From positions 23,740,755-23,804,754 of the forward strand of contig NC_030851.1 in the NCBI RefSeq assembly GCF_000208745.1: a stretch of 64,000 nucleotides of DNA, read 5' to 3'. Shown piece after piece: positions 1-64,000 of this stretch (the stretch's first letter is position 1; every line of letters starts with the position of its first letter). The position numbers were made by a program, and so were the translations under genes. Source of the DNA: Theobroma cacao. Its lineage: Eukaryota; Streptophyta; Magnoliopsida; Malvales; Malvaceae. The notes beneath the pieces were generated by a model. It had not been told where the DNA came from and searched no databases. It worked only from the letters and a program-made list of their open reading frames with translations.

Positions 1-1452
1 TTAATTATCTAAAGTAGTTTTTATTCGTTTTTGTGATTTTATAGAAAAATGAGTTTAAATGGTAAATCTTTATGTTTTATAAGCAAAATGTGATTAAACG
101 AAATGATTTTATAAAATTGTCTTGAAATTGAATGATGGCTTGGAAAATGGAGTAATTGGAGACTATTTGTTGTGTTATAAATAATTGTTTGAATTGAATG
201 GCTTATGATAATGTGGGCATGAGTGGCTACATTGGTAATTGTGCTAAACATATATGAACTGTTGTTTTTCCTTGACATACTGTGTTGTAAAATAATTACC
301 ACGTCATGCTGTTGGAATTTTATTGATTTGGTGGGATATCGATTAGCTTACTGCAGTGGGTGGGTTTCTGTGGACAAGCCTTTTAGAGGGGCACGGTAAA
401 CCCCGTTACATTTTATTTTACCTCGATACGAGAGGCGCAGAAGGTAACTCCTGAGGTAAAGTTTAGAGTTCACTTCACGCTGAACCACCACATGAGAGTG
501 AATTCAGCCAACGCCAAGGAACGACTGTGCTTTTAAACTTAAAAATGTGTTTTGTGTGTATATGACTTTTTAAACAGCCTTGGCAATCTCGATTACATGC
601 CTCTGATCAAGGTATCCCCGAGAATGAGTTTTGTCACGAGCCAAGTTTTTAAGAGATTCATAAGCCTCGTTGTATATTTTGGATGTAATGTAACTGGTTT
701 AGACGATTTGAAATGTGTTTTGAGGTTATGAACCATCTTCTGATGATCTATTTTAATTGTCTCCATTTACTCGGCTTTAGATATTTTAGATGATGTTTGT
801 TTACTCACTGAGTTTATATAAACTCACCACTTTCCTTTCCACCCATTTCAGGCTCTAGATAGTCTGTGGATAGCTGGTTTCATCAAAGGCTACTGTTGGA
901 TTTGCATCCTCAAAAACCGTAGGTTGCAACCTTTGTTACGTTTGGTCATTCGGGGGCCCACATGTCATTGTAAATTAGATTACACACTCTAGCTCACTGT
1001 GTTACTGTATGTACGAATTCTTTTTGTTTTTAAGCTCCAAAAATTATTTACGGATACCTCTATAAATATTGTTTTATAAGAAAATGGAATATTTTATTTT
1101 ATTCTAATAGCTATCATTTCACTTTAAATGAATGTTTTAGACATCTAAACTTAGTTTTGGTTATGAAATATGTATCTTTCGCTCATATACTACATTTTTA
1201 GATGGTTTTGAAATTTTTAGAACAAAATGACCAAAATACCCCTGTGAGACGAAAATTATTTTCTTTATTGTTTTGGTTTAGAAATAGCTTGTAATCCTTT
1301 AAACTATGATATTATCAACTGTTGCTCGCAAGGGAGGTGAGAAAACTGATATTAAGGCCTTGCGGGGTTTCGATTGGTATTTCGGGTAATGAATGTCTAT
1401 CGGAACATCGCGACGGTTGTCACAGGCTCGAGGAGAGTACCGGGTCGTGACA
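1..1452 (+). mobile_element. 3' part of a family-C gypsy-type LTR, plus orientation
   Basis: The segment ends in GTCGTGACA at 1452, matching in reverse the start of the LTR at 14910, and positions 1-30 align with the reverse complement near 16200. The 5' part lies before the window. A likely splice acceptor (CATTTCAG) ends at 851, and the same acceptor occurs in the other family-C copy (15402, minus). No coding potential. Family name is mine; lineage is inferred from similarity of the ends to the other gypsy LTRs here. Confidence 0.7.
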
Positions 1453-3556
1453 ATACTGGCCTCGTATAATGGAAAATTCCTTCTCAAGGATGTTCATGCA
1501 CTCTTGAAACACTTAATCACTTATTGGCTCTTTAACCTTCCGAGCATATCATTCCAAAAAGGCATGCACTTATTCACCAAGATATTTAAATGCCTGCTCA
1601 TCTATTCATACTTCAATTTATCTTCATGGGTTTCTAGCATGCCATATAATTGGCCTTCTGTTGTTACTAACCCTCTTCATTCAACTAAGTCAAGACGAGA
1701 TTTGTAAATCTTCATAACAATACTTTATATTAACTCATTTGCTATGCTACCCTTGTAATCCTTGATTCACAATTTCATCACTTGGTATTGACATCTCTTG
1801 TCGATGTCCCATACCTTCATCTAACCTTTCACTTATTTTTTTTTCCTTAGCCTTTAACAAGGCTTAACCTCTTGTCTTTTTTATTTCTTAGGATTTGACT
1901 TTAGTCAACATGTTATTCATTTTAATACTTCACATGGTAGTTTATCTCAATGTAGCTGTCTCGAGAACTCTTTAACTTCTCTTTCTTTTACTTACATGCC
2001 TATATATAAGGCATTAAAGAAACCTTTCAATTCATTCATATAAACACTCTTCCAATGTAGTTAAAACTCCAAATAACAAAGCTCAACATCAATACCAATA
2101 ACCATAATTCAACTTGTGAGTTTCATCTTTATGCCACTCACAGTTTGCTCGTGCTTCCTAGCCATGAGGGGTTCTTAAAGTGACAACGTTGGGTAGTCAG
2201 CGCTGTGATGTTGCAACTGCTGGAATTTACTTTATCAAAGCAATTCTATTTTTCTTTTAAGGCTACTACACTAACTATTCTCAATCGCATGGCTTTCCTT
2301 TAAGCCTATACCACAATTTCCATAAGTATGTGTATCTTCTCTTTGCTTATCATATGCACTAGACCAAATTAATACTTTCAACTCATATCATCTTTTGACG
2401 TTTATCATCAATCATGAAATCCCACCTTAAGGCATCTTTTCTATATGGTGTAATGAATTCACAATACATATATCACCATACGCATAATTACTCATTATTT
2501 ATGGCATTCCACAAATTTGTTACTATCCATAACTAATTATCTTTCTTGTTTCGTAACTCAAATAGTTTATTGACATTTTAGTATAAACAACCATAAAAAT
2601 AGTTCATCTTTCTCCACATTCTACATCCATAATTTTTCATTAAATCTAGAATTCATCTTTCCCAAGTTCCATAATTTACCTCCAATGGGCTATATTTGTG
2701 TCAGATTATCATTTTATAATGTCAGAGCACCATGTGCCTCCATTCTTATCGCCAATCATACTTTATAAGAAACAATTAAAAGTCTTTCATACCCTTTTTT
2801 TCTTTTGTGCATTGCACAACTCTTTAAGACCTACCTACACACTACAGCCACTTGACCAACGAATCATCCTTTTTGACCCTTTTTCCTATTTATCCAACAT
2901 GTGCCCCTTAACATTCTCATCCATAGGAATATCGAGGTCACAATTCTCGACTCAATCACATTAATCATTCAAAGTGTCATCTATATTCTCATTAATTTCG
3001 CTCATATTCTTCCAAATTGTAACTGCAATTGAGATTTTAATTTTTCACAATCTCACTATTAATTGTTAATCGTTGGTCAGGTCTTCTAGTTGCTTGTACC
3101 ACTAATGACTTTCTACGTCTACCTTTAATAATTATCTGAGGTGACCAGCCACACCTCTAAGGTGAATATTCTTCCTCAATAATCATATTGCTAGTCCACC
3201 TCTGTCATACCAAAAGATTACCATACGCACTAAGTCATTTAAATAGCTACTTCATAATCCATTTGAGTCACACGAAAATAAAAGCCAAACTCTTAAGTCC
3301 TTTGTACAGATAACTACTACTACTTCATTTACACCACACCTGCCTAGACTTAAGGTAATACAAAGTTCAACGAAAATACTAAACGTCCTTAGGATCTTCA
3401 TCGCGTTGATCCGAACACATCGACGGATCCTCCTTCAGGATCCTCTTCCATCCCCTAGGGTTTTTCCATATTATCCTTAATCCAAACTTGTTGTATTCTT
3501 ATGCATTCCTCCCTACTGACAGATGCAGCTCCTATTCCACATCCAGGAGGAAAGTG
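1453..3556 (-). mobile_element. Non-coding internal region of a minus-strand LTR element
   Basis: This lies downstream, on the minus strand, of the PBS at 4098-4111 and the ORF at 3557-3880, so it is read as internal sequence of that element. I see no recognisable pol, protease or integrase motif; the ORFs are short and unconserved. The plus strand is pyrimidine-rich. No 3' LTR for this element is visible; the family-C LTR to the left ends at 1452. Confidence 0.4.
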
Positions 3557-3880
3557 TCAGACGACAGATACCTTCCTAGGACGAATATCTCCCTTTGCAA
3601 TTGCCTCTTTTGTCTTTTTCTTATGCCATTCCTCTAGTAATTTGTTCATGCATCCTCGAATACCAGAGTTGTCCTTATTTGCAAGGCTTTCAATACTTTT
3701 GAGACCTTTCCCTTTGCGAAACATTATTTTTACTCCCGGTGGAATCCGTTCATCAGGAAGTTGTAGTGAATTACTAGCCGCGCTTTCAACCTTTAACGAA
3801 TAACGACTCCGAGCAGTGGAGTCCATCGATCCCTCTTCAGCATTAGGGCACCTTTCCCGTTTCTTCTTGCTGCCGCTCAT
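3557..3880 (-). CDS. Unknown ORF at the gag position of an LTR element (107 aa)
   Basis: The start codon is about 217 nt downstream of the PBS at 4098-4111, close to the spacing (about 199 nt) between PBS and gag start in the gypsy element at 38771-38982. The protein begins MSGSKKKRERC and is basic at both ends, with a KKKRER run at residues 4-9 and a lysine-rich segment near residues 85-95. A proline- and glycine-containing stretch (PDERIPPGVK) lies near residues 42-51. After the stop the same frame continues with PPGCGIGAASVS before the next stop, so the original reading frame may have been longer and interrupted by one nonsense change. I do not recognise the family: there is no CCHC knuckle and no retroviral gag core I can name. 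It could be a diverged gag, a captured fragment, or the ORF of a non-autonomous element. Confidence 0.4.
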   Translation of the reverse strand: MSGSKKKRERCPNAEEGSMDSTARSRYSLKVESAASNSLQLPDERIPPGVKIMFRKGKGLKSIESLANKDNSGIRGCMNKLLEEWHKKKTKEAIAKGDIRPRKVSVV

Positions 3881-4097
3881 GTTGTGTCATAGGGACATTT
3901 CAAACCTGTACACAAACATGCATTAATTCTTAACCTTTTAGTACTAAGACAAAGGTAGGCTTCTAGATGAAAAAGAGTTCATGTAGCCTCCTTCTCTTGA
4001 TTCGTGTTGCGCACCCATAAACCAAGAACAGGACTCTACACTAACTCTTACAACTCTGCTGATAGATACAGGAAATCCTAGGACTCATTTAAACCTA
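3881..4097 (-). other. Leader between PBS and first ORF
   Basis: About 217 nt of untranslated leader on the minus strand between the PBS and the ORF at 3557-3880. No other feature is seen. Confidence 0.5.
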
Positions 4098-4111
4098 GAG
4101 CTCTGATACCA
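4098..4111 (-). promoter_or_regulatory. Primer-binding site, tRNA-iMet
   Basis: On the minus strand the site reads TGGTATCAGAGCTC, the standard plant initiator-methionine tRNA complement. It lies 4 nt from the inner end of the LTR at 4116 (LTR end ...GACA, then 4 nt, then PBS). This fixes 4116-5311 as the 5' LTR of a minus-strand element. Confidence 0.9.
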
Positions 4112-4115
4112 CCTT

Positions 4116-5311
4116 TGTCATAGCCTAATTTTCGAGCCATGATCGGCGTAAGGGCCCAATGGGCACAGCACGCTAAGCCCAAGCAAGCCTATTCATTAAA
4201 TTCTATTTCATCATTCTCACCATCATTTCTAACCACAATCTTTATTCTCAACAATACGTATTTCGATAATAAACAAGGTGACCAAATATTTATATTGGTA
4301 CTAACCTAAAATACTGTCATTCATTGCCATCTCATAATGGCATCGTCATATCACATATACATCTATTGTTTATAGCCTAAATCTTAGCGATTTACATTGA
4401 GTGTAAATCCACATGCAAAACTCTTGACGACCAGCGAAGTGACTTGGATGAGGGCACAGCTACCGAATGCCATATACCTACTAAAGGGTGAATACGAGTG
4501 GTCTCCTTAATCTTGGTCCCAACTAGCTACGAATCGGTATTTGTTAAATCTTTATCCAACTCAAACTTCCTTCAATGGCCCAAATGGGGCGGTGGGGCTT
4601 CGTTGGAACCTTGGTAGCTTTGAAAGTGAATTCCTTTCCAAGAATTTTCAAGCTATTATGGAAGCTCTCTCTCTCTAAAACACCTAGTTAGGGAGAGAAA
4701 GTATGGGAGTAAGACTTTTTAAGGGTTTTAAGGTGAGAGAGTGAAAGAGCTGAAAAAACCTATAACAATGTGTGTAAAAGCATGAAATTTAAGGTTAGCT
4801 TGAAAGGGTGATGGAAGCTTTGAGAGAAGCTTTCATGGAGGATGAAAGAAATGTGAGATGGGAGGAAAAAGAAGAAGAAACTGCTAGAAAAATGAGGAAG
4901 CTGCTGGAGATTAGATATTTATATCTAAAGTTTATCCAATTTCTCATGTAAATTACCAAAATGCCTTTAACCTTGTGGCTTTGTTTTCTTCCCATCCTTT
5001 GTGTAACCTTTTTACTCTTTTGACATTGAGACAAAGTCCATAATAGTCTAAAAATACTTGGGTTCAAGAAAACGTAAAAATTTAGACTTGAGATGCAAAA
5101 TGACAATTTTGCCCCTACTATGGAAATTTGTAGTATTTCTATCTTCTTCATTCATTTTACCATCATTCATCTATTCCTTAGGCCTACTTAGACCTTAATA
5201 ACATTAGAAAGTTACTTCTAGGAACTTAGCATGAAAAATGATGAAATTACCCCTGGTTTGTGTTATTGCATCTACTTCTAGTTACGTGTCTATGGAGGTT
5301 TAGGTTTCACA
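4116..5311 (-). mobile_element. 5' LTR of family A lacking both LTR introns (spliced form)
   Basis: The LTR runs on the minus strand from 5311 (TGTGAAACC) to 4116 (...GACA) and is 1196 bp. It aligns with the family-A LTRs at 26368, 32967, 55342, 60884 and 62137 but lacks two segments. The first joins ACCAAG to GTTCC at 4609/4610, where the other copies have GTGAGT...AG. The second joins AATACCG to ATT at 4534/4535, where they have GTGAGTG...TTTTCAG. The block between the junctions is 75 nt (4535-4609), as in four other copies. Exon 1 plus U3 (702 bp) and the last exon (419 bp) match the other copies in length, so nothing but the introns is missing. A TATA-like box lies near 4910-4920. Precise loss of two GT-AG segments is the mark of reverse transcription of spliced RNA. 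Confidence 0.85.
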
Positions 5312-5349
5312 ATACGATGGTACTAGGTTTCACACAGAACTTAAATAGT

Positions 5350-7690
5350 TGTTTTATTGCCTAGATTTTCTTTTGGTGATTAAATCTTAAAAGCTTTGTG
5401 ATTTCCTTAAGCATCTAAGTTCACTTAAGGTAAAGATGGAAGATTTATGCATATCGAAGCATGAGTTTTAGCTAGAAAATTAGTTTAGCTAAAATGTAGT
5501 AGTTTTGAAAGTACATAGAATGATTATTACAAAATCTTTGTTCTAAGAAATGATTATGATAATTATTGTATGATAGGAACACTTAAAAAACTCCATGGAT
5601 AACGTCGAAACGGAGTTGTGATTGAAGCTAGGAATCGACTCTCTAATTAAGTGAGTGGATACACCACTTTCAAATTATTTTGATATGTAAAGCTAGCATG
5701 ATTTCTATGAAAAGAATTATTTATGTAAATTGAAATGATATCTCTAAAGTGGTTATCAAATTATTTGAATTTCAAGAATGAAAAATGATTTTCTAAGAAA
5801 AATCAATCTGTTGTGATTGTGATATGATTGATGCAATTGTTTCAAATGGTTTATGAATCTTCTATGTATGTAAATACTCTACTTTGTATTAGTTTTCAAC
5901 AAGGGGAGACAAGCACCTTATGTTTGAAGTCCACTCGAATACTCTAATTTTCGGACTAGTACGGGTACAAGACATTGTATGCTTATTTATAGATGCTATA
6001 ATATGCACGTTTAATATAATGAATGCTATAAGATTAAGTATATGATGTAATTCCATATACCATATGAGATGATTAAGTATGCTTAATGTATACTATAAGA
6101 CTATATATATGATGTAAATTCCATATACCATACGAGGTAATTAAGTATGCATGATAAATGCCATGAGATAATGTACATGATGTATATTCCATATACTACA
6201 TGAGATGATTGAGAAAGCATGATGAAAGCCATGAGATTATGTGTATGATGTATTTTCCATGTACCTTATGTGATGAGTAAGCTTGCATGTGAAGGACATT
6301 CCACATACATAATGCTACGAGTATGAGAACTCTATGAGTATGATTGATTCCCCTCTCACGGGGAGCAAGTGACAACTTCACTCTTATGATGCATCATAAA
6401 TGTCCAAGGTGCAATGGGATTGTATATTGCTAGTGCAAGGTTGATGAGGGACCGACCATCACAAAGTATGAGTTTAATGTTGATGGAATGATCATAATTA
6501 TTATGTTTATAGCATGTTGCATAATAATGTTGTTTGAGCATTGTTCATGATCTGTACTTTATGTTGTCATGAAAATGTTCTTAGTGAAGAAGGTTGAGCC
6601 TTAGAGAAAGTCCTAAGAGGTCAGGGAACTTAAGGAATGGTAAAAATGGAGCATTTTGCCTAGAAATTTGGGTAGTATCAATACATATGGGTTAAGTATC
6701 GATACATTCTAAATAGAATGCGTCAGAAGGCTTTCTATGTGAAATGTATCGATAAATTTTACTAATGTATTGATAGATATACAAAGGTATCGATACAATC
6801 AAGAATGTATCGATACAATCAAGAATGTATCGATACTTTTGGTGCAGAATAAGTTGTTTGATTGAATTTGATGAGAATTTCAAAGGTAAAGGATTCCCAA
6901 AGGTCTATATTGACATGTTTTCATACAAATACTGTTCAAATGTGTTCAAATAACATGTTTTTATAAATTCTATGATTAAATTGTTTATGAAAGACAAAAG
7001 GTTACAAGTGCATGTTTACGAACTACTCTTATCCCTTAGCTTGTCCCCTTCCCATATCCACTCACGAAGTTTTTGTGACTCGCACGTTATTTTCCCTATT
7101 TATTTTGTTACAGATCAATGATAGCATTTGATAGCAGCTAGTGTTGTGAATACCAGTGTCTGGTCTTCATTCTTTGGTAGGTGTCTAGCAGCCACTTGAT
7201 GCCTAGAGGATCAGTCACGTTCCACTAAAGAGTTAGTCTTTCACTTTATGTTTGTGTTTATACACTATGAACATGTTTATGTTAATGTTGCCATGTTGGA
7301 CATTCTATATTGTTAATGTTATGTATGAGTTTATGATGATGGCTGGAGAGCCGACATGGACACTTGAGGGTGTTGCTGATAGCTAATCTTAATGTGCTCT
7401 ATGATACTTGCACTTTTTCATATTTATTTATACCAAATGCTTGAGCTTATACAATTAAGTTGATAAGTTTTTTAATTGTATAATGAGTTTCATGAATGTA
7501 TTTTTTATGATTACATATGTTAATGGATATTATATCATTCTTTTGTGTGTGATGATGAATGTTTGAGGATGTTATAATGAGAGGCTTGCTTGGGCCTAAC
7601 AAGTTATGCTCATTTGGGTCTATGCGCCAGTTACGATCCCTCCAGGAAATGGGATGTGATGTTTCATAAGACAAGTTGGGTGAAGAAAGA
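5350..7690 (+). mobile_element. Family-D-like LTR, plus orientation, degenerate ends
   Basis: The 3' end (7575-7690) resembles the ends of the other gypsy LTRs here (GGCTTGCTTGGG followed by a diverged terminal block). A donor-like GTGAGTGG at 5651 and an acceptor TTTTGTTACAG ending at 7113 sit where family A has its intron 2, preceded by an acceptor-like GATAG at about 5577. The segment 5880-6540 holds loosely repeated variants of a block with ATGAGATGAT and CATATAC. It also carries the GTATCGATAC array at 6670-6840. The LTR ends are not sharp and no target-site duplication was found. No gene. Confidence 0.5.
6670..6840. repeat. Array of palindromic ATCGAT motifs
   Basis: At least five variants of GTATCGATAC with ACA/TGT flanks occur in about 170 bp, for example AATGTATCGATACAATC repeated at 6786-6836. 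The core is self-complementary. The same motif forms an array in the family-D LTR at 41082-41340. Confidence 0.8.
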
Positions 7691-10105
7691 AATCAATTCT
7701 AATTAGGATTTACTCATCAGACTACATAAGCAACGGCCTACTTCCATGCAGAACTAGGCAGCGTGATAAACATGAAAGTTGTATCTTTTTCTCTTAACTT
7801 TCTAGTCGTCTAAGAATCATCTCATTTGGATTTCGTAAAGAGAGTTCTATTCAAAATACCTAAACATGTGTAGTGGAAGTCTGCACCTTGAATCTGCTCT
7901 CATTTTTTCATTAAAAGTCTTCATTCAATAAACACCTACAAAAGTACAAATAAATCAAGAACAACCTATCTTAAGAATATTAACACCAATTTAAGCATAA
8001 AATTAACTAAGATTAGATTGACTCACCTAAATAAGTTAAAATAATTAGATAAAACTTACTAATTTCTCTGAATTACTACAAGAACTAAACTAATTTATTA
8101 TCAAAATTAAAACTAAATAACTCTATATCATAGAGTTATTAGAGTATGACACAAAACAAAAGGGCCGATGCCTATTAGATGCCATATGTTCACTTACCCA
8201 AGACTGACTGAAGTATTGTCTTTTCCTAATAGACAACGACCCAAGCAACTATTGATCTACTAAACAAGTGCATCTTACATGTGTGAGTTATAAATAACTC
8301 TATGAGCAGACACAAAGAAGGGGAACAAGCTAAATAAAAGAGTGTTTATCAAAGACACTTTTAAAAATAATGTAAGTAATCCATTTCAAAGCAATATCAA
8401 AGTTTGTATTTCCACTATAACGTATATTCAACAATTTTGGGAATTCAATCCTTGAGCTAAATCAAGTATCTTAAGGTGCGAGTTATGTACCTAATATGAT
8501 CACGTATCAAAATAAACTTCAATACCATTGTCTCGATGGATCGAAACTAAATTAAAAGGATTCTATAAAGTTTTATTGAAAACCTATTCTTAAACCTTTG
8601 AAATAAGAATCATGATTTGTAAACCATTCAAGTATTTCCAAGAAGACAATTTATAAAATCGGGTTTTAAAGCTTTCATAAAAGATGTTGAGGAAAACAAA
8701 GGTTTAGTTTCAAAGAAAGTGAAACAACGTTATTATCTATAGAAAAACCTTGAAGGAAACGAATGGATTTCAAAAGTAACATAATTTGAATTACATTGAG
8801 TAAACCAAGTCCAAACACCAAAGTCAGGGTAAATACCCAAACCAAAGATCAAGTTCGAGACGAATACAAATTTAAATGCCCTCATCAAAGCAAATATCGA
8901 ACTCAAGCATCATGGTCGAAACCAATATTAAATCCAAAGACCAAAGTCTAAACAAATATCAATCCCAAGTCTCAAGTCAAAATAATAATAGTTTCGAAGT
9001 CTAAAAACAATGCAAATATCGAATCCAAAATCCATAGTGTCAAGTATCATTTGAAATAGATTGTGGAGAACTAGATAGCATGGACAATCAAACCAAAGTG
9101 GTAAGATCCATAATGGTCGTCGACCATATATCAAGGGTGGTAGGATCATATCAACTACCAATCAAAACCAAATCAAAAGGGTATGACTCTGTCAACTACC
9201 TAATCAAAGCTAAGCATTACGCACAATAGCTAGTGGCTACTATCACTAGCTATAGGTCCATAACTCAAGTAAGCTCTACTACAATATTTTTATGCCATGT
9301 TTCCAAATATCCAAATATTCATTTCCAATGAAAAGATAAATGCATTTACCATGCAAGATCAAAGGGTTCAAAACAAAATGAAGTCAACATGTCAAAGTTT
9401 CATTTCCAAAAAAAGGGTGAATCCAATCACCAATCAAAGGAGTGCAAACAAAACTAAGTCAAGTCATCAATCATCCAAATAACCATAGACAAATTAAATT
9501 TTAAGGCATCAAACAATTGATAGGCTTACTCCCTATGCTCAAAACTAAATATATACTAACATATTTATGTAGTACATGTAGATTTCATAAAGCAAGCTCA
9601 AAACCACTGTTCACATCACAAAGTTTATCAAAATATGTTTTAATGCGAGGTTATAGAATAGGCATGCTTATTAAAATAATTAAAAAAGCCTTATCTACCC
9701 ACATCTTGAAGGGTGCCATTTCCTCTTGGCACTTTTCATCAAAAGCTCAGCTGCTTTAACAAACTCAAATTACTCGAATAACACCTAAAAATGTGGTTTA
9801 ATCATCATCAATCTCAAAAACCCATAAAATTCTGAAATACCTAGAAAACATATTTCTAACTTTATTTAATCTTCACTTATTCCTAATAAGTTCTATAAAT
9901 CTTTCATCCAACCCTCATACCCAATGAATAAAAAACTTATTTTACCTATTTTTTCGTCTTGGTGAGCTTTGGACAAAGGGATCCAGCCAAATCTCGAAAG
10001 CCTAGAGAAACTTCTATCTTTTGGAAAGAGAAAACAAAAATCATCAAAACCAAGTTTTTGGGAGTGAAAATCCTTACCTTTAGCACTTATAATCCAAGAT
10101 TGGTT
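7691..10105 (-). mobile_element. Degenerate LTR-like sequence without genes
   Basis: 7740-7860 resembles family-A LTR sequence near 28720-28800 (shared words such as AAAGTTGTATC and the following TTTCTA...). 8280-8340 resembles the segment before the family-A intron-2 acceptor (a GGGAACAAGC-like block). 8800-9180 is rich in loosely repeated CAAA/TCAA words, including several variants of a CAAATATCGAA block. No protein motif is visible, and the short ORFs (8928-9161, 9297-9482, 9517-9759) look random. I read it as an old, diverged LTR in minus orientation. Confidence 0.35.
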
Positions 10106-12741
10106 TGTCATGACCCAAATTCGAGGGTCATGACCGGTGCACAAGCTCAGCAGCCAAGCCTACTAGACTTGAGTAGGTCTTAAAGTTCATATTCAAACAT
10201 ACATAGGCGAAGGGATTCGATCATCAAATATTCATAATAAATTTGAATAAAATACAATGTCCCTGACTTAATTTCCATACAAATAGTAATAGGGCCATAC
10301 ATTAGCCATCCAAACAAGTTTATACATAGTAATCCGTACTACACAATATAACAAGGCAAAATCAGTCTTGTTGCATTAAAATCAATTCACATGCAAATGG
10401 GAAATTTTCAAGATTTATCATGCCATATAATCACATATTATAATCATAATATTTCTATTGCATATACATATGCTTAAGCATATATCAATTAATATACCAC
10501 CACACCTCATCCAGCCTATGTACATCATCACTGGCATGTGCACTACCCACTCTGCACATGCACAGTTGTAATTATCACGACATCATCATTACCGGCATGT
10601 GCACTACCCACTCCACACATGCATGGTTGTAATTATCACGACAGCATCATTACCGGCATGTGTACTGCCCACTCCGCACATGCACGGTTGTAATTATCAC
10701 GACAGCATCATTACCGGCATGCGCATTGCCCACTCCACACCTGCACGATTGCATTTGTCACACAATGGTACCATTTATGGCATAGTATATATATATATAT
10801 CATTATACAGAAACATATGAATTCATCACACTATCCATTTCATAACATAAAAACATTTCATAAGGGCTTGTTCCCGTGCAAGTTTTTGAAGAAAAACCAA
10901 TAAAAATGTTTTAGAGGATTCAATCAAACATAAACATGCATATACCAAGACATTTTAATGCAAGTTCACTCACCTGGCAACAATGAGATTTTAAATCGCT
11001 ATTTATTCGAAGGTGTCTCTAACTATTTTCACTGGTAGGTCGCTCGTTATTTACTCCAGCATGCCACCACAGTTCTCTAACTTTATCTTTGCACTTCCTA
11101 GCAATATTACGAACTCAATATATTTAATTACATACGTATACGGGCAACACCTCAATCAATTAATCCTTACTCAAATTTATATTTTCATCCTATCATGAAA
11201 TCATCTTCAATTAACTCACATCTTAATACATTTTTACCAAAATTACTTACATCCATTGCTTACGAAATTCCTTAGATTATATCACTGGCAACTTATTTAT
11301 GATGTCACGTGCCTACTTCAACCTTTCTAAATAATTTTTGCCTAAATCCATCTTATATTTCCACACATAATCCACATATATGGCAACAACAATTATTCTC
11401 ACTTTCACTCAATTATTTCCTAGTTTACACACATTGTTATCTACCTAACTTTCAATACTTTGTTTCTTAATCCTCCATCCACAATATTCCTTTTTTTATT
11501 TCTTTCAAACAACATGCCATACAATCTTAACAATTTTCAACTAGCTTAGGCAAATAAATCCTTTCAACAACCATAGTTCCTCACAATATTCCACTAACTG
11601 TAGGCTTTAAAACATAGTGTTAATCTTACCGTTTTCCTTTTCCACTTTCAATCCTTCATGTACCCATGGGTTTATTAGCTTACATGTTACCAATTTTTCT
11701 CCAATGAAGCCAATCTTTGCTGCCACTAGACATTTCTCTAAGTCACTAACTCATTTTCAAATACTACTCAAGCCAAAAATAAGAATTCTTACCGTTCCTT
11801 GCTTGAATCACCAAAACCAAGCTTTTTCTTCCTTTCTCTCTTTTTCTTTCTTCTCCTCTTAGGGTTTTGGTGTGCTGGAAATTGGGGTTAAAGGCTGCAA
11901 AGTTAATGGTCAAGAAGTTTGGAGAAGAAAGGAAAAGAAAACATAGAAAGGAAAGTGAAGAAAACTTGATTTCATGGTGGATAAAGAGAAAATGGCATGG
12001 AAGCTTCAAGAATGGCATGGAGCATGGATGAAGAAGAAGAAAAATCTGCTGGGGGAAAGGATAAGGTCAATCTTTGCCTAAAAAAATCAGAGTCAAAGCT
12101 TCCTTTGGAAGCTTTGACCAAACTTTACATAAAATTACTGTTTTGCCCTATTTTTGTTTCCTTCCATTTTATTTTAGTCCTCCCAACACTCCTTTAACTC
12201 CAATTTCCTTCTATTACCTTCTCCTATACATGCACAAACAAAGTATGAAGTTTGTACTCCAATGCGGTGTTCCCATAATATTTAAAATATTTATTTGCCC
12301 TCGCTATCTTTACTTAATAAAGACACGTGGCCCCATTAACGTCATTTTTCTCCAAAAATCTTCTCATTCTTCTTTTCCCCCACTTAGATTGACCATATAC
12401 TCCTTCTTCATGGAAAATTTTGACACTGAATAAAATATTAATATTTTAATAATATTTTATTAATAAAATATTATTTTATTTCAAAAATTTCCTCTTGTCT
12501 CCTCTTGTCACCTTGGTACCCAAAATACCTTATTATGCCTCAATTGACTTCCGAATCACTTTTTATCTTGTAAATTCTTCTCCAATAAAAATATCACTAT
12601 TTTATTATTATTTTCTCGTGTGCGAAATATTTTATCCCAAACTATTCCTTTCATCTTTCATCATTTCTAAACATTATAATTAACGTCAATTGACATTCAA
12701 GAAGCTTTATTAGTCACCATATCAAAGTACCGGGTATTACA
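10106..12741 (-). mobile_element. Mosaic LTR built of family D, A and B segments
   Basis: The element starts TGTCATGACC at 10106 and ends GGGTATTACA at 12741. 10106 to about 10365 aligns with the start of the family-D LTR at 38987. About 10370-10975 aligns with intron 2 of the family-A LTR (compare 27055-27750). About 10985-12741 aligns with family B (compare 36400-37846), including the GGTCGCTCGTTATTT block near 11036. The A-to-B change falls at the splice-donor position (donor G at 10973). No exact target-site duplication is seen (TGGTT on the left, GGATT on the right). Confidence 0.65.
10531..10774. repeat. 61-bp tandem repeat, four copies
   Basis: Units starting with YGGCATGTGC begin at 10531, 10592, 10653 and 10714, an exact 61-bp period, with the last unit diverging at its end. 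Each carries ATTATCACGACA and ACCCACTC words. An AT dinucleotide run follows at about 10785-10800. The ORF reading through it is a by-product of the 61-bp period. Confidence 0.9.
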
Positions 12742-12797
12742 GGATTAACGTATAAGATCATGTAAATAGGCTTACTTGGGCTTGGTGGGTTGATCCC
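12742..12797 (+). mobile_element. Family-A LTR end fragment, left of the family-B insertion
   Basis: GGCTTACTTGGGC and GGTGGGTTGATCCCATTGG align with the 3' end of the plus-orientation family-A LTR at 38028-38060. The sequence resumes after the family-B insertion at 19499-19538 and ends CTGTGACA. The rest of this LTR is not visible to the left. Confidence 0.7.
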
Positions 12798-13849
12798 ATT
12801 GGTGTAAAACCCCATACTTTGATATGGTGACTAATAAAGCTTATCGGATGCGAATTGAGGTCAATTATAATATTTAAAAGTGATGAAAGATGAAAGGAAT
12901 AGTTTAGGATAAAATATTCCGCACGCGAGGAAATAACAATAAAATAATAATGTTTTATCAGAGGAGAATTTGTGAGATAAAAGGTGATTCGGAAGTCAAT
13001 TGAGGCATAATAAGGTATTTTGGGTACCAAGGAGACAAGAAGAAATTTTTGAAATAAAATAATATTTTATTAATAAAATAATGTTAAAATATTAATATTT
13101 AATCGGATGTCGAAATCAGTCATGAAGAAGGATCATATGGTTGATCCAAGTGGGGGAGAAGAAATACAAATAAATTTTTGGAGATGAGCGAAAAAAGTGA
13201 AATACGCGTGTTTTGCGAAGTCGAGCCAACGTGGATAAGTAAATATTTAAATATTATGGTAATACCGCGTTGAAGTGCAATTATGATATTTTGGTGGTAC
13301 ACGTACAGAGGAAGGAAGATAGATGAAAATTGAAATTTTTAGACGTATCAAAATGATTTAATTTAAAATATAAAGGTTGAAGGATTATGTAGTGGAATTA
13401 AATGAAAGAAATAAAATAAACAAATAGTAAAATAATAATACAAGTATATATATAAATAAATAAAGACCAGTATGGGCAGCCGCCCATGTGGTCAATAAAA
13501 AGGGTCAAAAACTCTTTATTTTATATGACGAAAGGGGGGCCGGCCATGTGGAACAAGGTGAAAAAGGAAAGAAAGATAGGGGGTCGACCAAATTGGAAAA
13601 CAAATGGAAAAAATATATATAAATAAGTAAACAAATAAAGTAAAAAAGAAGAAAGAGAGAAGTTGGTTAGTTGAAGAGAAGAAAAAGAAACAAGAAGAAG
13701 GCGTCGGGCATAAGAGAGAAAAAGGAGAGCAAAAAGAGCAAAAAGAAAACAAGAGAAAGTCGAGCGGTGAGAAAGAAAGGGAGAGGAAAATGAGCTGAGT
13801 TGAGGGGGCGGTTTTGCTGCCATTTAGGGAGGAAAGGAGAGCTATTTTT

Positions 13850-14130
13850 CTGTCAATTTAAAGGTGAGAGGAGCAGCTTTAGCTGCTGATTTTGAAGGTT
13901 CAAAGATGCGGTTTTGGCTACTGATTTTGAAGGCTGAAAGGTGCGGTTTTGGCTGCTAATCTTTGAATCATTGGTTACCGAGTTTTGAGGGAGGAAGGAG
14001 CAGCTTGGTTACTGATTTTTGGAGGGAGAATAGAGCAGCTTAGCTGCTAATTTTTGAGGAAAAATAGAGCAGCTTGGCTGTTGATTTTGATATTAATATG
14101 AGCAGCTTTGGCTGCTGAAATTTTTTGGTT
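13850..14130. repeat. Repeated GCAGCTTGGCTGCTGATTTT units in a family-B LTR
   Basis: Seven to eight degenerate units of about 35-45 bp centre on GAGCAGCTTNGCTGCTGATTTT; the AGCAGC...GCTGCT arms are self-complementary. This is another palindrome-type array, here upstream of the proposed donor at 14869. Confidence 0.7.
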
Positions 14131-14909
14131 GAAAGAAGTAAGAAATTGTTGCCGACGGTGAGAGGGAGAGAGAGGAGGAAGTTGTGGCCAGCTTGTGCAT
14201 GTAAAAAAGGACAAAGAAAGACAAGCAAGGTGCTGTTAACAGGCGAGAGAGAGGAGAAAGAAAAGAAAAGTAAAATATATATATATATATGTGCATAAAA
14301 ATGGACATGGCCCAATAATGAAAGAATGGGCATGGCCCAATTAGGAAGAAATGGGAAGAGCCCATGAAAAAGGCCCAAAAGCAACAAAGAAAGAAAAGTC
14401 CAAAAAAGAAGGAAGGTGGAGACTTGGGCCAACCTAGCCCAATTTGGTAAAATTGCTTTACTCTTCTCCATGGCTTATTGTGAAATTGGACTGTTTGAAG
14501 GCTAGCCCATCTTATTTAACTATACTTTAGTTATTTAATGATATGAAATAAATTTAAGTTGCTTAGAAAGGTTGAAATAGGCAATTAATATCATAAATAA
14601 GTTACTGGTGTTTATAATCTAAAGAATTACGTGAGCAAAGGATGTAATTAATTTTAGTAAAAATGTATTAAGATGTGAGTTAGGTGAATGTGGATTTATG
14701 ATAGAATGAGAAAGAGAAGTGGAATTGATGCACTAAGTATATCGGGTTTAAATTGTTGCTAGGAAAGTTTGTTGTGGAAGCGTGCCAAACGAAGTATGTG
14801 ACTGGCAAATATGAATAATTATACCCGCGTACGAATCAATAACGACGTAGTAATCCCGCTATTGTGAGGTGAGTAGGGGGTGCCTATTTTAAAATTCTCA
14901 TAAATATAT

Positions 14910-17886
14910 TGTCACGACCCAGAACCTCCCTCGGGCCCATGACAACCGCCGTGATGCCCCAATTGACACTCATGACTCAGAATGCCAATCAGAACCCCGC
15001 AAGGCTTACATATTAGTTTCTTGCCTTTTTTGTGAGCAATCGTTTTTAAACATTCCATTTTAAACAATTTTCAGTAGTTTCCTGCTCAAGTAAATCAAAA
15101 GACAAAAATATTTTAAAAGGATTTATAGATAACTATCACTATTCAAAATATTGATTAAAATATAGCATTTTTTTTATATAAAACAATATTTATAAAAACA
15201 CGTGTAAGAAATCTTTTGTAACGTGTAAGTAAAATAAATTCACACATACAAAAATTTACAAAGTTATAATGTACAATAATGGTTACAATGACAAGTGGCC
15301 TAAAATACACCCAGTGTTGGTGCTAGAAACCTACTGTCTGTGTGGTAGAGATGTCAACTGGAATCCTCGACAAAATAGGGTATCTACAAGCTACCACAGC
15401 CCTGAAATGTTTGGAAAGGAGGTGGGAGAGATTTTGCAATCCCAATGAGTAAATAGACATTATCATAAATATCTAATGGCGAGTAAAATGGAGGCAAGTT
15501 TAAACAACAAATTACGAACCATTTCATAATGTTTTCAATTTATTTCTTAAATCATAAAATATCTGTAATTTACCAAAACAGTTGTTAAGGCTTATGTCTT
15601 TTATTAAAAACAAGGCTCAAGCCAAAACTAATCCTCGGGGATACCTTGGGCGAGGCATCTAACCGAGTCTGCCAAGGTTGTTATAACATTTACATGTGAA
15701 ACACATTTTTATTTTTAAAACAAGTCATTCCTTAGGGTTGGCCGAGTTACACATTCACGTGGGGGTTCGACATGAAGTGAGCTCTAATACTACCCCGGGA
15801 GTTACCCTCCTCGCCTCTACAACCGGAGTAACTATATAACCGGGTTTATAGTGCCCCTCTAATAGGCAGTCCACAAAAACTCGTCACTGCAGTGACTAAC
15901 CCACCAATTTTAATAAAATTTCGATAGTATAACGTGGCTTTTATTTATTTATCCAGCCTGCATAGTAAAAACAACTTACATAAATTTCCCAATGCACTTA
16001 CAAAATATAGCCACATATACTTATCTCATAAGCCATTCATAGGAAAATATATAATTTTCAAGATAGTTAACAGCCTCGAATTACTCAATTTCATAATCAA
16101 CCCAATATATCTTTATTTGTCACATTTATTTGTAAAACATCAAAAATCCCATTTTAATCTCGTTTTCATTTCATAAAATACATAAAGAGCATTTAAAAAT
16201 AAACTCTAGATAATTTACAATAATAATAAGTTTACTGACCGTTTGTACAAACTAAAAGCTTTCTAGGTGCCCCGATAACTACTCGTCGGGTACGATTTCC
16301 TTGCCTTTACTGGAAGGCTCTCCTCCTAGACACATTGCAAAAATTTACTCAATTCATCACATTAATGCTAAATCACTATATATTTGACTTAAATCCTATA
16401 CTAATGCATGGTATGAAATGCAATAGCCAAAAAAGGCTTAAACGCGGTATTAACCTATTTTTGGTACTTTACCCGATAAATTGGTAACGCGCTTCATTTT
16501 AGCTTTAAATTTTCCCATTCTCTCTCCAAAATTTCTAACCATTAATTATCAGCCAATATTCCTCTAAAATCACCAAAATTAGCTCACTCTCTTCCTTGTA
16601 AAATTCGGCCAAAAATGGGACATTAACTCGGTTAATTTTCTACTTTGTTTTTCTATCACATTTAACAATTTTTCATCATTTTCTCTTCATTTCTCTTAGA
16701 ATAAAAATCAGATCATCATCATTGTGCCTCATTGTAGATTCAGTCAAGGGTGGGTATTGTGAAAATTTAATGCTTTCTTGCCCAATTTAATTTCTAAACA
16801 CATTTAACTAACTAAAACTATCAATTTAACTAAAAATCAAAACCTAAAAATTTCAATTTCTCTCCCCTAGAATTTCATCCAGCCCTTGATATCACTTTTT
16901 GATCTCTCTCCTCAAGCATGCTAAATGGAAACAAAGGCATAAGAAAGGTAGAAATCAAGCTAAAGTCGAAAAATCTTACTGTTAGACGCGTAAACAGACG
17001 AAAAACGTGAATTCCCCTTTAAATTTTCTTGTTTCTCTTTGGTTTTTCTTTTTGTCTTCCTTTCCTCTCTATTTTCTCTCTTGTTCTCCCTTATGGCCAG
17101 CCAGCACTTAAAATGGGGTTTAAATGGGCTGACTTTTCATTAAAATAATATTATTTCATTAAAAAATGCCACGTGTCACTTTCCCATTGGCCCATTTTTA
17201 AAATTTCATCAATTTGTTTCCAAATTTTCACCATACACTTGTCCCACATATCCATAGCTCGGATAAAATTCTCAGACTTATCCAAAGTCTCGGTGGAGTA
17301 CTTTTTTGAAATTTACACTTTTGCCCCCATAAAAGTGAAAAATTACATTTTTGCCCAAAAAACTGAAAAATTGCCCATAGACATATTTGTCATCCCTTAT
17401 ACTCATACCATTCTCCAATTTGTCAAATTTGATCTAAATTCTCTCAAAATCTCAAATTTTGTCCGCGAGTGGTAAAATTACGATTTTACCCCTACATTCC
17501 AGAAATCATCAGAATTAAACTTTTTCACTTCCTATCATTAAATTATACTCCAAATAGTTAATCTTGATCAAAAATTTCACTCCATGATCAAATTATTATC
17601 TTAGGTGGCAAAATGACGATTTTGCCCCTAAACATCCAAATTTTCAATTTTACCCCAAATGAACCCTCGAACTCCGAACAATCATATTTTTTAGTCATTC
17701 CTGGACTATAAAATATTGAATTTCATCCTACAATTTCTATTTGAACTAGTTCGAGGTTAAATCAACTCAAGTGTACTGTTAGGTACGATACCGGGTTTCG
17801 TCTTTTCTTAGGTGCTTTCCTAGCATAATAACATGTTACTCAGTGCATGTATGTCATGATATGTATTTATAGGGTCGGGTTTTAAA
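14910..17886 (-). mobile_element. Family-C LTR inserted in the family-B LTR
   Basis: The sequence begins TGTCACGACCC at 14910 and aligns in reverse with 1-1452. The host family-B sequence breaks after CTCATAAATATAT and resumes with TATATCTATAAGTATG. TATAT at 14905-14909 and 17887-17891 is a probable target duplication, but the low complexity and the lack of a clean TG/CA end on the right make the right edge uncertain. A possible intron spans 15402 (acceptor CATTTCAG, minus) to 16239 (donor GTCAGTAAA). No gene. Confidence 0.7.
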
Positions 17887-19498
17887 TATATATCTATAAG
17901 TATGAATTATTTTAAACGTGAAAATTTGTGGATAGCATGTGTTGGTAGACATTTTAGAGAATTGTGAATGCAAATGATTTCAAAAATTGTTTTGGATATA
18001 TATATGTATAAATTATATGTAAAGTGTTTTAAAAATCGGGAAGCAAGCCCTTCATATTGTTTTATATTAAAATTCGTGCCTCATATTTGTGTTGTGTGCA
18101 TTAACGGTTATATTGCTTATTCACCATGCAAATTAATGTTTTGAAATCCATGCATAAAAATATTTTGAGAAAATGATAGATTTTATCATACCCTGTGTTG
18201 AATGTTTTAGAAATAATTTTGAGACGAGCTTTTAAGGACATAAAACAATTGCAAAAATGGTTTTACAAACCAAGAGAGTCAAGAGTAGGCTGGATGTCAC
18301 ATCAGGTAAATGTGACCCTCGTGCACTAGTGAGCCCTAACAAGAGAACCATTGGGTCTCTGACGGGTGGTTAGGCCTGGTTAGGGCCATGACCTGTGATA
18401 TATGTATGTGTGGCTAGGCCACTAGATGATTACGCAGTTGCGACCGCTTGATTCTCCGATATCGGCCAACATCATGAGACTGCCATGGCACATAGGAATC
18501 CAGTGGAAGCGATGCTCCGGATGTTATTACGTGGTAGCGAGACCAGGGGTGTATTTTCATTCCCTACTCGAGAGTGGCATCTCTGGGATTACAAACTCAT
18601 ATTTCTTTGCATGGTGAAAACAAATTTTAAAGGTTTTTCTTCAGCTCCTCTTATTTTTACGGTGAAATGAATTTTAACTCTTTGAGTGCGAGGTGATTTG
18701 TGATTTACGTATGAGTTTGATTAACATTCGATTTCATGGGAGCTTACCGAATATATTGATTTGATTTGAGTAAAATGTAAATTGATCTTGACGGCGAAAT
18801 TTTCTTTATGTAAAATTATTTTATTTCAATATTTCAAATGATTGACTTGAATAAGGTTATAGCAAAAATTTTCATCTACCTTGGTTGATTGACCAAATGA
18901 AATGGTTACACTGTGTAAGAAATCCTCGATTTTTCAAATAAGGCACAAACTCCCGTTTGAAATAAATTGTTTTTATAATCCTGCATTTTAATATTCAATT
19001 GATCTGCTATTTACTTGTTTCTCATCTACGCCCTACTCACGGAGTCTATGATCACTGAGTCTGTGAGACTCACTCCCCTCTTTTTTCCCTTTTTGCATAC
19101 AGGGATCGGTCTAGTGTGAAATCATCGACGCGTACGGCCCACGCAGATAGGTAAAGGCATTTCATAGCATATTATCCCCAATCGCTCCGCTGTTAGAGTT
19201 TGAGTTGTAGTACTTGGTTTTACTATGTAAACAAATATTAGTTTTGATATAAATGAAAATTTGAGATTTTAGAACTCAATGTATTTAATTGTGATATCAT
19301 GATTGAAAGTCAAATTTTAATGGCTATGCTTGTTGTTGAATTCACGTTATGAATATATATGGTTCAAACATTAATATGGTTTAGTAAAAGTGTATAATGA
19401 GTTATTGAGAAATTTCATTAAGGCTTGTTCGGGACTTGGTAGGATATTTCGGAGGTCTAAAATGCCGGTAGCTACTGTGGAAGGGTCGTTACAATTGG

Positions 19499-19538
19499 TC
19501 CCTTATGCTGGTTATGGCCCGAAAATTGGGCTGTGACA
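19499..19538 (+). mobile_element. Family-A LTR end fragment, right of the family-B insertion
   Basis: Continues the fragment at 12742-12797 after the ATTGG duplication and ends GGGCTGTGACA, the family-A terminus. Confidence 0.7.
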
Positions 19539-19980
19539 TAATGCATGGAAATTAGTAAGGTTTATTTAATTATTTTAAATTAGTTAATTTAAGTGAGTCA
19601 ATCTTAATCGTATTTAATTTTATGCTTAATTTGGTGTTAATATGATTAAGATAGGTTGTTATTGATTTATTTGTGCTTTTGTAGGTGTTTGATGAAAGAA
19701 GAATTTTAGTGAAAGAAGAAAAGCAATTTCAAGGTGTAAACTTGCACTGCACATGTTTTGGTATTTTGGCCATAACTCTCTCTACAGAGCTCCAAATGAA
19801 GCGATTCTCAAACCATTGGAAAGATAAGAGAAAAATCTAAGTATTTATGTTCACCACTACCTAGTTCAGCTGTAGGATGGTCAAAAATCTTATTGAATTT
19901 GATGCACTGTAGCAGTCCTAGAGCAATTATGATTTATGTTAATTAATTGGACAAGGCTGCGACTCACATAATCTGAAGAG
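19539..19980 (+). mobile_element. Left part of a family-E LTR
   Basis: The segment contains a block reading GGCCATAACTCTCTCTACAG and GAGCTCCAAATGAAGCG, a pattern common in plant gypsy LTRs. It continues at 24222-25219 after the inserted unit at 19986-24216. The exact left end is not clear. No coding sequence. Confidence 0.5.
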
Positions 19981-19985
19981 GAAAT

Positions 19986-20256
19986 TGATGGGTTTGGCTA
20001 TGGATGGCATGCTCAAAATACGCAGTGGAAAGATAATTAAAAACTTTATAACTAAACAACAAAACATGCCTCCACCCATGGATCACCTTGGTGATATTTA
20101 ACACATAAAAGCAGAAAATAAATTATTGTTTAGAAATTTACCTTGCCATGTAATTTTGTAATCATGATGGCACTTTCCGAAGCAATCCCACGAACACCAC
20201 AAGGAGCAAAAACCCTAGCCAATCAAGTGTTTGGCCTCCAATGGTAATACACATGA
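19986..20256 (-). mobile_element. Partial copia-type LTR, terminal 271 bp
   Basis: 19987-20256 repeats 22397-22666 at the same length (270 bp) with roughly 15 differences by eye. The outer end, CCATCA on the minus strand, abuts the target duplication GAAAT at 19981-19985. It corresponds to the 3' end of the complete LTR at 22396-24216. Confidence 0.8.
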
Positions 20257-20840
20257 TCACAATCAAAATTGATTTGGAAAAGGCATACGATCGCGTAAAA
20301 TGGAGCTTTTTGAAAGGAGTATTGGAAGAAACTAGCAATCCAAGTACATGGATCAATTTGATTATGTTTATGGTTAAAAGTACCTATTTTTCTATCATTT
20401 GGAATGAGGGATACATGGATAATTTCACCCCTACCAGAGGTATTAAACAAGGAGATCCATTATCTCCATATTTATTTGTTCTATGTCTAGAAAAATTATC
20501 CCAATTAATTGCTAACGAAGTACAATTAGGCAATTGGATACTATTACAGTTGGCAAGATCCAGCCTTTGCTTAACCCATGTTTGTTTTGCTAATGACTTA
20601 ATGTTATTTGGAGTAGCTTCTAAAGAGCAAGTACAAGTTATGATGAAGATTATTGATAGATTTTGTTTAGCATCGAGTCAAAAGGTTAGCCTTGTAAAAT
20701 CAAGGATGCATGTGCCATCAAATTTATCTTTTGCAATAGCAAAAAATCTAAGCCGCATTGCGAAGATATCATTGACCAAAGACTTTGCGAAATATTTTGG
20801 CACTCTAATGATACATGGAAGGATAACCCGAGCCACATAG
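20257..20840 (+). pseudogene. LINE reverse transcriptase fragment, 5'-truncated
   Basis: The reading begins inside the RT domain at the motif KIDLEKAYDRVKW (from about 20262). It continues through RGIKQGDPLSPYLF (about 20437-20480) and the catalytic-site region reading FANDLMLFG (about 20586-20612). In plant LINEs this box is usually F-A-D-D, so the first catalytic aspartate is replaced by N. No endonuclease domain precedes it. The left edge coincides exactly with the end of the LTR fragment at 20256. The frame stops at 20838, and RT homology continues weakly with frameshifts toward 21100. It is non-functional. Confidence 0.9.
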
Positions 20841-22396
20841 TCAGAACTGATCAACAAAACCAAGCTAAGACTAGAGAGTTGGAGCAATAAATACTTATCC
20901 ATGGCCACACAGATCTCTTTGGTGAAGTTAGTGCTGAGCACAATGGCTACGTACTTGATGCAAATGACATTTCTTCCTAAACACGTTGTCAAAGGAGATT
21001 GATTGCCTAAACAAAAGTTTCGTTTGGGGCCATTTTTCTGGCCTATGGAAGATTCATACTTTAAATTGGAAGCATATTTGTGCACCTAAAGATGAGGGAG
21101 GTTTGTAAATCCATGACACCAATACTGAGCTATTGTGGTGAGTATGGTAATTATGACCTTAAACAACTTAGCTCAACTTTACCACATCTCGTAATCTTGA
21201 GTATCATGGCAATTTAATTGATCCAGGCAATACAATTAGGGACACGAGGTTTTGGAAATTGACAAGTGATGGTGAGTTTACTGTTAAATTAGCTTCTGAA
21301 ATACAAGTGGTGGATTCTTTCCCAAAGGCAAGCTACTTGAAATTGGTGTGGTAGCTGACAAACTCTTGCAAGGTTACACTGCTTATTTGGCGCATATTGC
21401 ATGAGGCTCTACCTACTTTAGAGTAGCTTTTGAAGCAGCATTTGAGATCGACAGCTTTCTATTTTCACTGTGAAGTTCTAGCTAAGACCTTGGTGCATGC
21501 ATTACAAGATTGTTGTAAGTCAAAACTTCTTTAGCTACAGCAACATCCAAATATACATAGTAGTGATTTTTTCAATGATGACATAAAACCATGGGTATTA
21601 AAGAATTTAGCATGTAAAGATCCTGTGGAAGGTATTCCTTGGGCCATTATTTTTATACATGCAATTTGGTTGCTATGGTTTTGGAGAAATATGAATTTAT
21701 TTGATAAATCTTTTATTTGGCCTGCCAATGCAAAAAAACAAGTTTGGACAAAAGCTAAGGAAGCATGGGACACATTGGTAGAAAGAATCACAAACTAAAG
21801 CTAGAAGTTTTAATTGCATGTGAAAACCTAAGATTAGGTTTGTTAAACTGAATGTTGATGGTAGTGCCAAGGGACAACCTGGGTTGGTTGCTTCTAGGGG
21901 TGTGATCAAGGCTGAGTATGGGAATTGGATAGCAAGATTTTGTTAAAGAATTGGTATTAATATTTCTTTAATAGCTAAGCTATGGGGCATTTATCAAGGC
22001 TTGACATTGTGTTGGAATAGAGGTCTCAGGACAATTCGTGTGGAAACTGATTCTATGTTAGCTTTACAAAAAAATTTTACTCAATCTTCCATGTTAGATC
22101 TGAATATTCAATATTGAGAGGGATTAAAGAGCCCATTCAACAAAATTGAGATATTACAATTTCTCACATACATCGTGAAGCTAATCGATGTACCAATTGG
22201 ATGGCAACACATACAGAGAACATAGAATTGGGTTGCATATTTTCGATTACCCATCACATGGTAATTTTTTCATTTATTTACAAACAGTCTAGGCATATCA
22301 TGACTTAAGATGATGTAATAAATTCTTTCAATCTTTGTCGCTTATATTTTTTTTTTGAAATTTGATAATATCATTAATATGCCTGTTGACATCAAC
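20841..22396 (+). pseudogene. Decayed LINE 3' part with RNase H domain
   Basis: About 21340-21560 resembles the zinc-binding RT-associated domain of plant LINEs (LVWxLTNSCKVTLLIW type sequence) with stops. 21838-22250 reads as an RNase H domain: KLNVDGSAKG (about 21848-21877), then IAKLWGIYQGL and RVETDSMLAL, with several stops. The first catalytic Asp (NVDGS) and a later Asp (ETDS) are visible. A short poly-T run lies at 22348-22359. No clear poly-A tail exists at the right edge, which abuts the LTR at 22396. Confidence 0.75.
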
Positions 22397-24216
22397 GATG
22401 GGTTTGGCTACGGATGGCATGCTCAAAATACACAGCGAACATAAAATTAAAAACTTTATAACTAAACAACAAAACATGCCTCCACCCATGGATCACCTTA
22501 GTGATATTTAACACATAAAAGCACAAAATAAATTATTGTTTAGAAAGTTACCTTGCCATGTAATTTTGTAATCACGATGACACTTTTTGAAGCAATCCTG
22601 TGAACACAACAGGAGCAAAAACCCTAGCCAATCAAGTGTTTGGCCTCCAATGGTAGTACACACGATTGCACTTGAACCTTTAACAAATGAAGGAGTTTTT
22701 AACTATACTTTGTGCTAGCAAAGAGGACAACAATTGTCATTTTCTTCTTTTTACAATCTTAGCCGAACCTTTCTCGAAAATTGCTTCATAAGCAATTTTC
22801 TCTTTCACACAAAGGGAGTGGTGGCAAAGAAAGAAAATGTTTTTCTTTTTCTAACAAAAACTACGTTATCTTCAATTGTGAAAAACTCTCATATGGAAAA
22901 ATAGTTAAAAGGTGACTTACATAGTTAGGTTAAAATAACTTCAATTTTATAATTAAGCCCTCAACATTATAACACATTATAATATTGGGCCTATTATTTA
23001 ATTAAACTCTTTTAATTAAGTCCTTAGAAATTAAAATCAAAATTAATTTCCTTTATATTTTGCAATCAAGGCCTTATAGTTATAACTATTTATAATTATG
23101 CCAAAAACTTAATTAAACTCTTTTAATTAAGTTTATAGAAGTTAATTACCTATCATGTGATTTAAGTCTAACTTAAATCGTCACTCTCCCAATTTAATTC
23201 AAATGCAATCATTGTGTGTGACCCATTAGGTTCCCAACATGTTGGCAATGGAATTGATTAATGACTTAATTGATTAATATAAATTTCAATCAATTAGTTT
23301 ATAATCAATTCCATATACCAAAATTGGCATCTAGCAATACATCATGGCCACCCAATTGTTGGGAGAGTCAAAAGGTTCTTTGACAACCTTTTAGTGTACA
23401 GTCTATCAGTGTAATTCATTCCCTCATCATATATCCCGGAGATGATAAGAGCTTGGTACAGTGTCTACTCTTATTGACCTCCATATTTGTTCCTACAATT
23501 ATAGCATTAGCTTTATAGAGAGTTATGAAACTTTTTTCATAATCTCCATGTCACCTTGGCCAAGGACTTCAATAAGCTAATGTTAACCAAGAACTGATAG
23601 GATATGTCCTCTAAAACACTTGAGGTGATGATTCCTATCTTCACCACTCATAATCTCCATCCTGTTTCGGTATCCTTGGTTAGGCACTCGTAAAGATGAA
23701 ATCAAAGCATAGCACTCCACACATAAGACAACTTGGTGTCTCAAGTCTAGGGAGTATTTACACAACTGAAACATGAGAAGTGTTGCATAGACACTAGAGT
23801 GTATTACCAAATGCATTTCTCATGGCGGGTCATGTTCAGTGAACTTGCACTCCTAGGCAAGCACCTATATCTAGTTCCAATTATCTCTATACTTCAATCT
23901 ATGAGATCGATTACTTACTTCCAAAGTAAGGAACATAGAATATACCAGTCTCTAAGCATCATTGATGTCTAGTCTCAATGATACATTGACTAGGAACATT
24001 TTGAGATTATGCAGGAATCTCATAACTGCAACCCATTATAGTTTCCTTACAAGGCATATTAATCTCATGGACTTCATCCAATTAGACTTATAACTCATTA
24101 TAATTAATGTCTTATTGATGAAGGAAAACCTTTAATCATTCAACATGAATGATACTGTTGCATGCTTGGAATCAAGCCTCAACCAATCCCAATTGGCTGC
24201 AGGGCTCATCCCAACA
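22396..24216 (-). mobile_element. Complete copia-type LTR, minus orientation (about 1.8 kb)
   Basis: On the minus strand it starts TGTTGGGATGAGCCC at 24216 and ends at 22396/22397 with ...CAAACCCATC. The duplication GAAAT follows at 24217-24221 and matches 19981-19985. Only the partial LTR at 19986-20256 flanks the other side. No ORF of note; 23583-23816 is chance reading. The TGTTGGGA start is typical of copia elements, but no copia protein is linked to it here. Confidence 0.7.
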
Positions 24217-24221
24217 GAAAT

Positions 24222-25219
24222 CCCAACTGAAATTGACTTCTTCCTTGACCCAACTTGGCTTAACTTCAAAACCTATAAAAACAACCTTTCAGAGGACTTT
24301 TAAAAAATGAGAACGAAATGCCAAATTAATGGTTAGGAGTTAAGCCACAAAATCATTAAAGCTAAGAAGAATTTGAAGGATTCAAGGAGATTTGGAGATC
24401 AAGAATACAATCCTTGGTTTTTTCTATCTTTTTGTTGTTCTCCTATTCTCTTGTTTTTGTTTTTAATGTTAAAAGTTTATTTAATGATGATGTGTGACTT
24501 GATGGGGAACAAGGTTTTTAATCTAAGATTATGATTAAACTTAATATGTAGTCTAAATTATTTATCTCTTTTTTACTTATGTTTGATAGATTTAAGTTGT
24601 TTATTTTATTTTGTTCTTAATGCTTTTGATGGACTATCCACCAATTAGATTGAATTGGAAACCTAGGTTAAACCTTGACGAATGAGATTTAGGTAGATTT
24701 TGAATAGAATAGCGTATGATCGAATGCACTTAGTTGATTAGGTGGTTTGATTTGCATATAGGGTAGACATACACCTATAAGCCAATGGTAGCCAAAATTA
24801 GAGCACAAACTTAATGAATCTTTCTTCAATACAATTTGCATAGACATATAGTAAATTAATTGAGAGAGGTATTTTTATAAAAAACTTGACAGAGACTTGT
24901 AAATAATTTAGAACTCTAGATTAGCAACTTAATCCATCAAACTAAGTTGAGAAAGAGAGAAAATAATCATATGAAGTATTGAGGGATATCATAATCTTAT
25001 GTCTAATAATCATTGGAAGTAATTTTGCTAATTTATTAGTTTATTAGTTTCAATTTTTCTTTTTAATTTTAATTGCTTAGATAAAATTAAGGTGTGTTAA
25101 TTTTAGTAATTAACAATAAGGATTAATTCAATTCTCTGTGGGATCGATACTTTACTCATCATTATATTATCTTTTCGATACGTATACTTGCATGGGTAGA
25201 AAATTGAAAAACAGCAAGT
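24222..25219 (+). mobile_element. Right part of the family-E LTR
   Basis: Continues 19539-19980 after the GAAAT duplication. It contains CTCTGTGGGATCGATAC near 25133-25150, a block common near the ends of some plant gypsy LTRs. It stops where integrase sequence of the minus-strand gypsy element begins (about 25220). The matching integrase sequence is not found on the left side, so a deletion or rearrangement is likely. Confidence 0.5.
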
Positions 25220-26050
25220 TAAGCACTTAGAGACATACTCAGCCATGTCTTTTTTTAATCCTAGCCACCAATACACAAACTTCAAGTCATGATACATCTT
25301 GGTAGCTTTAGGGTGTATCGCATAGGCTACCACATGCGCCTCTTCCAAAATCTCATTCCTTAGATTATCCATATTCGGAACATAGACTCATGATCTGTAT
25401 CTCATCAAACCATATGTGCCGTACACAAAGTCTCGAGTTCTATCCTCACTCATGCCCCCAAATATTTTTACCAAATATTCATCTTGATCTTAGGCAACTT
25501 TAATTCGATCTAATATCATTGGTCGAACTCTAAAGTGCACCAACATGGCGTTCAAGTGGTTAATCTCCAAATGCACTCCCATATTGCCCAGATCATACAA
25601 ACTCTGCCCTAAAGATTGTCTCACCACAGTCACATTTGCCATACTCCCCATTGACTTTCGACTTAGAGCATCTGTTAACATACTCGTTTTTTCGGAATGG
25701 CAAAATATGGTGCAGTCATAATTTTTCAATAATTCTAGCCACCTACGCTGCCTTGGATTCAGATCTCTCTATTGAAACATATCATTCAAGCTCTTGTGGT
25801 TTGTATATATTTCACTAGTCTCTCCATACAAGTAATGTCTCTAAATCTTTAAGGTAAATACGATCATTGCCATCTTTAGATCGTGCATAGGATAATTCTG
25901 CTCATGCCTCTTTAATTGTCATGAGGTTTATGTTATAACCTTCTCGTGTTGCATTAAGACACAACCTAATCCAACTCGTGATACGTCGCAATACACAGTG
26001 TAGCCTCCAAATCCACATGGCATGCTTAACACAAGTGCAGAAGTGGGGCA
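25220..26050 (-). pseudogene. Ty3/gypsy pol: RNase H and start of integrase
   Basis: Reading down the minus strand from 26050: FGGYTVYCD, then VGLGCVLMQHEK (RNase H, first catalytic Asp in YCD), then HYLYGETSEIYT and HKSLKYI, then MKNYDCTIF and DALSRKSMGSM. The integrase zinc-binding HHCC region follows (HPKATKMYHDL, then SKCLTC at about 25222-25240). It carries frameshifts and stops (ORFs 25490-25729 and 25103-25372). The integrase is cut off by the family-E LTR, and the catalytic DDE core is absent. The upstream pol continues at 30771 after the copia insertion: the frame ending ...LKAYL joins ...TSALVLSMP across the insertion. The lineage resembles plant chromoviruses, but no chromodomain can be seen. 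Confidence 0.85.
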
Positions 26051-26367
26051 TATTAACTTTAAATTATTATAGTTTTGATTATGACAAAGTGATCAAATTT
26101 GCTTGAACATTATTTGAGTGATCCTTGATAAGTTCTTGAACTGATTTAATGCCCATGCATTTGTTCTTACATAGTTACAAGCTTGACTTTTGAAGTTATT
26201 GAACTATATCTATAAGCTTGAATGACTTAGGTGTATGAGTGCTTATGATTCCATTCATTAAAATTTAATTAAAGATCAAAGGAAAATCTAGATGCACTCA
26301 GTTAGGGGGAGTTTTGAATATCTTTTTTAATGATGATAAAAAGAAAAGAGAAGGGAGACTAAGTTAA
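26051..26367 (+). mobile_element. Left part of a copia-like insertion in the gypsy pol
   Basis: Begins TATTAACTTTAAATTATTATAG and aligns with the segment starting TGTTAGCTTTAAAATT at 47739. It contains a GTTAGGGGGAG block near 26300, like the end of SIRE-type internal regions. It continues at 29005 after the solo LTR. The left flank GGGCA (26046-26050) weakly matches AGGTA (30771-30775), which may be a decayed target duplication. Confidence 0.55.
26363..26367. repeat. Target-site duplication GTTAA, left copy
   Basis: GTTAA here and at 29005-29009 flank the LTR 26368-29004 exactly, showing an intact solo-LTR insertion. Confidence 0.9.
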
Positions 26368-26793
26368 TGTCATGACCCAATTTTCGAGCCGTGACTGACG
26401 CATGGACCCAATGGGCATTAGCCCACCAAGCCCAAGCAAGCCTACTTATATAATCTTGCTCATCATTCCATCAACGATTCTTAAAGTCACCTTTCATACT
26501 TCTAATCTATAAGAACCTAATTAATATGCTATAGCAATCAAAACTGCATTTCACATTAACCCAAATAATGTTAACCATTACCACTCATGGTGGCTTACCA
26601 ATCAAAATATACATATATGCTTGAAGGCTTGCATTTTAGTTCTTTACATCACATGTACGTATTTACAAACAAATTGACTCTAGGCCTCTAGTGGGATGAC
26701 CAAGGTGAAGGGACGGCTACTCAATGCCAACATACTTGCCAAAGAGACGAAACTACATGGGCACCTCGGCCTAGGTTCCAACTGTCTCCTAAT

Positions 26794-27749
26794 CTGAAAA
26801 CATGAAGTTGAAAATAGTGAGTACAAACTCAGTGAGTGAACATAAGAAGGGAACAAGCAACGATAAGGAAAGTTGATAATCATGATGCACTTGTTTAAAA
26901 ACAATGCAACTTAGTTCAAGTTCTTATTAAAGTTCCTCCATTTAACCTTGGGTTGTAAAATCATTTAATGATGAAGGAACCATGCTCGGAATGAAATTGA
27001 AAAAAGAGGAAATTTCCAACAATCATCCAAGCAATGCAACATAAACAACATGTTTCTCGCTGCAATAAAATCAATTTGCAAGTCAATGGGAAATTTTCAA
27101 GATTCATCATACCATATAATCATATATTATAATCATGATCTTTTTATTGCATATACATATACTTAAGCATATACTAATTCTATACCACCCCATCTCACCC
27201 AGCCCATGTGCATCCCCCCATATCGTGCACATAGCCGGAGACCCCATCTCACCCAGCTCATGCATCTCCTCACATCGTGCACATACCCGAAGTCATCGTG
27301 TGCATCCCCCTACATCGTGCACATAGTCGGAGTCATCGTGTGCATCCCCCCACATCGTGCACAGTTGATGCCATCGTGTGCATCCCCCCGCATCATGCAC
27401 AGTTAATGCCATCATGTGCATCCCCCCACATCATGCATACGAGCAGTATCACCATCCATCTCCCTCACCACCATCATCATCGGCAAGTGCACACTCACTC
27501 CTAGCATGCACGGTTGCATTTGTCACACAATGGTACCATTTATGACATAGTATATATATATATATATATATATCAACATTATATAGAAACATATGAATTC
27601 ATCACACAATCCATTTCGAAACATAAAAACATTTCACAAGGGCTGGTTCTCATGCAAGTTTTGAAGAAAGAACCAAGTAAAACGTTTTAAGGGATTCACT
27701 CAAACATATATGTGTATATCCCAAAACCTTTTAATGCAAGTTCACTCAC
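26794..27749 (-). other. Predicted LTR intron 2 of family A
   Basis: Donor CG|GTGAGTGAAC at 27749 and acceptor ATGTTTTCAG at 26794 on the minus strand (956 nt). Both edges coincide with the junction at 4534/4535 in the intron-less copy. Confidence 0.8.
27190..27480. repeat. Degenerate tandem repeat around CATCGTGTGCATCCCCCC
   Basis: Six to seven units of about 36-42 bp with CCCCCCACATCGTGCACA and ATCGTGTGCATCC words lie inside intron 2. A TA run follows at about 27548-27572. The overlapping ORFs at 27135-27504 only read through the repeat. Confidence 0.85.
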
Positions 27750-27823
27750 CGATACTTGTTGAACCTTTAATCGACTCTAACTTCCGTAATGGTTCAAATG
27801 GGGCTGAGGGGCCTTGTTGGAAC

Positions 27824-28067
27824 CTATCACGCACAAAAACATCATAGCCAATCCAATCTACATTAATATCATTCCAAAAGTTGTTTCCCAATTCAAGCTT
27901 CAATAGCCCTTCATATCTACCTTCTAATTACCATTTGATTGGCTATTCTGTTTCTCTACTTTAGTAACACTAGAAATAGATAAACAATTTTAGCAAATAA
28001 CACAACTCATAACTCTAATTACTAGCCATCATCAATAACTTAAAACAAATCCTAATTCATCACTCAC
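27824..28067 (-). other. Predicted LTR intron 1 of family A
   Basis: Donor AAG|GTGAGTG at 28067 and acceptor GTGATAG at 27824 on the minus strand (244 nt). It is precisely absent from the copy at 4116-5311. Confidence 0.85.
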
Positions 28068-29004
28068 CTTGGTGGATGGTAATGAAATTTCTTCCTAAGA
28101 GTCCTCAAGCTATCATGAAACCTCTCTTTCTCTCTTTACAAAGTTCAGCTGGTGAGAGAAAGTATTGAAGAAAGACTTTTAAGGGTTTGTTTAAGGTGAA
28201 GGAGTAAAAGAGTATGAAAAACCCTACAACAGGGTGTGTAAAGCACTAAAATTGAGGTTAGTTTGAGAGAGTGATGGAAGCTTGAGAGAAACTTTCATGG
28301 AAGAGGAGAAAAACGTGAGATGGGAAGAGGAAGAAGAAGAAGTTGCTAGAGAAATGTGGAAGCTACTAGAAAAGATGAGATATTTATAGTTAAAGCTTAT
28401 CTAATTTCTCATGCAATTACAATAATGCCATTAACAAGGCCACTTGTCTTCCTTCTTTTCTTGTGCAATCTTTTTACTCTTTTGACACTAGGAAAAGGTC
28501 CAAAATCCTCTAAAAAAGGTCCCTTAAGTAGCCCCTAAAAGTCCTAGCTTCAAAAATCCCCTAAACTTGTTATTTGTGGAAAGTACGGTGGGGGCCGCGG
28601 CTCTCAATTTCCAGCGTCGCGACTCTCAAATGTTTCGTCCAAATCTATTCTTTTGACGTAGTACTTTGACTTAGACAAGGATTTTGACCACATTCCCCCT
28701 AAAACTGGGCAAAATGGTAAACATCAAAGTTGTATCCCTGCCTCTTAGCTTTCTAATGGTATAAAAATCATGTTATTTGGACTTCTGTAGTTGGAGATAT
28801 GCTTGAAAAATCAAAATATATGCAAATAGAGCAAGAACCTAGTATGCACGTTTTTTCACCGATTAAAATTATTTTTTTAATCCTACTCCTATAATGACAT
28901 AAAATAATTATAAGTAACATAAAACTAGCATCATTAGCTCAAATTAAACCTTTAAACATAAGTTCTACCTCGAGTAAAGCATTTATGAAGGTCGAGGTTT
29001 CACA

Positions 29005-29318
29005 GTTAAATAAAATTTGATAGGTCTTCGTGTTTAATTTGTGTGTGTGATGCTTAGTTATGGGTTTGTTGAATATTATGTGCTAGTAATTATGGATATT
29101 CAATATATCTTGCTTAGCTACTATGCATATTGTGTATCTTGTTTAGCTATTGTGGATGCTGTAAATATTTTATTACAAATCTTTAAAGAAAACTAGATGC
29201 ATTAACTAAAGGGGAGCAACTCATTATGCATAAAGATTTGAAGCATTCATATTGAACATAGACATTGCACTCTTAATCTAGGAGTGTTTTGTCATCATAA
29301 AAAATAAGAGAGAGAGAA
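29005..29318 (+). mobile_element. Right part of the copia-like internal region with polypurine tract
   Basis: Starts with the right GTTAA duplication and continues the segment from 26367; 29010-29185 aligns with 48055-48230. CTAAAGGGGAGC near 29205 and GTTTTGTCATCAT near 29287 match in order the end of the SIRE-like internal region at 52571-52720 (minus). The purine tract AAAATAAGAGAGAGAGAA at 29301-29318 directly precedes the LTR. Confidence 0.75.
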
Positions 29319-30770
29319 TGTTGACTCCATGTGCTTTTGATGATAACAAAACATTCCTATTCATTGGTGTCTAATTATATTATCTAAGTGTGCAGGAGAA
29401 AGTTTAAATTCATTAAATATTTGGCATTTGAAAGCAAGTCAAGATGCTTGTTCAGTTGCAAGATGGGTTATTTGGTTAAACAAGAAAAGAAGAAAAAGCT
29501 TTAATGAAGACAGACTAGTCTTAACCGATGAACACAAATCCTTAATCGATTAAAGCAATTATGGGTGCTACACTAAAGACAGACAGAAAGGTCTTAACTA
29601 GTTAACACAAGATTTAATTAGTTAAGCAAGTGCTGGATGCAAAACAAAAGCCTTTTAATTGGTTAAAGGAAAGGAGTTAACTAGTTAAAGGTTAAAGTTA
29701 AAGTGTCAAGAAGTGCCAAAATTCAAATTCAAAATATTGATGACCGTCAAAGGCACCAACCCAAGAGATTTAAAGTTAAAGACTTTTTAATTGGTTGGAG
29801 TCCATTTTAATCAGTTAAGGATGAATGGAGAAAAGCTTCAATTAGTTAAAGGGAGTATTAATCTGTTGAAAGAAGGCTAGCTAAAAACAGTACTTAAAGG
29901 TGCTTGGAACAAAAAGTTGTTAATCAATTAAAGCTATTGTTAATTGGTTAACACAAAGAAACAGATTGCAAGACAGAGAAGACTTAACCAACTAAGAAGT
30001 ATGGTTAACTAGCTAAAAGCTCACTGTCAAAAATATGAATTTAAGCCCAAAAAGATAAAATAACGGTAAAAAATGACTAGTTTTTGTTTCCAATAGCCAA
30101 AAGTGATTTTGCAAGTATTTAAAGCCTCTTCAATAGTCAAAAATGATATAAAGAAGCTATCTAAAGTGATTTTGAAATTAAAAGACGAAAAATCGTCTCT
30201 TTACACTTGTATTTCACTCCTATCCTTTGAAAAGGTGTTTGAGCTTAACTTTATAAATCTTAGATTAGCTAAATGATCATTTATACTTCATTTTTTCTTC
30301 ATTTCTTGTTTACTTAGAGTGTGCGAGGCACTCTTAAGGGTATATCAAGCTTGGGTTGGCTTGGTTGTTATTTTAGGTTCTAACTTAGCCTTAGAAAAGT
30401 TAGTTTTGGGGTTTTGGTTGATCCTAGGAAAAACCATTGTTAAAGGTTGTGGCTAAGCTTGTGAAAAGCTACTGTAAAAGCTTGGTAGAAGCTTAGGATT
30501 TCTATTGATTTTAGTGAATTGGTTTGAAAATCCTTGATTGGGAGATTAAGGTAGTAGATGTAGGTCAATGGGACTGAACCATTATAAATCATTGTGCTTT
30601 GTCTACTTTCTTTTATTTTCTTCTTACTCTTAGCACTTAAATCATTCCTCCAGCAAGCTTTGAACTTTCATTTTCAAATTCCTCTAATAAGCTCTTTACT
30701 TGGAAAAAATTTTCGTGTCATTTCAAAAGTGCTATTTACCTCTCCTCTAGCATGCTCTTTGGGGCCAATA
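29319..30770 (+). mobile_element. 3' LTR of a SIRE-like copia element (1452 bp)
   Basis: Starts TGTTGACTCCATG after a polypurine tract and ends GGGGCCAATA. This parallels the SIRE-like LTR at 51287-52570, which on its own strand starts TGTTGGCTCAA and ends GGGACCAACA. The 5' portion carries the TTAA palindrome array (29515-30020). No ORF of note; 30594-30776 is chance reading. Gypsy pol reading resumes immediately after it. Confidence 0.75.
29515..30020. repeat. Array of TTAAYYRRTTAA palindromes
   Basis: More than ten variants occur in about 500 bp, among them TTAATCGATTAA, TTAACTAGTTAA, TTAATTAGTTAA, TTAATTGGTTAA and TTAATCAGTTAA. Spacing is irregular at 20-60 bp, and the motif is often paired as two variants in one sentence-like unit. 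Confidence 0.85.
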
Positions 30771-31760
30771 AGGTAGGCTTTAAGCCTTTAAAAACTAGCC
30801 TCACAAACATCAAACTAATTGAACTTGAACCCTTTCTGAGTCAATCTTGTCAAAGAGGATGTGATCTTAGAGAAATCTTGTACAAATTGTCTGTAATATC
30901 CGGCTAAGCGTAGAAAAATTTTAACTTTAGTTACAAACGTCGACTTTGGCTAATTCTCTACAGCTTCCATCATATTAGGATCCACTTACACCACTTGTTC
31001 AAACACGACATGTCCCAATAAACTAACCTTACTCAACTAAAACTCACCTTTCAAAAACTTAGTATACAATCGATGCTCTCTCAAGGTCTATAGCACAATT
31101 CTTAAATGTTGTGCATGTTCTTCCAAGCTTTTAGAATACACCAATATGTCGTCTATGAATATGACCACAAATTTATCCTAATACGCCCGAAAGACCTTAT
31201 TCATCAAATCCATAAACATTACAGGTGCATTAATGAGTCCAAACGACATCACTAAAAACTCATAATGTCTATAACGTGTGCGAAATGCTATCTTGGATAC
31301 ATCACATTCTTTTATTCTCGATTGGTGATATCCCCAGTGTAAGTCAATCTTAGAAAAGCACACAACACCTTGCAATTGATCAAACAAATCATCAATCCTC
31401 AAGAGTGGATATTTATTCTTCACTGTGACTTTATTTAATTATTAGTAATCAATACATACCAGAAGGCCAACATCCTTCTTCTTCACGAATAACACTAGAG
31501 CTCCCCAAAGCAAGACAATAGGACGAATAAAACTCTTATCCAATAAGTCCTCTAGTTGCCCCTTATCTCAACTCAACTAGTGCCATTCTATAATGAGGTA
31601 TGGAAATTGGCTGCGTACCTAGAATCAAGTCAATAAAAAATTCAATCTCCCTCTCGGGAGGCAATCTAGGCAATTCATCTGGAAATACATCTAAATGCTC
31701 ACCCACTACCGGTATGAAATCCACACTTTCTTCTTCCATTAAAGCATCTTTTGTCATCGC
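30771..31760 (-). pseudogene. Ty3/gypsy reverse transcriptase, degraded
   Basis: Minus strand: [18 protein letters not shown] and [12 protein letters not shown] (about 31350-31420), [15 protein letters not shown] (about 31190-31235), the catalytic box FIDDILVYSK (about 31135-31165), then LRLAGYYRQF (about 30905-30935) and RLTQKGFKFN (about 30825-30855). The canonical YxDD aspartates are kept (FIDD). The upstream N-terminal part of the domain (31563-31757) contains LPPEREIEFFIDL with a frameshift before the core. Reading passes beyond the copia insertion into RNase H at 26050. The gene is interrupted by stops and cannot make a full protein. Confidence 0.9.
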
Positions 31761-31769
31761 CAGGTATCC

Positions 31770-32235
31770 TTAACCTTCTTGCCTTGGCATTAGACTAGCA
31801 GCTACATCTGATGCAACTCCCACATATATTGGGATACCATGCCCGTATATCACAAATGATGATTCCCTTGGAAATTTAAACTTCACCAATCTATAGTAGC
31901 AGTCTACCTTGGTGAAACAGGATGTTAACCAGTCTATGCCCAAAATCACATCAAAGTCAAAAGTTAGTAGCAATACCAAGCCTGCTAATGTATCATTGTC
32001 CTTAATATGAACCACACAGGATTTATACACATACTCCACCATAAATGTCTCTTCTAAGAGAGGTGTCACAATTAGGGGTTCCTCCATGTTACAACAAAAT
32101 CAATTTAATTTGCGCATAATGTGCGAGGACACAAAGAAATGTGTCAATCTGAGATCAAACTGAACTAATGCATTGGTACCACATATAGGAAGTGTACTTA
32201 TGACCACTGCATTGGAAGTTTGTGCATATTGTGGT
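31770..32235 (-). pseudogene. Ty3/gypsy aspartic protease, degraded
   Basis: ORF 31770-32087 reads VVHIKDNDTLAGLVLL and FDVILGIDWLTSC, the C-terminal half of plant gypsy proteases (the ILGMDWL motif region). Upstream, in another frame, ALVQFDLRLTHFFVS (about 32135-32180) corresponds to the segment that normally holds the catalytic D-S/T-G or DPGATHSF-type motif. Here that motif is altered (FDLRLTH), so the enzyme would be inactive. It lies between the gag zinc knuckle and RT, the usual order. Confidence 0.8.
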
Positions 32236-32236
32236 G

Positions 32237-32961
32237 TCAAAGCAAATACACATGCTTGAACTCCACTTTCATTTCTTGGTTGTGTCGATCTACCATGAGA
32301 TGTGAGGTTACACCCTTACCTTTGTCACCTCTGGCATTCCTCCCAATTTGTGTCATCATAGGCGGGGTAGTCTCCACTTCTCTCACATAACCATGGTCAC
32401 CCTCTAATGTTTGCCTCTGCATTAGGCAATCTCTCATCAAATGCCTGGTTTGACCACATCTGAAACATAATCCCATTGCCTTGTGCCATAGTCCACCATG
32501 CGCCTTATCGCAATAATTACATAAAATATCCTTTTGTCTGAGGCCCAAATTATATGCTCCGCTAGACTGTTCTTTATTAAAGGGTGGGCTAAATGAATCA
32601 TTGTTCCTTGGTGGCCAATACGTAGGAATAGTTCCCTCACAACCTTGATGGCGTATGAATGTGGGACTTCTAGTTGCGTTAAAATCTTTTCAACCCTGAT
32701 GGCTTTTTGTTTGAGCTCTTGGACCTTTACCTCTTTCCATTCTAGATTTCAATCTCTTAGTTTTAATTATTTTTGCTGCGTCCACCATTGTAGCATATAA
32801 GGCAAACCTTTAGGTGGCTAATACTCTAAAAAGTGGCTCAATTAATCCCCGAATGAATTTCTTGATCCTTTTCTGTTCAGTTAAACCAAGTCAAGAGCAT
32901 ATCTTGACAGTTGAGTGAAACGGACATCATACTTTATCACTATCATGTCTGAGGTCTATCT
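32237..32961 (-). pseudogene. Ty3/gypsy gag C-terminal part with CCHC zinc knuckle
   Basis: The minus strand from 32961 continues gag across the solo LTR: SDMIVIKYDVRFTQLSRYA, then after a frameshift KFIRGLIEPLFRVLA and TMVDAAKIIKTKRLKSR. ORF 32237-32548 holds LCFRCGQTRHLMRDC, a perfect C-x2-C-x4-H-x4-C knuckle that binds RNA in gag. A preceding basic, repetitive stretch is typical of this family. The frame is broken several times. Confidence 0.85.
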
Positions 32962-32966
32962 AAGAG
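32962..32966. repeat. Target-site duplication AAGAG, left copy
   Basis: AAGAG here and at 38101-38105 flank the LTR 32967-38100 exactly; gag reading continues across it. Confidence 0.9.
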
Positions 32967-33355
32967 TGTGAGACCTTGACCTTTATAAACTCGTAAAGGG
33001 TAGTATACGCAATATCTTTGATCAGGGGTAATTTCGTCATTTCCTTAGTAAGCCCATAAAAGTAAGTTTTAAACAATATTATGGCCTAAGTAGGCCTAAG
33101 GCATAAATGAATGGTGAAATTAAGGGTAAAATGGAAAGGAAACCAAAATTTTGATGATTTTCACGATAAGGGCAAAATGGTCATTTTTCACCTCGAGTTA
33201 AAATTTTAAGTTTTCATGAACCCGAGCATGTCTAGACCATTATGGACCTTGTCCCAGTGTCAAAAGAGCAAAATGATTGCATAAAAGATTGAAGGAGAAT
33301 AAGCTAAATTGTGGAGGGGTAATTTGGTAATTTAAGTGAAATGGATAAGTTTGGC

Positions 33356-33364
33356 TATAAAATA
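33356..33364 (+). promoter_or_regulatory. LTR TATA box
   Basis: TATAAAATA lies about 390 bp into the LTR. Counterparts are at 61275-61282 (plus) and 57599-57606 (minus). All lie about 300-320 bp upstream of the intron-1 donor, so transcription would start before the introns. Confidence 0.7.
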
Positions 33365-33665
33365 TCTTGAATTTCCAGCAACTTGTCTTCTTCTCCTTCT
33401 TCCCTCTCACATTTCTTTAAAACCTCCATGGAAGCTTGATATGGAGCTTGCATAATTTTTTCTCTCTCTAGCTCTAGTTTTCATACCTTTGAGCCCTTTT
33501 GACTAGAACCCTTGTATTCTTCCACTCTCTCTCCTTAAAACCCTTGAAAAAATCATATTTCCATACTTTCTCTCACTAGCTAGGCATTTTAGAGAGAGAA
33601 AGAGAGAATTACCCTATTTGTGTGGAAGCTATTGGAAGAGAATTTGACTACAAAGGAACCCTAGG

Positions 33666-33882
33666 GTGAGTGATGAACTAAGCTTGATTTTTAGCTGTGA
33701 ATAATGGCTAGTAATTGGGATTATGAGCTGTTTTATTGTTGAGTATGTTCATTACTTTTTTAGTGATTAAGATAGTGAACATAGATAGCAATTTAATGTG
33801 ACAATTGAAAGCTAGCTAAGAGATAGCTTTTAGGGTTCATAGTGTGTGAATTGACCTATTGCTTATGTTAATGTGATGGCAG
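33666..33882 (+). other. Predicted LTR intron 1 of family A
   Basis: Donor CCTAGG|GTGAGTGATG and acceptor GTGATGGCAG|GTTC (217 nt). A branch-site-like TTGAC and TTAAT lie 15-35 nt before the acceptor. Confidence 0.8.
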
Positions 33883-33957
33883 GTTCTAAGGAAGCCTCAT
33901 CATTCCATTTGGACAATTAGGGGAATTAGAGTTAGCGAAAGGCTCAACAATATACAG

Positions 33958-35143
33958 GTGAGTGGACTTGCATTTCAAACTTGTTTTGGGGAATGTGAAT
34001 GATTTTATCTAACTTGACTTTGAAAATGTGCCTTGGGAACAAGCCTTTGGTGAAGTGATTTTATATTGTGGAAATGTGCTATACAATGTGCTATGTGTTA
34101 TCAAAATATGATAGTATGCATGATATGCATTGGGCGCTTCTTTATATGTTGATGTGGACACGGCTATGTGCGAGTAGGAGTGAACATAAGCCGTTGTTGA
34201 CCCGGCTATGTGCAAGTGGGAGTGCGCATAAGCCGTTGCATATGAGATGATAATGATGGGATGGTGTATATGATGATTGATATATATATATATATATATA
34301 TACATATATGGTATATGGTTGTAAATGCAAAAATGTGAGCATTTGATTTGTTGAAATTTGGGAGTTTGCATGTGTTACATGTTGTTTTTGTTATTTAGCA
34401 GGATGGCTTTGTTTTAAGGGAAAAGGGAACCTTTTTCTTGATGTTCTGATTCTCGCTGCAACAAGAAACTCTAGGGTTTTGAAAGGGTAGGCTGGTCGAA
34501 AACTCGCTACAGCGAGAATCCATTTTCGCTGCAACGACGAAGGTATAGTAGCTTCTCGCTGTAGTGAAAAACTTTCTGTTTTATGACCAAAATCTGGCTA
34601 TAGCGAGATTCAATCTCGTTCCAGAAAAAAACCTTATGTTTTTCACCTCATTTTAATTAATTGTTGCCTTATTTTTCACTTTTTTGCTACCATATTTGAG
34701 TATGGATTTCCAACATTAAGGAGTAAGTGAATAAGCTTAATATGAGGAGGTTTGGTGAGAAACCCTCGGCCAGTCAAGAAACCCTCGGTTAGTTGAGAAT
34801 TTAAATCAAGTGTCGCTGCAACAAAAATTCATTCTCGCTCCAACGTAGCTGCAGCGAGAATGCCTTTCCGCTGCAGCGAGGACCCGTTGTTTATTGACTT
34901 GATTCGCATGAATGCTATTAAAGTTTTCACTCTCCAAATCCTTTATTGAGCGTGGACTTCTTCCAATAAGTGATTTTTCTCATGTGGGGTTTACATGAGG
35001 GGTTTAATAAGTTCAAAAACAAATTGCATTGTTTTGAAAAAGAGTGCATCATGATTTCGTTAAACATTCCTTATGGTATGCTTGTTCCCTTTCTTGTTCA
35101 CTCACTGGGTTTATACTCACTGTTTTCAACTTCATGTTTTCAG
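33958..35143 (+). other. Predicted LTR intron 2 of family A
   Basis: Donor ACAG|GTGAGTGG and acceptor TTCATGTTTTCAG|ATCACG (1186 nt). Confidence 0.8.
34440..34885. repeat. Array of CTCGCTGCAGCGAG palindromes inside intron 2
   Basis: About ten variants of CTCGCTGCAGCGAGAAT occur, such as CGCTGCAACRA and GTAGCTGCAGCGAGAATG. Matching arrays lie at 55975-56455 and 62765-63210. Confidence 0.85.
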
Positions 35144-35268
35144 ATCACGAGGCAGTCAGTAATTAGGACAAGGTGTCCTTGTAGACTTGTATCCATCTTT
35201 TGGTAGATGTCTCGGCATTCAGTAACTGTACATTCGTCCGAGTCCCTCCGCTAAAAGTTAAGTATTAT

Positions 35269-37846
35269 TGTAACGACCCCTCCTCGGTAAATTTGAAATA
35301 CTAAGAATTTCTTATGCATTATAAACACTTCAATTGGTAAACTAATCAAGGTAGATAAAAATTTTCTCTACAAAACAGATCAATAACCTTATTCAAGTCA
35401 ATCATTTGAAATATTGAATTAAAACAATTTTTACATAAAGAAAATTTCGTCGTCAAGATCAATTGACATTTTTCTCAAATCAAACCAATATATTCGGCAA
35501 GCTCCCATGAAATCAAACGTTAATCAAACTCATACGTAAATCACAAATTGCCTTGCACTCAAGGAGTTAAAATTCATTTCATCGTAAAAATAAGAGAGCT
35601 GCAGAAAAACCATTAAATTCCACTTTCACCATGCAAAGAAATATAAATTTAAAAACCCAGAGATGCCACTCTTGAGTAGGGAATGAAAATAAAACCGTGG
35701 TCCCACTACCACGTAATAACATCCGGGAGCCTTGCTCCACTGGATCTCACATGCCATGGCAGTCTCACGATGTTGGCCGACATCGGAGATATTCGACGGT
35801 CGCAACTGTGTAAATCACTAGTGGGCTAGCCATGCATATATACATCACAGGTCGTGGTCCCCACCATGCCTAACCGTCCGTCGGTGACCCAAAGGTTCTC
35901 TAGCTAGAGCTCACTCGTGCACGAGGGTCATACTTAATCGATGTGACATTTGGCCTACTCTCGACGCCCTCGGTTTGTAAAACCATTTTTTTTTAAATCG
36001 TTTTATGTCCTTAAAAACTTGTCTCAAAATTATTTCCAAAGCATTCAACATAGGGTATGATAAAATCTATCATTTTCTCAAAATGAATTTATGCATGAAT
36101 TTCAAAACAATAATTTGCATGGTGGATAAGCAATATAACCATGGATGTACATTGCACAAATATAAGGCACAAATTTTGAGGTAAAACAGTGCGAAGGGCT
36201 TGTTTCCCCATTTTGAAAACACTTACATATAATTTATACATATATATATTCAAAACAATTTTTGTAAATAATTTGCATTCACAATTCCCTAAAATTTCTA
36301 CCAGCACATGCTATCCACAATTTTGCATCTAAAATAAAATATACATACTTTTATACTATTATGAGAATTTTAAAATTGACACCCCCTACTCACCTCACAA
36401 TAGCGGGATGTTACGTCGCTATTAATTCAAAAATGTATCTACTTATTCCTTCTTATCGGTCGCTCGTTATTTCCTCCGACCTGCCACCACAATGTACCAC
36501 CTTTACTCATTTCTCTTAAAAATTGAAACCCATTATATATATATTATTTTATTTTTATTTTATTATATATATATATTTATGCCCCCATTACCTTTCCTTC
36601 ACCCGATCTCTTTCTCACCCTTTTTGCTACAACCTTCATCCTTCCTCTTTCCTCTTTCACTCCCAACGCTGGTAACAAGCTCTCTACTTTCACTCTCACC
36701 ACCGATCACCATAACAGCCTAGCTTCCTCTCTTTTCCTTCCTAAAAATCCAACAGCACAAGGTTGCTCTTTCCTCTAAAAAATCAGCTCCTTTCCCTTTT
36801 TTATTTAGCTCCATAAATGGCTTCCTCTCTGCTCTGTTTCTCCCCTCAAGACCGGTTGCAACCACCCAAGAAATTCTCCCTTCAACCCGTGACACTTTCT
36901 CCTTTCTCTCTCACATTTCGGCTCTTTCTCCCTTTCTCTTTTTCTCCATAAATGGCTAAGGATAAAATGAAAGAGACAAAGAAAAGTTGTATTTGATATG
37001 GCTTCATGGTGGGGCAGCCAATGACAAGTTTCTTGTCAATGTTCCCCTACTCCTTTTTCCTTTCTTCTTCTTTCTTTCTCTCAAAAATCCGGCTACTACT
37101 CCTTTAAATGGCTTTGACTTTTCTTTTGCCTTTCTCTATTTCATCTCTTCTATATCACTTGACCGGTCCCTCTATTTTTTTTTTGTTCTCTTTCCCTTGT
37201 GTTCTTAAGTCAGCCCCTACCATCATTTAACTTAAAAAAAATATATTACATTTTGGCCTCCTTATCCCACACATGGGCGACTGCCCATGTGATCTTTTAT
37301 AATAATTTTTTTTATTATTGTTGTTAGTATTTATTTTATTTCCTTTAATTATTAAAATTTACATGTAAGTCCTCAATTTCATTTTATTTACTACACAACC
37401 TTTCAACTTTCGTATTTTAAAATTTGATCTTTTCGATGCATTTAAAAATTCTAATTTTCATCTATCTCTCTTCCTTTACACGCGTACAATCAGAATATCG
37501 AAATTGCACTTCAAGGCGATGTCACCATAATATTTTAAATATTTACTTACCCGCGCTAATTCGATTTAATAAAATCACGCAGGCACAATTATTATCGTTT
37601 TTCTTCGAAATTGTTTCTTATTTCTTCTCTCCCACTTAGATCAATCATATTATCCTTTTTCATGACTAATTCCAATAATAAATAAAATATTAATATTTTA
37701 ATATTATTTTATTCATAAAATAATATTTTATTTTAAAATATTATTTTCACTCGTAACCGCTTTTTGACCCTTAATTTACATCAAGTGACTCTTCGTTTAA
37801 TCGATAGGGTCTTATTGATGGTTAAACGGGAGTACGGGGTGTTACA
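35269..37846 (-). mobile_element. Solo LTR of family B with target duplication ATTAT
   Basis: Starts TGTAACGACCCC and ends GGGTGTTACA. ATTAT at 35264-35268 and 37847-37851 is an exact duplication. It aligns in reverse with the family-B LTR at 12803-19493, for example the GGTCGCTCGTTATTT block near 36458 and the GGTTCTCTAG...GACG block near 35890. It lacks about 500 bp of the 3' end seen in that copy. CT-rich stretches at 36590-37210 give spurious ORFs. Confidence 0.9.
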
Positions 37847-38100
37847 ATTATTTTGTTGTGTATAGACAAATTTAATGTAAATTGTTAAGATACATGTTGT
37901 AGATAATGTATATACACTTGTTTGGTATGCCAGTATGAGATGGCAATGTGTAGTATTATTTTGATTCTAATTTATAAAATGTGACTTAGCAGTTTATGAT
38001 GGAATGATAAACATGTCAGATTAATAGGCTTGCTTGGGCTTAGTGGATTACATCCATTGGGCCCATGCACCGGTCATGGCCCAAAATTTGGGTCGTGACA

Positions 38101-38771
38101 AAGAGTCTCAAACTCTTGTGCCTTTACATCTGTCACCCTTTCAAGCAAGAAATGATTTAGAAAAGCTTGGACAAATTCCTCCCATGTTATTGGAGATGAC
38201 CCTGATGATTTATTTCTGCTAAGTGTAAAAAACCATATCCTAGCCATATCTTTCAATCTAAAACCCACCAATTCCACTGGCCGATGTGTGGAGCATCCCA
38301 AAGCAAAACAAATGCATTCCATGTCTTTCAAAAATCTCTGCGTATCTTCCTCCGCATTTGAACCTATAAATGATGGGGGCTTTAACTTCATAAAATTTAC
38401 TAAAGTAACCTCAATAACCCTTCTTGGTGTTCACGCTAAGGCACATAGTCTAGATCTTGTGAACTAGAATCAACCCATTCCTCAGATGGTGCTTCACTTC
38501 TGTTGTGGAAATTAGCAAATTCATGAGCCAAACTTAGCAGCCCTATTGCTAAATCCTTAAAGGTGACACCTCCTTTTATAGGGTGGTCATCCCTGATTCC
38601 CACATTCTGCTCACCGGTGTACGTATAACTTGGTTCCACATTTTGAGTGCATTTTGTTCCTCTACTCCTACCACGACTGCTTGATATGGACACTTGTGGT
38701 TGTTCCATAAGCCCATCTAGGGCATCTTGCTCTCTAGTGGCCCTCGACGCAGCTTTCGTCTTAGGCGGCAT
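38101..38771 (-). pseudogene. Ty3/gypsy gag N-terminal part
   Basis: Two frames read gag from the start codon at 38771. The first (38436-38771, MPPKTKAASRAT...) is a basic N-terminus with SSSRGRSRGTK. The second (to 38101) is the capsid-like core with PPSFIGSNAEEDTQRFL, CSTHRPVELVGFRLKDMA and SGSSPITWEEFVQAFL, typical of plant chromovirus gag. The frame shifts between them at about 38400-38435. The core continues at 32961 after the solo LTR. The start lies about 199 nt from the PBS. Confidence 0.9.
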
Positions 38772-38970
38772 TGTGTACTAAGACAAAGCAAAACCATGTT
38801 CAAAATCATGTTTTCAAAATCCAAAGGGTAGGCTTACTAAAACTACGGGAGTTCATGAAACCTTTTATTCATAATTAGTACAATAGTCACCAACCATTAA
38901 CAAGACTCTACACTGATTCTCGACACTCTGCTAACAGACACAATTTCACCTAGGACTCTCTAACCTAGGC

Positions 38971-38982
38971 GCTCTAATACGA
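38971..38982 (-). promoter_or_regulatory. Primer-binding site, tRNA-iMet, degenerate
   Basis: On the minus strand TCGTATTAGAGC matches TGGTATCAGAGC at 10 of 12 positions and lies 4 nt from the LTR end at 38987. The same spacing occurs at 4098-4116. It links this LTR to gag at 38771. Confidence 0.8.
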
Positions 38983-39776
38983 ACTTTGTCATGACCCAAA
39001 TTTAGGGGCCATGACCGATGCACGAGCAAAGTAAGCAAGCCCACTAGACCTGAGCAAGCCTTAACGCTCATATTCAAGCATACATAGGCCAAAGGATTTG
39101 ATCATCAAATATTCATAATAAATTCAAATAAAATACAATATCCATGGCTTAATTTCCATAAAAATAGTAATAAGGTCATACATTGGCCATCCAAACAAGT
39201 TCATATATATTAACCCTTAATACACAATATAGCATGGCACTCCGTGCCTACACACATTATCCACAGTGGAAAGTTTTAATTGACTTACCAAAATGACCAA
39301 AACGAATAACCTACCAAATGCCAAAATCTATCTATCACTAAACAACCTTTACCACACAACTCCGTTGCCTATTTATCTACACATGGTATAGAAATGGGTG
39401 AGTACTATAATACTCAATGAGAGGTGTAGATAAACAAAATCATATATGTTTATATAAAATACATATATAAAATATATGCACCTTCTGTGCAACTACATGT
39501 TCGAACAAACATCTCCAAAAATAGGGCATATAATGATCCCTAAATCTCTGATATAAAAGCATATCATCATCCTCAATGTCTCCAAAGATCATCACATGTA
39601 TTATTAGGCTTATCTCGAAGCCGATCAAAGCTATTCAAATCATTCTCCATGGCCAACTCTAGTAGATAGAGTATCACATTAGAATCATATCACATTTATC
39701 TAAGCTTTTTCATAGCTATCTAACATCGTATACAAATCAAATCAACAAGTGGTCCTCCCTTGGACATAGTCAGATG

Positions 39777-39917
39777 ACGCTTAGTGGCCAACTGACAAAG
39801 AAACAGATCACGCACTTGTTAAAGCAACCAGTGGAGAACAACTCACGCACAGCGCTGAAGCAGCTGACGAAGAAACAGATCACGCTTAGCGTCGAAGCAA
39901 CTGATGGAAAACAAATC
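39777..39917. repeat. Degenerate ~35-bp tandem repeat, four units
   Basis: Units beginning ACGC and ending AAATC/AGATC/AACTC are 33, 35, 37 and 36 bp long. Each carries AAGCARCTGAYGRAR-like sequence. The repeat is noticeably less AT-rich than its surroundings. Confidence 0.75.
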
Positions 39918-41081
39918 ATCGACTGGAGTAAACTTTCGACGTCGGCATCACTTGAAGTAATCTCAATGGATGGTATCAAACCATTATAGATGGGAATCAT
40001 AGGGGAGATCAATGCCATCATTCCTACTTACCACCATCCCTGCAAGCACACAAATAGTCACAAGGGGATAAAATCCACTCAACCGCAAATCAAATCAATA
40101 TCTAGAATTCATCCCTTAGACGGAACACAAGTCCACAAATAAGGGCATCATGCCTTTATCATTAACATCTTTCCTCATCAAACCATAAATCACTTTTGTC
40201 GAGCTTTAATTGTCTTAAGCTTAGTTAAAGTTCTAAGTGCTTCTAAGTCTCCAAGCATCATTTAATCAAATCATCTCAACATATCATTCACCTAGGGTAA
40301 ACTACTCCTAGGGTTTCATTGTAGCCTCTAGGCGTCCTAATCTAGGCATACACAGCATAGGCCACCCACATGGCTCACATCACAATACACAATCACACAC
40401 ACACACACTTCACATATATACGTATACACACATATTGTTTTCTAGCGTAGGTTCATATGTCAAGGCATACATATTCCATTCTAATGCCATGGCAGCACAT
40501 TTATCATGTGTCATGCATTACAAGTATTTTATTTAACCCACTCACAATGACAATAAAAGGCACTCCCTACCAAGCTTTGACCTTGAGCCTTCAATCTCCG
40601 TCTAGCTAGCCATTGAGTTAATTTAACTCCATTTTGCCCTTCAAACACATCAAAACATCAAAAGATTAATTATTTCTAGCTTTCGAAAAATGCCAAGTTT
40701 TCACACAATTAACTAAATCTTAGCAAGGATTTAAGCTAAAATCCTTCATTAATGAGATAAACCCATACCTTGGAAGTTGGATTGCATGAGTCTTAGCTCC
40801 AGATTCCCCAATCAAAGCCAAAGAGGAACAAATACCAAATTTGGAGAAAAGTCAAATTTAAAGTTATTAACCGATTAAATCAAAAAATAATTGGTAAAAA
40901 CATTAAATTTTACCTCCAAAATGAGTTCCCAAGCTCCAAATAAGCTTCAAATCACTTCAAAAATCTATATGGGCTTTGGTGTTTCATGGTTTCTAGATAG
41001 TGAAATGGAGAGAAAGAGCTGAGAGAGAGTAACGGGGTGAAATGGCCCAAAAACCCCCTATTTATTTTTACCTTTCCTCTT

Positions 41082-41340
41082 TGATGTATCGATACATTTT
41101 GGCAATGTATCGATACATTTGTCCTAATTTTGAATAAGTGTATCAATACATTTGGATAATTTATCGTTACTTTTCTCGTTGGGTGCTTTTTGCTTCAAAT
41201 GTTTCGATACATGTTCATCTTTGGCCAAATCTATCGATACATTCTCAAATGTATTGATAGAATATTCTTTCTAGAGCCATTGTTGTTCATCTTGCCATGA
41301 GTGTATCAATACATTGGGGTATGTATCAATACTTTCACCA
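41082..41340. repeat. Array of ATGTATCGATACAT palindromes in the family-D LTR
   Basis: About ten variants of ATGTATCGATACATT occur, some as TATCAATACATT. Relative to the LTR start on the minus strand they lie at +310 to +570, upstream of the TATA-like box and so in U3. Confidence 0.8.
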
Positions 41341-41651
41341 TTATAGATAGTTCTATGCTTCCCAAAAACTCCAAAAGTCTAAGTTTAACACTCCAATATT
41401 ATTCTCGGTTCATATTACACCTCAAATCATCCATTTAAATTAATCCCATACATAAACGCATAAACGTAATGTCAAATCTTAATAAAAACCTAAAATTATA
41501 GGATTTATCACATATTTTTTCAAAGTTTGGCCTAACTGTCAATATGTACACTTTTAAACACTAGGCATTCATATCCTATCATCAAAGTCTTCAAGACTCC
41601 ACATATTTCTTAAATCATTCTTAGTTTACATAAAAAATTAAGGGTGTTACA

Positions 41652-42989
41652 TTGCTGATGGAGCTTGAAGGTTTTCAAAGATGGGAATTTGAGAAAACAT
41701 GGGTGGAAGAACAAAGAGATGGGAAAAAAATGAGAAAATTTTGGGTTTTAGGGATTTAAAGCCCATTTTAGGGTGACTAGGCAATGTAGGATCGACTATA
41801 GAGGGTTTAGGGTCGATCCTAGACTAAAAGGTTGTATTTCATCCATTTCTCCTTCATAAGATCAACTGTAAAAGGTCCATAGTCGATTTTAGACTAGAAT
41901 GTCCACTTTTCATTCATTTTTCCATCATAGCATCAACTATAGAGGGTTTAAAGTAGATCTTGGTCCAGAATGCTTGAATTTCTTCCATTCTTCCTTCATA
42001 AGATTGACTATAGAGGGTTTATAGTGAATCTTGTACAAGAGTGCATAACTTATCTTGCTTTTTACTATACAAGATCGACCCTTTATGCACTAGGGTTACT
42101 TCGAAGGTCTAAATTTGCAAAAATTGCTCCTTTTAAGACCTAATCCCATTCTAAATCCCTTCTTAAAAATGAAATTAAGGTTTTTAAGTCAACAAAAGTG
42201 TTTCATAAGCTCACCAAGTTAACTAGCTAATTTATCCATGTCACGGAAACTATAGGTTCACAAATAGTATTTATAGTCCTTATAAATTAACACAATAATC
42301 ATAGTTTTATGAATTAATTTAATTAATTAATAATCATAGTTTTATGAATTAATTTAATTAATTAATAATCATAGTTTTATGAATTAATTTAATTAATTGT
42401 ATGGGTTTGTCCTTAATTACATGAAATTAAAAAAATATCTAGCTTCCAAAACTATCATATTTCTATATATTTGTCAATTTTTAACAAAATGAATTATTTG
42501 CAAAGTTGGTAAAGATATTATGTGCTTTCCATCTTTACACGGGTTTGAATCCACTCACAAAAAAGATTAAATATTTAATTTAATTATCTATTATATAAAT
42601 ATTAATAAAATATTTATAAATGGGTATTAGGTTCGGGTTTAGGCGAGTACCCGAGGAACTCAGATATCAACATAATCGAGTTCGGATAGCGGGTACCCAA
42701 GGGATGTTACTCGAATCCAATACAAGTAGTGAAATCACTAGCTAAACTTGTCCCAAACCTGATTATAATGCATCTTACCCCTATATAATAGGATCAGGTA
42801 CCTTATAACAAGGTATCCATTGCCATATCTACTCATAGGTATGATCATGGCAAGTATTACACATGTTTTTTCTCCAAAAAAACATTAAACAACTAGTTAT
42901 AGGGAATGGAATGGCTTGTCTTTTTGTTATGGAGTATGTTAGATAAAGAAGCTTCAAGTGACGTAACCAAGATGGGGATGAATTGGTTA
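41652..42989. repeat. Unclassified repeats, no gene
   Basis: 41790-42080 holds four degenerate units of about 70-75 bp built on GATCGACTATAGAGGGTTTA and its reverse complement GTCGATCCTA. 42294-42398 is a separate 35-bp tandem repeat. 42640-42720 contains GGGTACCC and GAGTACCCGAG words. I see no coding sequence. Confidence 0.6.
42294..42398. repeat. Perfect 35-bp tandem repeat, three copies
   Basis: The unit AATAATCATAGTTTTATGAA plus an AT-only stretch (TTAATTTAATTAATT) repeats three times without visible change. Perfect copies suggest recent expansion. Confidence 0.9.
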
Positions 42990-44487
42990 TGAAGTAAAAA
43001 TCCCTTTTTTAAAATTTTTAAACATAGTAGAGTAGCAAAAGTAGAGTATAAGTTGAATGAAAAATATAAGAAAAAAATAAATAGGACTTAGCCAAGTTTT
43101 TATAGAGGTTCAACCTGTGATGCCTATGTTTTCTCCCTTGATAGCATAATAAGTGTGAATTCACTATAAACTGCCTTTCAAGAATCAAGCACAACCTATA
43201 AAAAATTCACTACCTTTTTAGGATCAAGGACAAACTTTACAACCAAATTCCTTTTAAGAATTAAGCACAACCTCTACAACCAAATGCCTTCTAAAGATCA
43301 AGAACAACCTTTACAATCAAATGCCTTTTAAGGATCAAGCACCACCTCTCTACCTTTTGCTCGGAGGTATAACCTTAACGCTACCTTTTAAATAAGGTAT
43401 AACCTTAACATTACCTTTTACGTGCAAGTGTAACCAACAATAGTGGATTCTCAAGGAATATGAACTTCAAACCTCTATGTAGGATGATGAGCTATTTAGG
43501 TACAAAAAGATGAGAGAGTTTTCAAGGATGATGAATGATGAAAGAATATTTAGGCTTAAGAAGTTTTAGATGAGAGATACAAATATGATCTTGATTTTAT
43601 TCTGCTCAAGGAAGAATTTTTCTGCTTATAGTTCTCCGATTATTTTTCCTCTTTTCCTAGCTCTCAAATTCATACTTTTGGCTTCCTCAAAGTAGATATT
43701 TATAACCCTTGATTCTTGCCCCGTTGGAGTAAAATTTGAAATGTATTTTCGTATGTTTTGGCTAGCTTGATCAAGTCTGTCATACTTAGAGAATCGATTC
43801 CTTGTCCTTGAGTTATCTGTTCTTCATAGAGTTTGAAACTTTTTGTCTCAAATGAATAATTCTTTCTTCTTGAGATGTCGATTATTCCTTATCTTGGCTT
43901 AAAGGTGGCACTTTTGTAATTTTTCAAGAATCAATTCTTTTTTCTTAAGGAGTCAATTCTTCACTGTAGTTTGGCATTAAAATTTGAATTTTAACTTGAT
44001 TTTTTATGCTTCAATCTTATCCATTTGTCCTATCTTTTCCTTTATCTCCAAATTTCTGATTTTTGTCATTAATGCTTCAAGAACTAATATCTTCTTTCTT
44101 AAAAATCAATTCTTTGTCTTCAAATTTGTGCTTGAATTTCTTCTATTTTCTTAGAATTGATTTTTGCTCTCTGAGTTGTCAGTTTTTTCCCATTCTAGAA
44201 GCCTCTATCTTTCAAGAACTATTATTTTCTTTTCTTAGAATTGATTATTCTTGTAGAGAAATCAAGAATTTTGCTTTCTATGTAATGAGAATTGGTTTTT
44301 CATTTACCAAAAGTCTATTCTTTAGGCTAATACTTTTAGTTTAAGTTTGTTCAAAAACATTTTTCTTTGTAAGATCAATTTGAAAACTCTTGAGAATTTT
44401 CTTCAAACTTAAAAACATTTTCAAGCATTCTCAAGGCATAGTTAGGCCAATCAATTTTGTCATTTCAAAATTAGGGTAAAGCTAATA
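42990..44487 (-). mobile_element. 3' LTR of a copia element, minus orientation, left edge uncertain
   Basis: On the minus strand it begins TATTAGCTTTACCC at 44487, right after a purine tract. The 43000-43110 segment resembles the end of the SIRE-like LTR at 51287-51420 (AGGACTTAGCC and TAGAGGTTC against the TAGAG and GTGGTTCGG words there). It carries an array of AATCGATT-type motifs at 43785-44310. ORFs 44063-44344 and 44624-44848 are chance readings. Confidence 0.6.
43785..44310. repeat. Array of AGAATCGATTCTT-type motifs
   Basis: Eight or more variants of AAGAATCGATTCTT occur, for example GAGAATCGATTCC, CAAGAATCAATTCTTT, AAAAATCAATTCTTT and TTAGAATTGATT. Each is close to self-complementary. 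A further run of related motifs lies at 46735-46860. Confidence 0.75.
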
Positions 44488-44502
44488 ATCTCTTTTTTTT
44501 TC
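44488..44502 (-). promoter_or_regulatory. Polypurine tract of the copia derivative
   Basis: GAAAAAAAAAGAGAT on the minus strand directly precedes the LTR start at 44487. Confidence 0.7.
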
Positions 44503-45787
44503 ATATGACAAAATAAAGAACTAAATTTGCTCATTGAAGGAACTCCCCCTCAATTTGTGCTTATCATTTCAAAAGATTTGAGAGCCAAGGTAAAACTATA
44601 AAAAGAATTTCAAAGCATTTTTCTTGAGCAGAACTCCCCCTCAATCTGTGCACTTTTCAAAAAGATTGCATGATAGTTTTAAAGCACTTTTGAAATCAAT
44701 TTTTCAAGAAAATTCAACCATAAACATAAGTGAAGCTTTGGTAAATTTATTCTTAATTTTCCCCCTTTTTGTTATATCAAAAAGGAATAGAGAACAAAGT
44801 ATAAACAACATGCAACTCACTAGCACAAGTATAAAATGTCTCATGTAGATAGAACACATATACATTTACAATAAAAGATATCTTAAACACATAAGAACAC
44901 ATTGACCATCATATAACTAAGCAAGTGAAAAGATTAAATCTAATGAATTTACATAGTTAAGCCATTCAAAACAAGCTACGATGAATGTATACATCTGAAA
45001 GTAAAAGTCATCCAACAAAAAAATAATTATCCAAATGTTTTAAGAATAACACAAAAAATGTGTCCCAATAACACAAAATCAAGATGGAGGATTAAGATTT
45101 GTTTTCATGTGATTGGTTGAAGGATTGCCTAATGACGTCATCAATTTTCTCAAATCATGTTTTGCTTAAATTGACTCATTCTCTTCCTGTGCTCTTTTAA
45201 TCCACTGAGTAGCTTATTGATGCCATTTCCAAAATTAGCATTCATCTTTGTAATCATCTAGTTCATAGTGATTAGAGATGAAGAAGCCATAGTATCATAA
45301 TGCTTTATGCTATCAGCTGTTGATGTCTTTTTTCTTTCCTAAGCCTGTGTAGGCGTCCCATTTTTTAAGGTTCCATTTCCCATCGAACATTTAATACTAA
45401 AATTCTTTGATCACATCTTCAATAGTCTTTGAGTTTTGTATTTGATCGGTGGATCAATTCTAGCATCAGCTCTATATGCATCAATCAACTAACTTATCAC
45501 CATCCCATGAACTAGTACTTTGCTTTTCCCAGTAATTGTTTCCATCATATCTTGAAAAATAAAAGTGAACAAGTTGATCTGTGTATTATGTTTAATGTGA
45601 TGCATGAAGAACAGGTGTTCACTTTTCACATATGAATTGTTTATTTCACTTGGCCTTGACGCTAGCATAAGATTAAGTGTAAAATGCTATCATGAAAACT
45701 TAGATGGTTTATACTACACTGTTTTAATTCAATGGGTGGAGGAAAGATGGAGAACTCAGTTTGTAAATTATGCCTAATAAGTCCACC

Positions 45788-46222
45788 TTATAGATTTTCC
45801 AGATTTCTTCCAACATCAAGAATTCTTAGCACATGACTGATTAATGATGCATTGATATGCACTTCCTTTCCCATGACTAATGTAATGAACATATTCTCAA
45901 GTATGAATGAATTTCCTTCATCATTTTTGAATGTTGTTGTAGCATTAGAGTAGAAAACCTTGACTAAGTTCTCATAAAAAGGTCTATCCATTTCTAAAAG
46001 AGCCATCCAACCTTGCTAACTAAGATTTTTAGTATATGGGAACTCTAGTGTTTTGTGGTAATTAAAATCAATGGAATTGCTAGGAAACACTTAAAGGAAG
46101 GAGAATGAGTACAAGTACCTTCGTTTTTGTTCATGACTCTTAAAATTCTCCTGAAATAGTAATTAAACTTTGATGAAGGCTCACTTTTTTGACGTTTGAC
46201 AAGACTTCCATGTCTTGACATC
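45788..46222 (-). pseudogene. Putative plant transposon protein domain ORF at the env position
   Basis: The minus strand starts MSRHGSLVKRQK at about 46222 and, after frameshifts, reads SIDFNYHKTLEFPY, then GWMALLEMDRPFYENLVKVFY (split by a start codon), then ILENMFITLVMGKEVHINAS and ISHVLRILDVGRN. The pattern (an FxFP-like lead, W..FLE...YxxLVxxFYxN, then a GKEVxxxxxxISxxLxL block) matches the putative plant transposon protein domain common in eudicot genomes. It sits between gag and the 3' LTR, with no pol seen between 46223 and 47074. Function is unknown; in this position it would be env-like only by location. Confidence 0.65.
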
Positions 46223-47074
46223 ATGATTGACAGGCCTTTTGATAAACAAATTTAAAAGGAGTGAAGTGAAAGAGTTTTACAGTGAACTTGTGAAGAAATG
46301 ATAGAAGATGAACAAGGCAAGAATATTTTTAAGCCTACTGCAAGAGTGCTTAACCTTTTGTCTTCCAATAAAAATTTCTAACACTTTTAACTGAAATGGT
46401 TTATTTCATTTGATTGTTTTGTTTTTAATCTCAATGTACTTAGTGACATTATCAAGATAATTTCAAGTATCATGATACCGAATTCAAGTCTAGATATTTT
46501 ACCTTTATATCTAAAGAAAATGTTGGATGACTTCTCATAATGAATGCATGTGTTTCATGTCATGAAGCATTCAAACAATAACATGCACATATATTTTCAT
46601 GACAATCATTCAAGATAAACTTCAAATGTATCATCATCCATAACTCAACATTATTCTCACTTACCTTAGATTTTAGTAGCTATTTCATGCCTTGTAAGAA
46701 GTCTTGGAGTATTTTGAAAAGCATTCTATGTCTGAAGAATCGATTATTTAAGATGTAATATCAATTCTTGAGCTTCAAGGGAGGTAAAAATATGTTATGT
46801 GTAGTACAAGAATTGATAAAGATATCAATCTTTGCACTTGAGATTCCGATTATATTGTATGCTCAATCTTTATGATTTTGCTCCTTTTTGCTTTGATCTT
46901 CCTACAAGATAAATTCTTACTTGATTTTTGGTATCCAAATTTCTTTGGATCATTTCGTTAGTCATAACAATTAAAAAGAAGATTTTCTTTAAAACTCATC
47001 TCTATATATAAAAAAATGTAGAATAAAGAGTTACTTGGTTTACACTTGAAATCCATTCAATCAATTTTCTTTTT

Positions 47075-47738
47075 CTAATTTTTAAAAATATTTCTTAACT
47101 TTTCATTTTCCTTATCTATGTTATTAAAATTCTTTTGATATAATCTAAATTCCATCTTCAATTTCTTATTTTGATCTTCCAACCCAAGCTTTGCCTTTGT
47201 CAATAACTCACTTTCAATACTAAAATTTGAAATCCTTTCTTCAATTTCTAAATTTATTTTCTCATACTTATAAACTATTTCATTGAAAACTTCTTCAACT
47301 TCTTCAAGTTTGTATGTAAAGATATCATTGGACAAGAACTCTACCTTCCCTTCCTGATTTAAGGATGAACTTCGTTTATAAGATGAAGAGCTTGCCTCAC
47401 AACCTTGCCTTGAGAGTTGAAACTTGCTTGATTCTTCACCACTCATTAAACTCTCTTTCACTCTCATCTTCTTCCAGCTCTTTTTCTCCATATAAACACT
47501 CTAGTTTTTCCCATATTTCTTAAGCACTATTGCACATAGAGACTTTTTTTTATGCTCTTTGCTCGAGTGCAGTAACAAGAATATGCATGGTTTTCATGTT
47601 CAGTTCTAGTATTTCTATGTCATTTGAATCCCACTCATTCATTTTCTTGATCGACTTGAATGGTCCTTCATCAAATATCCTTCACGCTTCAAAATCATTT
47701 GCTTAAATGAGCAACTTCATTTACTTCTTCTAATGGAG
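47075..47738 (-). pseudogene. Ty1/copia gag (UBN2-type) fragment
   Basis: From 47690 down on the minus strand: FDEGPFKSIKKMNEWD, then NDIEILELNMKTMHILVTAL, then VSMCNSA and EIWEKLECLYG, the hallmark of plant copia gag (KMNxxD...LNxKAxxxLxxAL...VSxCxSAKEIWxxLExxYG). Two stops interrupt it. The ORF 47075-47491 continues as a glutamate- and lysine-rich coiled-coil region (EEVEEVFNEIV to NEKLRNIF), the usual C-terminal part of SIRE/Maximus-like gag. The zinc knuckle and pol are missing. It is cut at 47739 by another element. Confidence 0.8.
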
Positions 47739-48231
47739 TGTTAGCTTTAAAATTATTATAGTTTTGATTATGACAAAATGATCAAATTTGCTTGAACATT
47801 ATTTGAGTGATCCTTGACAAGTTCTTGAAATGATTTAACCCCCATACATTTGTTCTTACATAGACACAAACTTGACTCTTGAAGTTATTGAACTATATCT
47901 GTAAACTTTTATGACTTAGGTGTACAAGTGCTTATGATTCCCATTCATTAAAATCTGATTTAAAGATTAAAGGAAATCCAGATGCACTCATTAAGGAGGA
48001 GTTTTGAATATCTTTTTTAATGTTGGGAAAAACAATGAGAAGGAAGATTAAGTTAAATAAAGTTTAATAGGACTTCATGTTTAATTTATGTGTGTGATGC
48101 TTAGTTATGGTTTTGTTTAATATAATGTGCTAGCTATTATGGATATTCAATATACCTTACTTAACTACTATGGATATTGTATATCTTATTTAGCTACTGT
48201 GGATGTTATAAAAATTTTATTGCAATTCCTT
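47739..48231 (+). mobile_element. Copia-like fragment, second copy of the 26051 element
   Basis: TGTTAGCTTTAAAATTATTATAG at 47739 aligns with 26051-26367 and then, uninterrupted, with 29010-29185. It is broken at 48232 by a family-B LTR. This copy shows what the 26051 element looks like without the solo LTR and confirms the GTTAA insertion site. Confidence 0.75.
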
Positions 48232-51200
48232 TGTAACACCCCATACCCTCGTAAAGAAGCCAATACGACCTTATCGATAGGACAATGGTCAATTGAAGCT
48301 AAATTAAGTGCGAAAGAGTGGAGACGGGCGGAAGGAATATGCTAGAATAAAATATCTCACATGCAAAAAAATAATAATAAAATAATATTATCTTATCAGT
48401 GGTGAATTAGCTAGTTAAAAGGTAATTTGGAAGTGAACCAGGACAAAGTGAGACACTTTGGGACCCAAGGAGACAAGTGGCAAATTTTAGAAAAAAATGT
48501 TTTATTAATAAAATAATATTAAAAGATTAATATTTTATCTGTTATTGAAATTAGTCATGAAGGAGGACTATATGGCTAATCTAAGTGGGGGAGAAGAAAT
48601 AAGGAAGAATTTTGAAGAAAAACGACATTAATGGGGCTCACATACCTTCCTTAAATAAAGCAAGATAGGGTAAATATATATTTAAATATTATGGTGGCAC
48701 CTTTGTGAAGTGTGAATTTGATATTTTGTTTGTACAAGTGTAAAGGAAGAAAAATAGAAGGAAATTGGATTTAAGGGGATGATGGTAGGACCTATTGAAA
48801 AGAATAAGAAGTTGAGGGGTGGAATTGCAAATAATGAAAAGTAAAGAGGTGAAGTTGTAATTATGAACAAGTTGAAGGATCAAATTGTAATTTATGAAAT
48901 GTTTGAAGGACCAAATTGTAAAAATGAAAAGTTTAGAGGGGTAAATGGTAAATAAGAAAAAGTTGGAGGAACTATGTGCAATTTCACCATTTTAAACTAA
49001 GAGAATATTTGATGTAAATATTTTTCTTTTAGAAAGCAAAATGAAATTCAAGTTGGATACAAGTAAAACGAAATGCAAGTAAGATTGCTTAGCTTAATGG
49101 GAATTACATGTGAAGTTGCTATTACATGCAAATGATTGCATATAAAAAGGATAAAGCTTAGTGGGGCACATGGAGGACCCCCACCATGTGAAAGATAACA
49201 AAGAGAAAAAGAACAAAGAATATTTAGTTGAAAAAAAGCCATGCTTGAAATTTGATTGGGCACACATGGTGGTAGAAAAAGGACTAAGAATAAAAGAAAT
49301 AAATTCAAGACTGCATGAAATCCTATTGATTTGAAGGAGGCCAAATAGAACTCCATAGTGGAATAATTACATGAGGTTTTATTGGTTCATGGGGTGGCAG
49401 GGCTATTGGAAAAGAGAATTTGCATGAAATATTGTTGGGTGATAAAATGGACAAATGGGGCAATGACAAGTGGACATAAAAAGAGATGAAATGAAATGAG
49501 AATTGGGATGAAATGGAAGGAAATGTTGCCATCTCCTTTGGACAATCTACCCTTGAAAGAAATGGAAAGGAAATAGGAACTTTTACAAGGTCATTTCAAG
49601 CCTATTTCTTGTTATGTCCCCCCATATAAAAAAGAAAGCAAACAAAGTGTGTTTGCCTTAAGAGATCCACCCCATTTGGAAGAAAATTGAAGAGGAAATA
49701 GCCTTGTGAGGCTTCTACCTAAAAGGAGAGAAAAAGTTGAGAGAAAAGTGTTTGGCTATTCAATTTCTCTTAGTACTCGTGAGCTTATTTCTTGCCATTT
49801 TCCTATCATCAAGCTTCATTGCTTTTAGATTTCATCCGTTGTTGAGAGATATGAGTTATTTTTCACGGTGGTCAAGAAACTTGAAAGAAAAAGCTTTGGA
49901 TCAAGAGGAAAAGAATATGGATGATCCACTAGGTTCAACCAAGTTATGGTAAGTGGAACTTTGATTTTGGTTATAGATTTCTTAAGGAAATGAATTGTGA
50001 TTGTGTGAAAATGTTTGTGACAGCAAAGATTTATGAGGTTTGAAAGAGAATAGCTACATGCATGTCACCAAACCATTGTTGAATGGTGGAAATTGAGGAA
50101 TAAAGAAAAAGGCTTTGGAAGAAATATTGAAGTGCATGAAAGTCTAAGCCATTCCAAAGGTAAGCATGCAATGTAAATTGATTGCGTAATCTTGGGTAAG
50201 GTTAGAAAGAATGCTTGTAGTAGTTATGAGTTTGGATGTTGTGTGAATGTAATGTTTTAAAGAAAGTAAAGAATAAAAAATTATGCATGTAAATACTTGA
50301 GAATTATTTGGTAAAGTTGCTGTTTATATATATATGTGCAAAAGATTAATTACGAAGGAATGCTAATTATAACATGAATTGAACTCCTTAGTTAATGGTT
50401 AGTACTTGAATGAGAAGGGGGAATAAAATAGGCTATAAAAGCATAAAGCTAAGTGTGGGATAGAATATATTGTAAAGATGCTAAGTATTTTCGATTTAAT
50501 TGTTGTTAGGAAATTAACAAGTAAAGGATTACTACCGTGCGTGTAAATTAATACGAATAACGGCTAAACGGCGAGTGATATTGATCGATTAAGAACGCAA
50601 AGAGTTTGAATTGGCAAAGTAATATCCCACCAAGAAAGATGAGTAGGGGTATCAATTTTAAAAGATTCTATGCTATATCAAAGTATATGTATAGTATTAT
50701 TCAATGCCTTTGTGGAAAGCGTGAGTTGCTAGAAAATGGTAAGTGATTTGAATACATGGTTTGGAATGATTTATACACTGCTTTTGTGAAAAGCATGAGC
50801 TGGTAGAAACCATAGGCAATTCTGGATGCAAATTGATTTGGAAGTTTTTTATGTAGATTATATATACACATATATGTAAAGTGTTTTAGAAACTGGGAAA
50901 CAAGCCCTTTTGCAATGTTTTGCATCAAAACCGTGCCTTGAATCTTTATTAAGTGTGCATAGCTGATTGCACTTGATAAATGGCTCAAATTTGATTTCTT
51001 GTGAGCCGGTTTTAATATGAACTTTATGAAAATATTTACACCATGCATTTTAATGTGAAAAGCAATTTTGAAAGGTTATCGAACCTTGTTTTAAAATGAT
51101 TTAACGAAAAATTTTTAGAAACCTTGATTTGGTTTTAAAAATGGTTTTGACAAACCGAGAGCATCGAGAATAGGTCGAATGTCATATTGGGATAATGTGA

Positions 51201-51286
51201 CCCTCATGCACAAGTGAGCTCTAGCTAGAAAACCTTTGGGTCGTCGACGGGCTGTTAGATGTGCTTAGGCCACGATCTGTGATTAT
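48232..51286 (+). mobile_element. Family-B LTR, 3' end cut off by a copia element
   Basis: Starts TGTAACACCCC at 48232; the left flank is TCCTT. It aligns with 12803-18400 minus the family-C insertion (for example GTGGGGGAGAAGAAAT near 48583 and the TGACCCTC block near 51200). It is truncated at 51286 by the copia LTR; its right end is not in the window. No gene: the ORFs 49048-49356, 49323-49532 and 50701-51048 are chance readings. Confidence 0.75.
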
Positions 51287-52570
51287 TGTTGGTCCCAAAT
51301 AAATGTGCTAGAGGGGGGGTGAATAATACTTTTTAGCTCTTGACAAGATAAGAAGCTAATTTAAAAAGCAAGGAAAATAAAAACAGAGTGGACAATGCGT
51401 AGGAATTTAGAGTGGTTCGGTCCAAGACCAACGTCCACTACCTTGATTAATCAATCAAGGATTTTCCAAACTAATCCACTATAAAAGGTGAAATTCACAA
51501 GCTTTCACCAAGCTTTATAATGGCTTTTACCAAGCTTAGCCAAAACCTTTCACAATGGTTTTTACCGGGATCAACCAAAACCTAAAGTTGTTTTTCAAAG
51601 GCTCAACCACAACCTTTCACAATAGCTTTTCACGGGCTCAATCAAAACCCAAAGTGGTTTTTCAAAGGCTCAACCACAACCTACAACAATGGTTTTTCAC
51701 AGGATCAACCAAAATCCAACACCTAACTTTTCAAGGTTAAGTTAAAACTTATACACTCAATCAAGCTAACCCAAGCTTGATAAAGTACTCGCTTACTTTA
51801 AGTATTCAAGAAGAAAAGAAATAAGAATGTACCTATGATCACTAGCTTGATCTGAATGGTACCAAGTGAAGTGCCTATCTCAAATACAAAGATTGGTGTG
51901 AAGTGCAGAGAGTATTACAGAGAATTTTTGCTATTTTGAGCTCTTTTTGTTCTTGGAAGCCTTCAATTTTCTCTCTATATATTTTTTAACCGTTGGAAGA
52001 CCCTTTTATACTTGAAGAAGCAACTCTGATGGTACTTTGATAGTTTATGGCCGTTGGAAACAATTAAGAGTTGGTTCTAGCTATTAATCTGTCTTGTAGT
52101 GCTCTGGTTCAAATTGCTGACAGAGAGCTTTTAGTCGAATAACTTCCTTCTTAGTCCATAAAATTGGTTCTGTCTTCTGGTCTTAGTTTCTGGCAGAGAA
52201 CACTTAGTCGACTAACTTTTTTCTTGGTCGACTAAGTTGGTTCTATCTTGAAGTCCAGATTTCTGGCAGTAGCTTTTTAGTCAACTAACTCACTTCTTGG
52301 TTGACTAAGTTGGTTCTGTTTCTCAATATTCTTCAGCCCACCATTTCTCCAATTTGAATTTTAGCCAACCAATATTCTTCATTATTCAACTAAGGACCTT
52401 CCTTTTTGTTGATCAATCATTTTTCCTCATTCCTATGATTTTTGATATACACTTTTGACAGATTGATTTATTATTTGTATACAATTTTTCGTCCTGCACA
52501 CTTAAGCCGAGATGTTAGACATAAATGAATGGGAATGTTTTATTATCATCAAAAACTAATTGAGCCAACA
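51287..52570 (-). mobile_element. 3' LTR of a SIRE-like copia element (1284 bp)
   Basis: On the minus strand it starts TGTTGGCTCAA at 52570 and ends GGGACCAACA at 51287. The end carries CACCCCCCCTCTAGCACA, a block widely seen in plant SIRE/Maximus-like LTRs. A polypurine tract precedes it at 52571. Degenerate copies of a CAACCNNAACCTTTCACAAT block repeat at 51500-51720. It carries the TTAGTCGACTAA array. Confidence 0.85.
52130..52320. repeat. Array of TTAGTCGACTAA palindromes
   Basis: Six or so variants occur, including TTAGTCGACTAAC, TTGGTCGACTAAG, TTAGTCAACTAAC and TTGGTTGACTAAG. The position within the LTR (+250 to +440 on its strand) overlaps that of the TTAA-type array in the LTR at 29319. 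Confidence 0.8.
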
Positions 52571-52583
52571 ATCTCCCCCTTTT
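52571..52583 (-). promoter_or_regulatory. Polypurine tract of the SIRE-like element
   Basis: AAAAAGGGGGAGAT (minus) abuts the LTR, with a second purine tract (TTAGGGGGAGCAA) and CACTAAAGGGGAGC further upstream near 52660-52690, as in SIRE-like elements. Confidence 0.85.
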
Positions 52584-53309
52584 TGATGATGACAAAACAT
52601 TCCTTAGTTAACAGCACAGTGTCCTTTTATTCTTTTTAATCCTGTAAAAAATGGGGATTGCTCCCCCTAAGTTGTGCTCCCCTTTAGTGTGTCCATATTT
52701 TGCTTATTAATTCCAACAAATTTTATTCATGTCATATAGAAAATGACACTATACATTCAGAGTGTATATATATAGAAATATAAAGTGATTTACAGCAGGT
52801 TAATGTTGATAGATTATCATCAAAATTTCAACAGTGTCTGTTAGCAATATATTGTTATCAAATTTTGTCTATGCCATTCATCATTCAACAGATGTACTAT
52901 ACTTAGCATCCATATTTATTCATAAACACAATCCATTCACAATGCCATAATAAAAATTAGTCATCAGCATACTATCCCAATATCAATACAACACCAGATT
53001 TTTATCAGCAACAATCAAAATACCATAGACAGTAAGACATTAACAGATATTCAATTATCAACAACCAAATAACATAAACATATTAGCATCCCATTTTACA
53101 CACAAAAACATAAAGAACAAGGTTAAATTCAAGTGTTTAATTGTTAGCACAGCACAAACAGCAGATAACCACAAAATAACAGTTAATGTTTCGAAACCGC
53201 ACCTAGATAGTTTCTACTTCCTATCTACCCTAATCTTTTCATAATTTCTCCTTTAAGGTCCTAGCTATATTTCTCCCCTTTTTTGTCATCATCAATTTGA
53301 AAGAGTTAT

Positions 53310-54040
53310 TCAATCCTCTAAGAAAGCCGATGGAGTGGATTCATCGGTGCCATAAAAAACATTCAAAGGCTCAAGAAAGGGTTTTGAAGGGGATTTTTCA
53401 AGGGATTGCTCAGGGGATGAAATCTCAAAAGGGTTTTGAGGAGAGAAAATTGTTGCTGGCTTGGCCTTCTTAGCCAATCTAGATGATTTCCTTCTTTTGA
53501 TGAACTTCGTTTTAGTTGCCATTGTTTTCTTGCCCTTACCTGGTGGTTTGGACTTTATTTGTGGTTCTTCAGTAACTTTTTCTTTTCCTTTCCTTAATTG
53601 ACCTTATGTAGTGGACTTCCCTGCTTGTACTCTAACAGCTTCTTTTCCAATTGGCTCTTCTCTAACCATTTGATGGAAGATATCCATGATAGATACTATT
53701 TCTGAGTTGGGGGGAGAAGATTGCTTTTCTTGAGGCTCGGTTTGAGGTAGAAGAGTTTCACTCAGTGACCCTAGCACTTTAGTTCCTTGTATTGATTCTT
53801 CCTTGTCCTAAGGCTCAAGTGAGGGGGATTTTCTTGGTTGTTCTACCTCAGGTTCATGACCTTCATCTTGGAAAGCATAGTTCTCAGCTTCCTGTCTACT
53901 GGAGCTAGGCTAGGAGTTGCAGAGCTATCTGCAATAGCTGGTTCTAAAGGCATTTTTCCTTTCTTTTTCAGTACTTTTTCCAGTTCACTCACTTTCTCCT
54001 CAATTCTCATTAATAGATTAAAGATCACTTCATTTGAGAA
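53310..54040 (-). pseudogene. C-terminal part of the env-position ORF (basic and coiled-coil segments)
   Basis: Frames 53843-54028 (IEEKVSELEKVLKKKGK, a short heptad-like helix) and 53310-53522 (KRRKSSRLAKKAKP, a basic cluster like a nuclear-localisation motif) lie downstream of the transposon-protein domain on the minus strand, with stops between. I read them as the variable tail of the same ORF. Alternatively they are separate small ORFs; nothing shows a host gene. Confidence 0.45.
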
Positions 54041-54055
54041 TTGAGATGGTGCTGC

Positions 54056-54950
54056 CTATGGTTGAACAAGTAATGAGGATTCTTTTCCTCGACCAGCCTT
54101 GGGGGTTTTATTGTATCTTTTTCCATCAAGTTTGTACCCCATTTTAGACAAGCTTCCTAGATAAATGGCTTGGTCTCTGGTTTTTACCTTGTCTACCTCA
54201 TGTCTAGAATTCCAAATTGCTTTTTTCTGCACTAGAGAAGTGATGATATTTTCATAAGGTAAATTTATTTTCTCCAGTCTGCATGCTCCTCTCATTCTCT
54301 CAATCATAAATCTGCCTAAGTTAAGTGAAACACCACTAAATGCATGCTCCATAAGCCATAGATTTTGTAGGTTGATATAGCTAAAACTTCCCCCTCTTCC
54401 ATGAACATTAGCAGCAATGAAATAATGCAATATTCTAATTTGTGGACTAGTGATCAAACCAGTATTACTCTTAGAAGAATATTTCTCTTTCTTTCTTGTA
54501 ATCACTTCCCACAGGGATGAGGGATCATAGCTTTCTGGAAATTCAAACTCACCCTCTTCACATTCAATTTTAAGCAAACTTTCCAAATCAATAGCATTCA
54601 CAGTAAATTCTTTCCCATTTAAAAATACATTCAGACCCTCATCAATGTAATCATCTGGTTCCTCTACTTCATCCTTGTCAACAACAATACTCGAATAAAA
54701 TCTTTTAACTAAACTAGCATTGTATGATCAGTTTCTGAATGTACTAAAACTCTTTCAATTTTAACTCCTCAAAATAATCAGACAGGCTTGTCTGAATTTC
54801 TAGAATTTCATTAAAACTATCCCAATCGATGTATTTTCCACAAGTGATAGGTGCTTCTCTATTTTTCCAAATCTCTCTTCATGTACCTAATTTCTGAATT
54901 TAGAAGATGAGGTAGTACCTTTCTTGAGCAATTTGCCTTTGTCTTTCTTC
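54056..54950 (-). pseudogene. Putative plant transposon protein domain ORF at the env position
   Basis: The minus strand reads CGKYIDWDSFNEILEI, then YFEELKLKEF (one stop), then LVKRFYSSIVVD, DEGLNVFLNGKEFTVNAIDL and the 181-aa open frame 54056-54601 with SQIRILHYFIAANVHGRGG-like sequence, YINLQNLWLMEHAFSG and LGRFMIERMRGACR. The layout (W...LVxxFY, GKEFxV, LHxFIxxNxxGRGG, NLWLMxxA) is that of the putative plant transposon protein domain. It lies downstream of copia pol (58155) and upstream of the polypurine tract (52583), the env-like slot of SIRE-type elements. A solo LTR (55342-57999) separates it from pol. The 5' end is not clear. Function is unknown. Confidence 0.7.
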
Positions 54951-55336
54951 TTTTCAAATATGTGGCTCTTTTCTTTCTACAAGTTTTTATATTTTTCACT
55001 CAGATGCCAACACAATCTTTTTCTTTTTCTTCTATATTTCTGCTTGCATGCTTTCTTCCAATGGTCGTTTTCCTTTCTTCTTCTCCATATGTTCTTGAGA
55101 TTGTACTGATTTCGCCATTTGGTTTGGAAGATTTCCAACACTGGGTTTCGAATGGTTGAGAAGTGAGGGTTTCAGTTTCAAGCGTTGGTTTCAGTAGAGA
55201 GAAAGTGTAAAGAAAATAGGTTGAGAGCAGTTTTATCCAAAAAAAAACTATCTGACGCTCCCTCTTTAAGTGCAATTGGTAACTCCCCTTTCAAAATTCA
55301 AAAATTACCTCTTAATTTTATTTTTGGTTTGGGTTG
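54951..55336. mobile_element. Upstream part of the env-position region, no clear frame
   Basis: CT-rich on the plus strand; ORFs 55000-55275 (minus) and 54962-55159 (plus) lack recognisable motifs. The region ends at the TTTTC duplication (55337-55341). Confidence 0.4.
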
Positions 55337-55974
55337 TTTTCTGTCACAACCCAAATTTCGGGCCATGAACTGCGCATGGGCCCAATGGACGTAGTCCACT
55401 AAGCCTAAGCAAGCCTATTAATCTGACATGTTTATCATTCCATCATAAACTGCTAAGTCACATTTCATAACTTAGAATCAAAATAATACTACACATTGCC
55501 ATCTCATACTGGCATATCAAAGAAGTGGATATACATTGTCTACAACATGTATCTTAACAATTTACATTAGGTTCGTCTATACACAACAAAATAATACTCG
55601 ACTTCCAGTAGAGGGACTCGGACGAATGTACAGCTACTGAATGTCGAGACACCTACCAAAAGATGGATATAAGTCTACAAGGACACCCCGTCCTAGTTAC
55701 CAGCTGCCTCGTGATTTGAAAACATGAAGTTGAAAACGGTGGGTATAAACCCAGTGAGTGAACAAGGAAGGGAACAAGCATACCATAAGGAATCTTTAAT
55801 GAAATCATGATGCATTCTTTTTCAAAACAATGCAATTTGTTTATGTTCTTATTAAAAACCCCTCATCAAGCCCTTAAATGATTAATCATTTGAAAATCAT
55901 GAACCCATACATAACGAACCATTTGAAGAATGAAAGCTTTAATAATACACAAGCAAGTCAAATACGGTGACGAA

Positions 55975-56455
55975 TCTTCGCTGCAACGAGAATGAATTTT
56001 CATTGCAGTGACGTTGGGATTAAGTTATTAGCCAAATGAGGGTTTCTTAACTGGCCGAGGATTCTCACTAAACCTCCTCATTTTAAACTTAACTCATTTA
56101 GTCCTTAATGTTGGAAGTCCATGCTCTGATATGGTAGCAAAGAAGTGAAAAATAGGGCAACAATTGAACAAGATAGGAGACAAAAACATAAGGTTTTTCG
56201 CTGCAGCGAGATTCAATCTCGCTGCAACAAAATTGTGATCCAGAAACATAATGTTTCTCACTGCAGCGAGATTGAATCTCGCTGTAGAGAAATTGTAACC
56301 CATAAATAGAAAGTTTCTCGATGCAGTGAAAATGAATTTCACTGCAGCGAGAAGCTATTGTGTCATTCTCGTTGCAGCGAGTTTTCGGCCAGCTTACCTG
56401 TCCAAAACCTGAGAGTTTTTCGCTGCAGTGAGAATGATTTTCGTTGCAATGAGAA
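55975..56455. repeat. Array of CTCGCTGCAGCGAG palindromes inside intron 2
   Basis: About twelve variants occur, for example CGCTGCAGCGAGATTGAATCTCGCTG (two palindromes back to back, 56262-56284). The ORFs 56094-56342 and 56098-56586, rich in C-S-E repeats, only read this array. Confidence 0.85.
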
Positions 56456-56694
56456 ACAGGGCACCAATGCAAAATTTGCCCTTCTTTCAAAGGAAAAACC
56501 ACCCTGCTAAAATGTCCAAACCAACATGAAACACATAACAATTTCCCAAGGTTTAACATGTCAAGTTTCACATGCATTACAACCATAAACCATTATCCAT
56601 TAATTTCCTATAACACACATATTTACATATGTATATATGTATACGTATATATCCATCATCATCATACACACCATCTCGTCATCATCATCACCAG

Positions 56695-56770
56695 CTCATG
56701 CGCACTCCCTACTCGCACATGGCTGGGTCATCACCGGGTTATGTGCACTCCCTACTCGCACATAGCTGAG
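56695..56770. repeat. ~42-bp tandem repeat, two copies
   Basis: Two units contain GCACTCCCTACTCGCACATRGCTG. The sister LTR at 62137 has three (63451-63570), and the plus copy at 32967 has two related units in reverse (34160-34235): a minisatellite in intron 2. Confidence 0.8.
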
Positions 56771-58154
56771 TCAATATAATTACACAACATCATATTCAAA
56801 CATATATGTATATCAACATAATGCAGCCACATAGAAATCCATAATAACCACATATATCATAACATAAACCATTTCTCAAGAGCTTGTTCCCAAGGCATTC
56901 ATTTTTTAGAAAAGTTGTATAAAATCATTCAAACACTTTGTACAAAATAATCATATTCCCAAAACAATTTTGATAGGTAGTCCACTCACCGATTGATTGT
57001 AAAGCCTTTAGATGACTCCAATTCCCCTAATTGTCCAAATGAGATGATGGGGCTTCCTTAGAACCTAGGATCACATTAGCATAAGCAATAGGTCAATTCA
57101 CACACTATGAACCCTAAAAGCTATCTCTTAGCTAGCTTTCAATTGCCACATTAAATGGCTATCTATGTTCACTATCTTAATCACTAAAAAGTAATGAACA
57201 TACTCAACAATAAAATAGCTCATACTCTAAATTACCAGCCATTATTCACAGCTAAAAGCCAAGCTTAATTCATCACTTACCCTAGGGCTCCTTTGTAGTC
57301 AAATTCTCTTCCAATTGCTTCCAAATCAATGGGGTAATTCTTTCTTTCTCTTTCTAGAATGCCCAGCTAATGACAAAAAGTATGGAAATAAACTTTACCA
57401 AGGGTTTTGAAGTGAGAGAGTGAAAGAATACTAGGGTTCTAGTCAAAAGGGCTCAAAAGTATGAAAACTAGAGCTAGAGAGAGAAAATTTTGCAAGCTAC
57501 ATATCAAGCTTCCATGGAGGTTTTGAAGAAACGTGAGAGAGAAGAAGAAGAAGAAGACAAGCTGCTAGAAAATGGGAGAAGAAGCTGCCGGAAGAAAGTA
57601 TTTATAGGCCAATCTTATCCATTCCACTTAAAATTACCAAATTGCCCCTTCACCAATTAACTTACTCTCCTCTAATCTTTTAGGCAATCTTTTTGTTCTT
57701 TTGACACTAGGACAAGGTCCATAATGGTCTAGACATACTCGGGTTCATGAAAACATGAAATTTTAACCCAAGGTGAAAAATGACCATTTTGCCCTTATCG
57801 TGAAAATCATCCAAATTTTGGTTTCTTTTCCATTTTACCCCTAATTTCACCATCCATTTATGCCTTAGGCCTACTTAGACCATAATACTATTTAAAAATC
57901 TTACTTTTATGGGCTTACTAAGGAAATGACGAAATTACCCCTGATCAAGGATATCGCGTATACTTCCCTTTACGAGTCTATAAAGGTCAAGGTCTCAGAT
58001 TTTCCTTCTCTATTTTATTTCCCGTTAGGTAGTTTCTTTACATTATTTTATTCCTTTTTTCTGTAGTTGCTTGAGTCTTATTATTTAAAGAGACAAAATG
58101 CTCTTAGTTGATTAAGTGTTTATTGTCTTTTGAGAAAATGTTAAAATATTTTCT

Positions 58155-60883
58155 AAATCTCCTACACACTAACCATCCCTAGATTTCTCCTAATCTCACA
58201 AAATCTTTCCTCATTTAGGGGTTTTGTGAATATATCAACTAATTGATGTAAAAGTATTGACAAATTCAATTTTAATATTACCTTTCATTACATGATCTCT
58301 AATAAAGTGGTACCTAATTTCAATATGCTTAGTCCTAAAGTGTTGTACAGGATTTCTTGAGATGTTGATTGCACTAGTGTTATCATAGTATATTAGTATA
58401 TTATGCATTGTTACTCCATAGTCTTTTAATTGTTGTTTAATCCACAAAATGTATGCACAATAGCTGCCTAGAAAAACATATTCTGCTTCAGCTGTGGATA
58501 GAGCTACTGAATTTTGTTTTTTGCTTGACCATGACACTATCATGCTACCTAAAAACTGGTAGGTTCCACTAGTACTCTTCCTATCCATTTTGCTGCTAGT
58601 AAAATCTGCATCTGAATATCTTACTAAACTGAAGGATGATTCTATAACATACCATATACCTAAGGTTTGTGTGTTTATGAGGTATCTAAAAATTCTTTAA
58701 ACAGTAGTAAGGTGGGATTCCTTTGGTTGAGATTGAAAACGAGCACATAGACATACACTGAATTGAATGTCAGGCCTACTGGCTGTTAAATAGGGTAGTG
58801 ATCCGATCATACCTCTATAGAGCTTTTGATCAACATTTTTTCTTTTTTCATCAACATCAAGTCTGGTTAATGGACTTATTGGTGTGCAGATTGATTTCAA
58901 CTTCAGCATATCAAATCTTTTGAGCATGTCTTGAATGTATCTTTCTTGGCTTATGAAGATTCCTTTCTCACTTTATTTAATTTGAAGTCCAAGAAAGAAT
59001 TTCAACTCTTCCATCATGCTCATTTCAAATTCACCCTACATTTCTTTAGCAAAGTTCTTGCATAAAGCCTCATTAGTTACACCAAACACAATGTCATCCA
59101 TATAAATTTGAACAATAATTAAATCTTTTAAGTATTTTTTAATAAACAATGCAGTATCAATGCTACCCCTAACATATCCTTTTTCAACAAGGAATTTCGA
59201 AAACCTCTCATACCAAGCTCTAGGAACTTGTTTCAATCCATACAAGGCTTTATGAAGTTTGAAAACATGATCTGGTTTTTCAAAGTCTTCAAATCCTGGT
59301 GGTTGTTCAACATACACTTACTCTTGAATGAATCCATTCAAAAATTCACTCTTTACATCCATTTGGTACAATTTAAAATTCATAAAGCATGCAAAAGCAA
59401 GCAACAACCTTATGGCTTCAATCCTAGTAACCGGTGCAAAAGTTTCATCATAGTCAATTCCTTTCTCTTGGTTGTATCCTTGGGCTACTAACCTAGCTTT
59501 GTTTCTAACTACATTTTCTTGCTCATCTACCTTATTTCTAAACACCTATTTTGTTCCCACAATAGGGTGGTTTAAAGGCCTAGAGACTAATGACCACACA
59601 CGGTTTCTTTTGAATTGATCAAGTTCCTCTTGCATGGCCAATATCCAGCTTTCCTCTTTTTCTGCTTCCTCAAATGTCTTAGGCTCAATTTGAGATATGA
59701 AAGCTGAAAACTCACAAGACTCTCTTGTTGCTCTCCTAGTCTTAACTCCTTGAGAAATGTCACCTATGATTTGTTCTTATGGATGGTCTTTTGCATATCT
59801 CCAACTCCTTGGAAGATCACTATGCTGAATTTCTGTTCTTTGCAAATTTTCTAGAGGTGGAGTTTCATTTTCTCTTCTAGATAAGCTTTCTTCATTATTC
59901 TTATTGTTCTCTAAGTTCATTTCTTCCATTTGCTTTTCTAGGATCTCTACATCACCATCATCAGTAAGAATTTCCTTTTGTAAGGCATTGGACTCATCAA
60001 AAACTACATGGATTGGTTCTTCCACAGTTAAAGTTCTTTTGTTGAAAACTCTATAAGCCTTTAAGTTTAATGCATATCCTAAAAAAATTGCCTCATCACT
60101 CTTTGCATCAAACATACCTAAGGGTTGCTTACCATTGTCTAATACAAAACACTTACAACCAAAGCTCCTAAGGTAAGAGATATTTGGTTTCCTACCTTTG
60201 TACAGTTCATATGGAGTCTTTGATATCATGGCTCTTATAGACACTCTATCAAGTATATACGCTGTTGTGTTCACAACCTCAGCCCAAAAATATTTTGGTA
60301 GGTTATTCTCACATAGCATAGTTCTAGCCATTTCTTTTAAGGTTCGATTTTTCCTCTCTACAACTCCATTTTGTAGGAGCGTTCTAGGTGTAAAAAAATT
60401 ATGATCTAGCCCCTTTTCATTACAAAATTTCTCAAATTCATCACTTTTAAATTCTCCTCTATGATCACTCTTAATACTATGGCTAATCCTTTTTCATTCT
60501 CAACTTTCCTACAATGACTTCTAAATGCTGGTAGAGCATCATTCTTATGAGCAAGAAAATAAACCCAAGTGTACCTAGAGTAGTCATCAACTAGTACAAA
60601 TCCTTAAGATTTTCCTCCTAGACTAGTTGTACTTATTGGACCAAATAGATCAATGTGCGGCAATTCAAGAGGTCTAGTTGTTGACACAATCTTTTTCATC
60701 TTAAAGGATGTTCTAACTTGTTTTCCTAGTTGGCAAGCATCACATATTTTATCATTTTCAAATTTTATATCCGGCAGTCCAACAACTAGATTTTCTTAAT
60801 TAATTTTGACATAGTATGCATGTTCACATGTCCTAGTCTCCTATGCCATAGCCAGCTATCATTTTCAACATTTGCCACTAAAC
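58155..60883 (-). pseudogene. Ty1/copia pol: GAG-pre-integrase, integrase, RT, RNase H
   Basis: In order on the minus strand: SWLWHRRLGHVNMHTMSKLI (about 60800-60870, pre-integrase); IRSDHRGEFKS and QNGVVERKNRTLKEMAR (about 60320-60480, integrase core with D and E residues); FWAEVVNTTAYILDR and SFGCKCFVL (60110-60290); KARLVAQGYNQEKGIDYDET and ETFAPVTRIEAIRLLLA (59390-59510); RT with QPPGFEDF, ALYGLKQVPRAWYE and catalytic YMDDIVFG (59070-59310); SRPDIQFSVC (58740); RNase H with KSTSGTYQFLGSMIVSWSS, LSTAEAEYV and HIEIRYHFIRDHV (58290-58590); the end IFTKPLNEERF (58190-58225). Stops and frameshifts split it into at least five frames. It is interrupted at 60884 by a family-A LTR. Together with the LTR and PPT at 51287-52583 it fits a SIRE/Maximus-like element. 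Confidence 0.92.
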
Positions 60884-61274
60884 TGTGAGACCTCGACCCC
60901 TATAGGTCCGTAAATAGGGGTAGACGCAATACCCTGAGCTGGGGTAATTTCGTCATTTCTTTAGTGAGCCCCTAGAAGTATGTTTTCAAACATTTTTAAG
61001 GCCTAAGTAGGCCTAAGGTATAAATGAATGATGAAAATAAGGATTAAATGATGAAGGAAATAAAAAAAATGATGATTTCCAAAGTAAGGGCAAAATGGTT
61101 ATTTTTCATCTCGAGTCAAAATTTTAAGTTTTTGTGAACCCGAGTATTTCTAGACTATTATGGACCTTGTCTCAGTGTCAAAAGAGTAAAAAGATTGCAC
61201 CAAAGATTGGTGGAGAACAAGCTAACTTGTTAAGGGCATTTTCGTAATTTAAGTGGAGTTGGATAAGCTTGAGC

Positions 61275-61282
61275 TATAAATA
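61275..61282 (+). promoter_or_regulatory. LTR TATA box
   Basis: TATAAATA at +392 of the LTR, 317 bp before the intron-1 donor; the position is conserved in the other family-A copies. Confidence 0.7.
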
Positions 61283-61598
61283 TCATCTTCTAGCAACTTC
61301 TTTTCACATTTCCAACAGCTTTTTCTTATTCTTCCTTCTTCCTCTTCACGTTTCTTCATCCTCCATGGGAGTTCTCTTAAAGCTCCCATAACTCTCTCAA
61401 GCTAGCTCCACTTTTCATGCTTTTGTGCACCCTTTCATAGAACCTTTGTGCTCTTTCACTCTCTCACTTTAAAACCCTTGAAAAGTCTTACTTCCATATT
61501 CTCTCTTACTAGCTAGGTGTTTTAAAGAGAGAAAGAGGGAGTTTCTATAATAGCTTGAAAATTATTGGATAGAATTTCAAATTTACAAAGCTGCCAAG

Positions 61599-61842
61599 GT
61601 GAGTAGTGAATTAAACTTTATTTTTTTTAGTTGTGGATAATGTCTAGTAATTTGATTTGTGAGTATTTTATTGTTGAGATTGTTTAATCATTTTTAGTGT
61701 TACTAGAGTAGTGCAAATAATAGCCATATAATGGTAGTTGGATGCTAGTAGGAATGACTAGTAGAACTCAATTTAGAAAATAGCTTTAGAATAGAATTAA
61801 TGCCAAGTTGGGTTGATGGTGATGATGCGAATGTTATGATAG
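61599..61842 (+). other. Predicted LTR intron 1 of family A
   Basis: Donor GCCAAG|GTGAGT and acceptor TTATGATAG|GTTCC (244 nt). The flanking exon sequences are almost identical to those joined at 4609/4610. Confidence 0.9.
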
Positions 61843-62764
61843 GTTCCAACGAAGCCCCACCACCCTATTTGGACCATTAACGGAAGTTGGAGTTTAGTAA
61901 AGATTTAACGAATACCGGTGAGTGAACTTGCATTTCAAAATTGTTTTGGGAATGTGAATGTATTTGCACAAAACATTTGAATGATTTTATCCAACTTTTC
62001 CTTAAAAATCTACGTAGGGAACAAGCCTTTGGTGAATGTTTCTATCTTGTGAAAGTGTGCTATATAATAGTTCATGTGCTATCACAATATGTTGATATGT
62101 ATAATATGCATTGGATGTTTTTTTTTATGTGATAATTGTCACGACCCAAATTTTGGGCCATGACCGACGCATGGGCCCAATGGACATAGTCCACTAAGCC
62201 CAAGCAAGCCTATCAATCTAACATGTTCATCATTCCATCATAAACTGCTAAGTCACATTTCATAACTTAGGATCAAAATAATACTACACGTTGCCATTTC
62301 ATACTGGCATACCAAACAAGTGTATATACATTGTCTACAACATGTATCTTAACAATTTACATTAGGTTCATCTATACACAACAAAATAATACTCAACTTC
62401 CAGCGGAGGGACTCGAACGAATGTACAGCTACTGAATGCCGAGGTACCTACCAAAAGATGGATATACGTCTACAAGGACACCTCATCCTAGTTACCAGCT
62501 GCCTCATGATCTGAAAACATGAAGTTGAAAATGGTGAGTATAAACCTAGTGAGTGAATAAGGAAGGGAACAAGCATACCATAAGGAATCTTTAACGAAAT
62601 CATGATGCATTCTTTTCAAAACAATGCAATTTGTTTCTGTTCTTATGAAAAACCCCTCATCAAGCCCTTAAATGATTAATCATTTAAAAATCATGAACCT
62701 ATACATATCGAACCATTTGAAGAATGAAAGCTTCAATGATACGTAAGTAAGTCAAATACGACAA

Positions 62765-63210
62765 TGAATCTTCGCTGCAGCGACGTTGAGATTTGGTTAT
62801 TAGCCGAATGAGGGTTTCTCACTAAACCTCCTCATTTAAAACTTAACTCATTTAATCCTTAATGTTGGAAGTCCAAGCTCCGATATGGTAGAAAAGAAGT
62901 GAAAGATAGGGCAGCAATTGGACAAGATAGGAGACCAAAACAGAAAGTTTTTTGCTGCAACGAGATTGAATCTCGCTGAAGCGAAATTGAGACCTAGAAA
63001 CAGAATGTTTCTCGCTGCAGCAAAATTGTAACCTAGAAACAGAAAGTTTCTCGCTACAACGAGAAGCTACTGTGTCATTCTCGCTGCAGCGAAAATGCAT
63101 CCTCGCTGCAGTGAGTTTTCGACCAACCTACCTTCCAAAATCCAAGATTTTCTCGCTGCAGCGAGAATGATTTTCGCTGCAGTGAGAATGATTTTCGCTG
63201 CAGCGAGAAA
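62765..63210. repeat. Array of CTCGCTGCAGCGAG palindromes inside intron 2
   Basis: About ten variants occur; 63155-63210 holds three close units (TCGCTGCAGCGAGAATGATT). ORFs 62852-63100, 63067-63340 and 63095-63283 are products of the array. Confidence 0.85.
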
Positions 63211-63450
63211 TAGGGCACCAATGCAAAATTTTCCCTTCTTCCAAAGGAAAAACCACCCTACTGAAATGTCTAAACCAAGATGAAACACATAACAATTTCC
63301 CAAGGTTTAACATGTCAAGTTTCACATGCATTACAACCATAAACCATTATCCATTAATTTCCTATAACACACATATTTACATATGTATATATGTATACGT
63401 ATATACCCATCATCATCATACACACCATCCCATCATCATCATCACCAACT

Positions 63451-63570
63451 CATGTGCACTCCCTACTCGCACATGGCTGAGTCATCATCGGGTTATGCGC
63501 ACTCCCTACTTGCACATAACTGGGTCATCCTCGTCTTATGCGCACTCCCTACTTGCACATAGCCGAGTCA
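63451..63570. repeat. ~42-bp tandem repeat, three copies
   Basis: Three units with GCACTCCCTACTYGCACATRRCTGRGTCAT; one more than in the sister LTR at 56695. Confidence 0.8.
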
Positions 63571-63909
63571 ATATAATTACACAACACTATATTCAAACAT
63601 ATATGTATATTAACATAATGCAGCCGCATAGAAATCCATAATAACCACATATCATAACATAAACCATTTCTCAAGAGCTTGTTCCCAAGGCATTCATTTT
63701 TTTAGAAAAGTTGTATAAAATCATTCAAACACTTTGTACAAAACAGTCACATTCCCAAAATGATTTTGATAGGCAGTCCACTCACCGATTTATTGTTGAG
63801 CCTTTAGTTGACTCTAATTCCCCTAATGATCCAATTGGAAGGATGGGACTTCATTAGAACCTAGGATCACATTAGCATAAGCAATAGGTCAATTCACACA
63901 CTATGAACC

Positions 63910-64000
63910 NNNNNNNNNNNNNNNNNNNNNNNNNNNNNNNNNNNNNNNNNNNNNNNNNNNNNNNNNNNNNNNNNNNNNNNNNNNNNNNNNNNNNNNNNNN
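63910..64000. other. Assembly gap
   Basis: A run of 91 N to the window end. Confidence 1.

Follow-up and report, generated by a model that had tools for sequence, protein, structure and literature searches.

Two probable introns in the long terminal repeats of a Theobroma cacao retrotransposon family, and LTR copies that probably descend from spliced RNA

The window, a stretch of 64,000 nucleotides of Theobroma cacao DNA that was analysed as a whole, contains on its minus strand a long terminal repeat (LTR) without two segments found in its relatives, followed by a primer binding site (PBS) and an internal region. The features of this focal element are:

4116..5334, minus strand: focal 5' LTR, lacking both introns; 5334-5312 is an extra 23-nt start of the subfamily
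4916..4923, minus strand: TATAAATA box, exact in 21 of 44 copies examined; transcription would start about 30 nt downstream
4610..4890, minus strand: exon 1, transcribed part, with a putative 5' end
4535..4609, minus strand: exon 2, 75 nt, between both joins
4116..4534, minus strand: exon 3, 419 nt, up to the LTR end, with AATAAA at exon position ~289
4098..4111, minus strand: primer binding site TGGTATCAGAGCTC, four bases past the LTR end
1453..4115, minus strand: internal region of the focal element, 90% identical to copy L050 over 2.66 kb, then interrupted

A first-pass annotation had placed the LTR at 4116..5311. Its end at 4116 was retained, while the true start is at ~5334, 23 nt further out, because the subfamily has a duplicated start. 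A tandem or circular element was considered and rejected, since the presence of internal sequence on both sides of some LTRs is only apparent and is explained by this extra start. Both joins were located where the annotation had put them: exon 1 meets exon 2 at 4610/4609 (CTACCAAG joined to GTTCCAACG), and exon 2 meets exon 3 at 4535/4534 (ATACCG joined to ATTCGTAGC). The PBS reported beside the intron-less LTR was also found, at 4111-4098, and is presumably of the initiator tRNA-Met type. A second LTR of the focal element was not found in the ~19 kb searched. The internal region carries an open reading frame at 3560-3886 (minus strand), also present in L050, for which all three matching proteins are uncharacterised proteins of Theobroma cacao (best identity 63%); a domain scan of one focal-element reading frame gave no match.

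A BLAST comparison with the 64-kb window revealed relatives of this LTR at 26.4-28.5, 33.0-38.1, 55.3-58.0, 60.9-62.1 and 62.1-64.0 kb:

60884..62137, plus strand: intron-bearing LTR, cut in intron 2; intron 1 61599-61842, exon 2 61843-61917
32967..38101, plus strand: intron-bearing solo LTR with target-site duplication AAGAG and a nested insertion; intron 1 33666-33882, exon 2 33883-33957, intron 2 33958-35143
55342..57999, minus strand: intron-bearing solo LTR with target-site duplication GAAAA; intron 1 57280-57065, exon 2 57064-56990, intron 2 56989-55716
26368..28516, minus strand: intron-bearing LTR with its 5' end missing; intron 1 28067-27824, exon 2 27823-27750, intron 2 27749-26794
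62138..64000, minus strand: intron-bearing LTR that continues beyond the window edge; exon 2 63860-63786, intron 2 63785-62511

Donor 1 is visible in four of the five (61599 and 33666 on the plus strand, 57280 and 28067 on the minus strand), the fifth leaving the window, and exon 3 starts at 35144, 55715, 62510 and 26793. The earlier comparison of the focal LTR with five others holds overall; the 60.9 kb copy ends inside intron 2, so its second acceptor is not visible. Relative to these copies the focal LTR does lack exactly two GT-AG segments, but the accompanying description of the segments as bounded by GTGAGT...AG fails for the 55.3-58.0 kb copy, in which donor 1 is GTAAGT and the intron-2 acceptor is CAA. 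The middle exon, described as 75 nt long in the focal LTR and in four relatives, has that length in four of the window copies and is 74 nt in the remaining one (27823-27750). Elsewhere in the window, two nested inverted-repeat pairs of 154 and 155 nt (83-86%) at 12349-13184 resemble a large fold-back, and other retroelement fragments are located at 20154-20837 (plus), 54059-54727 (minus) and 59780-60493 (minus), with reverse transcriptase, Transposase_32/ATHILA-like and retroviral SH3-like domains among the three.

Across the family the LTR is ~2.4-2.6 kb long, and its transcribed part would consist of exon 1 (~280 nt), intron 1 (183-244 nt), exon 2 (~75 nt), intron 2 (~1.0-1.3 kb) and exon 3, which reaches the end. 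The splice sites are conserved and agree with the consensus, with the donor AAG/GTGAGT and acceptors TAG/GT or CAG/AT, and intron 1 is 39% T and 5.5% C. The intron-2 acceptor is not AG in 12 of 53 listed copies and the intron-1 acceptor is not AG in 3 of 50, which indicates that many copies have decayed. The TATA box is near LTR position 388 (exact in 21/44 copies) and AATAAA is near exon-3 position 289 in 12 of the 18 copies checked; by these positions, both introns would lie in the transcribed R region of the LTR. Judging from the DNA, the two segments are probably removed by splicing. A second, diverged type of exon 2 (~75 nt, beginning GTTCCAACGAAACCCCACACC) was seen between the same splice sites in L019, L022-L025, L054 and others.

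Genome-wide searches were carried out on the Theobroma cacao assembly (324.9 Mb in 431 contigs), in which the window spans C2:23740755-23804754. A search with the focal LTR, which favours intron-less copies, gave 40 scored copies, 39 of them others that were read, and the state of intron 1 was assigned in 34 of the 39 (L026, L039, L042, L043 and L045 being left without assignment). Intron 1 is present in 23/39 and lost in 8/39 (L009, L010, L015, L017, L020, L027, L028 and L038); L030 has only its donor side, and in L034 and L041 exon 1 leads to the intron-2 donor. Of this set, L009 and the focal copy have no intron 2. A second search used exons 2 and 3 plus 31 nt of exon 1 as its query, and among its 40 scored copies the focal LTR and L009 alone cross the exon 2-exon 3 join; in the other 38 similarity sets in no more than 1 nt ahead of the first base of exon 3 and no more than 5 nt past it. 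Intron 1 could be scored in 34 of these 40 and is absent from seven and present in 27.

Short patterns spanning the splice junctions extended these counts. The spliced intron-1 pattern had 159 matches in the genome with at most 2 mismatches (control 1), and the retained pattern had 1,999 (control 0). Among 100 spliced-pattern matches listed, 15 read ATTAGG, GTTAGG or TTTAGG and are probably retained, and ~8 are ambiguous; we estimate that some 120-130 copies, ~6%, have a spliced intron 1, a rough figure as the two patterns differ in make-up. All 22 exact matches are true exon 1-exon 2 joins. Twenty loci with the spliced pattern (15 exact, 5 mismatched) were fetched, and every one contained the exon 1-exon 2 join. 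Four of them also lack intron 2 (L083, L084, L098 and L099), representing three insertions with two other exon-3 types; L098 and L099 share a strand at a distance of 5.8 kb, an arrangement expected of the two LTRs of a single element. The spliced intron-2 pattern, which covers one exon-2 type only, gave 3 matches at up to 3 mismatches (control 8), of which the two exact ones are the focal LTR and L009, and the retained intron-2 acceptor of the exon types in the window gave 265 (control 0).

In all, 30 LTRs without intron 1 were read, and 29 of them are joined at exactly the normal donor and acceptor, L020 having a shorter exon 1. Six of the 30 also lack intron 2, corresponding to five insertions if L098 and L099 are one element. 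Scoring of family copies for neither, one or both introns, as had been proposed, was thus run on part of the family and yielded three classes with the same edges: both introns kept, intron 1 lost, and both lost. A copy that keeps intron 1 and lacks intron 2 was not seen, the genome-wide search having covered one exon-2/exon-3 type. Irregular copies were also encountered. L034 (C5:12232561) and L041 (C5:12249097) are without intron 1 and exon 2, so that exon 1 abuts the intron-2 donor (ACCAAG joined to GTGAGTGAACTTGC); splicing of a cryptic or recursive kind may have produced this, or GTGAGT repeats may have mediated a deletion. Exon 1 of L020 (C5:17051637) stops 72 nt early, at position ~630, and runs into exon 2; the break is beside AG/GTGTTT, which may have served as an alternative donor, or the shortening may be a later deletion. 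L027 has a deletion that runs from exon 2 into intron 2.

Probable LTR pairs were assigned from position and strand, with a PBS or purine tract seen for some. In all eight (8/8) the two members share their intron state; the annotation had proposed such a comparison for intron-free elements. L015+L028 and L093+L094 lack intron 1, L098+L099 lack both introns, L034+L041 share the joining of exon 1 to the intron-2 donor, and L016+L021, L019+L024, L029+L032 and L035+L053 keep their introns. K of the probable pairs is 0.053-0.094, whereas random pairs have a median of 0.25. A tree of U3 parts the supposed pair L034/L041.

The recurrence of intron loss was examined on a tree of 72 copies built from the stretch adjoining the join, from which two of 74 rows with exon 1 shorter than 140 nt (L070 and L076) had been dropped, and which was made without L028, L034 and L041. 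Intron-less copies require 12 changes on this tree, at least 6 of them forced by well-supported branches, in a sample enriched for such copies (20 of the 29 intron-less rows had been picked by the spliced pattern) and with a bootstrap that had not settled. The copies that lost both introns need at least five changes. A single clade of intron-less copies was rejected (AU p = 7e-74), so that where the first-pass annotation had seen one intron-free descendant there are many, and not of one clade. A one-clade test on the U3 tree was not relied on, as L028 and other unassigned copies had been labelled as keeping the intron, though L028 lacks intron 1. That intron-less copies never multiply was also considered, and is disfavoured by the grouping of L093/L094 with L096 and of L098/L099 with L100.

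U3, intron 2 and exon 3 give different trees (L009, L017, L038 and others), which means that LTR modules recombine; such recombination can spread one loss, and the number of splicing events is therefore uncertain. One intron-less LTR might on this basis have been made by a single reverse transcription and then spread by template switching or gene conversion. The recombination is real, and the groupings with L096 and L100 resemble intron-1-less lineages with more than one insertion each. We nevertheless consider a single origin improbable: one clade is rejected also for the sequence adjoining the join (p = 0.0006; p = 7e-74), and the copies with both introns lost carry three different exon-3 types. 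A single origin would, moreover, still require splicing and reverse transcription once.

Deletion at the DNA level between short direct repeats, with no splicing involved, is very unlikely to have made the intron-less copies. A 4-bp direct repeat, AGGT, is present at both edges of intron 1, and other deletions are known in the family, in L027, in L020 (72 nt of exon 1) and in L034/L041, where GTGAGT repeats flank the lost part. However, one copy alone contains 228 direct-repeat pairs of at least 4 bp at similar spacing, some of 7 bp, and it is a 4-bp pair that would have been used repeatedly. Deletions are also rare: one of at least 15 nt was found in the first 600 nt of 41 copies, a stretch mostly outside the introns, and elsewhere one each in L020 and L027. 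The edges of intron 2 share at most one base, yet this intron was removed exactly in six LTRs, and microhomology deletion is likewise unlikely in view of the intron state common to both LTRs of probable pairs.

The reverse polarity, in which the intron-less state is ancestral and introns were gained by insertion into an exon, would leave equally clean edges, and an unrooted tree does not prove polarity. It is also very unlikely, as copies up to ~0.4 changes per site apart still have homologous intron sequences, and the intron-less copies are scattered among intron-bearing ones, so that the same introns would have been gained many times at the same base.

The units themselves have the properties of LTR retrotransposons. 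Their ends are of the TG...CA type, and intron-less solo LTRs are flanked by 5-nt target-site duplications in L009 (AAACT), L017 (GTTCC) and L020 (GTCTA), with four of five letters matching in L010; no duplication was seen at intron-less L027. A PBS follows the focal LTR, L015, L016, L019 and L036, and a purine-rich tract precedes L024, L028, L035 and L041. Direct repeats 6-19 kb apart with K of 0.05-0.09 are the probable LTR pairs (n=8). The one whole internal region read, that of L050 (4.45 kb), contains just one sense frame of at least 90 aa, which is 123 aa long; two other internal pieces have short frames, no coding pol was seen in the internal pieces examined, and the family is probably non-autonomous. 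That the unit is instead a three-exon gene, of the host or of class II, together with its processed copies, is scarcely credible: its exon layout is gene-like and the similar Revolver of cereals has been filed as a gene-bearing class II element, but the ends, the duplications at solo copies, the PBS, the purine-rich tract and the direct repeats are those of an LTR element, and the intron-less copies extend upstream past the TATA box, where a processed copy would not reach.

With a probability of about 90%, we therefore read this as a probably non-autonomous LTR family with two spliceosomal introns in its LTR, whose spliced RNA was occasionally copied back, the focal LTR being a daughter of this kind. 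The precise and recurring edges, the target-site duplications, the agreement within pairs and the rejection of one clade, with intron-less copies mixed among the others on the trees, together argue for repeated reverse transcription of spliced RNA, as the annotation had proposed for the focal LTR; this repetition, and the more frequent loss of intron 1 than of intron 2, are well supported by the sequences compared. In the replication of LTR elements, an intron spliced from the 5' R vanishes from both daughter LTRs. The usual template would be genomic RNA with both introns, leaving most copies with their introns, and now and then it would be RNA from which intron 1 or, less often, both introns had been spliced. 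Strong-stop synthesis primed at the PBS would copy the 5' R/U5 in its spliced form, and strand transfer would then leave both daughter LTRs without the intron or introns. Mobilisation would presumably occur in trans. Splicing probably takes out intron 1 first and intron 2 slowly, as losses of intron 1 alone are common and six of six copies without intron 2 also lack intron 1, although four of these six had been picked by means of the spliced intron-1 pattern. A model in which strands transfer early to an unspliced 3' R predicts copies that keep intron 1 and lose intron 2; it was set aside, no such copy having been seen within the searches made.

An element complementary to the intron-2 donor GTGAGTGAAC, GTTCACTCAC, precedes the acceptor by 47-49 nt in 40 of 42 copies, a count inflated by the search pattern; examples in the window are 33958-33967 with 35096-35105 and 56989-56980 with 55763-55754. 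Counted by position, all 10 pairs form in 28 of 40 copies and at least 9 in 37 of 40. Other 10-mers did as well in 2.2% of control trials and other tail sites in 6.5%. When the 1.0-1.4-kb region was folded, which was done without a shuffled control, donor and element paired with a probability of at least 0.86 in 11 of 14 copies and of at most 0.14 in the other three (L046, L070 and the 33.0-kb window copy). Pairing of the donor with an element near the acceptor may slow the splicing of intron 2. All copies are related, and the signal is therefore a lead rather than a proof. A small hairpin, TGAGT...ACTCA, lies after GTTCACTCAC and before acceptor 2; it has a few two-sided changes and several broken pairs, and we make no claim for it.

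The closest layout described elsewhere is that of Revolver in the Triticeae, which is ~3 kb long with a TATA box, exons of 342, 88 and 292 nt, introns of 750 and 1237 nt, AATAAA close to the end and a 139-aa open reading frame, and gives a spliced 728-nt cDNA (PMC2851119). As far as the published text allows the layouts to be compared, Revolver and the cacao LTR are alike in the TATA box, the three exons with two introns, and the AATAAA near the end. They differ in that Revolver is regarded by its authors as gene-bearing, class II-like, with terminal inverted repeats and distinct from LTRs (though with partial, 60%, homology to LARD LTRs), and that it has the 139-aa frame (PMC2851119). The shared three-exon layout suggests that Revolver may be an LTR of the kind found in the cacao family.

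The LARD elements (large retrotransposon derivatives) of barley are non-autonomous, as the cacao family probably is, and also have very long LTRs, but these are ~5 kb against ~2.4-2.6 kb in cacao, and the passages on LARD describe no LTR introns (PMC2851119). Ogre is likewise a plant LTR element whose RNA is partly spliced and whose intron-bearing genomic RNA is kept; its intron, unlike those of the cacao LTR, lies between gag-pro and RT-RH-INT and serves expression (PMC12786077, PMC6317226). EVADE of Arabidopsis (PMC12786077) and Cer1 of C. elegans also produce spliced and unspliced RNA from one LTR element, but there splicing yields subgenomic mRNAs, and the passages on them describe no removal from the LTR such as that proposed for cacao. 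Penelope-like elements likewise keep introns through retrotransposition, but they are not LTR retrotransposons and have another priming mechanism (PMC3846280). Ogre and EVADE are the only notable intron-bearing plant LTR elements named in the relevant part of a 2025 review (PMC12786077), and in a paper on centromeric retrotransposons a term search met no mention of introns or splicing. Phrases for LTR introns, searched in the indexed open-licence literature, led to no description of such a case, the matches that were read concerning a vector leader and a bacterial ltrB gene.

Taken together, these observations permit a broader reading, which is possible but which we put forward tentatively and regard as rather doubtful. 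Large plant LTRs of this type would be gene-like units with two introns in R, in which the intron-2 donor GUGAGUGAAC is masked by pairing with the conserved GUUCACUCAC, found ~48 nt ahead of the acceptor of that intron. The element itself would thereby set the share of unspliced genomic RNA, a retrovirus-like retention switch within the LTR; the trait would be old, and Revolver of cereals would represent the LTR of one such element, sharing its three exons. If this is true, the scattered intron-less LTRs preserve, like fossils, the occasions on which the switch did not hold.

Passage through reverse transcription should strip an element of its introns. The first-pass annotation understated the case, and the comparison of copies gives good support to a family that keeps two introns in most of its copies while its spliced RNA was copied back many times. 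With two introns kept in well over a thousand copies, unspliced RNA would regularly have been the template. The intron-less LTRs would record the failures, and the genome thus provides a measure, by intron and by subfamily, of the frequency with which spliced RNA was copied. LTR introns would also serve as a marker for template switching and for the inheritance of R/U5, and Revolver may find a new explanation in them. The cacao family would offer a model in plants for a problem known from retroviruses, that of how genomic RNA escapes splicing.
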